From Pseudocercospora fijiensis CIRAD86 (lineage: Eukaryota; Ascomycota; Dothideomycetes; Mycosphaerellales; Mycosphaerellaceae), in NCBI RefSeq assembly GCF_000340215.1, contig NW_006921535.1:2259122-2323121 (forward strand): a stretch of DNA of 64,000 nt, in the 5' to 3' direction. A program made the translations under genes and the position numbers. Below the pieces are notes generated by a model. It made no database searches and was not told the origin of the DNA. It saw nothing but the letters and a program-made list of their open reading frames with translations. Positions 1-64,000 of the stretch are shown piece after piece (within the stretch, counting starts at the first letter, position 1; each line of letters starts with the position of its first letter).

Positions 1-1048
1 TCTATATAAAATTATAACGTCTGTTGCCGTAGAGCCTCTCCTAGTTTAGTATATATCTCGCGAAGTCGGCTGCTACTACGTTAGGATGTTCTATATCCTT
101 ACCTATAGGCTTCTAGTATCGGATTCTACCGTAGAAGTAGATCTCTATATCTAGGACGTATATATAGTCTGTTACGATATCGTTAGGGTCGGCTACGGTG
201 CTTAATGCGCTATTCTTATCGTAGGCACCCTATTGCCGTACGAATACCGCAATCGCTTATTAGAAGTCGCGACCTAAGTTCTCTTCTATTATAGCTATAG
301 CCTCCCTTATCGTAATCTACTTAACCGATTTCTTTCCGTCCCTCTGTTTCTCGGGCTAGTATCCTAGGATGTCCTCTACTAGCCGTACTATAGTTAGCAT
401 TATTAGCTGTTACGTATACTCCTTAATAGTACGAGCATTTGTAGGGATTGCTATATATTCTTTGTCGTCTTCGGCCTATATATTTAATCTATTAGTATCG
501 CTATCTAGTATACTTTCTTCCTAGCTAGGCTTCTTATTTATTAGCCGAAATGCAAGCTTTAGTAGTTTATAGTGTTTGTGCTCGAAATAGCTAGTATTTA
601 AGTCTAGAAGATTACCGAACGTCTTAATACAGCTCGGGGCATGTGTTATACCGTAGAATTTCGGTATATTAAAGTGCCCTTCTATTTATATTATTATTAG
701 CTCGTTAACTTCGTCGTCCTCGTCTATTATAACTATATTGTCGTTATTTAGGTCGTTCGTTCTTCGCGTAGCAGCCTTCGCCTCCCGCTAGGCCCTCTTC
801 TATACCTTTGTTACCCTATATAAGCGAAATACATTCTTCTATTCGTTTATCCGGTGTAATGCTATCCTAAGATACTTAACTGTTTCGTCGTTATAGTATC
901 TATATATCGCTAGAACGGTAAAGTCTACTAGTATACGCAGAAATCTTATCGCCTACGGTTAACGGACCTCTTCGAGTAGTAGTACAAATATAACTAATAA
1001 GACTCGTAGGACGCTTTACTGCTCTTAGCCTGTCTACTAAGTAACTGC
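1..1048 (-). pseudogene. Plavaka-like transposase relic, C-terminal part (continues off the window edge)
   Basis: Reading the minus strand from 1048 to 1 with TAG/TAA as Gln gives one long open frame. It joins in frame to the relic ending at 23259 once the LTR element and one ctgc target duplication are removed. Visible peptides include ALHRINEQKNVFRLYR, an acidic stretch IIDEDDEVNEL, then HFNIPKFYGITH, CIKTFGNLLDLNTSYFEH and KLLKLAFRLINKK. This pattern (tryptic-like LRKF block, acidic insert, H-x-x-x-PK-x-H/Y-x-x-TH, FGN...TSY.E..H) resembles the C-terminal half of fungal Plavaka (CACTA-related) transposases, recognised from memory only. The gene is dead: many stops, and the likely PKFH His reads Tyr. 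The 3' end lies beyond position 1. Confidence 0.6.
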
Positions 1049-1327
1049 TATTAGCTAGTAACCGGCCCTACACCTATAGGCCAGTTTTAAGCCTATATAA
1101 GAGGCCTCCTTCTATATTATAGATAGAGCATTAACCTCGTATAGCACATTGTTTATGTTACACTTCTATAATGCCTATGTTATAGGGCTCTAGTTATTAG
1201 CCTAAGCGATAGTCTCGTTATCCTATCTTGCTAAATATAGCTGCCTATATTGCTATAGGTTATATTACCCTCGGTAGCCTATACTATTACTATAAGTGGT
1301 AGTAGTAGTATTAGTTTCCGTCCTTTA
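1049..1327 (+). repeat. 5' LTR of retrotransposon 1
   Basis: Pairs with 22976-23254 over the full 279 bp. Differences are nearly all C/T or G/A, for example cctacacctat here against cctatacctat in the other copy, as RIP acting separately on two copies would give. It starts tattagctag and ends cgtccttta. Confidence 0.9.
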
Positions 1328-1328
1328 T

Positions 1329-1345
1329 TAGAGCCGAAGGTAGGG
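1329..1345 (+). promoter_or_regulatory. Candidate tRNA primer-binding site
   Basis: One base after the 5' LTR the sequence is tagagccgaaggtaggg. If the first G of an original tggagccgaagg was changed by RIP (TG to TA), this is a standard TGG-initiated site complementary to a tRNA 3' end. The tRNA is not identified here. Confidence 0.5.
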
Positions 1346-2135
1346 CTATCTCTTTATATCTAATAGGTTCGGGTGTGTTGAAGGTGGTCTCTAGGCACGA
1401 ATAGCTATAACCGAAGCGAGGGCACGATAAGAGCCTACGATACGGACGATACCGAAGTATCTTAAGGGGCCGTTACGATAAGTAGAGAAATCTCTTAACG
1501 AGGGCATCGCTTTAACCCCGAAAAGCTACAAACCCTTAGGACTGTTATAGCTTAGGGCCTAGTCTATAACTATAGCTAGCTTCTAAGGACTCGGCTCCGG
1601 GTCGAAGACCTATTTAGTACCGCTTGCTCGAGATAAGCCCCGCCTAAGGAGAAGATAGGCTAATTACCTATCGGCCTTGCTTAGTTTGCTAAGACTATCT
1701 ATACGATAGCAATTTCTAGATTACAGGTCGGATGCCTAGACAGTTCCCCTATTAACCGGATAGATTGTTTCGGGATTCGCTACCTCGTTCGGACAGTGCT
1801 TAGCCTTCTACTAGAAAAAGAAGGTCCCCGCCCCCCCGCCTAGCTAAAGGAGATAACGATAGTTAGTAAAGTGGCTAGTTTCTAGGATCTAGGTATAAAT
1901 AGAGATTGCAGTCCCTTCCTCCGAGCGGCTTTTGTCTAAATTTACTAAACTAAAGCTCCTAGGGGTGTCTAGGCGACCCCTAGGAGGCCAAACTCTAATA
2001 CTACCCTAGGGGTAACATTAGAAGAAAACAGCCTAGTATACCATTTTCTCGTATAGCAATATCGGAACAAACCTACAATATATACTAAAAACACTTTCCT
2101 ATAGCATTTTATTTTAACTACTTTATAACAATCGA
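1346..2135 (+). other. Leader of retrotransposon 1 between primer site and gag
   Basis: About 790 bases with no convincing reading frame on either strand. The only marked structure is the first copy of the 25-bp palindrome at 1996-2020, 115 bases before gag. A run of C (ccccgcccccccgcc) is near 1828. Confidence 0.5.
1996..2020. repeat. 25-bp palindromic ORF-junction motif, copy 1 (before gag)
   Basis: Reads taatactaccc then taggggtaacatta, the most degenerate of six copies. The arms pair around a C/G core, so the motif could fold as a hairpin in DNA or RNA. It lies between the leader and gag. Confidence 0.7.
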
Positions 2136-5100
2136 ATAAGCTCTAGCGAAAGCGAGCATTACGAATTAGCGGAATCTTCGGAATCTAATAACCTACCGGA
2201 CCCTATTAACGAAGAAATTAGGCGACGACTAGTTGTTATAAGCGCCGTCGAACTAGGGGCTATCGAGCCTTCTACGTCTAAGGCTCTCTACAATGTCGTT
2301 ATAAAGATAATTTAAGGGCAAACTAACCTTCTCCGTTAGAATAGGCGTCGCCCGCTAGAGCCGGGAAGCAGTAGGAACCCTTTATTCGAAGGGTAGAACG
2401 CTACGGCGCACGTAGAACGCTTTAAGGACAACTTAGCCGAGTACGGACTCGAAGAGAAGTCGGACTAGTACAAGGTCCGGTCCCTTACGAGGACTACTAT
2501 TACTAAGCTTTACCGAACCCTTAGAACCCTAGTTAGCTACTTAGAAAAGGACGACAAGTCTAATACCGACTAGGAGGTCTTTAAATAGGCCTTTATAAGG
2601 GAGTATCGGGATCGCGATAGCCGTCGCATTAAAGGTAGTTGTACGTAGCTTAAGAACCTCTATATAGAGAGGCGCACCGAAGATAACGACCTAAAGGAGT
2701 ACGTCCGCGAGTTTGTTAAGTTAGCGGACGGCATCGACTAGTAGGACCTCGAGAATTCTTAGAGAACGAGGCTACTCCTTAAAGGGTTGCCGTAGTCTAC
2801 GGCTAAGCGTGTCTTCTATCGCTACAAGCTTAGCGAAGCTAATCCCGAGACCTTTAGGAAGTACAAAGAGGTCCTAGAGGCTATTAAGGACGACATTAAC
2901 AGCTCCGCCGATGTAAAGAAGTTCATTTACGGCGAGGACCGGAATAACCTAGCCTAGGTAAGGAACGATGCCTCGGGAACTAGAGGGCCTAAGTTTCTTC
3001 CTAAATCGTAAAGTAGTCCTAGTATTGTAACTCCTACTATTACTAAGCATTCTTAGGACGTTACAGACTTAGCTAAATCCCTAGCCTAGCTCAACCTTAA
3101 TACGAAAGCACTATAGCGAGTTAGGGAGGTCCTTAATGCTAGTATACTAAAGGATATACTACTAGTCTACTAGGTCTCCGATCCTAACTACCCTAAGGCC
3201 CCTTTAGTTAACGTCTACGCTATACGGAAGATCTATTCTAACTTAGATAGCAAGTGCTAGATGTGCGGCGGTTTCAAACATGTTTAATTAGACTGCCCTA
3301 TCTAGAAAGAGCTTCTTAAGAGGAAGCTCGTTATATAAGTAAATAGTCGGTTCTACTATACCGATACCGGCGACAAGATTAACTTCGAGTAGGATCGTAG
3401 AGCTCCGAAGCTGCCTTAACTTAGGAGTCTTCTAGAGAAGAAGTATAGTAGCAAGATCGAGTTTAAGGATACTAGGAATAGTACCCTCGCCGCTATTGCT
3501 AAACGAGAAACTTAGAAGGTTAGGGCAAAACAGGTTAAGGAGAGGAGTAGCGATAGTACTACTAAGCCTATTAAAGTCAACTTTGTGTCTTAAGACCCGG
3601 ACGTAGTTACTAATGTTTACGCGGTTACTAAGAACAGTATAGATGTCTACGCTGCTATAAGGTCCTAAACTTAGTCGTCCTAAGCCTAGTCCTAGGGCAA
3701 GGGCAAGAGCCCGTAGAACCCTACCCGCCCTAGTGCGGCAGCCCCTACTAGGATACTTAAGAAGCAGGCAGCTAATAAGGCTAAGAAACAGCGAGAATTA
3801 GTCGCTAAGACTAAGACACTCTAGACAGCTAAAGACCGTACAACCCGAGCTAGTATAGCCTCTCCGGAGGTCCTAGAGACTCCGGATATCGATATAGAGG
3901 ATACTACTACCGACCTTAGTAGTACCCTAGGCCTAGCTAACCCGCCGGCCTATAAGCGAAAGTTAGCCGACCTAAAGAGCTTTCGCTTTAATAGGTATAT
4001 AAAGAAGTATAGTGCCGGGCCTACTAACTCTTACGATACGAAGGCAAATGCTCTCTTTTAGGCTTTATAGTTCCTAGACCTTAAGTCTAACGTGTCTATA
4101 GGGGAGCTTCTAGTATACGGTTTGCCTACTAACCTGTTCTAGAGCCGGATTCCTAACAATGCTACCTTTATAAAAGACCTTGTAGCCCTCCGACGTAAAT
4201 AGGGACGGGAGGACTATATCGACGTCTCTTCCCTATAGTTCCTTCCTAAATTTTTAGGGGCCTAGGAGTTAGTAGAAGGCGAATTAGTAACCTACGAGAG
4301 CTAGGAGACTATCGATAATGCTAACGAAGAGGGGATTAAGGAGATAGGCCGAGGGGATAATAATAATGCCGACTCTGCTTCGGTTTTAGTTTCTATTAAG
4401 GCTGTCCGATTTATAGGCTAACAAATCGGTCGAGTAGGACCTCCTCGACCTAAGGAACTTTACTCTATCCCTAATAATGTAGACCTTTCCGCAGTTACCC
4501 GTTCCTTTACCGTCGTTCCCGCTATCTATATTTAAGTTACTATCGGAAGCTATAGTTAGCAGTTGCTAGCAATGCTTAATAACGGTTTAGAGTCACTTAT
4601 TATAAGTGAGCGCTAGGCTAAACAGCTCCGACTGCTAATAAACAGAGATATTTCCCTTAGTATATAGAGAGTAAATAGGGAGGTTGCGCTAGTAGGTACC
4701 TGCTATAATGTTATAGTAGACGCTTTCGGCATATGCTTTTCCTTTACCTTCTAGATTGCCGCTAACCCGAATACGCTAATTATTCTAGGTCGACTATAGT
4801 CTCGTATAACCCGGGGTATCTAGCGCAACTGCGACGATAGCTCCTAGGAAGGAACTATCGCTAACTAGAAGGGCAACCGAGTCGTATTTACTAGTTATGT
4901 CGGAAACACTAGCTACAAGTCCTACGAGGATATCCTTGCTACTTCTAAGCGCTCTTCGGGAAACGCTATAGCGCGGTTGTAAGACCGGCAATCTGCGCTA
5001 TAAGTTAATATAGCTTAAATAGGTTATATCTAGAGGTACGCCGCTCCGTACGATAAGGCTAGTTTCTAGGCTCTATACTAAGGAGACGAATACTCGAAGC

Positions 5101-5204
5101 GATAGCGAGCATAACAGTATAACGACTATCTAGTATACGAATCTCGGTAATAATACTATCGTAGGCATCGCCGCCGGAAGCGGATCTACCCGAATCCGAA
5201 CTGA
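2136..5204 (+). pseudogene. gag: gag-protease polyprotein relic of retrotransposon 1
   Basis: One frame (TAG/TAA read as Gln) runs from a probable RIP-altered start (ATA at 2136, read MSSSESEHYELAESS) to a TGA at 5202-5204. The first ~300 residues have a capsid-like composition (for example FEGQNATAHVERFKDNLAEY). A nucleocapsid zinc knuckle of CX2CX4HX4C type is at about 3255-3300 (CQMCGGFKHVQLDC). A long Lys/Gln-rich linker follows, then a retropepsin-like stretch near 4500-4800 (LLAMLNNGLESLIISE) in which the catalytic Asp is not recognisable. Gag packages element RNA and the protease matures it. Dozens of in-frame stops show it is dead. Pol follows in another frame. Confidence 0.8.
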
Positions 5205-5222
5205 CTAATTAGAACGCCGAGC

Positions 5223-5247
5223 TAATGCTACCCCGGGGGTGTTATTA
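5223..5247. repeat. 25-bp palindromic ORF-junction motif, copy 2 (gag/pol)
   Basis: taatgctacccc followed by gggggtgttatta. It starts 18 bases after the gag-protease TGA and before the first pol residues in the new frame. Confidence 0.8.
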
Positions 5248-5249
5248 GG

Positions 5250-8200
5250 AATCTAACGTTTTCGCCGGAATTATAAATTAGGATTACTAGCTGCATACCT
5301 ACCGACTAAAGGAGACTTCTAATAAAGTTTACGCGCTGTTCTGTTACGCTAATCTCCGGGCCTAACGTTAAAGAGAGAGAGCTCGGGTATTACGAGCGGT
5401 TAGTATATATACCCTATATAAGAGGGTAGCTAATAAGATTAAGCCTATAAAAGGCAGCGTGCATATAACCGATAGGTCTAATCCTAGCGGAAATCCTAAC
5501 TAGCGACAAAAGTGCCTTAACCGCGAAGCGATATTAATACCTAGGGATAGTCTATACGACTAGAGGTACATTACTAAAAAGTTCTCCGCTATTCCTAGGG
5601 GATCGAGGCTAACGCCGGAGAGACTAGCGAATATCAAACCTAGCATCGAGCTTTCGGATCTTAAACTAGATTTGCTATACGAGCTTCTATACAACCGCGA
5701 AGCCGTATTAGTATATAACTTTACGCATCTAGGCAGGATTAACCCGGAGGTTGCCCCTCTATAGAGGATCCGAACGATCGAGTATAAGCCTTAGGCTTAC
5801 CTAGGGTTTAAGCTAAACCTAAGCCTAAGAGGTATAGTTAAGGACATAATACGGCAGCGTATAAAGGCTAGCACCTTAGAGCCTTCCTATGCCTCGTATC
5901 GCAACCTATACTTCCTAGTTTAGAAGAAGACAGCTCCTAAGGAACTAAAGAAGTACCGTCTAATTAACGCTATACAAAAGTTCAACGTAGTTACGATTAG
6001 AGATGCTAACCTCCCTCCGGAGACTAATAGGTTCTCGGAAGCTTTTGCTAACTGTGTTATAGCCTTACTAGTTAATGTTTTCTTAGGCTACGACTAGATC
6101 CCTCTCTATCCTAATAGCCGCGACCTTACTAGTTTCGAGATACCTCTTAGGCTATATAGACAAACTACCCTTCTATAAGGGGCAACTAACTCCGTAGCCT
6201 AGTTCGTTCGTATTATAAACTAAGTCCTCGCGGCCTGTATCTCCTATATAGCGATGCCTTTCCTTAACGACATCGGTATTAAGGGCCCTAAAACTAGGTA
6301 CGACAATAAAGAAGTAGAGCCTAGCATCTATAGGTTCTTTCTCGAACACATTTAGAATCTCGATAGTGTCCTCTACGACCTAGAGCGAGCTAACCTAATA
6401 GTATATAGAAAGAAGCTTTAGCTCCTATACAAACGAATAAACATTGTCGGGTTTGTAACTAATAAGAACGGCCGCTATCCTAACAATATACGGGTCCTAA
6501 AGATTGTATCCTAGCTAGACCCTACCTGTTAGAAAGATGTCCGGATCTAGCTTAGAGTAGTCTCCTACTTCCGTATCTAGGTCGAAAACTTTACGTTAGT
6601 ATACAAGCCTCTATACGCCTTACTTAAGAAGGATACAGAGTTTAAATAGACCTCCGTTTATTAAGCCGCTAAGGATAAGGTTACTAAGGCACTTGTTAGC
6701 GCGCCTACGCTTACCTCTATTAACTACTCGGAAGGCGCAGGTCTGCTAATTGTTGCTATCGACTCGAGCGGGGAAGGCTACGGCGAGATACTAATATAGT
6801 ATAGTCGTAAGGAGCCCTCCTTACGTTACCCTATCCGGTACGAGTCCGGTCTATAGAAACCTATCGAGGCCCGATACGATACTAGCAAGCGAGAGTGCCT
6901 TAGTGTCTATAAGGCTCTTAAGAAGTTCCGACCTTAGCTCTTTAGAGTGTTCTTTCGCCTAGAAGTCGACGCTTAGACGCTAGTCTATTAACTTAACCGT
7001 ATAGCCTCCGACCTACCTAACTCTGCGATAGCTCGGTAGGTTGCCTAGATCTATTTGTTTAATTTCGACGTCTTCTATATTCCTAGTAAGAAGTATACTA
7101 GACCGGATAGCCTTTCTAGAAGGCCTACTATAGAGGAAGACATCGCTAAGATAATAGAAGAAGAGGATATCGACGCGGTTATTAACCGTACCTTCTTCGC
7201 TACCTTCTATATTAACGCTATGCTAGTAATTACTAGGTCTACTGCCGACGACTATCCTAGTAACTAGCCTAACGAAGACCCTACTACTAACGGCGAGGAC
7301 TAGGACGACGCTAAGGCGGACGAACTAGGTAGGGATAATATCCTTAATAGGGTCTACTCCGACGACTCCTATAATATCGCTTACTTCCTTACCTATACGA
7401 AGAGAGCTCCTAGTCTGTTAAGGAGTTAATACCGTCGTATTATTCGCTATTCTCGGAGGTTCCTTATTAAAGATCGCATCCTTTAGCGATAGGCTATAAT
7501 TAATGCACCGCTCTAGCGTATTATTAACGATCTAGCAGCCCGACAAGAAATCCTTCGCTCCGTTTACGATAAGCTCGGCTACCGGGCAGCGGAGGGCACC
7601 TTCGATGTCCTTCGTCGACGCTACTAGTAGGACGGCGTATAGGCTAATGTCTCCCGCTACTATAAGAGCTGTCCTAAGTGCAACTTTAGGAACAGCTACC
7701 GACGTCTAGGAGAGCTACGTATCCCTACTACCTAGTTAGTTAGGAAGCGGTAGTATAGCGATAGGGTCTATCTTAGCCGCAATAATAGCCTATATATTAT
7801 TCGAGAGGGTCTTTCTCGATAGCCGGAGGCCTATTATTTCTATAAAGGTTGCGGTACTATTAATGCCCGTAATATAGCTACCTTCCTGTTTAAGGATCTG
7901 TTTTGCCGCTAGGGAACACCTTACGAGGTTATCTTAGACAACGCTACGAACAATATAGCTAAGGAGGTTTAAGCGCTACTTGTTTCGTATAGGGCTAAGA
8001 ACGTTCGTATCTCCCCGTACTATCCCTAGTCGAATGCTATTATTAAGCGCGGCTATCGGTCGTTAATTAATGCCCTGTCTAAGATAACTAATAGTAGCGA
8101 TAGGTCCGTTCCTATCTCTACCCGCGTTCTAGCCCTTCTCTAGGCGGATCGAACTACTATTATCGACACGACCGGACTTATACTAGCGGAACTTATAATT

Positions 8201-8962
8201 AGGAGGGACGCCGTTCTTCCTATTAAATTGTCCTACCGTACGCACGGCGTTTACGATTAGGGGTCTGTTCGTACTAGGGTAGATCTTCTTACCCTACGGG
8301 CTAAGGCTCTTAAGGATATAACTACGACTTCTTAAGAGGGTCTTACTCGACAACGTCGGCTTTAGGAAGAGGCGAAGCAGTATTTTGATAACTATAATGC
8401 TATTAATTAGGAACCTCTAAAGGTTAGCGATATAGTCCTTCTATACCGGTCCGAACTAGAGTATAGTTACTCCTATAAGCTAGCCTTTAAGTAGAAGGGT
8501 CCTTATAGAGTAAAGGAGGTCCTTTACTCGGGTTCTATATACCTTCTTTAGGAGCTAGATAGTGCTACCTTAAAGCACTCTCACCCTCGGGCTAATCTAA
8601 AGAAGATCGTTAAGTTACGCGAACCTGCCCGCCCTCCGCCGACCGAGGAGGAGGTTAGTACCTCTATAGACCTTCTACCGTCCTTAGATACCTATCGGGA
8701 GGAGGATCCTACCGCTATTATAGATCCTGTTCTGCTTAAGAACTATGCCTATCCCTAGGTTCGTCTTAGTAAGCTATTAGGAATAACTTAAGAACAAAGG
8801 GAGGGTTATATACGGATTAACTATATATAGAGCGTTTCCGATATTAATTCCGATTCTAATAGTGAACTAGACTTCTAGCTATCTAACTCTAACTACGAGG
8901 AACCTAACTAGTCTAGCGACGAAGACCGCCTAGAATTATAGCTAGATCCTAAGACTAAATAA
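5250..8962 (+). pseudogene. pol: pol polyprotein relic of retrotransposon 1 (RT, RNase H, integrase)
   Basis: A single frame, different from gag, holds the domains in Ty3 order. Reverse transcriptase is at about 5750-6560 (KKYRLINAI; FLGYDQIPLYPNSRDLTSF; GATNSVAQF). The catalytic box normally FLDD reads FLND, and the first motif Asp reads Asn (LLVNVFLGYDQ). RNase H is at about 6640-7130 (IAVIDSSGEGYG-like SINYSEGAGLLIVAIDSSGE; YIPSKKYTRPDSLSRRP). Integrase is at about 7400-8400: zinc-binding region near 7500-7690 (CPKCNF), then ILDNATNN, and SNAIIKRGYRSL where the catalytic Glu reads Lys. The tail has an acidic end (DPVLLKNYAYPQVRLSKLL). Besides stops, catalytic residues are lost in RT and integrase. 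It copied and integrated the element. The 3' end (TAA at 8960) may itself be a mutated CAA. Confidence 0.85.
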
Positions 8963-9229
8963 TTGCTTGCTCTTCCTTACCTCTACCTGCCTCTACTACG
9001 TTGCTTCCTTACTCTTATCGATCGTTCTCCGCGCTATTAATATAGTACCGCCCTATACCTTTAGTCCTTACCTATTATCTGTTCCTACTAATGTTTATAC
9101 TCTCGTTTATTGCTTTTAGTTTATCCTATTATTGTCTTTTGCTTTTGCCTTTACCTTCGATTAATATTGCTATAACTTTATTCCTTCGCTCTTGTTTCCT
9201 TAGATAGAACTATACGAGGCGTGTTTTCC

Positions 9230-9254
9230 TAATAATACCCCGGGGGTAGTATTA
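9230..9254. repeat. 25-bp palindromic ORF-junction motif, copy 3 (after pol)
   Basis: taataatacccc followed by gggggtagtatta, 268 bases after the probable pol end. Confidence 0.8.
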
Positions 9255-9658
9255 GGAAGATAGCCGAACCTAACCCCTCTACCCTTCTAGGACTACTTCC
9301 CTCTAGATTCCTAGACTCTAGCAACCTTCCTTAAGTAATAACGACAATAAGATACTCTGCTAGAGGATGTTCCTACCCTAATTAGTACTAGCTATATAGG
9401 ACACTAAGAAAGGGAGGATCCCTCTCCCTTCCTAGCTCTTAGATAGATATAGCAACCTAGGCCTATAGCCTCTAAGAATAGGGACCTTAGGCCGCTAAGC
9501 TTAGTGTCTAGAAGAAAGAAGAACGTACGGGCTACGTTTATATGCCTGCTACTATAAAAGGTAATACTGCATCTACAACGATAGTACTATAGGCTAATAC
9601 AAGCTGCGCTAGGCCTAGGCGATTTGCTCCTAGTTGCCGAGTATCTCTAGAGAAAAGC

Positions 9659-9683
9659 TAATACTACCCCGGGGGTGTTATTA
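9659..9683. repeat. 25-bp palindromic ORF-junction motif, copy 4 (upstream of ORF3)
   Basis: taatactacccc followed by gggggtgttatta, identical to copy 5 over all 25 bases, 422 bases before the ORF3 ATG. Confidence 0.8.
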
Positions 9684-10700
9684 GTCCCGCTAGCCTTACT
9701 ACTATAGATTACTACTAGGTACTCGAACTAACTAGTTACATTTCGAGTGCGCGGGAATCTACGAAAGCTAGAGGTTAATAAAGGCGCGTAGTCGCTACTA
9801 GCAATTAGCTAGATCGATTGTTAAACTTTAGCCGCTCTACTAATAAAGGAGTCTCGTATATAGCTTTACTTTTTAGGGTCTATATATAATCGTTATCCGT
9901 TTGCTTTACCGGAACATACGGACTACGCTACCTTCGTACCCTATTTAAGGCGAGCCTTCTAAGCTCTTTCTTCTACTTGAGTACTAACTAACTTACTACC
10001 GCCTACCCCCCCCCTCCTTCTATCTAAACCCTTTAATTATTATTAACAAGCTACGAACGTTTTTGCAAACTCGTTACTAACTCCTTTCCGCTCCGGTCGA
10101 CTAAGATGTCTTCCGGCGCCCTAAATCCGCTAGGCGCTAGTAGTAGTAGCAACCTACTAGCTCTAAACCTAGGCGTACTAGTCCCGATCGAAGCCCCCTC
10201 CGACAGCGCCTTAGCTACTATAACTAGCCTCGAGCACTGCTTCTAGATCGTTACCGCCTTTAAAGACCCTTAAGAGAAGATCTAGAACGCTCGCACCCTA
10301 CTACGCGTTATTAATAGGAACATTAAGAAGGCTACTATCTTAGTTGCGTACGGTATAAACAACTTACGTTAGTCTATCGGTAAGCGTATCTTTAAGCGCG
10401 AGGTCCTTAACGATATAGATATCGAACAAGCCTTTCCTATCGTCTATAGCCTTAAGACAGCCGGCACCTAGATTCGTTTGCGCTTTAAGACCCTCGACTA
10501 GGCCTTCGAACATTAGAAAGGACTAAGCAGTCTTCCTAAGAGCCTTGTTAACTTCGCCTACGGTAGATAAGAGCGTGCAAAGCAGGTCTCTTCGTTCGTT
10601 AATAAGTACAAGGTCCGTCGTTAAGGCGCTAAGCACCTTTCCCGTACTATAATCTATCGTATATCTACCGCTAGCAAGAAGGTAGGCAAGCAGTTACTTA

Positions 10701-10708
10701 ACTTGTCC
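10701..10708. repeat. 8-bp target duplication of hAT copy A (left)
   Basis: acttgtcc, matched exactly at 20647-20654. An 8-bp duplication is the hallmark of hAT insertion. It sits within ORF3 codons of retrotransposon 1. Confidence 0.95.
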
Positions 10709-10728
10709 TAGACCCCGCAGTGGTTCGG
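10709..10728 (+). repeat. Terminal inverted repeat, left end of hAT A
   Basis: 20 bp identical to the reverse complement of 20627-20646. Next to it are repeated ggttt/ggtttggtttg steps (about 10729-10790), likely subterminal transposase contacts by analogy with other hATs. Confidence 0.9.
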
Positions 10729-11140
10729 GTTGGTTTGGTTTGGTTTGCTAAGCCGAAACTCTGGTTTGGTTTGGGTTGGTTTGCTAAGCAACTATATAAG
10801 TAGCTAGTTCGAACCATATAATTTATCGGTTTTTAAGAAGTGTACGAATGTATACGTAGCTTCAAGCAAGCCCTTTGTAAGACTCAGCAGTGTGGCCGGT
10901 AGCGTAGCCGGCATTTTTAGTCCTCAGTACTTATAGAATTTTCGAATCCTACTTAGGCTACGTAGTTGTATAAAGGTACTTATATAACCTCAAATCTATA
11001 GACAATCAGCTAAGGGCACTAACCAATTAAAAGCACATATACATATATATAAGGCATTATAGTTCAGTTCGGAAACTGTACTCCTTAGGTATGAATTTTA
11101 TCCTTTCGTTTACGGTTCAATTCCCTAACTGCTTAGTAGA

Positions 11141-11680
11141 ATGTCTTTATCCAGATCTAGGCAGAACTCATCGATTTCCCTAGAAGTCCTCCTCCTTAAG
11201 AAGTTTATACACTTTCCTACCGAACTATTCGATAATATTAAGTACTAGGATGGCTCCTCCCTCGGTATCGGTACAGTATATAAAAGAGCTATAAGGCAGC
11301 TCTATAGAACGTTCCACTAGTCACTCGCTATACTAAGGCCGAATGCTAGTTCGTTCCTTAGAACTCTTAGTTATTTAGGAGATATAAAGGGTGGGGTAGG
11401 TAGTGACTTCGTATTATATAAGGAGGTAGAGGCTGCTATAGAAGAGGCCTTTAACCTATAGAAGATAGTAAAAGATATAGAGGCAGCTGTAGGTCTAGGT
11501 ACCTAGTTGAATTTTTAGTAGGTAGAGTATAAGGATATTCAGAGGGAGTATTAGGTAGAGTTGCGAAGGCAGGTGTATAATATGCTCTAGAAAACAGGGA
11601 TAGTGCCTATAACTATAACTATTAGGCTCTTCAACCTTCCTTATTTTTCCCTGTTTTCTTTTTATAAAAATCTAAACTAA
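11141..11680 (+). pseudogene. hAT cargo ORF1, 179 residues, function unknown (copy A)
   Basis: The ATG at 11141 opens a frame of 180 codons ending in TAA at 11678-11680, with seven or more TAG read as Gln. It begins MSLSRSRQNSSISLEVLLLK and is mostly helical and polar (KEVEAAIEEAFNLQKIVKDI; LRRQVYNMLQ). The end is hydrophobic and aromatic (NLPYFSLFSFYKNLN). No family recognised. It is the only cargo gene on this strand and faces H3a tail to tail, with a GCCGGC cluster between them (about 11735-11780). The same frame is present in copies B and C, so it belongs to the family rather than to copy A alone. Confidence 0.6.
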
Positions 11681-12004
11681 TACAAATCAACCGGAATGTC
11701 TATCTTCTTTTAGTTCTTTGAAAAACCTAGTAGCGTAGCTAGTAGCGTAGCCGGCAGCGTAGCCGGCAGCGTAGCCGGCCTTTTTACTCCTTAGTACTAA
11801 CGGGATTTTGGGAGACTTCTATTCCGTACGGCCAATAAAGCATACTATACTATATATATATGCTTAGAGAGTATTTAGAGCGCGGTATACAGCGCCGTAT
11901 AATAGCGGCTTATTTCGCATATAGAAAAGCTTGCAGATAACACTACGAACATCCTTTCTACTAGAACATCTATCCTACCTAGCACCGTCTCGAATATAGA
12001 CATT

Positions 12005-12704
12005 CTAGCCTTTTAGAATCTAATCGAGTGCTTTGAAATCCTTGTCTATAATCGTTATACGCTTCGCGTAGATAGCTATAAGGTTAACCGCTAAAATAGT
12101 ATTAGTATAGTCCGAAAAGAGGTAGAAGAGAAACATACATTCGAAGATACGAACTAGATAGGCTTCTGCAGCCTCTTAAAGGGCGCCTATCGCGGAGGCT
12201 TAGAAGCGAAGGTCCGTTCTATAATCCTAAGCAATTTCGCGAATAAGTCGTTAGAAAGGAGTTTTACGGATTAGGAGCTAAGAACTCTTCTAATACTGCC
12301 GAATCTTACGGAGGGCTACGGCTAAAGAAGGATTAGTAAAAAGACAGTAAGAATGCCGGCTACGCTGCCGGCTACGCTACCGGCTACGCTGCCGGCTACA
12401 AATAGGACTTACTTCCTAAGCGCTATCGACGCTTCGTACGATTGCTACTAGTAGTAGAAGCGCTAGTTGTCGTCTTACGTAGAGCCTTGCCCGCCGTTGT
12501 CTTGCGCGGAGCCTTACCCGCCGTTATCTTACGCGGAGCCTTGCTCGCGACGCCCTTTCTAGTACCGGAGCTAGCGGTAGCAGCAGCAGCTATCTTACGT
12601 TAATATACTATGCTCGTTCCACTATTTCCGATCTTGTTACGACCCGTAGAAGCAGCAGGTCCCTTCTTACGAGGCGTCGTAACTTAGTTAAGTAGACTCG
12701 CTAT
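12005..12704 (-). pseudogene. Histone H3a, transposon-encoded H3 variant (copy A)
   Basis: Three exons on the minus strand. Exon 1 (12704-12413) is a basic tail, Gly/Ala/Ser/Thr-rich, with three 9-residue units built on GKAPRK or GKALRK (the H3 residues 13-18 motif); the start is probably ATA from ATG. Intron 1 (12412-12322) is GTAAGT...TACTAAT...TTTAG and contains four GCCGGC repeats. Exon 2 (12321-12139) gives GTVALRKIRQYQKS, LLIRKTPFQRLIREIAQDY and RTDLRFQASAIGALQEAAEA. Intron 2 (12138-12091) is 48 nt, GTATGT...TACTAAT...TTTTAG. Exon 3 gives VNLIAIYAKRITIIDKDF and ends ILKG then TAG. Total 186 residues. Loop 1 has ordinary H3 length and FQ is kept, so it looks like an H3 variant, not a CenH3. 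Family identity is firm; any chromatin role is inferred. Confidence 0.92.
12322..12412 (-). other. H3a intron 1 with GCCGGC repeat cluster
   Basis: Donor GTAAGT, branch-like TACTAAT, acceptor TTTAG. Splicing joins KRRQRLG-type tail residues to TVALRKI exactly where canonical H3 reads KPGTVALREI. Four copies of a ~12-bp unit (gccggctacgct) fill its centre. In copy B the donor reads GCAAGT. Confidence 0.85.
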
Positions 12705-13260
12705 TATAAAAGTCGTCGAATTGAGGAAAAAAAGTGCGTTACGAAGGTGTACGAAGGCGCGCGCGGAGCGAGGGTATTACGGAGGTAGTAGATATAGAGC
12801 GTAGAGGTATAGGTATCGATGCGAAGGTTAAATATAGCGGTAGTATCGCGGTGTCGCTAGGCAATAGAGTGAGCTTCGCGCAAGCCTACATTATAGTAAC
12901 GTTAGAGCAAGGAAAGAAGGCAGGCACGGCTAAAAAAGGTAGGTACGGCTAAAAAAGGCAGGTACGGTAGACTTTGAAATATAGCCGGCATATATAGCCG
13001 GCATAGTAATAGGCGAAAGCCTCCTTTTAATGAATAGCCGGCGTAATAATAGTATCCTACTATAGTATAGATATTCTTTAGTAATGCCTTTACTAGCTAT
13101 AGTAATCTTATAAGTAACCTAGGCCTATTGCTAGTAAATATAAGAAATATCAGGTAGGCTATACTAAACAAGCTAGTCATTTAGCAGGAAAAGGCCTACT
13201 ACCGTCTCTATATGCCGGCTACGAGTGCCGGCTACGAGTGCCGGCTATCGCTCTAAATTC

Positions 13261-13971
13261 AACTCCGCCCTATCTCGGAGGCTAAGGTACCGAGCGGAAA
13301 CCCTACAGCTTATATTCACTCGGTTGTCGCGGAGCGCTTATAGGTGAGGTATTAGAAAAGAGTATAAAAAGTACGAGAAGAGTATCCTAGGATATAGGTC
13401 GTAAGTGAATAAGAGTAGTACGCCTAGTTATTTATATAGTACGTTACTCTATACGACTAAGAGCCTATATTATCTCGTGCTTCGCTTATAAGACCTCGAC
13501 TCTACTAATATACTATTATTCTCCTACTCGGTCGCTGTCTCAAATCTTCTTCGAGTTGCCGGACTTAGTGCGCATCTGTAGCTATGTAATAGCGCTACGT
13601 ATTATAGAGAATCAACTCCGCCGTATCTCGAAGGCTAAGGTACCGAGCGGAAATCCTATAGCTTATATTCACTCGGTTGTCGCGGAGCGATTATAGGTGA
13701 GGTATTAGAAAAGAGTATAAAAAGTACGACAAGAGCATCCTAGGATATAGGTCGTAAGTGAATAAGAGTAGCACGCCTAGTTATTTATATAGTACGTTAC
13801 TCTATACGACTAAGAGCCTATATTATCTTGTGCTTCGCTTGTAAGACCTCGACTCTACTAGTATACTATCGATCTCCTCCTCGGTCGCTAATACGCTATC
13901 TCAATTCTTCTTCGAGTTGCCGGACTTAGTGCGCATCTATAGCTATATAATAGCGCTACGCATTATAGAGA
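13261..13971. repeat. Tandem duplication of ~353 bp, only in hAT copy A
   Basis: Unit 1 (13261-13613) and unit 2 (13614-13971) are near identical (aactccgcc...attatagagaat). Copies B and C have one unit. The duplication covers the end of the ORF-C reading, so it arose after the copies separated or was lost from B and C. Confidence 0.9.
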
Positions 13972-14273
13972 ATTTCTCGTTAAAGTTTCTCTCTCGTAGG
14001 CTTGCTATCTACCTCGCAGTATAGAGGATTAAAGTGCTAATGCTAAAGAATCTCCTTATAGTTAGGATACTAGGGCTCCTTAGGACCTTTGTATTTTAGG
14101 TCTAAATAGAGACGTATTATAAACGTTCTATCGCCCTTTCGCTTACTACCCGCTAGGTCGCGATATACGAAGAAACTAATCTGAATGTAGCTCGTCTCTA
14201 TAAGAGCCGGGTGAATATAGAGCGCTAGGTTTCTACTTCGTACCTTAGATTTAAGGACGGCGCGGAGATAAAA
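13262..14273 (-). pseudogene. hAT cargo ORF-C, unidentified, in frame downstream of H3b (copy A)
   Basis: After the H3b TAG (14366-14364) and a TGA (14276-14274) the same minus frame stays open with Gln substitutions for ~1 kb. It reads AVLKSKVRSRNLALYIHPAL, ISFFVYRDLAGSKRKGDR, KYKGPKEPQYPNYKEIL, REILYNAQRYYIAIDAH and RQLEEELRQRISDRGGDR. It has a mixed beta then charged helical look. I do not recognise it. It might be a separate gene, or a C-terminal domain of H3b joined through an intron that would hold the GCCGGC pair at 14284-14305; no clear donor site was found. The 3' part lies in the tandem duplication of copy A. Confidence 0.45.
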
Positions 14274-14363
14274 TCAGAAATATAGCCGGTACCTGTAGCC
14301 GGCAAAAGGATGCGAAAATGGGCCTCCTCCTAGGTTAATCTAACGACTAAATACAATTTCCAA

Positions 14364-14987
14364 CTAACCCGCTATAAACCGACGCCGAATTTTAGCTAGA
14401 AGCTGTATATCTTTATTTTAAAGAGTAACCCGCTTCGCATAGATAGCAAGGAGGTTTAAAAGCTTAAGCTCGGTTACGAGAAATGCCTCCGTAGCTTCCT
14501 AAAGAGCACTAATCGCCTTAGCCGTAAATCGCATACTAGACCGAAAATCTAATGTAATTTCTCGGACGAGTCGCTAGAAGGGAGTCTTAGGGATTAAAAG
14601 CTCGGTCCCTCTTTTGTTTTAGAAAAGCCGGATCTAGCGAAGGGCAATAGTACCTAGTTTAAAGCGCCGCTTCTTTGTCGTCGAGTCCTACCTTGTTCCC
14701 TTTCTTTTAATAGAAAGATAACTTTTCTTCGCGACAGTCTTCGTCCGCCTACTCTTTTTAGCCTTCTCCTATCTACCTATAGCCTTCTTGTTTTTCGGTA
14801 CTGTTTTCCGAGGAACCCCCTTCCTTCGTATATACTACGGAGAGCCTTACTCTTCCGATATCTCGTTCTCGCTACGGTCTCCCTATACTTAGCTTACTTT
14901 ACCCTTGCCCTTTAGCCTCTAAAGATATTTATCTGCGCGTTCAGGCGACGAGGGTATATCGGTAGGACCTAGAAAATTAATAAGCAT
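14364..14987 (-). pseudogene. Histone H3b, second transposon-encoded H3 with long basic tail (copy A)
   Basis: Opens at ATG 14987 (MLINFLGPTDIPSSPERADK) and runs 207 codons to TAG 14366-14364, no intron. The first ~110 residues are a Lys/Arg-rich tail (RRKGVPRKTVPKNKK; AKKSRRTKTVAKKSYLSIKR). The histone fold follows: RRFKLGTIALRQIRLFQNK, LLIPKTPFQRLVREITLDF, SSMRFTAKAISALQEATEAF, LLAIYAKRVTLQNKDIQLLA. These align with H3 alpha-N through alpha-3 without a loop-1 insertion. It is only distantly similar to H3a, so the two are separate paralogues. The tail (~110 residues against ~45 in core H3) is its odd feature. The 5' end faces the transposase 3' end across a GCCGGC pair (15293-15316). Dead through RIP. 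Confidence 0.9.
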
Positions 14988-16663
14988 ATAATCGTAGGGA
15001 GACATTAATACTTCTTACCTTCTAGAACAAATAGTCTTCTATTAAACCGCCTTATTGGGTTATCGTTAGATTCGAATAAAGGATAGTAGCTTAAGGAAGG
15101 GGAGGCAGCCGGCTTAGGAAGGCCCGAAGAGCCGAATCCTTAAGGCATATTTGTCTTTAAGAATATAGGGAAAGGGAAGAAGGAGAGGAAGAGCGAACAG
15201 AGAATTAGAAATAGTCCGTAGGTAAGCGGGGTCGGTTGCTATAGCAACTAGTCTGTTTAGGTCCTAGGAATTCGAAACACATTTCGGACATATGCCGGCT
15301 ATATACGCCGGCTATATTACCTTGTACGTAAACGCTTCGTCTCCTTAAAGCTGCTCTAAGCCTATATACGTTTCCGCTTCTCGACCCGGTATCGCCTTCT
15401 ACCTCCGCCCTCCTCCTCTTCGTTATCGCTAATTAGGGTTTCGCTTAGACTAAATTTCGTATTCTCTTCGCGCTCCTAGGTTTCTTCGATCTTAAGGTTT
15501 TCTAATTCCTCGATTAACTCCTTTAGTATAATCTTTAGTAATCTACCTTAGCGATTCTAGTAGAGGAGATAGTATCGGAATACTATAATAGATTCGAAGG
15601 TAGTAGGCGAGTATGTTCGATTAAAGCGGCCCTAGTAACGAGCGATACTAAAAGACCTCTTATAGCCTATACCTACGCTTAGGATAGCGAGGACGTCCCG
15701 AGCGACCGACGCCATCGTTAGAAACTTAGGCTCTAACCGCTGCTATATAGCGAGAATATCGTCTCCGAATTCGTCTAGAAGACCGGTAAGATCTAGAGAT
15801 TATTAGCCCTCTTTCCGAGCCTACGGGTTTGTACTTACTCGCGCGCCGATAGAGATCGAACTCTTCCTTATTTACTTTAGTAGTTGCTTCCTCTTCTGCC
15901 TCTACTTCCTACCTACGAAACAGGTATAATGTCGGAGCCTTCTAAACCTTCTTTTTCTTTATAGGAGCTGCATTTGGACTAGTTTCTTTCCGACGCTCGT
16001 AGAACATCTTTTCTAGAATAGTCTAGTAATGCTTCGGCTATACCTCGTCCGCCTTCCATTCCGGCCTCTACTAGTATATATCCTTTTCTACCGGGTTAAG
16101 CAAGTACGCAACGCTATAGATATCCCCGAACGAGTCAAAGGTAGCCTATAATATTTATGCAACTTAGCATAGGAGGTGTCTATAGCTTTCGTTATAGCTA
16201 CTTTCTAGGGAACGCTCTTCTTAGCTAGCTTAGCTGCGGTTTCCTCGAGCTCGTTAAAGAGCTAGTTATAGTACGTAAAGACAAGGTAGATCGTCGGTCC
16301 TCGGGTTCTTCCAATCGTAGCAGTAACCTTCGCGTAATGCTTACCAATATCGACGAGATACTCTGCTTAGCGCTATTCGGCGGCGGTAAGGCCGAGCTAC
16401 TTAATATCCTCGGAACTCTAATAGATCTCGAGAGCGGTACGTAAAGTACATCCCCTCGTAACTATATAGAAAGTCGAATCGAACCGGGTCTTAACGTCTT
16501 AGGTAAAACGGAGTGGGCGCTAAGGAGGCCGCTTTTGCTATCGCTTATTCTATGCGATATTCTAGGCATCGGTTTTAGGGCGCTCGATCAGGTTCTTTTA
16601 AATAGCCTCGAATCGGTTACATCTCTATAAGCTCGAGTTCGTATATATTGCTAGACGACGAAG

Positions 16664-16732
16664 CTAGAGAAAAAGAGTTAGAACTATACTAGGTTACCGG
16701 CTATAGGTGCCGGCTACGGACAAAAGTTATAC
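16664..16732 (-). other. Transposase intron with GCCGGC pair
   Basis: 69 nt, GTATAA...TTCTAACTC...CTCTAG. Holds two repeat units in its first half. Flanking exons read ESLALVLY and QLRRLVIYTN-type transposase sequence. Confidence 0.7.
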
Positions 16733-17687
16733 CTTATATAAAACGAGAGCGAGGCTCTCTGCCTTATCCCGTCTTATTGCTGTAATAAGTTTCTCGACTT
16801 TCGACTTTGCTTTATCCTTATCTAGGATCTTCTATTAGTCGTCGTTTAATAGTGCAATTTTAAGCGTCTTAAAGAGGGCTCGGATCGCGATTTGAACTAT
16901 ATAAGCGAGGCAGGGAAACTTCTATAGGGATGTAACTAGCAACGACGTCGGCTCCGATTCAATAGGGCTAGGGCTATTAATAGGCTCCTCTTTATCGTTA
17001 TTATCGTACGTATTGTCGTACGTATCCGGAATCGTAGCGAGCTTAACATTCGGAAGATTAAGCTAGATTGTAGACCTTGTAATCTCCTTTACGCACTCGA
17101 CCCTATCGATACAATTAGTAATTTTAAAGATATATGCGAGTGAATTGTATATACAACGCCTTATATAATGTTCGATTATTACTAGCGTTGTCCGCAGTAA
17201 TCGAGATTAGTTTCGTTGTTACGCTAACCCTGTCTATTGCCGTATAGACAAGCTTCGCTATATCCTTACTAGTATAGGAACCTAGAATTTTAGGGAATCC
17301 GATCATAAGTTCCTAGAGTTTCTAATCCGAATTGATAAAGTATAGCATAATCGAGAGGAAGGAGGCTCTTATAGTCCGGCTTGACTAGCTATCGATAGCA
17401 ATAGCTACTCGGCGAGTATTACGGAGGATCTCCCGAATATCGTCTAACGCAGCCTCTTTGTTCTTTTCGAACATAACACGCTAGGTTGTCGCGCCGAGAA
17501 ATAGGGGAGGGTAGTTTGTAAGATATAGGTATGTCTTCTATATAGACTCCCTTTCGTAGAAGTCTTCCGGAAGACCGTTTATAGCTAGCATTTCGTTTGC
17601 TAGTTACTTAAAGTCTTCGGGGGAGAAATCGGTAGCCTTCAATCCTAGAGCTTCCTTAAGCGTAGCCTATAATAATTAGCTAGATCT

Positions 17688-17766
17688 CTACGGTTGATTT
17701 AGGTAGCCGGAATCTATAGCCGGTAGCTATAGCCGGCAGCTATAGCCGGCATTTTAGAAGACATAC
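17688..17766 (-). other. Transposase intron with four GCCGGC units
   Basis: 79 nt, GTATGT...CTAAATCAAC...CCGTAG. Four near-identical ~12-bp units occupy most of the intron. Removing it joins DIDTAFQKE to RSSQLLQATLKEALGLK in frame. Confidence 0.75.
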
Positions 17767-18537
17767 CTCTTTCTAGAACGCTGTATCTATATCAACTCTC
17801 CTCTCTCCTTAAGATTCCCGATACCGTTTAGAATAGAGATAGTTCGTAGGCGATAAGTTCCTATCCCCTAGTTTCGGGTATTTCAAGATTAAACCGTAGA
17901 AGTTGTAGACAATTACTAGTTAACCTTTGAGTCGAGAAGTCGTATAACGGTGTAATGCCCCCTCTATAAAGAACTTCTAGAATGTGTCCGTTCGCTCCTT
18001 ACTCCCCTATCGCATCGAGTACTTCCGGAGTTTATACTCCTTCAAACGTAAGTATAAAGGGAACTATATCTTATAGACCTATTAATTGAACTGCTCTATA
18101 TACTCGGGTTTCTAAAGATACGCCTAGCTAGCCTTTTCGAAGATTTCCGGGTTAATACTCGATGTTCTTATATCTCCGAACAACCTTCTGCTTAGACTCC
18201 GTAAAGGTAAGGACTAGGTAGTAGTACCCTGTAATGAATTCCTACTACTAGGATTCGGAGAGGATGAATCTAGCCCTAATCGTCGTCTAGGACTCGATAG
18301 GCTCGAAGGTAAGTATGCGACCTCCTCTCGACGTTGTCGCAATCTCGCTCGTATACTAGACTATTTCGACTGTCGTCTCGTTGTTACCCTTCCTAGTATA
18401 GCGCCTAGTATATAGACAATGTCGGTCGGCATGTTTTGAGGTTTCGTACGGTAAGGTAAGGACTTAGGAGTAGTAGATGTGTACTAGTAGCTATAGAGAA
18501 ACACCCTTTCTTTTATAGCATCGTATCGTTAGGAACA

Positions 18538-18658
18538 GCTAGGTAGTAAATAGCTAGCTACCTTTTTTTTTTGTTTCCTAGCCACCTAACTACTAGATTT
18601 TTTTTCCTAGCTACCCTAGCTAGCCTAACTACTAGAATTTCTTTCCTAGCTACCCTAA
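18538..18658. repeat. ctagctaccc direct repeats after ORF-B
   Basis: Short units of cctagctacc(ctagctag)cctaactactag with T-runs (tttttttttt) lie just past the ORF-B stop. The same block is at 34570-34690 in copy B and 44690-44815 in copy C. It fills the spacer between ORF-B and the transposase. Confidence 0.7.
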
Positions 18659-19096
18659 CTACCTGAATTTTGCCTTCTATACGGCGGCTCTCTCCTACTA
18701 ACGGAACCGAGCTACTGTACCTAACGAATCTAAGCTCGTTTTTAGTCTCAATCCATCCTCTTTCGGTATAAGATACTCGATAAGCAAATGCTTAGGCCGA
18801 GTCTGACTACGAAACCTAAGACTAACTAATAGCTCTATTAACCAATCCTAATCCTCGAACTCCTTCCGCTTCTTAGTAAAGACCTTAAAGAGCGCTCGAG
18901 CTTCTTCGGGTACCTACGGAGTAGTCGAGATAAAGCCGTATCGCTAAAATAGGTAATCCTTCGGAGGCTTATATAGAGATTTAGAGAATTCCAACGCCAA
19001 CCCATCCTACTAGCAGCTTAGATTCCGGATATAAGCCCTCTCTGCCTTAGTAAAGATTTCATATAGCAGTAGCACTCTGCCTTCGAGAAACGCTTT

Positions 19097-19162
19097 CTGT
19101 TTAACTGTTAGTATCTGCCGGCTACGAACGCCGGCTACATATACCGAGCATAGAATAATTAC
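19097..19162 (-). other. ORF-B intron 2 with GCCGGC pair
   Basis: 66 nt with GTAATT donor and AACAG acceptor; contains gccggctacgaacgccggct. The same intron in copy B is 34071-34136 in opposite orientation. Confidence 0.7.
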
Positions 19163-19643
19163 CTGTACCCCTTCCTCCTACAGTAACACTTCTGCCGTCC
19201 CTAGATACCTAGCCCCGATCGCATTAATCGTAAGCCACTTTGCCTTTATAGACGTAAAGGCTTCGCTCTAATACTAATAAAGAAACTTCTACTCTATATT
19301 AAGGATATAAAGACGACTAGTCTCGATTCTAATCCTTATTAGCTTTTCGTAGTAGCTTTAACTATAATTTTCTAGATTGATAGGACTTATGCCTTAGCCC
19401 TTTACTAGTATCTCGTCTCTTTAACTGTGCTCGATCCACTCCTAGCGCTTATCGTCTATAGCGTTAGGCCCTAAGACTGCACCTATTACTAGATCGACGT
19501 ATAGTATCTCCTCGCTTTTTTCAGTTCCTTTATTCGTAGCATTAAGCTCTATCGTAGTATCCTAAACTCTAGCATTATTGTTCTCGGCTATCTGAATATC
19601 TCCGTTACTATCGGTCGTATCGATAGAGGTAGCGACTACAGGT

Positions 19644-19750
19644 CTAAATGCTATTAGTTAACGTGTTAAAGAAAAATATGCCGGCTATAGCTGCCGGCTA
19701 CGGCTGCCGGCTATAGCTACTAGCTACGGCCGCTAGCTAGATTAACTTAC
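19644..19750 (-). other. ORF-B intron 1 with GCCGGC cluster
   Basis: 107 nt, the longest intron seen in the element, with at least three GCCGGC units and two degenerate ones (gctagctacggccgctagct). Confidence 0.75.
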
Positions 19751-20204
19751 GCTACTAGAACTTCACGCTCGAAAACTAGCCGCAATTCTTTCCTCTTCTT
19801 AGCCTTCTCTTAAGTTGTCTTCTTATTCTAACCTTTACTTTTTTCTATAGGCGCTAGCTATCGATAGAATGCCTTATTCCGCGCCTTTCTTCTCTTATCC
19901 TTAGCTCTTTTATCCTTATCTATCTTGTCCTTTCTCTCGCGGTCTCGTACGGAATTCTTCTTCGTAGAGTACTCCTCTTTAGTCTTACGCTTTTTAGTTA
20001 GACGCTTAAGCAAAACAAACTCGCGGTCTTCAGTTCTATCTTCTGTTTAGCGCGCGGCGCGCTTCTCTCTTACTATTGTAAGGGAAAGGGGCGGGGGCGC
20101 AGCGTATAGTAGTTATTGTCGGTATAGGTATAGAGGAAGAAGTTGAAAGTATAAGAATGTCGCGAAGCCCTAATTGTTGCCGCCTACGTAACGTTATATA
20201 GGTA

Positions 20205-20485
20205 AGCTTTCGCAACTACGGCAACTACGCCCCGGCAATAGCAACTACGCCCTAGCAACGGCAACTACGCCCTAGCAACGGCAACTACGCCCTAGCAACG
20301 GTAATAAAGCGTAGTAAATACAACTTAGTAACTATTATAGCCGGCAATCGTAGCCGGCAGTCGAATAAGAGTGTCCTTGTAGCAAAACTACGCCCTAGTA
20401 ACGGCAACTACGCCCTAGCAACGGCAAAAGAGCGTAGTAAATGTAACAGAGTTACTATTATAGCCGGCAATCGTAGCCGGCAGTC
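20205..20485. repeat. Right subterminal tandem repeats of hAT A
   Basis: Repeats of about 20 bp, gcaactacgccctagcaacg, form two blocks (about 20209-20300 and 20392-20425). Each is followed by ttactattatagccggcaatcg and a tcgaataagagtgtccttg segment, so a ~120-bp higher-order unit is duplicated. Present inverted at 32730-33010 in copy B and at 46370-46680 in copy C. Probably transposase-binding subterminal repeats. Confidence 0.8.
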
Positions 20486-20626
20486 GAATAAGAGTGTCCT
20501 TGTAGTAAAACTAATACAGTCTCTAGTTCAAACTAGGAATCTATATAGTTCGAAAAAACCAAACCGGAACTAGGGAGCTGGTTCGCCGCCAAGAAACCAA
20601 ACTATATACGTTTGGTGGTTCGGAAA

Positions 20627-20646
20627 CCGAACCACTGCGGGGTCTA
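20627..20646 (-). repeat. Terminal inverted repeat, right end of hAT A
   Basis: ccgaaccactgcggggtcta, exact inverse of the left end, followed by the duplication acttgtcc (20647-20654). Confidence 0.95.
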
Positions 20647-22844
20647 ACTTGTCCTTTGCGCTTAACGACTTTACGACATCCTACTAGAAGCGGCACTACG
20701 ATGCAATTGTCTAGATCGATCTTAATATATAGATAACTAAGGATCTACTAAAAGAGAAGGGCTATCGTATTAATAGTGCAGGTTTTATTATTAAAGGTTA
20801 AGAGGCTCCTATCGTTAATATCCTTAAACGTAAGGCTCTTCGCCTAGAAATAGAGGCCGATACGGCTGCTAGTCTCGCGCTCGCTACGGAGATATAGGCT
20901 TAAGACCGTCGCTCGACCCGCAACTATAAGGTCCCTTAGGAAGTTAAGGACGAGCGCGCTAAGGCCGAAGCAGCGCGTAAGAAGGCATTATATGCTCGCT
21001 AGGCCCTCCGTAAGGCTACTAAGAAGTATAGCGCCCCTTCTAGGGCTGACTATAGTGCTAACTATAGTAACTCGGATGTTAATATACTAGATATACTACT
21101 AGAAGATGTCTCCTCCGAAGGCTCCTTTAGCGAGCGTAGAGATAGAGGGCTCTCGCCGATCCTATTAACTAAGAATATCTATAGTTCTTATAAGGGCGAC
21201 TCTATTACGCACTTTATTACTAAGATCGATATAGTTCCTAAAGCCGACATAGGCAAAGCTCCTGCCGCCCTGTCTATCTATTAATAGCTCGACGACCTTA
21301 GTAAGCTAGGAGAAGAGCCGTTCTCTATATGTGCTAACTATATTAAGAAGGCCGCTAAGGTCTATAGTCTCTATACTAGTGCTAAGGCGATTGTCCTCGT
21401 CGGCCGCCTATTAAAGATTAGTCGCGAGGTTCCTAATTAAGACGCCTTCGCTGCCCTTAAGGCTAATTAGGCCTATACTAACTAGTTTCCTAGACGCCCT
21501 GTTGCCGCCCCGATATCTCTAGGACTCTACGCGTTTAACCCTACTAGTACTATTACTCGCGCCCTTACGCTAACGGATCGCTAGAGTAAGTTCGTTACCG
21601 GTATCCTTAGCTAAGGTACTTCCTTCGACCGCTTTCGCTAGACTAGTAATGCTATCTTCCCTTAAGTCTTTAGCTAGTTGCAAGAGCCTCGTAGAGTATA
21701 TCTTCCTTTCCTTATCGACCTAATATAGGAGGAGTTTAAAATGTACCTTTAGCACATACGTGCGATGCCTAAGTCTAAGCAGGAAGGCCGCAATGCCCTT
21801 TAAACTTATAGTATAAGCAACTAAATCGTCCGCTAGCACCCTGCCCTATAGCTCTTAGCTATCGCCCTTCGACCTAATTACGCATACGAGCTTATCTCTG
21901 TCCCTAAGCCTACTAAGTTCTTTAAGGTTAGCGGTACTTATAAAAACTGTCCTTCTAAGGAGTCTACTCGTCTCGGATAAGATATAGTTAAGCTCGTAGC
22001 TAGCGAGGGTGCTAGTTACCTACGTATTAAGGTCTGTCTTATATCTAAGGATAAGACTAGCTACTCTACTATTATCGAAGGCATATATTAGCCCGAGGTC
22101 TTTGCGAACTAGGTTAAGAAGCTTAAGGCTCGTAGCCTAGTCCCGCTAAGCAAGATCGGCAAGCTTACTAATAAGTACCTTACCGACGACGACCTCGACT
22201 ATATATTCGATAGTTAGCCTAATAGTAAGGGGCGTAAGGCGGAGTGGATCCTTAACCCTCTAAAGGAGTACGAAGTCTCTATTTAGATACTATACCTACT
22301 ATATAGTAATCTAAAGACTAAGAGCAACCGTATATTAATTAACCTAGGCTACTCTCGCGTTATCGACGGCACTAAGATTAAGGGTTACGATAACTTAACT
22401 ATCGCTAAGGTTACTAAGGCGCACCGCAATCTAACCGCCCTTCTAGGTTCGAACACCTTCGTACCTTTCCCCTTCCCTACCGCTATCTTAGTCGAAGGCC
22501 TTAGTTGCATCTCCGACGCCCTAGTTAGTAGGATTCCTTAGTTAAGTTACGTTATTTAGAACGAAGTTAAATAGATCCTCTAGCTTAATAACGAGGGACT
22601 TAAGGAATATCTATACGATTAAGAGAATGCTACGAAGGAAAAGGCTACTAACCTCCTCGTTAATTAAGCTTTCTACGAGGGATAGTACTTCGGTACTAAT
22701 AGCTTTAACGTATACGGAGGAGATTTCGAGAACCGACTAGTAGATAAGGTTATTGCTAGTAAGGATTACGGCGCGTTGAAGCAATAGTAGGTCTATATAG
22801 TATTGCTTAGGAAGTTGTTTTTATATAATTATAGTATCTAGGAT

Positions 22845-22869
22845 TAATACTACCCCGGGGGTGTTATTA
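22845..22869. repeat. 25-bp palindromic ORF-junction motif, copy 5 (end of ORF3)
   Basis: taatactacccc followed by gggggtgttatta. It overlaps the last ORF3 codons, 8 bases before the TGA at 22878. Confidence 0.8.
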
Positions 22870-22960
22870 CGGAGTTCTGAAAATAGCCTTAGCTAAGAAC
22901 GCTAAGGATGTATATATGTTTGTTTTGAGAGCGCAATATAAAGCGTGTCTAGTTAGACAC

Positions 22961-22975
22961 GAAGAAAGGGAGGGA
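22961..22975 (+). promoter_or_regulatory. Polypurine tract of retrotransposon 1
   Basis: gaagaaagggaggga, all purine, directly abutting the 3' LTR, as expected for the plus-strand DNA primer. Confidence 0.8.
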
Positions 22976-23254
22976 TATTAGCTAGTAACCGGCCCTATAC
23001 CTATAGGCTAGTTTTGAGCCTATATAAGAGGCCTCCTTCTATATTATAGATAGAGCATCAACCTCGTATAGCATATTATTTATGTTACACTTCTATAATG
23101 CCTATATTATAGGGCTCTAGTTATTAGCCTAAGCGACAGTCTCGTTATCCTATCTTGCTAAACATAGCTGCCTATATTGCTATAGGTTATGTTACCCTCG
23201 GTAGCCTGTACTATTGCTACAAGTAGTAGTAGTAGTGTTGGTTTCCGTCCTTTA
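22976..23254 (+). repeat. 3' LTR of retrotransposon 1
   Basis: 279-bp partner of 1049-1327. Followed by ctgc, the target duplication seen at 1045-1048. Confidence 0.9.
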
Positions 23255-23258
23255 CTGC

Positions 23259-25660
23259 TAAGTAGTAGTAGAACTTACGAAGATCAGTATATACGGGCAT
23301 ATACGCGAACCGTCTATCTAGTATTATATCGATAATTCCTTATACTACTATTTTCCCTAGCTTTCTTATTTTAGTAGATAGGCCCCTATTCGGGGTCGAG
23401 TCGGCAACTAGTCGGTATCTCCTCGTTTTTATATAGCTTATCTTGTCTACTAGTAGGTCCGTAGTCTATTAGATTGCGTATATTAGCACTCCTTTTAGTA
23501 GCTAGTATAGTATATCTACTACTAAAGACTAGTATATATCGACGTGTTTCTAGCGCTATATAAAGCAATCGATATCGTAGACGTTCTACGGATCCTTCGC
23601 TATATATTCGCCTTTACGTTGCCTTAGATATCGCTGCTTCGTAGATTCGTATAACCGCTATTCTACTATAATATCGAGGTGCTCTCGTTCTATCGGGTAT
23701 ACTAGGCAACTTAGGCAATGTATGTTTGTCTTAACTCTAGTAATTGTAACTTGCTCTTTATAGTCTACTAACATTACTACTAAGATTGGAAAGCACCTAC
23801 GCGTCGCGCTATCTACGTATATAATGTCCTAGCCCTCGCTATCGGCCGCTTTTATAGCGGAGCGAAATATATATACTATCGATATGTAATATACACTGTT
23901 TTTAGTGAAACTATCGCTATCCTTAACGACCGGCAGTAGTCCTAGTAAGATCGTGCCGGGTCTATTATTCGCGTTACGTACTCGTATATATAGGTTTCCG
24001 ATAGTAAGGTATATAGGGTATACTATTAAGTTACCTTAGTAGTTAGTTATCTACGTTTTATCGGTTAATACGATTAGAGGTACGATCGTTACGCCGTCTA
24101 TATTTATCTTGCTCTAGGTATCCTATTACTAGTCTGCTAACGCTATATTAGAGTAGATTCGCCGTAGTAGGTCGTTAGTCGTCTACGCTCGATATAGCTT
24201 ATATACTAGATTATTCCTAAAGCTACTATAACCTATTAAGAACATTACTGCTTTCTTAACGGATCGGTATCGCAGTACTAGCTCCGTACTACCGCAACCC
24301 GTTCGACTTATCGGAAGGTATAGCTTTCGAACCTTTATTTAACCTAATGCCCTCGATAGTAGTATACCGCCGGCTCGCAGTTTCGACGTTATAGCCTTTA
24401 TACTTTTCTAGCTTAGTAGATCGTATAGTAGTACTAGCCTCTCGTCTTCGAAAAGCCTCGCAATTGCATATCCGGATATTCTCTCTCTCTTTAAGAATTG
24501 CGCAAAGCTTATATCGAATAGTAACTTAAATGTTCCGTACTCGCCCGAAGTATCTTATATTCGTGTTTTAACGCTACTTATAGATTAGGCGCTTGTATTT
24601 ACTCTACTATACTAAACTGTAATTATGCTATACCTAGCTATAGGCTTACTAGCGGTACGGCTAGTATATTCGGTAAATACATCGATATTATCCGCGGTAC
24701 GGTAGCCTTTTAGTATTAGCCGTAATCTTATTAACTTCTAGCTTCCTAGCGTTATTATCGTTCTAGCGGCAGTTGCCTATACGCTTTCTATTTCGTCTTC
24801 GTCCGCTAGGCTATCCTATATATCGAATTCCGGTAATTTAAGATATCTATCCTATTTAATGCTATCTATACTTCCCTTGTCTTCCTATAGCGCTAGTACT
24901 ATTAGCGTTAATGTCGTTGCTAGAATAGCTTCTATTGTGCCTTCTTTATTTACGTCTTACTATATGCCTTCTAGTATCGATCTGTCGTCGGCTTGTTCGG
25001 CGCTCTAGTTACTACCTTAGATCGTATATAAGTTAAGTCGGGCTCGCTTCGCGGTATTGTTTGTAGTAGAATCGTACTCGGCAAATTCTTTTAGTACGAC
25101 GCGTTTCTCGCACTTGTTTCTATATTGCTTATAGCTATAGGAGCTTTTAAGTAGCCGGTTATATATCCCGCATTCGATATAGTAAGATATTACTATATAT
25201 ATAGTTAGCTTTCGATAATAGGCGCTAGTACTATAGCTACTATAGGGTTGCTGTATATCGACGTATACGAAGTTACTAAGGCTCTACTACTACGAAGTTA
25301 GGTATAAGTCGGGGTCCGACTCGATATCGATTCGTAGCCCGCGGATTCGGCAAAATCTCGGATTTATCCTATTCGATTATACTAACTTAATGTTACTCTA
25401 CTAGCGCCTCTTGCGATAATATTTGAATACTAATTTGTATGCCGACTCGCCGTCCGACTCGGCTACTAGTTTGGACTAATCGGAAAATCAATACTAAATA
25501 TAAACGACCGTACTATACTTCGACTAGACTTCTACGTTACTTCTAACGCCCTAAGGCCTATATATTATACCGTAAAATGCGTTATATATATTTAATTCTA
25601 TATACGTGTAGGAGTAGCATTGCTCCGGTTTGATACTGCCCCGTAGCATTATTAATTACG
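23259..25660 (-). pseudogene. Plavaka-like transposase relic, N-terminal and core part
   Basis: Minus-strand frame with TAG/TAA as Gln. Toward 25600 the order of the first part is unclear. From about 25250 it reads CEKRVVLKEFAEYDSTTNN, then an acidic linker, then SFAQFLKERENI. The most diagnostic stretch is 24000-23260: RPGTILLGLLPVVKDSDSF, RRCFPILVVMLVDYKEQVT, HCLSCLVYPIEREH, then YMPVYTDLRKFYYYLAV at the junction. The block LPV ... R-x-FP-I-L...DY-x-EQ...C-x-x-C is what I recall from fungal Plavaka (CACTA-related) transposases. Assignment rests on memory of the family, not a search. It continues at 1048-1 once the LTR element is removed. Confidence 0.6.
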
Positions 25661-27170
25661 TTAAATTCGCCCGGTACTACTAAGGCTTGCTCTAGTTATA
25701 TTATAGCTAGGTTATATTCCTAAGCAAAGTAAACGAATAGCGCTCGAGTAACTGCTAGTAAGTATTGCTTAGCCGACTTAGTAACGACGTCGTTTGAGGC
25801 GGCATCTAATAAGCGGTTTATATCAAATCTAAGGCCTCTAAGACTCGTAGCAGTTACGACTACCCTATCGGTGCGCCTATTAGATAGAAGTATAAAGCCT
25901 TATCCTATCGACTCTATTTGATTTTTATATATATACTATTACACATACGCTATTATATATACGCTATTATACAGACCTATACGCCGACTTATTAATATTA
26001 ACCTATGTCTTAACCTCTAGCGTAGCTAAGTATCGGGTCTCGCGTCGCTCTAGGGATAGTGCGCTAGTTATCCGCTCCCTAGCTAATAGCACTATTCTAT
26101 TAGCTAGAGCCCGCGGCTCTAACCCGCTTTAGGGTTCTAGGTATTAAGGTCGGCTAGGTATGTTTCCGGTCGGGGTCGAATTGCCCTTATACTAGACTGT
26201 ATCTTCGACGTAGCGAGATCTAGAGCTAATCGTATCGATGTAGGTACTTTAGCCGGGTATTACCTACTCGCTCGCCTACACTTAATAGGATATTGTAGGT
26301 TATAACCTAGAGTTAATCGGCTTTCTATACTAGCAGGCCGGGGAGGGTAACAATGCTCGCGTCTACTATTTTCTAGTCGGTAGCAATTATACTACTACTA
26401 GTGCCTCTTTCTATTTTATAGGCTAGTTCGCTAATAAGGATTTGCTACTCGATCGCTCGTACCTAGAAGACTAGTTTGTATACCTCCTATACGATCTAGT
26501 TCTAGCTAATACTAAGCTCGCCGACTATATTATGTTTCCGGACGGCAGTATGTTAGACTAGGACGCTAGTAAGGATCGTACTATTGCTTTAGTCCGCGGC
26601 GTAGATAAGTAGTATATCGATAGTATCTAGAGAAGTACGTTTTACTATAACTCGAATATTTAGCTACTACTAACTCTAAGTAGTACGATAAACGTTTGCT
26701 ACGGTCGGCTTAAGGCAGTATTGCATACTATCGTAGGATAGCGTGCGAGCACTACTAGTCTGGTGTAGACATATGTATTATTTATATATAGGGTTGCTAA
26801 GTTCGGGGTCGATTAATAATTTAGGGGCGGATTAATACTACGACTCGGCATCTTAGAGTTAGCCTACACTTTTCGGTAATACTATTAACATATCAAACTT
26901 ATATCCTACTGTATTACGATGCTATTTTCTAGTATTACCGTCTTCGTATTAGACGCTCGGTTAGCGCTAGACTAACCTATATCCTATATACTAGCGGTAA
27001 CTACGCCTTCGCGGATTATCGAATTACCTAGAAGTAACTTAAAACATTCCGGCATATATAGCGACTAATTTGATTACAGATACGTATGCCTATACATTTT
27101 ATTGCGATAGGCCTTAATATAGATTAATATAGTGCCGAAGAGTTTAGCTACTACTAGTTAAAATTATTGT
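25661..27170. other. Region with one weak coding relic
   Basis: From 25661 to about 26150 I see no gene; there are AT-rich runs near 25925-25975. On the plus strand at about 26370-26770 one frame reads sensibly with few stops (TSASFYFIGQFANKDLLLDR; VYLLYDLVLANTKLADYIMF; STINVCYGRLKAVLHTIVG). It might be part of another transposon protein, but nothing identifies it. No TIR for the Plavaka-like gene could be fixed here. Confidence 0.35.
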
Positions 27171-27212
27171 CCTAGCTACTATCCTAGCATTCTACTACTA
27201 CTACTACTACTA

Positions 27213-27821
27213 CCGACTCGCTATAGATAGCCTACTTAGCCTCGATTCGCATAAGTTCCGTACTGCTTAACTTTCCGATATCTAGTTTCCTTATCCGATC
27301 TAGCCTCCCGGCTACTAGATCTATATCCTATTGCTACTATTACTGCTACCGACTTACTACGGATGCCCTACTCGGCCTAGAGTCGTATAAGTTCCGCACT
27401 GCTTTACTTCCCGCTATCTAGTTTCCTTATCTTATCTAGCCTCCCGGCTACTAGATCTATATCCTATTACTACTATTACTACTACCGACTCGCGGCAGAT
27501 ACCCTACTCGGCCTAGAGTCGTATAAGTTCCGCACTGCTTTACTTCCCGCTATCTAGTTTCCTTGTCTTATCTAGCCTCCCGGCTACTAGATCTATATCC
27601 TATTGCTACTATTACTACTACCGACTCGCGGCGGATACCCTACTCGGCCTAGAGTCGTATAAGTTCCGCACTGCTTTACTTCCCGCTATCTAGTTTCCTT
27701 GTCCTATCTAGCCTCTCGGCTACTATATCTATATCCTATTGCTACTCATCACTACTACCGACTCGCGGCGGATAGCCTAATTAGTGGGCCAGCCAGTCGC
27801 AAAAAAAATCGATTCACTTCC
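27213..27821 (+). repeat. 136-bp minisatellite
   Basis: At least four tandem units start at 27213, 27349, 27485, 27621 and (partial) 27758, each with ccgactcgcggc near its start and ctcccggctactagatcta near its end. Spacings are 136, 136, 136 and 137. (ctact)n runs precede it at 27193-27212. The array runs into the assembly gap, so its length is unknown. Confidence 0.9.
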
Positions 27822-28133
27822 NNNNNNNNNNNNNNNNNNNNNNNNNNNNNNNNNNNNNNNNNNNNNNNNNNNNNNNNNNNNNNNNNNNNNNNNNNNNNNN
27901 NNNNNNNNNNNNNNNNNNNNNNNNNNNNNNNNNNNNNNNNNNNNNNNNNNNNNNNNNNNNNNNNNNNNNNNNNNNNNNNNNNNNNNNNNNNNNNNNNNNN
28001 NNNNNNNNNNNNNNNNNNNNNNNNNNNNNNNNNNNNNNNNNNNNNNNNNNNNNNNNNNNNNNNNNNNNNNNNNNNNNNNNNNNNNNNNNNNNNNNNNNNN
28101 NNNNNNNNNNNNNNNNNNNNNNNNNNNNNNNNN
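27822..28133. other. Assembly gap (312 N)
   Basis: No sequence. It falls at the end of the minisatellite. The ~40 bases before it (gtgggccagccagtcgcaaa...) keep CA and TG sites, unlike the surrounding DNA. Confidence 1.
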
Positions 28134-28189
28134 CGGTGCTAGATCCGAGCCTGCGGCGTTATTAGGTTTATATCGAGTCCGGGCGCTAG

Positions 28190-28300
28190 ATTGCTAAGGT
28201 GTATATCTAGTATAGATAAACACGGCCTTAGTCGTATAGCTAAAGATGTAGTAGTAGTAGTATATAAATTGCTAAAGTTTATTCTCCTAATATTGAATTC
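28190..28300 (-). pseudogene. Duplicated fragment of the Argonaute C-terminus
   Basis: The minus strand reads NKLQQFIYYYYYIFSYTTKA, a second copy of the PIWI-end block at about 28440-28530 (DKLQQFIYYLYYLFSRATKA). It lies directly downstream of the main relic, so the gene end was tandemly duplicated. Confidence 0.65.
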
Positions 28301-28375
28301 TTCTTCTTCTTCTTCTTTATCCTCTAGACGAGACTACTCTTATCCGGCGTTAAAGACTAAAGAATTACTGCTATA

Positions 28376-29478
28376 ACTCTTAGCTAGGACGCTAAACAAA
28401 TAGGTACGGCTACGCTCGCAAAGAAGGTCTATATAGTATGCTAGTAGGTAGATAGATACAGCCTTTGTCGCACGGCTAAAGAGGTAGTAGAGGTAGTATA
28501 TAAATTGCTAAAGTTTATCCGCCTTAAACTTGATTTCGTCCTTAGTAACTACGTAGTAAGCGGGTCGTACTATGCCTTAAAGTCCTAAATGTGCCTATAG
28601 CCTAACCCTATATAGATCTTATTAGCGACACTATAGTCGACGACTGTACCTACGAGTAGGTTCTAACAGTTATTATGTACATCCTGCCTACGAGTCGGGT
28701 AGAAACGAGTATAGTAACGCTTACTAACGATAATTACGGTTATCTTCGGATACTTCTCTTTGCTACCGTAGAGCTTTATAAAGGCCTTTTTAGAACTACC
28801 TAGGTTACTATATAGTATACTGCCTCGATTGCTCTTGCGGTTAGTAACTAGGACCGACTACTTATTAAATTTTCTAGGTCTAGTAAACTTAACGCTCTAC
28901 AAGTTCTAGCAGTCCTTCTATAGTGTACTAGGTTTCGAATTCGAATTATAGCCTATACGAGGAGTATCTAGGATGCGGCCGGGCACTATAATTATACTAG
29001 TACCTACTAAGAAGCTAAATAGCTTTATAGGAGTTAACTAATAATTACCGGTAGGATCGGTAAGACGGAAGAGCCGCGGACTATTCCTAAGCCTAGCACT
29101 AGGAGTTCCGGTAATAGACATAGCATTAAGGTTTAGAAATATAGCTACGAATTTAAGCATCTTAGAAGTCTAGTCGCCTCTAAGTAGGCGTCGATAAGGC
29201 TTATTAGTACGGATTGTATATAGCTTAGTAGGTAGGTATTAGGGATTAGCGTATATACTAACGTTAAGTACTAGACGATCTAGGTATCTAAGGGTAATTC
29301 CGTAGTATTAACGGAAGTAATCATTTATAGTAATCTATCGCGTTATAGCATTCGGGATACTATAGTCGGTAAGGCGGAATCTAACCTAGTTAGTATTGCT
29401 AAAACGCTAAACCTAGATCTTATCGGTAGCCTTCGCGAAGCCGATAATAGGCCTAACCTTAACTCTAAACGGCTTTTG
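28376..29478 (-). pseudogene. Argonaute relic: PAZ, MID and a deleted PIWI domain
   Basis: Minus strand, TAG/TAA as Gln. PAZ end: INDYFRQYYGITLRYLDRLV. MID entry: QYLPTKLYTI, RGDQTSKMLKF, then the RIL block IIVPGRILDTPRIGYNS. PIWI part: KITVIIVSKRYYTRFYPTRR (family KITVIVVQKRHHTRFFPT) and LLVGTVVD. A one-base shift follows, then AHLGLQGIVRPAYYVVTKDE and KAVSIYLLAYYIDLLCERSR. Between the MID-linker region and KITVI about 150 residues of PIWI, including the first catalytic Asp positions, are missing. The N and L1 domains are cut off by the hairpin at 29479. Argonautes bind small RNAs and guide silencing; this copy cannot. His-to-Tyr changes are RIP-type. Confidence 0.85.
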
Positions 29479-29690
29479 CTCCGACGTATACAACCTAGCG
29501 TAATGCCGTTAGGTTAGATAATAAGGGACCGTTTATTCGGCTAGAGGGCTATAAGGAAGCTTAGGGGCTCGAAAGAGGAAGCTCTCGGGCACTTTTTCGA
29601 ACCCCTAAGTATCCTTATAGCCCTCTAGCCGGACAAACGGTCCCTTATTGTCTAACCTAATAGTATTACGCTAGGTTGTATACGTCGGAG
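29479..29690. repeat. 212-bp hairpin (long inverted repeat)
   Basis: The left arm starts ctccgacgtatacaacctag and the right arm is its reverse complement ending ctaggttgtatacgtcggag. Arms are about 92 bp with a handful of mismatches, mostly C/T, around a ~28-bp centre (ctcgaaagaggaagctctcggg). It abuts the truncated 5' end of the Argonaute relic. It could be a foldback/MITE-like element or a duplicated inversion made at the truncation. Confidence 0.85.
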
Positions 29691-29841
29691 TAATATATAG
29701 CGAGAATAATAAAGGTATAGTTATAGGATACTCCGAGAGTAAGTAAGGCGACTTAGTTATCCTTCCGCGATGCTCTTACCGCCTTTAACCTAGCTATAAT
29801 CTAGCTCCGTAGTATAATAGCGGCGCCGCGTAGTAGATAGG
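29691..29841. repeat. Satellite-unit remnant left of retrotransposon 2
   Basis: 29775-29841 (ctagctataatctagctccg ... gtagtagatagg) repeats in the right flank at about 56205-56270. The retrotransposon therefore landed in a tandem array. The last five bases, atagg (29837-29841), are its target duplication. Confidence 0.75.
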
Positions 29842-30038
29842 TATTAGGGCTAAAGAGGCTATACGTAATTAGTATATAACTAGGCCGAGTGAAGCTAGGG
29901 TCTTAATGCCTTAGGCAGGGCTTGGCGCTTAGCGTTAGGCTAACTCTCCTACCTTCCTCCCTCTTCTCTTAGATCTCTATCGAATACTAACCTAATTTAC
30001 TACTACCCTATCTACCTGCTAATATAACCCTTCTTATA
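29842..30038 (+). repeat. 5' LTR of retrotransposon 2
   Basis: Starts tattagggctaaag and ends aacccttcttata. Bases 29979-29989 (atcgaatacta) are complementary to the primer site just after the LTR. Confidence 0.9.
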
Positions 30039-30049
30039 TAGTATTCGAT
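30039..30049 (+). promoter_or_regulatory. Self-priming primer-binding site (Tf1-like)
   Basis: tagtattcgat, directly after the LTR, is the exact reverse complement of 11 bases inside the LTR (29979-29989). In yeast Tf1 the first 11 transcript bases fold back on such a site and prime reverse transcription. This would put the transcript start near 29979: U3 137 bp, R-U5 60 bp. Confidence 0.75.
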
Positions 30050-30239
30050 CTACCCTTTAAGGGTAGCAGCTAGATAGTCCTTATTTTAAGCTTTTAGCGG
30101 TATAGCTACGAAAACTATCGATTTAACTATATTACGCCCGAAGAACGGGACCTATACGTACTATTCTATCGAAACAACCGTACCAATTATTAAGCAAGGC
30201 CTTCTATACGGCCTATTACACTAAGTCAATTATACTAGG

Positions 30240-31680
30240 CCGATATCTACTAATTCCGCTATATCCGTATCTTAGGGGCTAATAATACATTATTAGTGCC
30301 GCCCCTTATAATAGCCGGTTTATTACGAAACAATAATCGCGGCGCCGCTAGCAGCGCTAGCAATAACAACACTAGTAGCATAGCACCTACTAAAGTGCCT
30401 ACTAAAGCACCTACTAAAGTAACTCCTACTAAAGAGCCTACCGGAGAGCCTACTAAAGAACCTATAATTCTAGGTAACGACCTAGAATTGTCTGTCGACG
30501 ACATTCTTAACAATATTATTAACCGTCGATATAGCTAACTAGCCTTTAGTCCCTAACTAGTAGCGAGACTTTAAGGAGCTGCTTAAAACAGGCTTACTAC
30601 CTTGCGCTAAGAACAACAGCTAAAGGATAATCTCCTCGAAATTCGTCGCCTATAAGAAGCCCTAGCAACTAATACTAAACTAATAGTAGGGCCTTCCTCT
30701 CTATCTGTTTTAGTCTAAAAGAAGGATGCTAAACTTAAGGACTATACCGTATTTAATAGCTCTAGTCGGAAACAATACAACGACTACATCCGTAACTGCG
30801 AGCTTAATTAGCGAAACGCGCTAAGGGCCCTTCTAGACGACTACTCGTTAGTCGTCTATGCTATACAATATATTAATAGAGACCTAAAGCGTACCTAGGA
30901 TAACTATTTCGACTCCCTTACTAACTAGACCGCTGTTTAGTAGCAAGACTATAAGACTATTATACTAGATACCCTTAGAAACCCTATACTAAGGCAACAA
31001 CACGCTTAGGACTAATACCTTCGAGCTAAACAAAAGACTAATCAATCGGCTCGCTTATTTGAGGCCTATTTAAAGACCCTTAAGGACGATTTACTAGCTA
31101 AGACCGACTCTATCTGGATTTCCGAAATACGCCCTAAATTGCGATAGGAACTAGTCCTCGAATTAGACCGCCGCCGTATATTCGAACAGGCTAACCTAAC
31201 ACGCATTTAGTTTATAGTCGAAGTGGAAACAGCCGAACGAGCTATTTAGCTTTAGTAATAGCTAGAATCGAGGATCCGACTAACTAGTACTAACCGTAGC
31301 AACCGTAGTAGCCGCGGCGGAGGAAACTAAGGTTCCTACTAGAATAACAATACTAACAATAATAGTAACAACGACCGTAGGAGAAGCCGGGGCCGACGGC
31401 TATATAGAGGAGGCCGTAATAGGAGCCGTAGAAGGGGCTCGTATCCCTATAGTACTAATCGCTCGGCTAACAATAGCGGTAATAGCTATAGCAATCCCCT
31501 AACCGGACTAAAGTGCTTTAATTGTAACAGTACTAGCTATCTACTAGGCTAATACGACAAACCTAAGGACTAGGCCCGAATCGACCGTACTGCCGCTAAG
31601 CACCGAAAGCACCTTTTAGTAGCTAACGCTACCCCTATAGGCTAACCTTCGAAAAAAGAGTAAGCGCCGCACTAACTGTT
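30240..31680 (+). pseudogene. gag: gag relic of retrotransposon 2
   Basis: One frame from about 30240 (start unresolved; a GTG at 30296 opens the first stop-free stretch). It carries short PTK-x repeats (PTKVPTKAPTKV; TPTKEPTGEPTKEP), a capsid-like helical region (KQYNDYIRNCELNQRNALRA; ILDTLRNPILRQQ), then an Arg/Gly/Asn-rich RNA-binding segment (about 31290-31500). A damaged zinc knuckle at about 31511-31555 reads CFNCNSTSYLLGQYD, where His and the last Cys of CX2CX4HX4C have become Tyr by CAC-to-TAC and TGC-to-TAC changes. Gag packages the RNA. Pol overlaps near 31680 in another frame, so a frameshift or separate initiation was used. Confidence 0.8.
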
Positions 31681-32554
31681 AGCCTTGTGCGGCGTAAGAC
31701 TATCGACATTGTGCTAGCTATAACACGCTCCTACCTTGTATAGGACACGAAGGGCACTACCTATTAAACTAAGGTTATACTAGATCTAGGAAATTCAGTT
31801 AGTGCCCTTATTAGCTATCGCCTAGCTAAGCAATTAGACCTTCGATAACTGCCTAGGACTGACCTACTAACCCTTGCTTAGTTTAATAACGCTCGGCACT
31901 TAACCTATAGGGCCTACTATATTCCTATAGCCCTAAAGGACGACCTCGGAAATAAACGCCTACTAGACTTTACTGCCTACGTAGTAGATATAGACAACCT
32001 ATATAGGGGAGCTACTATTGTTATTAGCAACCCTGTTCTTAAGCACTATGCTATAGTTGTAGACTTAGGCAGTTAATAATAGCGATTTAGAATCGCTAGG
32101 AGAGAGGACATTAAATACATCGATATTAGCGAGTGTCCTAATAATATTAGGGTCCTGTTTATTAGCAACCTAATACTAGCCTCTGCCTTAGCCGACCTAA
32201 CAGTCGACCTGTTAGGCGACGATAATAAGCCTATGCCCTCTAATAGTATAGACCCTAATTAGCTCGAGCGTATACTAGAGCCTATTCGAGAGACCTACAT
32301 TAATATGTTCAAACACTACTTAGCATCGATATTGCCTATATTTAAAGAGACAGACTATAAGATTAATATTATAGAAGGTAAAGAGGTCCCTTTTAGTCCC
32401 CTCTATAACCTTAGTAAACGAGAGCTCGCTATATTGCGTAAGTACCTAGAGGAAAACCTAGCTAACGGTCGCATTCGGTATAGTAACAGCCCTACTAGTA
32501 TACCTATCCTGTTCGTACTAAAGAAGGATAGTAGCCTGCGCCTATATGTCGACT

Positions 32555-32562
32555 ATCGTAGC
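32555..32562. repeat. 8-bp target duplication of hAT copy B (left)
   Basis: atcgtagc here against atcgtagg at 51701-51708, one mismatch. The intact RT coding sequence would be gactatcgtaggcttaatgc. Confidence 0.85.
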
Positions 32563-32729
32563 CTAACCCCGCAGTAGTTCGGTTTCCGAACTACTAAACG
32601 TATATAGTTTAGTTTCTTAGCGGCGAACTAGCTCCCTAGTTCCGGTTTGGTTTTTTCGAACTATATAGATTCCTAGTTTGAACTAGAGACTATATTGGTT
32701 TTACTATAAGGATACTCTTATTCGACTGC

Positions 32730-33010
32730 CGGCTACGATTGCCGGCTATAATAGTAACTCTGTTACATTTACTACGCTCTTTTGCTGTTACTAGGGCGTA
32801 GTTGCCGTTACTAGGGCGTAGTTGCTATTACTAGGGCGTAGTTTTGCTATAAGGACACTCTTATTCGACTGCCGGCTACGATTGCCGGCTATAATAGTTA
32901 CTAGGTTGTATTTACTACGCTTTATTACCGTTACTAGGGCGTAGTTGCCGTTGCTAGGGCGTAGTTACCGTTGCTAGGGCGTAGTTGCTGTTGCCGGGGC
33001 GTAGTTGCTA
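32730..33010. repeat. Subterminal tandem repeats of hAT B
   Basis: Reverse complement of 20205-20485: units cgttgctagggcgtagttgc in two blocks separated by GCCGGC pairs. Confidence 0.8.
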
Positions 33011-33177
33011 TAGTTACGAAAGCTTACCTATATAACGTTACGTAGGCGGTAACAATTAGGGCTTCGCGATATTCTTATACTTTTAACTTCTTCCTCTATA
33101 TCTATACCGATAATAACTACTATACGCTGCGCCCCCGCCCCTTTCCCTTATAATAGTAAGAGAGAAGCGCGCCGCGT

Positions 33178-34570
33178 ACTAAACAGAAGATAGAACTAAA
33201 GACCGCGAGTTTGTTTTGCCTAAGCGTCTAACTAAAAAGCGTAAGACTAAAAAGGAGTACTCTACGAAGAAGAATTCCGTACGAGACCGCGAGAGAAAGG
33301 ACAAGATAGATAAGGATAAAAGAGCTAAGGATAAGAGAAGAAAGGCGCGGAATAAGGTATTCTATCGATAGCTAGCGCCTATAGAAAAAAGTGAAGGTTA
33401 GAATAAGAAGACAACCTAAGAGAAGGCTAAGAGGAGGAAAGAATTGCGGCTAGTTTTCGAGCGTAAAGTTCTAGTAGCGTAAGTTAATCTAGCTAGCGGC
33501 CGTAGCTAGTAGCTATAGCCGGTAGCCGTAGCCGGTAGCTATAGCCGGCATATTTTTCTTTAATACGTTAACTAATAGCATTTAGACCTATAGCCGCTAC
33601 CTCTATCGATACGACCGATAGTAACGGAGATGTTTAGATAGCCGAGAACAACAATACTAGAGTTTAGGATACCGCGATAGAGCTTAATACTACGAATAAA
33701 GGAACTAAAAAAAGCGAGGAGATACTATACGTCGATCTAGTAATAGGTATAGTCTTAGGGCCTAACGCTATAGACGATAAGCGCTAGGAGTAGATCGAGT
33801 ATAGTTAAAGAGACGAGATACTAGTAAAGGGCTAAGGTATAAGTCCTATCAATCTAGAAAATCATAGTTAAAGCTACTACGAAAAGCTAGCAAGGATTGG
33901 AATCGAGACTAGTCGTCTTTATATCCTCGATATAGAGTAGAAGTTTCTTTATTAGTATTAGAGCGAAGCCTTTGCGTCTATAAAGGCAAAGTAGCTTACG
34001 ATTAATGCGATCGGGGCTAGGTATCTAGGGACGGCAGAAGTGTTACTATAGGAGGAAGGGGTATAGGTAATTATTCTATACTCGGCATATATAGCCGGCG
34101 TTCGTAGCCGGCAGATACTAACAGTTAAATAGAAAGCGTTTCTCGAAGGCAGAGTACTACTACTATATAAAATCTTTACTAAGGCAGAGAGGGCTTATAT
34201 CCGGAATCTAAGCTGCTAGTAGGATAGGTTAGCGTTAGAATTCTCTAAATCTCTATATAAGCCTCCGAAGGATTACCTATTTTAGCGATACGGCTTTATC
34301 TCGACTACTCCGCAGGTATCCGAAGAAGCTCGAGCGCTCTTTAAGGTCTTTACTAAGAAGCGGAAGGAGTTCGAGGATTAGGATTAGTTAATAGAGCTAT
34401 TAGTTAGTCTTAGGTTTCGTAGTTAGACTCGGCCTAAGCATTTGCTTATCGAGTATCTTATACCGAAAGAGGATAGATTAAGACTAAAAACGAGCTTAGA
34501 TTCGTTAGGTATAGTAGCTCGGTTCCGTTAGTAGGAGAGAGCCGCCGTATAGAAGGCAAAATTTAGGTAG
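33178..34570 (+). pseudogene. hAT cargo ORF-B (copy B)
   Basis: Same three-exon layout as in copy A: Lys-rich exon 1, GCCGGC-containing introns (about 33478-33584 and 34071-34136), and exon 3 ending KAKFRQLG with TAG 34568-34570. The start is not resolved. Because this copy reads on the plus strand it is the easiest place to inspect the intron signals (gtaagttaatct ... gttaactaatagcatttag). Function unknown. Confidence 0.6.
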
Positions 34571-37250
34571 TTAGGGTAGCTAGGAAAGAAATTCTAGTAG
34601 TTAGGCTAGCTAGGGTAGCTAGGAAAAAAAATCTAGTAGTTAGGTAGCTAGGAAACAAAAAAAAAAGGTAGCTAGCTATTTACTACCTAGCTGTTCCTAA
34701 CGATACGATACTATAAAAGAAAGGGTGTTTCTCTATAGCTACTAGTATACATCTACTACTCCTAAGTCCTTACCTTACCGTACGAAACCTTAAAACATAC
34801 CGACCGATATTGTATATATACTAGGCGCTATACTAGGAAGGGTAATAACGAGACGACAGTCGAAACAGTCTAGTATACGAGCGAGATTGCGACAACGTCG
34901 AGAGGAGGTCGTATACTTACCTTCGAGCCTATTGAGTCCTAGACTACGATTAGGGCTAGATTTATCCTCTCCGAATCCTAGTAGTAGGAATTCATTATAG
35001 GGTACTACTACCTAGTCCTTACCTTTACGGAGTCTAAGCAGAAGGTTATTCGGAGATATAAGAACATCGAGTATTAACCCGGAAATCTTCGAAAAGGCTA
35101 GCTAGGCGTATCTTTAGAAACCCGAGTATATAGAGCAGTTCAATTAATAGGTCTATAAGATATAGTTCCCTTTATACTTACGTTCGAAGGAGTATAAACT
35201 CCGGAAGTACTCGATGCGATAGGGGAGTAAGGAGCGAACGGATACATTCTAGAAGTTCTTTATAGAGGGGGCATTATACCGTTATACGACTTCTCGACTT
35301 AAAGGTTAACTAGTAATTGTCTACAACTTCTACGGTTTAATCTTAAAATACCCGAAACTAGGGGATAGGAACTTATCGCCTACGAACTATCTCTATTCTA
35401 AACGGTGTCGGGAATCTTAAGGAGAGAGGAGAGTTAATATAGATATAGCGTTCTAGAAAGAGGTATATCTTCTAAAATACCGGCTATAGCTGCCGGCTAT
35501 AGCTACCGGCTATAGATTCCGGCTACCTAAATCAACCGTAGAGATCTAGCTAATTATTATAGGCTACGCTTAAGGAAGCTCTAGGATTAAAGGCTACCGA
35601 TTTCTCCCCCGAAGACTTTAAGCAACTAGCAAACGAAATACTAGCTATAAACGGTCTTCCGGAAGACTTCTACGAAAGGGAGTCTATATAGAAGATATAC
35701 CTATATCTTATAAACTACCCTCCCCTATTTCTCGGCGCGATAACCTAGCGTATTATATTCGAAAAGAATAAAGAGGCTACGTTAGACGATATTCGGGAGA
35801 TCCTCTATAATACTCGCCGAGTAGCTATTACTATCGATAGCTAGTTAAGCCGGACTATAAGAGCCTCCTTCCTCTCGATTATACTATACTTTATCAATTC
35901 GGATTAGAAACTCTAGGAACTTATAATCGGATTCCCTAAAATTCTAGGTTCCTATACTAGTAAGGATATAGCGAAGCTTGTCTATACGGCAATAGATAGG
36001 GTTAGCGTAATAACGAAACTAATCTCGATTACTGCGGACAACGCTAGTAATAATCGAATATTGTATAAGGCGTTGTATATATAATTTACTCGTATATGTC
36101 TTTAAAATTACTAATTGTATCGATAGGGTCGAGTACGTAGAGGAGATTACAAGGTCTATAATCTAGCTTAATCTTCCGAATATTAAGCTCGCTACGATTC
36201 CGGATACGTACGATAATACGTACGATAATAACGATAAAGAGGAGCCTATTAATAGCCCTAGCCTTATTAAATCGGAGCCGACGTCGTTGCTAGTTACATC
36301 CCTATAGAAGTTTCCCTACCTCGCTTATATAGTTCAAATCGCGATCTAAGCCCTCTTTAAGACGCTTAAAATTGCACTATTAAACGACGACTAATAGAAG
36401 ATCCTAAATAAGGATAAAGTAAAGTCGAAAGTCGAGAAACTTATTATAGCAATAAGACGGGATAAGGCAGAGAGCCTCGCTCTCGTTTTGTATAAGGTAT
36501 AACTTTTGTCCGTAGCCGGCACCTATAGCCGGCAACCTAGTATAGTTCTAACTCTTTTTCTCTAGCTTCGTCGTCTAGTAATATATACGAACTCGAGCTT
36601 ATAGAGATATAACCGATTCGAGGCTATTTAAAAGAACCTAATCGAGCGCCCTAAAACCGATGCCTAGAATATCGTATAGAATAAGCGATAGTAAAAGCGG
36701 CCTCCTTAGCGCCTACTCCGTTTTACCTAAGACGTTAAGACCCGGTTCGATTCGACTTTCTATATAGTTACGAGGGGATATACTTTACGTACCGCTCTCG
36801 AGATCTATTAGAGTTCCGAGGGTATTAAGTAGCTCGGCCTTACCGCCGCCGAATAGCGCTAAGTAGAGTATCTCGTCGATATTAGTAAGTATTACGCGAA
36901 GGTTACTGCTACGATTAGAAGAACCCGAGGACCGACGATCTACCTTATCTTTACGTACTATAACTAGCTCTTTAACGAGCTCGAGGAAACCGTAGCTAAG
37001 CTAGCTAAGAAGAGCGTTCCCTAGAAAGTAGCTATAACGAAAGCTATAGATACCTCCTATACTAAGTTGTATAAATATTATAGTGCTACCTTTAACTCGT
37101 TCGGGGATATCTATAGCGTTACGTGCTTGCTTAACCCGGTAGAAAAGGATATATACTAGCAGAGGCCGGAATAGAAGGCGGACGAGGTATAGCCGAAGCA
37201 TTACTAGACTATTCTAGAAAAGATGTTCTACGAGCGTCGGAAAGAAACTA

Positions 37251-37258
37251 GTCCAAAT
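37251..37258. repeat. 8-bp target duplication of hAT copy C (left)
   Basis: gtccaaat here and gtctaaat at 46824-46831, one C-to-T difference. The empty site in copy A (reverse complement of ctgcatttggactag near 15970) confirms gtccaaat as the original. Confidence 0.93.
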
Positions 37259-37690
37259 TAGACCCCGTAGTAGTTCGGGTTAGTTTAGTTTAGTTTGCTA
37301 AGCCGAAACTCTAGTTTGGTTTAGGTTAGTTTGCTAAGCAACTATATAAGTAGCTAGTTCGAACTATATAATTTATCGGTTTTTAAGAAGTATACGAATG
37401 TATACGTAGCTTTAAGCAAGCCCTTTGTAAGACTTAGCAGTATAGCCGGCAGCGTAGCCGGCATTTTTAGTCCTTAGTACTTATAGAATTTTCGAATCCT
37501 ACTTAGGCTACGTAGTTATATAAAGGTACTTATATAACCTCAAATCTATAGACAATTAGCTAAGGGCACTAACTAATTGAAAGCATATATACATATATAT
37601 AAGGCATTATAGTTTAGTTCGGAAACTGCACTCCTTAGGTATAAATTTTATCCTTTCGTTTACGGTTCAATTCCCTAACTGCTTAGCAGA

Positions 37691-38230
37691 ATATCTTTAT
37701 CTAGATTTAGGTAGAACTTATCGATTTCCCTAGAAGTCCTCCTCCTTAAGAAGTTTATACACTTTCCTACCGAACTATTCGATAATATTAAGTACTAGGA
37801 TAGCTCCTCCCTCGGTATCGGCATAGTATATAAAAGAGCTATAAGGTAGCTCTATAGAACGTTCTACTAGTTACTCGCTATACTAAGGCCGAATACTAGT
37901 TCGTTCCTTAGAACTCTTAGTTATTTAGGAGATATAAAGGGTAGGGCAGGTAGTAACTTCGTATTATATAAGGAGGTAGAGGCTGCTATAGAAGAGGCCT
38001 TTAACCTATAGAAGATAGTAAAAGATATAGAGGCAGCTGTAGGTCTAGGTACCTAGTTGAATTTTTAGTAGGTAGAGTATAAGGATATTTAGAGGGAGTA
38101 TTAGGTAGAGTTGCGAAGGCAGGTATATAATATGCTCTAGAAAATAGGGATAGTGCCTATAACTATAACTATTAGGCTCTTCAACCTTCCTTATTTTTCC
38201 CTATTTTCTTTTTATAAAAATCTAAACTAA
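37691..38230 (+). pseudogene. hAT cargo ORF1 (copy C)
   Basis: 180-codon frame as in copy A; the ATG has become ATA at 37691. More TAG/TAA than copy A (for example AGATCTAGGCAGAAC is now agatttaggtagaac). Function unknown. Confidence 0.55.
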
Positions 38231-38554
38231 TACAAATTAACCGGAATGTCTATCTTCTTTTAGTTCTTTAAAAAACCTAGCAGCGTAGCTAGTAGCGTAG
38301 CCGGCAGCGTAGCCGGCAGCGTAGCCGGCCTTTTTACTCCTTAGTACTAACGGGATTTTAGGAGACTTCTATTCCGTATAGCCAATAAAGTATACTGTAC
38401 TATATATATATGCTTAGAGAGTATTTAGAGCGCGGTATATAGCGCCGTATAATAGCGGCTTATTTCGTATATAGAAAAGCTTGCAGATAATACTACGAAT
38501 ATCCTTTCTACTAGAACATCTATCCTACCTAGCACCGTCTCGAATATAGACATT

Positions 38555-39227
38555 CTAGCCTTTTAGAATCTAATCGAGTGCTTTGAAATCCTTATCTATA
38601 ATCGTTATACGCTTCGCGTAGATAGCTATAAAGTTAACCGCTAAAATAGTATTAGTATAGTCCGAAAAGAGGTAGAAGAGAAACATATATTCGAAGATAC
38701 GAACTAGGTAGGCTTCTATAGCCTCTTAAAGGGCGCCTATCGCGGAGGCTTAGAAGCGAAGGTCCGTTCTATAATCCTAGGCAATTTCGCGAATAAGTCG
38801 TTAGAAAGGAGTTTTGCGGATTAGGAGCTAAGAACTCTTCTAATACTGCCGAATCTTACGGAGGGCTACGGCTAAAGAAGGATTAGTAAAAAGACAGTAA
38901 GAATACCGGCTACGCTACCGGCTACGCTACCGGCTACGCTACCGGCTATAAATAGGACTTACTTCCTAGGCGCTATCGACGCTTCGTACGATTACTACTA
39001 GTAGTAGAAGCGCTAGTTATTGTCTTACGTAGAGCCTTGCCCGCCGTTGTCTTACGCGGAGCCTTACTCGCGACGCCCTTTCTAGTACCGGAGCTAGCGG
39101 TAGTAGCAGTAGCCCTCTTACGTTAATATACTATACTCGTTCTACTATTTCCGGTCTTATTACGACCCGTAGAAGTACTAGGTCCCTTCTTGCGAGGCGT
39201 CGTAACTTAGTTAAGTAGACTCGCTAT
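38555..39227 (-). pseudogene. Histone H3a (copy C)
   Basis: Same exons and introns as copy A; intron 2 is at 38641-38688. The tail has two GKAPRK-type units instead of three (27 bp shorter), predicting 177 residues. The candidate start (39227) reads ATA, and the codon before it is ACA here against ATA in copy A. Fold residues match H3a of copy A, with extra stops. Confidence 0.9.
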
Positions 39228-39767
39228 TGTAAAAGTCGTCGAATTAAGGAAAAAAGTGCGTTACGAAGGTATACGAAGGCGCGCGCGGAGCGAGGGTATT
39301 ACGGAGGTAGTAGATATAGAGCGTAGAGGTATAGGTATCGATACGAAGGTTGAATATAGCGGTAGTATCGCGGTATCGCTAGGTAATAGAGTAAGCTTCG
39401 CGTAAGCCTATATTATAGTAACGTTAGAGCAAGGAAAGAAGGTAGGTACGGCTAAAAAAGGTAGGTACGGCTAAAAAAGGCAGGTACGGGAGACTTTAAA
39501 ATATAGCCGGTATATATAGCCGGCATAGTAATAGGCGAAAGCCTCCTTTTAATAAATAGCCGGCGTAATAATAGTATCTTACTATAGTATAGATATTCTT
39601 TAGTAATGCCTTTACTAGCTATAGTAATCTTATAAGTAACCTAGGCCTATTGCTAGTAAATATAAGAAATATCAGGTAGGCTATACTAAACAAGCTAGTT
39701 ATTTAGTAGGAAAAGGCCTACTACCGTCTCTATATACCGGCTACGAGTGCCGGCTATCGCTCTAAAT

Positions 39768-40430
39768 TCAACTCCGCCCTATCTTAGAGGCTAAGGTACC
39801 GAGCGGAAACCCTATAGCTTATATTTACTCGGTTGTCGCGGAGCGCTTATAGGTAAGGTATTAGAAAAGAGTATAAAAAGTACGAGAAGAGTATCCTAGG
39901 ATATAGGTCGTAAGTAAATAAGAGTAGTACGCCTAGTTATTTATATAGTACGTTACTCTATACGACTAAGAGCCTATATTATCTTATACTTCGCTTATAA
40001 GACCTCGACTCTACTAGTATACTATCGATCTCTTCCTCGGTCGCTAATACGCTATCTTAATTCTTCTTCGAGTTGCCGGACTTAGTACGCATCTATAGCT
40101 ATATAATAGCGCTACGTATTATAGAGAATTTCTCGTTAAAGTTTCTCTCTCGTAGGCTTACTATCTGCCTCGTAGTATAGAGGATTAAAGTACTAATACT
40201 AAAGAATCTCCTTATAGTTAGGATGCTAGGGCTCCTTAAGACCTTTGTATTTTAGGTCTAAATAGAGACGTATTATAAACGTTCTATCGCCCTTTCGCTT
40301 ACTACCCGCTAGGTCGCGATATACGAAGAAACTAATCTAAATATAGCTCGTCTCTATAATAGCCGGGTAAATATAGAGCGCTAGGTTTCTACTTCGTACC
40401 TTAGATTTAGGGACGGCGCGGAGATAAAAT
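39768..40430 (-). pseudogene. hAT cargo ORF-C (copy C), single-unit version
   Basis: Same minus frame after H3b as in copy A, with one copy of the segment that is tandemly duplicated there. Reads KSKVRSRNLALYI and RDLAGSKRKGDR. Unidentified. Confidence 0.45.
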
Positions 40431-40519
40431 TAGAAATGTAGCCGGTACCTATAGCCGGCAAAAGGATGCGAAAATAGGCCTCCTCCTAGGTTAATCTAAC
40501 GACTAAATACAATTTCTAA

Positions 40520-41143
40520 CTAATCCGCTATAAACCGACGCCGAATTTTAGCTAGAAGCTATATATCTTTATTTTAAAGAGTAACCCGCTTCGTATAGAT
40601 AGTAAGGAGGTTTAAAAGCTTAAGCTCGGTTACGAGAAATGCCTCCGTAGCTTCCTAAAGAGCACTAATCGCCTTAGCCGTAAATCGTATACTAGACCGA
40701 AAATCTAATATAATTTCTCGGACGAGTCGCTAGAAGGGAGTCTTAGGGATTAAAAGCTCGGTCCCTCTTTTATTTTAGAAAAGCCGGATCTAGCGAAGGG
40801 TAATAGTATCTAGTTTAAAGCGCCGCTTCTTTATCGTCGAGTCCTACCTTATTCCCTTTTTTTTAATAGAAAGATAACTTTTCTTCGCGATAGTCTTCGT
40901 CCGCCTACTCTTTTTAGCCTTCTCCTATCTACCTATAGCCTTCTTATTTTTTAGTACTATTTTCTGAGGAACCCCCTTCCTTCGTATATACTATAGAGAG
41001 CCTTACTCTTCCGATATCTCGTTCTCGCTATAGTCTCCCTATATTTAGCTTGCTTTACCCTTACCCTTTAGCCTCTAAAGATATTTATCTACGCGTTTAG
41101 GCGACGAGGGTATATCGGTAGGACCTAGAAAATTAATAAGCAT
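40520..41143 (-). pseudogene. Histone H3b (copy C)
   Basis: ATG retained at 41143; TAG 40522-40520; 624 nt, the same length as in A and B. It keeps the long basic tail and the H3 fold (ALRQIR, PFQRLVREI, ALQEATEAF, IYAKRVTL). An identical length in three copies argues that this reading is the true gene. Confidence 0.88.
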
Positions 41144-41472
41144 ATAATCGTAAGGAGACATTAATGCTTCTTACCTTCTAGAATAAATAGTCTTCTATTA
41201 AACCGCCTTATTAGGTTATCGTTAGATTCGAATAAAGGATAGTAGCTTAAGGAAGGGGAGGCAGCCGGCTTAAGAAGGCCCGAAGAGCCGAATCCTTAAG
41301 GTATATTTGTCTTTAAGAATATAGGGAAAGGGAAGAAGGAGAGGAAGAGCGAATAGAGAATTAGAAATAGTCCGTAGATAAGCGGGGTCGGTTGCTATAG
41401 CAACTAGTCTATTTAGGTCCTAGGAATTCGAAACACATTTCGGATATATACCGGCTATATACGCCGGCTATA

Positions 41473-44400
41473 TTACCTTATATATAAACGCTTCGTCTCC
41501 TTAAAGCTACTCTAAGCTTATATACGTTTCCGCTTCTCGACCCGGTATCGCCTTCTACCTCCGCCCTCCTCCTCTTCGTTATCGCTAATTAGGGTTTCGC
41601 TTAGACTAAATTTCGTATTCTTTTCGCGCTCCTAGGTTTCTTCGATCTTAAGGTTTTCTAATTCCTCGATTAACTCCTTTAGTATAATCTTTAGTAACCT
41701 ACCTTAGCGATTCTAGTAGAGGAGATAGTATCGGAATACTATAATAGATTCGAAGGTAGTAGGCGAGTATATTCGATTAAAGCGGCCCTAATAACGAGCG
41801 ATATTAAAAGACCTCTTATAGCCTATACCTACGCTCGGAATAGCGAGGACGTCCCGAGCGACCGACGCTATCGTTAGAAACTTAGGCTCTAACCGCTACT
41901 ATATAGCGAGAATATCGTCTCCGAATTCGTCTAGAAGACCGGTAAGATCTAGAGATTATTAGCCCTCTTTCCGAGCCTATAGGTTTATACTTACTCGCGC
42001 GCCGATAGAGATCGAACTCTTCTTTATTTACTTTAGTAGTTGCTTCCTCTTCTGCCTCTACTTCCTACCTACGAAACAGGTATAATATCGGAGCCTTCTA
42101 AACCTTCTTTTTCTTTATAGGAGCTGCATTTGGACTAGTTTCTTTCCGACGCTCGTAGAACATCTTTTCTAGAATAGTCTAGTAATGCTTCGGCTATACC
42201 TCGTCCGCCTTCTATTCCGGCCTCTACTAGTATATATCCTTTTCTACTAGGTTAAGCAAGTACGCAACGCTATAGATATCCCCGAACGAGTTAAAGGTAG
42301 TACTATAATATTTATATAACTTAGTATAGGAGGTGTCTATAGCTTTCGTTATAGCTACTTTCTAGGGAACGCTCTTCTTAGCTAGCTTAGCTACGGTTTC
42401 CTCGAGCTCGTTAAAGAGCTAGTTATAGTACGTAAAGATAAGGTAGATCGTCGGTCCTTAGGTTCTTCTAATCGTAGTAGTAACCTTCGCGTAATGCTTA
42501 CTAATATCGACGAGATACTCTACTTAGCGCTATTCGGCGGCGGTAAGGCCGAGCTACTTAATACCCTCGGAACTCTAATAGATCTCGAAAGCGGTACGTA
42601 AAGTATATCCCCTCGTAACTATATAGAAAGTCGAATCGAACCGGGTCTTAACGTCTTAGGTAAAACGGAGTAGGCGCTAAAGAGGCCGCTTTTGCTATCG
42701 CTTATTCTATGCGATATTCTAGGCATCGGTTTTAGGGCGCTCGATTAGGTTCTTTTAAATAGCCTCGAATCGGTTATATCTCTATAAGCTCGAGTTCGTA
42801 TATATTGCTAGACGACGAAGCTAGAGAAAAAGAGTTAGAACTATACTAGGTTGCCGGCTATAGGTACCGGCTACGGACAAAAGTTATACCTTATATAAAA
42901 CGAGAGCGAGGCTCTTTGCCTTATCCCGTCTTATTGCTATAATAAGTTTCTCGACTTTCGACTTTGCTTTATCTTTATCTAGGATCTTCTATTAGTCGTC
43001 GTTTAATAGTACAATTTTAAGCGTCTTAAAGAGGGCTCGGATCGCGATTTAAACTATATAAGCGAGGTAGGGAAACTTCTATAGGGATGTAACTAGCAAC
43101 GACGTCGGCTCCGATTTAATAGGGCTAGGGCTATTAATAGGCTCCTCTTTATCGTTATTATCGTACGTATTGTCTTACGTATCCGGAATCGTAGCGAGCT
43201 TAATATTCGGAAGATTAAGCTAGATTATAGACCTTATAATCTCCTCTACGTACTCGACCCTATCGATACAATTAGTAATTTTAAAGACATATACGAGTGA
43301 ATTGTATATACAACGCCTTATACAATGTTCGATTATTACTAGCGTTATCCGTAGTAATCGAGATTAGTTTCGTTATTACGCTAACCCTATCTATTGCCGT
43401 ATAGATAAGCTTCGCTATATCCTTACTAGTATAGGAACCTAGAATTTCAGGGAATCCGATTATAAGTTCCTAGAGTTTCTAATCCGAATTAATAAAGTAT
43501 AGTATAATCAAGAGGAAGGAGGCTCTTATAGTCCGGCTTAACTAGCTATCGATAGTAATAGCTACTCGGCGAGTATTACGGAGGATCTCCCGAATATCGT
43601 CTAACGTAGCCTCTTTATTCTTTTCGAATATAATACGCTAGGTTGTCGCGCCGAGAAATAAGGGAGGGTAGTTTATAAGATATAGGTATATCTTCTATAT
43701 AGACTCCCTTTCGTAGAAGTCTTCCGGAAGACCGTTTATAGCTAGCATTTCGTTTACTAGTTGCTTAAAGTCTTCGGGGGAGAAATCGGTAGCCTTTAAT
43801 CCTAGAGCTTCCTTAAGCGTAGCCTATAATAATTAGCTAGATCTCTACGGTTAATTTAGGTAACCGGAATCTATAGCCGGTAGCTATAGCCGGTAGCTAT
43901 AGCCGGCATTTTAGAAGATATACCTCTTTCTAGAACGCTATATCTATATTAACTCTCCTCTCTCCTTAAGATTCCCGATACCGTTTAGAATAGAGATAGT
44001 TCGTAGGCGATAAGTTCCTATCCCCTAGTTTCGGGTATTTTAAGATTAAACCGTAGAAGTTGTAGACAATTACTAGTTAACCTTTAAGTCGAGAAGTCGT
44101 ATAACGGTATAATGCCCCTTCTATAAAGAACTTCTAGAATATATCCGTTCGCTCTTTACTCCCCTATCGCATCGAGTACTTCCGGAGTTTATACTCCTTC
44201 GAACGTAAGTATAAAGGGAACTATATCTTATAGACCTATTAATTAAACTACTCTATATACTCGGGTTTCTAAAGATACGCCTAGCTAGCCTTTTCGAAGA
44301 TTTCCGGGTTAATACTCGATATTCTTATATCTCCGAACAACCTTCTACTTAGACTCCGTAAAGGTAAGGACTAGGTAGTAGTACCCTATAATAAATTCCT

Positions 44401-44589
44401 ACTACTAGGATTCGGAGAGGATAAATCTAGCCCTAATCGTAGTCTAGGACTCGATAGGCTCGAAGGTAAGTATACGACCTCCTCTCGACGTTGTCGCAAT
44501 CTCGCTCGTATACTAGACTGTTTCGACTGTCGTCTCGTTATTACCCTTCCTAGTATAGCGCCTAGTATATATACAATGTCGGTCGGTAT
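41473..44589 (-). pseudogene. hAT transposase relic (copy C)
   Basis: Start ATA (44589) in place of ATG; TAA at 41475-41473. Uninterrupted, with the same introns and catalytic blocks as copy A. More stop codons than copy A. Confidence 0.88.
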
Positions 44590-44815
44590 GTTTTAAGGTT
44601 TCGTACGGTAAGGTAAGGACTTAGGAGTAGTAGATATATACTAGTAGCTATAGAGAAACACCCTTTCTTTTATAGCATCGTATCGTTAGGAATAGCTAGG
44701 CAGTAAATAGCTAGCTACCTTTTTTTTTTGTTTCCTAGCTACCTAACTACTAGATTTTTTTTCCTAGCTACCCTAGCTAGCCTAACTACTAGAATTTCTT
44801 TCCTAGCTACCCTAA

Positions 44816-46205
44816 CTACCTGAATTTTGCCTTCTATACGGCGGCTCTCTCCTACTAACGGAACCGAGCTACTATACCTAACGAATCTAAGCTCGTTTTT
44901 AGTCTTAATCTATCCTCTTTCGGTATAAGACACTCGATAAGCAAATGCTTAGGCCGAGTCTAACTACGAAACCTAAGACTAACTAATAGCTCTATTAACT
45001 AATCCTAATCCTCGAACTCCTTCCGCTTCTTAGTAAAGACCTTAAAGAGCGCTCGAGCTTCTTCGGATACCTGCGGAGTAGTCGAGATAAAGCCGTATCG
45101 CTAAAATAGGTAATCCTTCGGAGGCTTATATAGAGATTTAGAGAATTCTAACGCTAACCTATCCTATTAGTAGCTTAGATTCCGGATACAAGCCCTCTCT
45201 ACCTTAGTAAAGATTTTATATAGTAGTAGTACTCTACCTTCGAGAAACGCTTTCTATTTAACTGTTAGTATCTGCCGGCTACGAACGCCGGCTATATATA
45301 CCGAGTATAGAATAATTACCTATACCCCTTCCTCCTATAGTAATACTTCTACCGTCCCTAGATACCTAGCCCCGATCGTATTAATCGTAAGCTACTTTGC
45401 CTTTATAGACGCAAAGGCTTCGCTCTAATACTAATAAAGAAACTTCTACTCTATATCGAGGATATAAAGACGACTAGTCTCGATTCTAATCCTTGCTAGC
45501 TTTTCGTAGTAGCTTTAACTATAATTTTCTAGATTAATAGGACTTATGCCTTAGCCCTTTACTAGTATCTCGTCTCTTTAACTATACTCGATCTACTCCT
45601 AGCGCTTATCGTCTATAGCGTTAGGCCCTAAGACTGCTCCTATTACTAGATCGACGTATAGTATCTCCTCGCTTTTTTCAGTTCCTTTATTCGTAGTATT
45701 AAGCTCTATCGCGGTATCCTAAACTCTAGTATTGTTGTTCTCGGCTATCTAAACATTTCCGTTACTATCGGTCGTATCGATAGAGGTAGCGGCTATAGGT
45801 CTAAATACTATTAGTTAACGTATTAAAGAAAAATATACCGGCTATAGCTACCGGCTACGGCTACCGGCTATAGCTGCTAGCTACGGCCGCTAGCTAGATT
45901 AACTTATACTACTAGAACTTTACGCTCGAAAACTAGCCGTAATTCTTTCCTCCTCTTAGCCTTCTCTTAGGTTGTCTTCTTATTCTAACCTTCACTTTTT
46001 TCTATAGGCGCTAGCTATCGATAGAATACCTTATTCCGCGCCTTTCTTCTCTTATCTTTAGCTCTTTTATCCTTATCTATCTTGTCCTTTCTCTCGCGGT
46101 CTTATACGGAATTCTTCTTCGTAGAGTACTCCTCTTTAGTCTTACGCTTTTTAGTTAGACGCTTAAGCAAAACAAACTCGCGGTCTTTAGTTCTATCTTC
46201 TATTT
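44816..46205 (-). pseudogene. hAT cargo ORF-B (copy C)
   Basis: Parallel to ORF-B of copy A; stop at 44818-44816, start approximate. GCCGGC introns at about 45254-45320 and 45802-45908. Confidence 0.55.
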
Positions 46206-46369
46206 AGCGCGCGGCGCGCTTCTCTCTTACTATTGTAAGGGAAAGGGGCGGGGGCGTAGCGTATAGTAGTTATTATCGGTATAGGTATAGAAGAAGAAGT
46301 TGAAAGTATAAGAATATCGCGAAGCCCTAATTATTGCCGCCTACGTAACGTTATATAGGTAAGCTTTCG

Positions 46370-46680
46370 CAACTACGGCAACTACGCCCCGGCAATAGCA
46401 ACTACGCCCTAGTAACGGCAACTACGCCCTAGCAACGGCAACTACGCCCTAGCAACGGTAATAAAGCGTAGTAAATACAACCTAGTAACTATTATAGCTA
46501 GCAATCGTAGCCGGCAGTCGAATAAGAGTGTCCTTATAGCAAAACTACGCCCTAGTAACGGTAACTACGCCCTAGTAACGGCAACTACGCCCTAGCAACG
46601 GCAAAAGAGCGTAGTAAATGTAATAGAGTTACTATTATAGCCGGCAATCGTAGCCGGCAGTCGAATAAGAGTGTCCTTAT
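46370..46680. repeat. Subterminal tandem repeats of hAT C
   Basis: ggcaactacgccctagcaac units in two blocks; the second block has one unit more than in copy A. Confidence 0.8.
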
Positions 46681-47815
46681 AGTAAAACCAATATAGTCTC
46701 TAGTTTAAACTAGGAATCTATATAGTTCGAAAAAACTAAACCGGAACTAGGGAGCTAGTTCGCCGCTAAGAAACCAAACTATATACGTTTAGTAGTTCGG
46801 AAACCGAACTACTGCGGGGTCTAGTCTAAATGCAGCTCCTATAAAGAAAAAGAAGGTTTAGAAGGCTCCGATATTATACCTATTTCGTAGGTAGGAAGTA
46901 GAGGCAGAAGAGGAAGCAACTACTAAAGTGAATAAAGAAGAGTTCGATCTCTATCGGCGCGCGAGTAAGTATAAACCCGTAGGCTCGGAAAGAGGGCTAA
47001 TAATCTCTAGATCTTACCGGTCTTCTAGACGAATTCGGAGACGATATTCTCGCTATATAGCAGCGGTTAGAGCCTAAGTTTCTAACGATAGCGTCGGTCG
47101 CTCGGGACGTCCTCGCTATCCCGAGCGTAGGTATAGGCTATAAGAGGTCTTTTAGTATCGCTCGTTACTAGGGCCGCTTTAATCGAATATACTCGCCTAC
47201 TACCTTCGAATCTATTATAGTATTCCGATACTATCTCCTCTACTAGAATCGCTAAGGTAGGTTACTAAAGATTATACTAAAGGAGTTAATCGAGGAATTA
47301 GAAAACCTTGAGATCGAAGAAACCTAGGAGCGCGAAGAGAATACGAAATTTAGTCTAAGCGAAACCCTAATTAGCGATAACGAAGAGGAGGAGGGCGGAG
47401 GTAGAAGGCGATACCGGGTCGAGAAGCGGAAACGTATATAGGCTTAGAGCAGCTTTAAGGAGACGAAGCGTTTACGTATAAGGTAATATAGCCGGCGTAT
47501 ATAGCCGGCATATATCCGAAATATATTTCGAATTCCTAGGACCTAAACAGACTAGTTGCTATAGCAACCGACCCCGCTTACCTACGGACTATTTCTAATT
47601 CTCTATTCGCTCTTCCTCTCCTTCTTCCCTTTCCTTATATTCTTAAAGACAAATATACCTTAAGGATTCGGCTCTTCGGGCCTTCCTAAGCCGGCTACCT
47701 CCCCTTCTTTAAGCTACTATCCTTTATTCGAATCTAACGATAACCTAATAAGGCGGTTTAATAGAAGACTATTTGTTCTAGAAGGCAAGAAGTATTAATA
47801 TCTCCTTACGATTAT

Positions 47816-48439
47816 ATACTTATTAATTTTCTAGGTCCTACCGATATACCCTCGTCGCCTAAACGCGTAGATAAATATCTTTAGAGGCTAAAGGGTAAAG
47901 GTAAAGCAAGCTAAGTATAGGGAGACCGTAGCGAGAACGAGATATCGGAAGAGTAAGGCTCTCCGTAGTATATACGAAGGAAGGGGGTTCCTTAGAAAAT
48001 AGTACCGAAAAACAAGAAGGCTATAGGTAGATAGGAGAAGGCTAAAAAGAGTAGGCGGACGAAGACTATCGCGAAGAAAAGTTATTTTTCTATTAAAAGA
48101 AAGGGAACAAGGTAGGACTCGACGATAAAGAAGCGGCGCTTTAAACTAGGTACTATTACCCTTCGCTAGATCCGGCTTTTTTAAAACAAAAGAGGGACCG
48201 AGCTTTTAATCCCTAAGACTCCCTTCTAGCGACTCGTCCGAGAAATTACATTAGATTTTCGGTCTAGTATACGATTTACGGCTAAGGCGATTAGTACTCT
48301 TTAGGAAGCTACGGAGGCATTTCTCGTAACCGAGCTTAAGCTTTTAAACCTCCTTACTATCTATACGAAGCGGGTTACTCTTTAAAATAAAGATATATAG
48401 CTTCTAGCTAAAATTCGGCGTCGGTTTATAGCGGATTAG
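47816..48439 (+). pseudogene. Histone H3b (copy B)
   Basis: Start reads ATA (47816-47818) where A and C keep ATG; TAG at 48437-48439; 624 nt. Plus-strand, so readable directly: cgctttaaactaggtactat gives RFKLGTI, followed by PFQRLVREI. Same tail and fold as in copy A. Confidence 0.88.
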
Positions 48440-48529
48440 TTAGAAATTGTATTTAGTCGTTAGATTAACCTAGGAGGAGGCCTATTTTCGCATCCTTTTA
48501 CCGGCTATAGGTACCGGCTATATTTCTAA

Positions 48530-49195
48530 TTTTATCTCCGCGCCGTCCCTAAATCTAAGATACGAAGTAGAAACCTAGCGCTCTATATTTACCCGGCTAT
48601 TATAGAGACGAGCTATATTTAGATTAGTTTCTTCGTATATCGCAACCTAGCGGGTAGTAAGCGAAAGGGCGATAGAACGTTTATAATACGTCTCTATTTA
48701 GACTTAAAACACAAAGGTCCTAAGGAGCCCTAGCATCCTAACTATAAGGAGATTCTTTAGTATTAGTACTTTAATCCTCTATACTACGAGGTAGATAGTA
48801 AGCCTATAAGAGAGAAACTTTAACGAGAAATTCTCTATAATACGTAGCGCTATTGTATAGCTATAGATGCGTACTAAGTCCGGCAACTCGAAGAAGAATT
48901 AAGATAGCGTATTAGCGACCGAGGAAGAGATCGATAGTATACTAGTAGAGTCGAGGTCTTATAAGCGAAGTATAAGATAATATAGGCTCTTAGTCGTATA
49001 GAGTAACGTACTATATAAATAACTAGGCGTACTACTCTTATTCACTTACGACCTATATCCTAGGATACTCTTCTCGTACTTTTTATACTCTTTTCTAATA
49101 CCTTACCTATAAGCGCTCCGCGATAACCGAGTAAATATAAGCTATAGGGTTTCCGCTCGGTACCTTAGCCTCTAAGATAGGGCGGAGTTGAATTT
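48530..49195 (+). pseudogene. hAT cargo ORF-C (copy B)
   Basis: Single-unit version, plus strand, in frame after H3b past the GCCGGC pair. Unidentified, as in the other copies. Confidence 0.4.
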
Positions 49196-49731
49196 AGAGC
49201 GATAGCCGGCACTCGTAGCCGGTATATAGAGACGGTAGTAGGCCTTTTCCTGCTAAATAACTAGCTTGTTTAGTATAGCCTACCTAATATTTCTTATATT
49301 TACTAGCAATAGGCCTAGGTTACTTATAAGATTACTATAGCTAGTAAAGGCATTACTAAAGAATATCTATACTATAGTAAGATACTATTATTACGCCGGC
49401 TATTTATTAAAAGGAGGCTTTCGCCTATTACTATGCCGGCTATATATGCCGGCTATATTTTAAAGTCTCCCGTACCTGCCTTTTTTAGCCGTACCTACCT
49501 TTTTTAGCCGTGCCTGCCTTTTTTCCTTACTCTAACGTTACTATAATATAGGCTTGCGCGAAGCTTACTCTATTGCCTAGCGATACCGCGATACTACCGC
49601 TATATTTAACCTTCGTATCGATACCTATACCTCTACGCTCTATATCTACTATCTCCGCAATACCCTCGCTCCGCGCGCGCCTTCGTACACCTTCGTAACG
49701 CACTTTTTTCCTTAATTCGACAACTTTTATA

Positions 49732-50404
49732 ATAGCGAGTCTACTTAACTAAGTTACGACGCCTCGTAAGAAGGGACCTAGTGCTTCTACGGGTCGCAAT
49801 AAGACCGGAAATAGTAGAACGAGTATAGTATATTAACGTAAGAGGGCTGCTACTACTACCGCTAGCTCCGGTACTAGAAAGGGCGTCGCGAGTAAGGCTC
49901 TACGTAAGACAACGGCGGGCAAGGCTCTACGTAAGACGACAACTAGCGCTTCTACTACTAGTAGCAATCGTACGAAGTGTCGATAGCGCCTAGGAAGCAA
50001 GTCCTATTTATAGCCGGCAGCATAGCCGGTAGCGTAGCCGGCAGCGTAGCCGGCATTCTTACTGTCTTTTTACTAATCCTTCTTTAGCCGTAGCCCTCCG
50101 TAAGATTCGGCAGTATTAGAAGAGTTCTTAGCTCCTAATCCGCAAAACTCCTTTCTAACGACTTATTCGCGAAATTGCCTAGGATTATAGAACGGACCTT
50201 CGCTTCTAAGCCTCCGCGATAGGCGCCCTTTAAGAGGCTATAGAAGCCTACCTAGTTCGTATCTTCGAATATATGTTTCTCTTCTACCTCTTTTCGGACT
50301 ATACTAATACTATTTTAGCGGTTAACCTTATAGCTATCTACGCGAAGCGTATAACGATTATAGATAAGGATTTTAAAGCACTCGATTAGATTCTAAAAGG
50401 CTAG
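49732..50404 (+). pseudogene. Histone H3a (copy B)
   Basis: Two GKALRK-type tail units (Pro now Leu). Intron 1 begins GCAAGT rather than GTAAGT, contains four GCCGGC units and ends tactaatccttctttag. Intron 2 is gtatgtttctcttc ... tactaatactattttag. Ends AAA GGC TAG at 50404. Same fold as the other copies. Confidence 0.9.
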
Positions 50405-50728
50405 AATGTCTATATTCGAGACGGTACTAGGTAGGATAGATATTCTAGTAGAAAGGATGTTCGTAGTATTATCTGCAAGCTTTTCTATATACGAAATAAG
50501 CCGCTGTTATACGGCGCTATATACCGCGCTCTAAATACTCTCTAAGTATATATATATAGTATAGTATGCTTTATTAGCCGTACGGAATAGAAGTCTCCCA
50601 AAATCCCGTTAGTACTAAGGAGTAAAAAGGCCGGCTACGCTGCCGGCTACGCTACCGGCTACGCTACTAGCTACGCTACTAGGTTTTTCAAAGAACTAAA
50701 AGAAGATAGATATTCCGGTTGATTTGTA

Positions 50729-51268
50729 TTAGTTTAGATTTTTATAAAAAGAAAACAGGGAAAAATAAGGAAGGTTGAAGAGCCTAATAGTTATAGTTAT
50801 AGGTACTATCCCTGTTTTCTAGAGCATATTATATACCTGCCTTCGCAACTCTACCTAATACTCCCTCTAAATATCCTTATACTCTACCTACTAAAAATTC
50901 AACTAGGTACCTAGACCTATAGCTGCCTCTATATCTTTTACTATCTTCTATAGGTTAAAGGCCTCTTCTATAGCAGCCTCTACCTCCTTATATAATACGA
51001 AGTTACTACCTACCCTACCCTTTATATCTCCTAAATAACTAAGAGTTCTAAGGAACGAACTAGCATTCGGCCTTAGTATAGCGAGTAACTAGTAGAACGT
51101 TCTATAGAGCTGCCTTATAGCTCTTTTATATACTGTACCGATACCGAGGGAGGAGCTATCCTAGTACTTAATATTATCGAATAGTTCGGTAGGAAAGTGT
51201 ATAAACTTCTTAAGGAGGAGGACTTCTAGGGAAATCGATAAGTTCTACCTAGATCTAGATAAAGACAT
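50729..51268 (-). pseudogene. hAT cargo ORF1 (copy B)
   Basis: 540-nt frame identical in length to copies A and C, with ATG kept at 51268. Function unknown. Confidence 0.55.
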
Positions 51269-54200
51269 TCTACTAAGCAGTTAGGGAATTGAACCGTAAA
51301 CGAAAGGATGAAATTCATACCTAAGGAGTACAGTTTCCGAACTGAACTATAATGCCTTATATATATATATGTATGCTTTTAATTAGTTAGTGCCCTTAGC
51401 TAATTGTCTATAGATTTAAGGTTATATAAGTACCTTTATACAACTACGTAGCCTAAGTAGGATTCGAAAATTCTATAAGTACTAAGGACTAAAAATGCCG
51501 GCCACGCTGCCGGCTATACTGCTAAGTCTTATAAAGGGCTTGCTTGAAGCTACGTATACATTCGTATACTTCTTAAAAACCGATAAATTATATAGTTCGA
51601 ACTAGCTACTTATATAGTTGCTTAGCAAACCAACCTAAACTAAACTAGAGTTTCGGCTTAGCAAACCAAACTAAACCAACCCGAACTACTACGGGGTCTA
51701 ATCGTAGGCTTAATGCTATTACTATTAAAGACCGCTGTCTACTTCCGCTTATTAACGAGACCCTCGATCGCCTTTCTAGCGCTTACTACTATACTATATT
51801 AGATATTAAGGATGTATACTATCGCATCCGTATCCGTAAGGGCGATAAATAGAAAACAGCCTTTCGCACTCGTTATAGCTATTTTAAGTACTTAGTTATG
51901 CTATTTAGGCTAGCTAATGCCCCTGCTACATTCTAGTCCTACATTAATCGGGCCCTTTCGGGCCTATTAGACTATCTCTATATAGTTTACCTAGACAACA
52001 TCCTAGTTTATATATATTTACCTAATATTATAGAATACTAGGCCGTAGTACGCAAGGTCCTCGACCGCCTACGAGCCTATAGATTGTATTACAAGCCTTC
52101 TAAATGCACCTTTGCTACTAAAGAGGTGTTATTCCTCGGCTTCCTCGTATTAACTAAGGGTATTAAGGCTAATCCTAATCGGATTAAGACTATTACTAAA
52201 TAGCCTATTCCTACGTTAATTAAGGAACTGTAGTCGTTCCTCGGTTTTGCTAACTTCTATCGCCGATTTATTAAGGGCTATTCGAGGCATATAATGCTAC
52301 TAACTAAGCTTACTAAAACTAAGGCCAACCCGTCTAGAGAATTCAAATAGACCGACAAGACACAAGCCGCTTTTGACAGTCTAAAGAAGCGATTTACTAA
52401 AGTCCCCTTATTGTACTATTTCGTACTAAGTAAATAGATCCGAATTGAGACTAACGCTTTACAGTTCGCTGTATTAGCTATTATGTTACAGCAGGCTAAT
52501 AACACCTACTAGCACCCGATTGCCTTCTTCTCGAGGAAGATAATTAATGCTAAACGTCGCTACGAGACCTACGAGTAAGAGCTCCTAGCTATTGTCGAGG
52601 CCTTCAAGTATTAGAGGCACTACCTCGATAGGGCTCAATATACAATATAGGTCTATATAGACTATAACAACCTCCGTAGCATTACTAAGGTTACTAGGGT
52701 TATAGGTCGATAGGCTAGATAGGCCGTCTACCTCGCTAGGTTTGATTTTAATGTATTATACCGGCTAGGCGTAAGTAACCCTGCCGATAGCCTATCGAGG
52801 CGACCTAATTACGATAGCGAGACCTAACACATTAATTCTTTGTTTCCAACCCTGTAGTATAAGATTGCTATAGCCCGTATTGTTAATAAGTAAGCGTAGG
52901 ATAAGCGGCTTACCGGACTCCGCGACGGCTTAAAGCATATTAATGCTCTTACTATATTAACAGTGCGTATTAAGGCAAGGGCTAAGGATATAGATAGGAG
53001 AAGTTATAATAACTCCCTAGTCGATATCGTAATATATAGTAATAGCGATAGCACTACTATAGTTAATCCGGCTGCTAGTGCTATTAGATATATATAATGC
53101 GTACCTCGTTTAATAGCGAGGGTGCTATTAAATAACCTTGCAAATAGGGATAGTTAATCGTTTATAGATAAGCTATTACGTGCTTAGCAGAGGGACGCCT
53201 TTGCTGCTAAACGTATCGACAAGCTTGTAAGTAGGCGAACGACTCGATCTAGTAAGAGTAACTAGTCGGTCGATAACAAAGGTTATTTAAAGTTTAAGGG
53301 TAGATACTATGTCCCCGCTAAACATTCGATCCGACAAGAACTTCTTAAGCGACACTATAATAGTAAGCTTGCCGGTTACTATAGTATAGAGAGGTCGTAC
53401 GAGCTACTATCGCGTATATACTACTAGCTAAATAGTAAGCGGGATATAAAGGAATACGTTAATACGTATACCGTATGCTAACGTATTAAGGCACTAAAGC
53501 ATTAGCCTTTTAGCGAGTTGTCCTTATTACTAATTCCCTATAAGCTATTTGCAGAGCTTACAATGGATTTTATTCTAGGTCTCCCCCCTACTAAGCGAAG
53601 AGGAAGCAAAGACATCTTTAACGCTATCCTAGTCGTTATAGACCGGTTTACTAAGGGCGCTCGATATGTCCCGGCGCGGAAAGATTGGACTACTATTAAT
53701 ATAGCAGAAGCGCTATAGAACAACATCTTCTATACCTATTAGGGGACCCCTAAAGGGATAGTCTCTAACCGAGGCTCGACATTTATATCTTATTATTAGA
53801 GTAAGATTTGCCTATAGCTAAGACTTAAGCATCGCCTATCTATAGTATTCTATCTATAAACAGATAGTTAGACCGAAAGGCAGAATGCTGCGCTATAGCA
53901 GTACCTACGCAGCTATATTAATAAGAACCCTAATAACTAGGTTAATCTCCTACAACCCGCCGAATTCGTATACAATAACAGTGTCTACTTATCTACTAAG
54001 GTGTTACCTTATTTCGCTATAATAGGCTAGAACGCTACTATGCTACAAGACCCCCTATCGCTCGAGGCCGAGCGCAAGGAAAGGGAAGCGGGTTAACCTA
54101 AGACACTAGCGGCTATTAAGAGGGTTTAAAAGATGCGAGAAATTTACGCTAAGATAGCTAACAAACTAGCAAAGGCCTAGGCCTATTAGAAGGCCTACTA

Positions 54201-54722
54201 TAATAAACACTACCTTCTAATAACCTTTAAGCAAGGCGACCTAGTTATACTTAGTACGAAGAACCTCCGTATCCGCAAACACCCCTCGCCTAATAGTAAA
54301 ACAAGGCCCAAACTCGCACTAAGGTATATTAGCCCTTTCCGTATCCGAGAACCTAGGGGCACCTAGGCCTATTAGTTATAGCTTCTACCTTATTATACTA
54401 TCTATAATACCTTCTACGTATCCCTCCTTAAGCCGTACTACCTACGTAAAGGGGATAAAGCACCTGCTAAATCCGAGGACATACTAGCTAATAGCGAAGA
54501 GCTATAGTCTATAGAACGTATCCTGTAGCACCGGACTAGGAACGGTAAGAAGGAGTACCTATTAAGATAGCAAGGCTATTTACCTAAATAGGACTCGTAG
54601 GAAGCTAAAGGTTCCTTTAAAGACATAACTAAGTTGTTAGACGAATATTGGACTAGCGTAAAGAACAAGAAGAAGGCTAAGAGCTTATAATGCCGCTAAT
54701 ATTACTAAAAGAGACCTAAGAA

Positions 54723-54747
54723 CAATGCTACCCCCGGGGTGCTATTA
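54723..54747. repeat. 25-bp palindromic ORF-junction motif, copy 6 (after pol of retrotransposon 2)
   Basis: caatgctaccccc followed by ggggtgctatta. Same motif as in retrotransposon 1, about 32 bases past the probable pol end. Confidence 0.75.
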
Positions 54748-55932
54748 GCTAACTAATTAGAAGCAAGCAATTGTTAGCAACGAAGGATAATAAGACTATA
54801 CTACTATAGCGGACGCGTACTAAGTATTAACAAGCGCGCTATAACGCGACAACTAATCGCATGCTCTTTTAAGGGCTCTACCTCTTTACTAATGCGCCCT
54901 ATAGGGCCTTCCCCTAGTATTAGGTCCCCCTCTTATTCCTTTATCCTATCGAGGATAATAGTGTCGCGCTACGAGCTAGCAGTGTGCCGGCGGCCGGCGT
55001 AGCTATATTAGTAACGGTATTGCCGAGTTATTGTTAGTTAAAGAAGGAAATTAGAAGAAGGTAAAGTTAGCGCTAAGACGACTAGCGCTACTATTATTAA
55101 CATTACTTGCTATTGTCGCTACGCCTATAGACACAACCTTACCTGCACTACGAGCCTAAGGCACCTTTAATTAAAACTTTAATTAAAAGCTTTAAGCCTA
55201 TTAAAGGTTTGATTAAAACTTTAAGGCTAAGTTAAAACTTTAACTAAGTTAAAAGATTGAGCGACTAATAGACTAACTAAAGGCAAAACTATAGAGCTAA
55301 GCTAGCCGGGGTCGATCTTGCGGACAATAGGTTACTCCTCGATCTATCTAATCCTTTAAGCGAGGCGAACCTCTACTACTGCACTTACAATAGCCTTTAC
55401 CTATAGAAACTAGAAGAACTGAGTTTTTTAAAAAGATATAATTAGTTAATACTTGAAGGCTGCTAAACCTGACTAATCTAGGCTAGTGAAACTACGACAG
55501 TAAATAATAGCCCTCGTAATAATAAGAACAATCCCTCGGAACGGACAACCCTCGGAAGCGGACATTGCTAGGTCTTTTAAGAGTAGACGCAAAGAACTCG
55601 GTACGATATTACGCAGAGCGGAGGCAGGGCTACAATACCTCGTACGTCTACCTATTATAGTAGGGAAGACGCGCTCGTATTATAATTAGTCGAAGGCCCT
55701 CAATTCTTATAGATATATATTACTTTATAGTTCATTATATATAGGGATAGCGCAGTTAGAGTTAGATATTGTGTTAGAAGGTAAGGTTTGACATAGTTAT
55801 ATAATTAGGTAGTTGAGTGTTTAATCTAGCGCGGACTAAGCGGCTTATTAGACCTGCTAAGTTAGTAGCAATAGGGGTTGAGACTAGAACAAAGACCGGC
55901 TACGGGGGCGCGGCCTTTAGAAGGGAAGCGTG
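54748..55932. other. Non-coding tail of retrotransposon 2
   Basis: About 1.2 kb between pol and the 3' LTR with no supportable frame. 55165-55260 is built from ttaaaactttaa-type repeats. A short purine run (agaagggaagcg, about 55918-55930) precedes the LTR and is a modest polypurine-tract candidate. Confidence 0.6.
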
Positions 55933-56129
55933 TATTAGGGCTAAAGAGGCTATACGTAATTAGCATATAACTAGGCCGAGTGAAGCTAGGGTCTTAATGC
56001 CTTAGGCAGGGCTTAGCGCTTAGCGTTAGGCTAACTCTCCTGCCTTCCTCCCTCTCTTCCTAGATCTCTATCGAATACTAACCTAATTTACTACTACCCT
56101 ATCTACCTGCTAATATAACCCTTCTTATA
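55933..56129 (+). repeat. 3' LTR of retrotransposon 2
   Basis: Partner of 29842-30038, same length, differing mainly by C/T and G/A. Followed by the duplication atagg (56130-56134). Confidence 0.92.
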
Positions 56130-56460
56130 ATAGGGTTTAGGTTCTTATTCTGCTAGAGGCCCGCGATAGCCGTAGCCGTAGTTCGTATCTCGAGCTTAAC
56201 TTTACCTACGCCTTTGCTCTAGCTATAATCTTGCTCCGTAGTATAATAGCGGCGCCGAGTAGTAGATAGGGTTTAGCTTCTTATTCTGCTAGAGGCCCGC
56301 GATAGCCGTAGCTATAGCGTCCTCCTCGCGATACTCCTTATCGCCGGCGTAGTTCTTATCTCGAGCTTAACCTTATCTACGCCTTTGCCCTAACTATAGT
56401 CTAGCTCCGTACGTATAATAGTAGCGCTATATAGTAAATAGTGTCGTAGCGCCGAGTGTA
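56130..56460. repeat. Tandem satellite units (~136 bp) right of retrotransposon 2
   Basis: gggtttagsttcttattctg and ctagaggcccgcgatagccg recur at 56133 and 56269 (136 apart), and a diverged third copy of the gctccgta...ataatagc part is near 56405. One more unit lies left of the retrotransposon. Confidence 0.75.
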
Positions 56461-56705
56461 GTTCTAGCTAGCGCGCTAGTTACTAATCGCTCTAGCTACG
56501 GTTGTAGGGTTGTTTAACCGATCGCCTATACTATATAACCTAGTCGACTATATTCGATTTCCTAGCCTAGGGTCTATACTATATATATTCTACTTAACAC
56601 TAGAACGATAGGGAACTTCGATAATATAGATAAGGTAAAGGACAGTTAAGAATCGCAGTACGCGATTGAGTCGTTAGTACTTAATCGAGTCGATAAACGT
56701 AGTAG

Positions 56706-56970
56706 CTAGTTAGCCTTTCCTAACGTAGAGAACCCGGTTAGATAGATTAAACGAAGCATTCGAATCTCGGGCAGGGCAGCGCTATATATCCGCAAGAATA
56801 GACCGCCGCTATTTATACGATAGAAGACGAATAAAGAACTATAAGACGAGGTAGAGCGGTTAGCACTAGAGTTAGAGCAATTGCGTAAAAAGGTTGCGTT
56901 TCTATTACAAAAACAATAGGTATATAATAATATTATACTCGATACGTAAAGAAGGTAGTAACGGAACATA
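56706..56970 (+). pseudogene. Possible short coiled-coil protein relic
   Basis: On the plus strand one frame reads NVENPVRQIKRSIRISGRAA, RPPLFIRQKTNKELQDEVER and LALELEQLRKKVAFLLQKQQ. The Leu/Glu/Lys heptad pattern from ELQDEVERL onward fits a coiled coil. Start and end are not resolved. A competing minus-strand open frame covers the same bases but has no sensible pattern. Many fungal repeat-encoded proteins end in such a helix; no family is assigned. Confidence 0.35.
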
Positions 56971-57016
56971 GGGAAACATACTATACGGATATATAGTAAG
57001 AGGGGATAGGAAGGGT

Positions 57017-57212
57017 AGGGCGGTAGGTTAGGTAGCTTCCTAATACGTCGGTTTGCCGATTAGCAACCTAAGCCGGACTAAGTCGGATAGCTAGTCGGTT
57101 GTCGAGTCGTATCGCTAATTTAAAGGGTAGAGCGGTAGTCTAAGTCGCTTCCTAATATATAGGCTTGCCGACTCGTACCCTAAGTCGGTTATCGAGTCGC
57201 ATCGCTAATTTG
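57017..57212. repeat. Tandem duplication of ~100 bp
   Basis: gggtagggcggtaggttaggtagcttcctaatacg... and gggtagagcggtagtctaag... are two diverged units, each ending gagtcgcatcgctaattt or its RIP variant. Confidence 0.7.
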
Positions 57213-57269
57213 TACCTATAGTAGTAGTTATTAATATTAGGCGCGGATAAATATAAAGTTAGGCTTGCT

Positions 57270-60200
57270 TTGCTTATATTAACATTTTATAGCGTATCTG
57301 CTATATCGACGTCGACTCTATATACTACTTCCCCCGCTCGCAATACTAGCGCCGACGTACGCTATAGCTATATCCTATTATGCTTTACCCTTTTTCCTCT
57401 TTTTTTCCTTCTCGAAGCCGAGCGATTGTTATATATCCTAAGCTCGTACCTGTCTGCTTGTAACCTATACTACCTATATAATTATAACCGATACTATTAC
57501 AAATCGGTACGACTCCGTAAAATCTGCCCTCTAAACGCCGGCCGCGCGAGATACTCTTCTACCTATTTAAATATTAGCCTCCGGAGTCTAGTAATTGTCG
57601 ATAATAATAACGGTGTCCGTAGGGGGGAGGTTTATACTAGTTGTAATCTAGCTTATATATGCTACTATAAGCCACTTCTCGTCGCTATATCTATTTACCT
57701 TGTTTCTCGTAGATACGAACTCTTTAACAAGGTCGGCCCTAGTAGTATCGGTCTAGCTACTCTAAGTATCGATAAGGATTCTATATACTATATTGCTAGT
57801 ACTTAGGATGTTATCGTAATACTCGGAGTCTTTTTTCTATATAGCTAGCTACTAAAGATACTACAAAAATGTTAGTCTTATATGCTTAGTAGATAGGGGG
57901 GCAGATAGACACGTACTAAGTCTAAAACGAAGACATTCTACGGCTTAAAGCTAGCTAGTACAATCTTACTTCTATGCCTGTACTAGCGCTGCTTGCTACG
58001 CTTAATTCGGATTATATACCGTAGCGACACTATAACCGGCTCGTTATATAGTATTAGCATATAGTCCTAGAGGTAGGGATCCGATAAACCGTAGTCGCGT
58101 ATCCTAGGAAGTATGTTTTTAATGTCCTATAGTGTAAAAGTACTAAGTTCCTTAATTAAGTCCGTATCGCCCCCCCGTAGTACGAGAAGTAGCGATAGAA
58201 ACATAGTAAAGACCCGCATTATCTTAGACACGTATATAAATTTAATATCTTCCGCTGCCTTCTATTCTTCGACCTACTCGCTTAATGCTAGATCTTCTAT
58301 AGAATCAAATTGCAAGCCGATATTAAAATAGGAATATAGTAGACAATCGATAGCCGGTACGCGCGGAGCATTAGATATAGGTTGCTATATTAGCGTCTTC
58401 TTAAGGCGAACTATTTTCGTTAGTAACTAGGGGCGAAACTTGTCTAGCGCCCGAGTATCTTTATCCGTAATACTTAGTTCTATTCGACCTACTATCGCGT
58501 TAGAGTATTTAGATTGTAAGTACTTAGAAACCTAATTGCTAATATACCTAGCCGAGTCGGAGATATTACTATTATCGCTAAACTAGAAGTTACGTTCTAT
58601 ATCGCGCGTCTCTTTAGTCGATAGCGATTAGTCGACGAAATTAAACTATACTATAGAAGGCGACTAAACAGGGCAGAGGTACCCCTTTATATCGTAGGCC
58701 TTAACGTATCTCTATACCGAGGCAGTTGCGATAATAGCTAAATTAGATAGTTTGCTAAAGGGGGTACTACTTAGGCCGAGAACGAAAGAATAGCCTATAA
58801 GACTAGCGACGGCAGTCTACTCTTTAGCGCTATATGTCTTAGTAATATAAAACTCGTCGACGATAACAGTCGTAGCTAGTATACGAAGTAGTAGCGGTTT
58901 CGAATTAGATTTCTCCGACCGTGTCTAGGACTTCTATTTCTTAGCTCGTTTATACGTTATAAAATCTAGTACGTTAGATATTATAGTCGAGGTAGTAAGG
59001 ACGATCTATTTATAGTACTATAAATAAGGGGGTACTTCTATATCCTCGTATTTAAGTAATAAGCGTACCGGGACGCCTTTTTTTAACTACTACTTATCTA
59101 TAACCTTTGTACCGAACACCTGTTCTAGTTCTAGCCGAGTCGGGAGCGCTATATAATCGAGATAAAGAACGTCCTTGATATATACGACCTAGTTATAGTT
59201 CTACGGACTAGCTCTATTACGTCTCTTATCTTTCGTTAGCTTACTAGAGTCTTTTATAAGATATACGAATATAGCTCTAGGTAGTATAAAGTTGTCGATC
59301 TTATATATCTAGTTTTCAGCTAGCTACTTCGGAATATAGACAACGTAAACGCTAGGGCGGATAACCGGCTTTGTACCGCTAGCTAATACCTACGGATCGA
59401 ACGCAATTTTCTTATTTAGCCGAAGTCCTAGGTTAACCGACGAATTAGATAGCCGAAAGAGATAGGCGTTAGTAGTTAATAGCCCGTTATTACTCTATAC
59501 CCTCTGCTATATCGAGGTTATAGCGACGTACCCTAACGCATATACCGTCTTGCCTATACCTACGTCTATACCGCCGATATAGAAGTCCGCGCTAGTAACG
59601 GAAGCTAGAAGCGTCTAGGTAATTATATAGAATTAGTAAGATTTTAACGGACGAGTCGATCTCTAATTAGGCGGAACAACGCCTATACGCGGCGAAGTCT
59701 AAGAGGGATCGAGTAGTCTAAAATCGCATATTAACTTAAAGTTCTTAGCGTCGAGATAGGAGTATACGTTACTAGATAACTGCTTCTCGACGTCGGTTTC
59801 TATATCTAAATCTATCGACTAGCTAGGTATCGCCGACGAGATCTAATCGATAAAATCTACTAACGTCTAGATCGGTAGAGGGTCGGCTTAGACTTCTACT
59901 TACGTACCTAGTAGTCGTACGGCGAGTTTAGGCTTATTCGGATCTAGTAGCGATACGATCTAATTCGGTAACGACTCGATCTATTTCTAGCGAATTCGAT
60001 CTCGCTTCGAGTCAATTATATCTCCGGCCTTCTTACTATTAGTATTATCGGCTTTGCTCGGATTAATTTTTCTATTATCCTTAGTATTATTACTAGCATT
60101 TGTCTACGCCGGAGGTTGTGCTAGGGATAGTGCTAGTCTATTTAAAGCGTACTATATCTTAGGCAGAGTAGAAGCAATATAGGCCTTTACCGTATACTCT

Positions 60201-61720
60201 ATCGTATCGGGCTATATAGAACGGACGGCCGTTCGAACCGAATCGTCGAGGGCGACTAGAAGTAAAGTAGTGTTCCTATTATAACCGTTGTCGCGGAGCC
60301 CCTCCTTAACTGCCTTATCGATAGCCTACTAAATCGCTATTGTATCCGCGGCGATATCGGCTATAGCTTTTCGCGCGGCTACCTACCGAGCTGCCTCCTA
60401 CTCTTCCTATAACCTCCGGAATCTATCCGCGATAAGCTGTTTATAGCGCTCGCGATCGGCGCGATCCTTACGAGCGAGTCGGTCGTCCTTAGCTTACTTA
60501 ATAGCCGATTTCGTAGGCGACTACGGACCCTAACCGATATTAATTTCGGTAGGATTACCGGCTATAGAAGCACCGTACTAAGTTAGGTCGATAGTTCTAG
60601 AAGCCTTAAGTAGGGACGGTCGACGATATATAGAAGGTATCCTAGTATAGTCCGTTATATTTTTACCGACGAGGAAATCGAGTCTAGTAGAAATCCTAGT
60701 ATCTAAGCTATTGTATATCTCTATAGCTAGGGAGTAGAATATCGGATTAGTCTTGCATTTAGAAAGACCTTTAGGGCCGCGAGCTAGATCGATTACTACG
60801 AAGAATTCGTACTTCTACTGTTCGGGTAATAGTAATAACTCTCGTATAAGCTAGAGCCGCAACAAATCCTTTATACTAATATTATTAGAAGTCTTCGATT
60901 GTAGGACAGACTAATTTAGGCTAAACACGTCGTAGTCTGCCGTTAAAGGTAACCGCTAGTCGACAATACTAAACTATAACGTAATCTTAGCCCGGTCCGG
61001 CTTAATAGGGCGTAGCGCGTCGGATATTACTAGATTAGTATCCTTGCTACCGTACGAATCTCCTAGCGTTATTCTCTTAAACACCCGACCGGCTCTACTA
61101 GTCTTACTAGTAGAGGCAGAACTTGCTCTACGCTTAGGTATAGAGGGCGTAGTTTATCGGGATCTGTTAGTCTCGCTCTCGGATACGTCTTCCTCTTTAG
61201 TATTATTACCGGCCGGTAGGGTAAACTTGTCCCTTATAACCTTCTATATAAGGCGGTATACTAAGTGGACTATAGACCTCTAAATTTCATTATTCGGACT
61301 ATTTGCATTGTCCTACGGAAGCATTCCCCTAACGTACTACTTCGGAGCCTATTTAGGATCTTTAAAGTACTATTCGAGTATTAACAGCGCACGTCTAGGT
61401 TTAGTAGGATAGTTAAGGTTGCTAGCAATAGCGTATACTATAGCTTTCTCCTCCTTATAATGCCCCTTAACGGGCTAGCGACTCTACTTCCCCTTTAACT
61501 AGTTAAATAAAAAATGTTTCTCTAAATACGGAAGGAGCCTTTTTATTACTAACGTAAGAAGAGGCTTGTCGATACTATATAGGTTTAGTATAACATATTT
61601 AGGGACGTCTTTACCGCTATTTAAGGCTTTAATTAGTAGCTTGTTGTCCTTTAGCTAGTCCTCGACATTCGTAGAGACTACTATCTTAGTAAAGGCAGTA
61701 GGCGACGAGTTTATAACTAG
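57270..61720 (-). pseudogene. SNF2-family helicase relic
   Basis: Minus strand with TAG/TAA as Gln, about 1450 codons. Roughly 61700-59700 is a long N-terminal region (YVILNLYSIDKPLLTLVIKR; a charged QLIADRFRRLQEEQEAAR helix near 60400). Motif I at 59540-59576: GGIDVGIGKTVYAL (SNF2 GGILADxMGLGKT). Motif II at 58838-58870: VIVDEFYITKTYSA, where DEAH-type His reads Tyr; then FVLGLSSTPFSK (LTGTP). Helicase C-terminal motifs at about 57530-57720: SQITTSINLPPTDTVIIID and IQIGRRVSRAAGVQ. SNF2 proteins use ATP to move on DNA and remodel nucleosomes. The subfamily is not clear. Stop-rich and RIP-altered. Long open frames on the other strand here are shadows. Confidence 0.8.
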
Positions 61721-62985
61721 TATATAGCATTAGTATATAACAGGTTATACTAATTAGTAATACTTATATAACAGAGGTTAGGGACTATAGATCGATAACG
61801 ACGTATACTATCCGAGAGTAGTAGATAAACTAATAGAGTTAGTAAAATTCGCTATACGTTAGAGTCGGCGGAGGTAAGAATAGAAGCGGAGAGCTGCTTA
61901 TACCTGCCGACCCTAACGCAAGCTATTAGAGTTGCGTTATATAACGAGTGTCTATATATACTAGCTTAACGCTAGTCGAGTACGACGGCTAAGTTATATA
62001 GTACGGCCTATATGCGAGTTAGAATAGGGCATTAGCGAAGGAAATAATATACTATACGTACGATAGGGAGGGTAAGGGGGTGCATATATATAGAACAGGT
62101 ATATTAGTGCGAGTTAATAGTAAATGTTAAAGAAGGCAGTAATAAGGAAAGGTAACGACCTTAAATGCCTGCCTCGTAACTAGGTCGGTTAGCGAGTCGG
62201 GCCTAACTAACTAATAAATCGACGAAGTAAGGCATCTAGCGCTTAAGTATATAATAGTTTAGTTACGCAACTAGTAACCGAAGTAATAAGGCTACAGATA
62301 ATCGTTATAGTATAAACCCCTATATAATAGACAGTTCTGGATACAGGACTAATAAGTCGCAGTAAACATAGTACTACGTAACAAGTAATCGAAAGTTAGT
62401 AAAGTAAATATAAGCCTATCTATAGTAGAGTTGCGACTGCGATCGCCGGCGCGAGACGCGAGTGCTTATAAGCTACGCAATATAGCTAAATTAACCGATC
62501 TATATCCTTATAGTAACTAACAATTATTATACGATAGCGGGTAGACTAGACCCGCTATAGTACGAGGGTATAGGCTAGTAAGGCGGTTAGTCTTAGGACC
62601 CGAGAGTAGGGCATATAGATAGTTCGAGCTAACGATTAAGATAGTATATTTTCTATAGATACTACTAACTCTATCGGCGGCGAAAAGGCATATATTTAGC
62701 TATAACGAGTAGCAAACAAAGGCATAAAACGATCGAAATATTCTGTAGATCGTATACTAGAGTAGTAGTCTACGTAGGAGGCCGAATAAACGACCGTATA
62801 TAAATCCGCGGCAACATAATATACTAGGCGTAAGGTTAAGAAGCGAGATAATAGATAACGTAATTTGCCGAACCCGCTACCGAAGTTAGTAATAGAGGAT
62901 ATAGAAGTTGCCTAGTAGGCTTAGTACCCGATTCGATACCGAATTAGGGCCCGAGTCGGTATTAGCAAACCCCGCGACTAGAGTA
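61721..62985. other. Apparent intergenic stretch
   Basis: About 1.25 kb, no supportable gene. Contains a purine run near 62065 (gatagggagggtaaggggg) and several tcggttagcgagtcggg-like words shared with 57060-57200. Confidence 0.5.
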
Positions 62986-62989
62986 GTTC

Positions 62990-63860
62990 TAGTTTCTACT
63001 ACTAACTAACGTCGACTTTCTACTACGCTATATATACAACTACCGCCTTCGAGAATACTACGTACTTAACTACCTCGCAATTAATATTTAATAGGCGGTA
63101 TTACCCGCGGCCTTAGCCTATCGCCGTCGATATACTATACATTTTACGCTAGCGTCGAGAGGTTAATTTAGGAGTCTAGTTAGATTAGTAGCACGTTCCG
63201 ATTACTATTATTACTAGAACGCCGAAGGACGTAAGGTTACCTATACGACCTAGTATTAACAGACGAGAAATACGAAGAAGAGTTCCCTAAGGTAGTAAAG
63301 CAGATCCGTACGGTAGAGGGACAGACTGCGTTTAGGTACCTAGTATATAAGATTTGTTCTAATTATCGCCGACGGACGAGACGAAAAACAGTACGCGTAA
63401 CAACGCGTAGAGTCGGCGATACTAGCGATTGCGCGGAAATTGCTATATCTACGGATACTAGACTAGCGATACTAGAAGGATCTAGAGCGGTACCGCCGTA
63501 CCGCGTGCTAAATAATATATAGCAGAGCATAGTTATAGTATAAGAGTAGAACGGGAAGGTAAAACCTATATATCGACTATGTAAACTCGATTATCGCTAG
63601 CCTATAGTTAGAGGCCGCGCGTTAGTAGGAGTCGATAATATAGACCTCGAACGATTAGTTAAGATACTACGGGTAGATTATAGTTTCGAAGCTAGCGTCG
63701 ACGCCTTGCATTAGATAAGCGACTAATATAGATACGTTCGAATTAATAACGAGCGACAGTAGAGGGCTAGTCTATCCGATATATTAGGCAGAGGCCTATA
63801 GCTGCGATTTGCAATCTATAGGCAAATTAAGGAGGCAGAACGAGCGTAAATGTAAACGCA
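62990..63860 (+). pseudogene. Unidentified plus-strand coding relic
   Basis: One frame with Gln substitutions reads YASVERLIQESSQISSTFRL, YDLVLTDEKYEEEFPKVV, TAFRYLVYKICSNYRRRTRR, ILEGSRAVPPYRVLNNIQQ, KVKPIYRLCKLDYRQPIVRG, VGVDNIDLERLVKILRVDYS and RGLQLRFAIYRQIKEAERA. The pattern is that of a real protein, mixed alpha/beta, about 290 codons visible. No family recognised. It diverges from the SNF2 relic with ~1.25 kb between. The start is not fixed and the end (TAA 63861 region) may be a mutated Gln codon. 63860-64000 shows no further gene. Confidence 0.45.
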
Positions 63861-64000
63861 GAAAAGCAAGATAAATAATTAATTTTACTAAGTCCGATAT
63901 AGAAGTCCTACTCTAATAGTAATAGGCACTAATCTATTTATTAAACAGAAGGTAAGATGCCCCGACTACGATAAGTACTACGCTTTAATCTTAGACATAT

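What the first reader, a model, noticed from the sequence alone, without database searches (positions are those of the whole stretch)
12005..14987. A hAT transposon family that carries two different histone H3 genes
Between its terminal repeats, hAT copy A encodes two H3 proteins on the same strand as the transposase. H3a has the spliced fold GTVALRKIRQYQKS / PFQRLIREIAQDY / DLRFQASAIGALQEA. H3b has GTIALRQIR / PFQRLVREITLDF / ALQEATEAF / IYAKRVTL. Both recur at the same relative place in copies B and C, so they are part of the element, not a later capture. The two are diverged from each other and from core H3, have long modified tails, ordinary loop 1 length and the conserved FQ, so neither looks like CenH3. 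I know of no described hAT with histone cargo. Inference: element-made H3 could mark or loosen chromatin on its own copies, or resist host silencing.
Basis: partly seen in the sequence, partly recalled or inferred. Interest (0 to 1): 0.96.

Follow-up and report, generated by a model that had tools for sequence, protein, structure and literature searches.

The report
Transposon carrying two histone H3 genes
Three broken copies of a DNA transposon, of a kind already described from a banana-disease fungus, each carry two histone H3-like genes that were likely working genes of the transposon before the host's mutation defence broke them, so it would be a rare case of a mobile element with its own histones.

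Summary
In detail: the window holds three RIP-mutated hAT copies (A 10709-20646; B nested inside C), each with two histone H3-like genes on one strand in one order. In 22 of 22 further loci of the same genome, picked for H3b, H3a is present too.

The novelty claim fails. Dhillon et al. 2019 (PMC6710886) describe an element with the same features in Pseudocercospora fijiensis (784 H3-like copies; 'one or two' per element), and Manning et al. 2013 (PMC3538342) another H3-carrying hAT in Pyrenophora.

Three results go beyond or against the parts of those papers that I saw. (1) The published '16-amino-acid insertion' is, by sequence, a 48-nt spliceosomal intron, and H3a has a second intron one codon from a host H3 intron; so H3a does not look like an intronless retrocopy. 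(2) The H3 pair predates the split of the element's subfamilies, and coding indels kept the frame (0 of 5) where non-coding ones did not (21 of 24): maintained genes rather than passengers. (3) H3b has an unbroken relative elsewhere.

That the element histones blunted H3K9-methylation silencing is my preferred mechanism; it is untested.

The parts
10709..20646 (-). hAT copy A, 9,938 bp, TIR TAGACCCCGCAGTGGTTCGG; coding strand minus
   Evidence: TIRs; 8-bp target duplication ACTTGTCC on both sides
37259..46823 (-). hAT copy B, 9,565 bp, inserted into copy C
   Evidence: target duplication GTCCAAAT/GTCTAAAT, 7 of 8
32563..37258 (+). hAT copy C, first part, left of the nested copy B
   Evidence: imperfect TIR, found only with 3 mismatches allowed; ATCGTAGC/ATCGTAGG, 7 of 8
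46824..51700 (+). hAT copy C, second part, right of the nested copy B
12413..12704 (-). H3a exon 1 in copy A: N-terminal tail with repeated GKAPRK-like modules (start codon inferred)
12322..12412 (-). H3a intron 1, 91 nt, GTAAGT ... ACTAAT ... TTTAG; one codon downstream of, and in the same phase as, the second intron of the host H3 gene
12139..12321 (-). H3a exon 2: alphaN to alpha2 of the histone fold
   Evidence: E 1.7e-21
12091..12138 (-). H3a intron 2, 48 nt, GTATGT ... ACTAAT ... TTTTAG; very likely the '16 AA insertion' of PMC6710886
   Evidence: paper text
12005..12090 (-). H3a exon 3: end of the histone fold (IYAKR), 3' end uncertain
14364..15005 (-). H3b of copy A: long basic tail, histone fold with 2-residue insertion in alphaN; no intron seen
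   Evidence: (E 2e-24)
38690..38869 (-). H3a exon 2 in copy B
40541..40843 (-). H3b core in copy B
48116..48418 (+). H3b core in copy C
50090..50269 (+). H3a exon 2 in copy C
15446..15946 (-). probable C-terminal part of the hAT transposase (dimerisation region), decayed
   Evidence: Dimer_Tnp_hAT PF05699 below cut-off: E 0.042 here, 0.011 in L010, 0.0068 in L028, 0.011 in L032

Best explanation
The window holds three RIP-broken copies of a hAT transposon, matching one already published from Pseudocercospora fijiensis, that carries two histone H3-like genes, and these were likely expressed genes of the element that would have helped it by placing K9-altered H3 in chromatin and so weakening H3K9-methylation silencing. 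Shown by sequence: TIRs, 8-bp target duplications, two H3 genes per copy in fixed order, two intron-like sequences in H3a, a pair older than the subfamily split, frame-keeping coding indels, tails without the exact canonical K4 and K9/K27 motifs. Inferred: splicing, expression, selection on function, deposition in nucleosomes, and the anti-silencing benefit. The proposed working: H3a and H3b were made from the element in an active lineage, competed with host H3, and blunted H3K9 methylation in a semi-dominant way, as an ectopic K9-substituted H3 does in Neurospora; in the end RIP, which acts on repeats, still mutated the copies.
For: Cargo, not later capture: H3a and H3b on the same strand and in the same order in A, B, C and in 22 of 22 further 9.5-10-kb loci picked for H3b, including diverged subfamilies L010/L015-L018 and L013/L014. 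Introns: intron 1 has GTAAGT in 23 of 25 copies and TTAG directly before the exon in 24 of 25; intron 2 ends CTAAT...TTTTAG in 25 of 25; without them H3a is a gap-free H3. Frame kept between subfamilies: indels not a multiple of 3 are 0 of 5 coding against 21 of 24 non-coding (A v L010, Fisher p 0.0005), 0 of 4 against 12 of 15 (A v L014, p 0.009), 1 of 6 against 22 of 24 (A v L018, p 0.0008). Third-position excess of transversions, which RIP cannot make, in H3a exon 3: 10 of 14 (p 0.004). H3b has an unbroken relative, P0003, with the same 2-residue insertion and AK.RRRF end. Tails: no ARTKQT or ARKS in 24 readable H3a tails or 25 H3b tails. [quoted passage not shown]). H3 transcripts from the Pyrenophora H3-hAT are reported (PMC3538342 passages).
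Against: No stop-free H3a or H3b was seen: of 150 scored histone matches the only two without stops are host genes, and all 150 scored matches to P0003 have stops (lists capped). H3a exon 2 changes as fast as non-coding DNA (transversions 19 of 183, spread 6/7/6 over codon positions), so it shows no purifying selection. The H3b core is slower than non-coding DNA only weakly (11 of 286 v 95 of 1449, p 0.10; 5 of 291 v 59 of 1366, p 0.043). Copy L018 has a frameshift in the H3b tail. The 5' splice site of intron 2 reads GT in only 8 of 25 copies; the other 17 read AT. H3a keeps an RK..AGKAPRK stretch that aligns with K9-K18 and RKST occurs in three tails (L010, L015, L017), so K9 methylation of H3a is not excluded. 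No expression data. Dhillon et al. read the H3s as passive, RIP-killed retrocopies.
Confidence: 0.45

Rival explanations
1. Passive transduplication (the published reading): a host H3 transcript was captured by chance, was copied along with the hAT element and never did anything for it.
For: The host H3 with two introns is intact on contig 6 and the element copies seen are RIP-broken. PMC6710886 argues for an intronless retrocopy captured about 100 million years ago. H3a exon 2 shows no purifying selection by transversions.
Against: Two intron-like sequences in H3a; frame-keeping indels between subfamilies; both genes in 25 of 25 elements looked at; H3b shares an insertion and C-terminus with an unbroken outside relative.
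Confidence: 0.35
2. The element H3s help transposition itself, not silencing escape: the variants make open or unstable nucleosomes at element ends or at targets.
For: H3b has an altered alphaN (2-residue insertion); alphaN and loop 1 of H3a differ strongly between subfamilies; an 8-mer TAGCCGGC is repeated 28 times in copy A and absent outside the elements in the window, so an element-specific DNA tag exists.
Against: No link between the 8-mer and H3 was tested; no structure of a nucleosome with these H3s; the H3b model is confident only over the histone fold.
Confidence: 0.12
3. They are centromeric H3 (CenH3) variants captured by the element.
For: CenH3s also have long, divergent tails; profile searches with H3b list many proteins named CenH3.
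Against: The tree puts H3a and H3b apart from the host CenH3; H3a and H3b have loop 1 of ordinary H3 length; the H3b match to solved structures is best to H3.3C and other ordinary H3s among 60 shown of 176.
Confidence: 0.04

Closest known systems
H3-carrying hAT family of Pseudocercospora fijiensis and relatives (Dhillon et al. 2019, PMC6710886)
   Same: hAT, 9.5-9.9 kb, 20-bp TIR, 8-bp target duplication, one or two H3-like copies, CpA-to-TpA RIP, hundreds of copies, intact three-exon host H3 on scaffold 6 (contig C6 here). Almost certainly the same element family in the same species; the tools give the genome no name.
   Different: There: intronless retrocopy, second copy with a 16-aa insertion, dimerisation domain not found, no subfamilies. 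Here: the 16 aa is a 48-nt intron, a second intron lies near the host position, the H3 pair predates the subfamilies, and a weak dimerisation domain is seen.
H3L-carrying hAT of Pyrenophora tritici-repentis (Manning et al. 2013, PMC3538342)
   Same: hAT with an H3-like cargo gene between TIRs; a tail unlike typical fungal H3 is reported
   Different: 5.6-kb and 2.3-kb forms, one H3L per element, 26 nearly identical copies, ESTs present; the 2019 paper finds no similarity between the two elements
Host canonical H3 (G000:C6, locus L001)
   Same: Same histone fold; an intron one codon away from H3a intron 1, same phase
   Different: H3b 50% and H3a (L012) 60% identical over aligned parts; long altered tails; H3b has a 2-residue alphaN insertion
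P0003, unnamed 164-aa H3-like protein from a sequencing-run assembly (source lgn)
   Same: 2-residue alphaN insertion, NLLAI, AKRVTL and AK.RRRF end shared with H3b; scores H3b (122 bits) above the host H3 (105 bits)
   Different: Unbroken; loop 1 three residues longer; only a 1,189-bp contig, so no element can be seen; tree grouping weak (70/91)

Membership tests
hAT superfamily | 8-bp target site duplication | tested here: met
   A 8 of 8, B 7 of 8, C 7 of 8 identical
hAT superfamily | short terminal inverted repeats | tested here: met
   20-bp TIR at both ends of A and B; C has one imperfect end; 418 + 408 ends in the genome with up to 1 mismatch, 0 for the reversed control pattern
hAT superfamily | transposase with hAT dimerisation domain | tested here: inconclusive
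   Dimer_Tnp_hAT below its cut-off in 4 of 4 copies tried (E 0.0068-0.042); a chance family in another frame scored E 0.0005; DUF659, reported in PMC6710886, did not appear in the 8 frames scanned
Histone H3 | histone profile above curated cut-off | tested here: met
   86.6 and 77.2 bits against 26.4; 176 solved-structure sequences matched, best Histone H3.3C E 5.1e-29
Histone H3 | histone fold in a structure model | tested here: met
   H3b model: pLDDT block means 78-95 over residues 151-200, whole model only 60.6, pTM 0.32; the 50 listed Foldseek rows are H3/nucleosome chains, E from 9.3e-06, but TM-scores low (TMq 0.22-0.23)
Canonical (replication) H3 | tail with ARTKQT and ARKS | tested here: not met
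   0 of 24 H3a tails and 0 of 25 H3b tails
CenH3 | groups with host CenH3 | tested here: not met
   31-row tree
H3-hAT family of Dhillon et al. 2019 | 9.5-9.9 kb, TIR, 8-bp duplication, two H3-like copies, RIP bias, host H3 with three exons on unit 6 | tested here: met
   lengths 9,938 and 9,565 bp; CpA o/e 0.26, TpA 1.71; host H3 on C6; paper text
H3-hAT family of Dhillon et al. 2019 | intronless H3 copies (as published) | tested here: not met
   H3a has two GT-AG intron-like stretches; H3b has none seen; not confirmed by RNA

The most novel reading that the evidence does not exclude
A DNA transposon lineage owned two histone H3 variants as working genes: an intron-bearing H3a with multiplied K14/K18-type tail modules and a fast-changing alphaN/loop 1, and an H3b with a rebuilt alphaN and no canonical methylation sites. 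It kept both through subfamily radiation and used them to stop the host from marking its copies with H3K9 methylation, an anti-silencing arm of a mobile element made of histones.
Probability: 0.35. Interest if true: 0.85.

Novelty: already known. Interest (0 to 1): 0.5.

Why it matters
Histone capture by a hAT has been read as an accident that RIP cleaned up. Introns, frame-keeping indels and a conserved two-gene design suggest instead that the element's histones were functional. If so, here is a mobile element that attacked chromatin silencing from inside the nucleosome, in a group of fungi where H3K9 methylation and RIP are central. The question can be tested with intact H3s from other fungi in a laboratory Neurospora strain.

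Tried and rejected
CenH3 reading: rejected by tree and loop length. Alternative genetic code as the source of the stops: rejected, because the dinucleotide bias (CpA 0.26, TpA 1.71) runs through the window, the host H3 reads normally and copies differ in which stops they carry. Single origin of H3a and H3b: left open, one-clade test p 0.55. The stop-codon test of selection was dropped, since RIP can make any TAA or TAG. The second profile search (A2) was swamped by plant and animal H3/CenH3 and brought no relative nearer than P0003; the H3a search gave ordinary H3-like proteins only among the 120 listed. In one search my host CDS was one base off and its printed translation is wrong; the host protein was checked. 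In one search the L017 H3b row is out of register and was not used. Only 3 of the 22 fetched element loci (L010, L014, L018) were put into the indel and transversion comparison; L010 and L018 are near relatives, so the three comparisons are not independent. In the L018 comparison 1 of 6 coding indels breaks the frame.

Full report
What is there. The window lies on contig C4 of a 73.9-Mb, 30-contig genome with strong RIP marks (CpA observed/expected 0.26, TpA 1.71). It holds three copies of one hAT element. A is complete (10709-20646). B (37259-46823) sits inside C (32563-37258 and 46824-51700). The target duplications are 8 bp: identical for A, 7 of 8 for B and for C. Across the genome the TIR pattern is found 418 times forward and 408 times in reverse with up to one mismatch; the reversed control pattern is found 0 times. 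A histone profile gives 772 first-look candidates, of which 150 were scored and all 150 match.

Two H3 genes. H3b (14364-15005, minus) and H3a (about 12704-12005, minus) score 86.6 and 77.2 bits against PF00125, cut-off 26.4. They recur in B and C and in 22 of 22 further loci that I fetched for their H3b match, always in the same order and on one strand. These include diverged subfamilies, typified by L010/L015/L016/L017/L018 and by L013/L014. The pair is thus older than the subfamilies.

Introns. H3a becomes an ungapped H3 only if two GT-AG stretches are removed: 12412-12322 (91 nt) and 12138-12091 (48 nt). Intron 1 has GTAAGT in 23 of 25 copies (one GCAAGT, one not found) and TTAG directly before the exon in 24 of 25. 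Intron 2 ends CTAAT...TTTTAG in 25 of 25; its first two bases are GT in 8 and AT in 17, a RIP-type change. Intron 1 lies one codon downstream of the second intron of the host H3, in the same phase. Dhillon et al. report that the second H3 copy has an insertion of 16 amino acids and conclude that an intronless transcript was captured. The 48-nt stretch is 16 codons long and sits in H3a only, so I take it for that insertion; its splice and branch signals, and the perfect alignment without it, make it an intron by sequence. RNA would be needed to prove splicing.

Were the genes maintained? RIP makes only transitions, so I used indels and transversions. Copy A was compared with L010, L014 and L018 (3 of the 22 loci). 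Indels not a multiple of three: coding 0 of 5, non-coding 21 of 24 (L010); 0 of 4 and 12 of 15 (L014); 1 of 6 and 22 of 24 (L018, a frameshift in the H3b tail). H3a exon 3 has 10 of 14 transversions at third positions (p 0.004). The other signals are weaker or absent: H3b core transversions are 11 of 286 against 95 of 1449 non-coding (p 0.10) and 5 of 291 against 59 of 1366 (p 0.043), and H3a exon 2 shows none (19 of 183, evenly over codon positions). Its alphaN and loop-1 stretches differ strongly between subfamilies, which fits relaxed or diversifying change; the data do not separate the two.

Relatives. H3a and H3b each form a supported clade (100/99) in a 31-row tree, apart from the host H3 and CenH3; a common origin of the two is neither shown nor rejected (p 0.55). 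P0003, a 164-aa unbroken protein from a 1,189-bp contig of an unnamed sequencing run, shares H3b's 2-residue alphaN insertion and C-terminal end and scores higher to H3b (122 bits) than to the host H3 (105 bits). Searching the genome with it lists 150 matches, all with stops inside, and the host H3 is not among them (150 of 755 candidates scored). It is grouped with H3b only weakly (70/91).

Tails. None of 24 readable H3a tails and none of 25 H3b tails holds ARTKQT or ARKS. H3a carries 1-3 GKAPRK-like modules, the K14-K18 stretch, in the 24 readable tails. Against a simple 'no K9' story, part of the H3a tail aligns with host residues 9-18, and three subfamily copies contain RKST.

Mechanism. 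I commit to this: the element's H3s were expressed, entered chromatin, and by their tails diluted or blocked H3K9 methylation on and around the element. [quoted passage not shown]). Expression, deposition and benefit are inferred. The main rival is the published passive reading; the H3a exon 2 result and the lack of a stop-free copy in the lists I saw are on its side.

Known or new. Manning et al. (PMC3538342, passages) had a first H3-hAT in Pyrenophora with ESTs. Paper searches brought no other original report of H3-carrying hATs; a 2021 review (PMC8616336) was seen in a listing only. The intron reading, the age of the pair relative to subfamilies and the frame test were not in the parts I read.

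Noticed in passing
window, inside copies A, B, C (e.g. 11748-11772, 12355-12391, 13214-13240, 17730-17743, 19680-19706): 8-mer TAGCCGGC/GCCGGCTA: 68 times in the three copies (29,076 nt), 0 times in the other 34,924 nt of the window; 28 in copy A against 0.75 on average in 100 first-order shuffles. It lies in H3a intron 1 as 12-nt units and in gaps; no listed position falls in the H3a or H3b exons of copy A. Possible transposase-binding tag.
   Followed up: partly
G000:C1:8853279-8853651; L015 2318-2700; L017 5395-5766: MITE-like pairs of the same TIR only about 370-385 bp apart, some inserted in full elements.
   Followed up: no
H3a exon 1, window 12413-12704 and loci L010-L034: Copies differ in the number of GKAPRK-like tail modules (1-3 in 24 readable tails), with in-frame length changes.
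   Followed up: partly
P0107 (protein named from Cudoniella acicularis, 351 aa): Long H3-like protein whose end resembles H3b (FLVATLE..., VTLQAKD, LLERLR); weakly grouped with H3b.
   Followed up: no
window 4610-10700: Retrotransposon-like reverse transcriptase/integrase reading with many stops to the left of copy A (seen by eye).
   Followed up: no
window 27189-27732: Three tandem 136-bp units, 89% alike.
   Followed up: no
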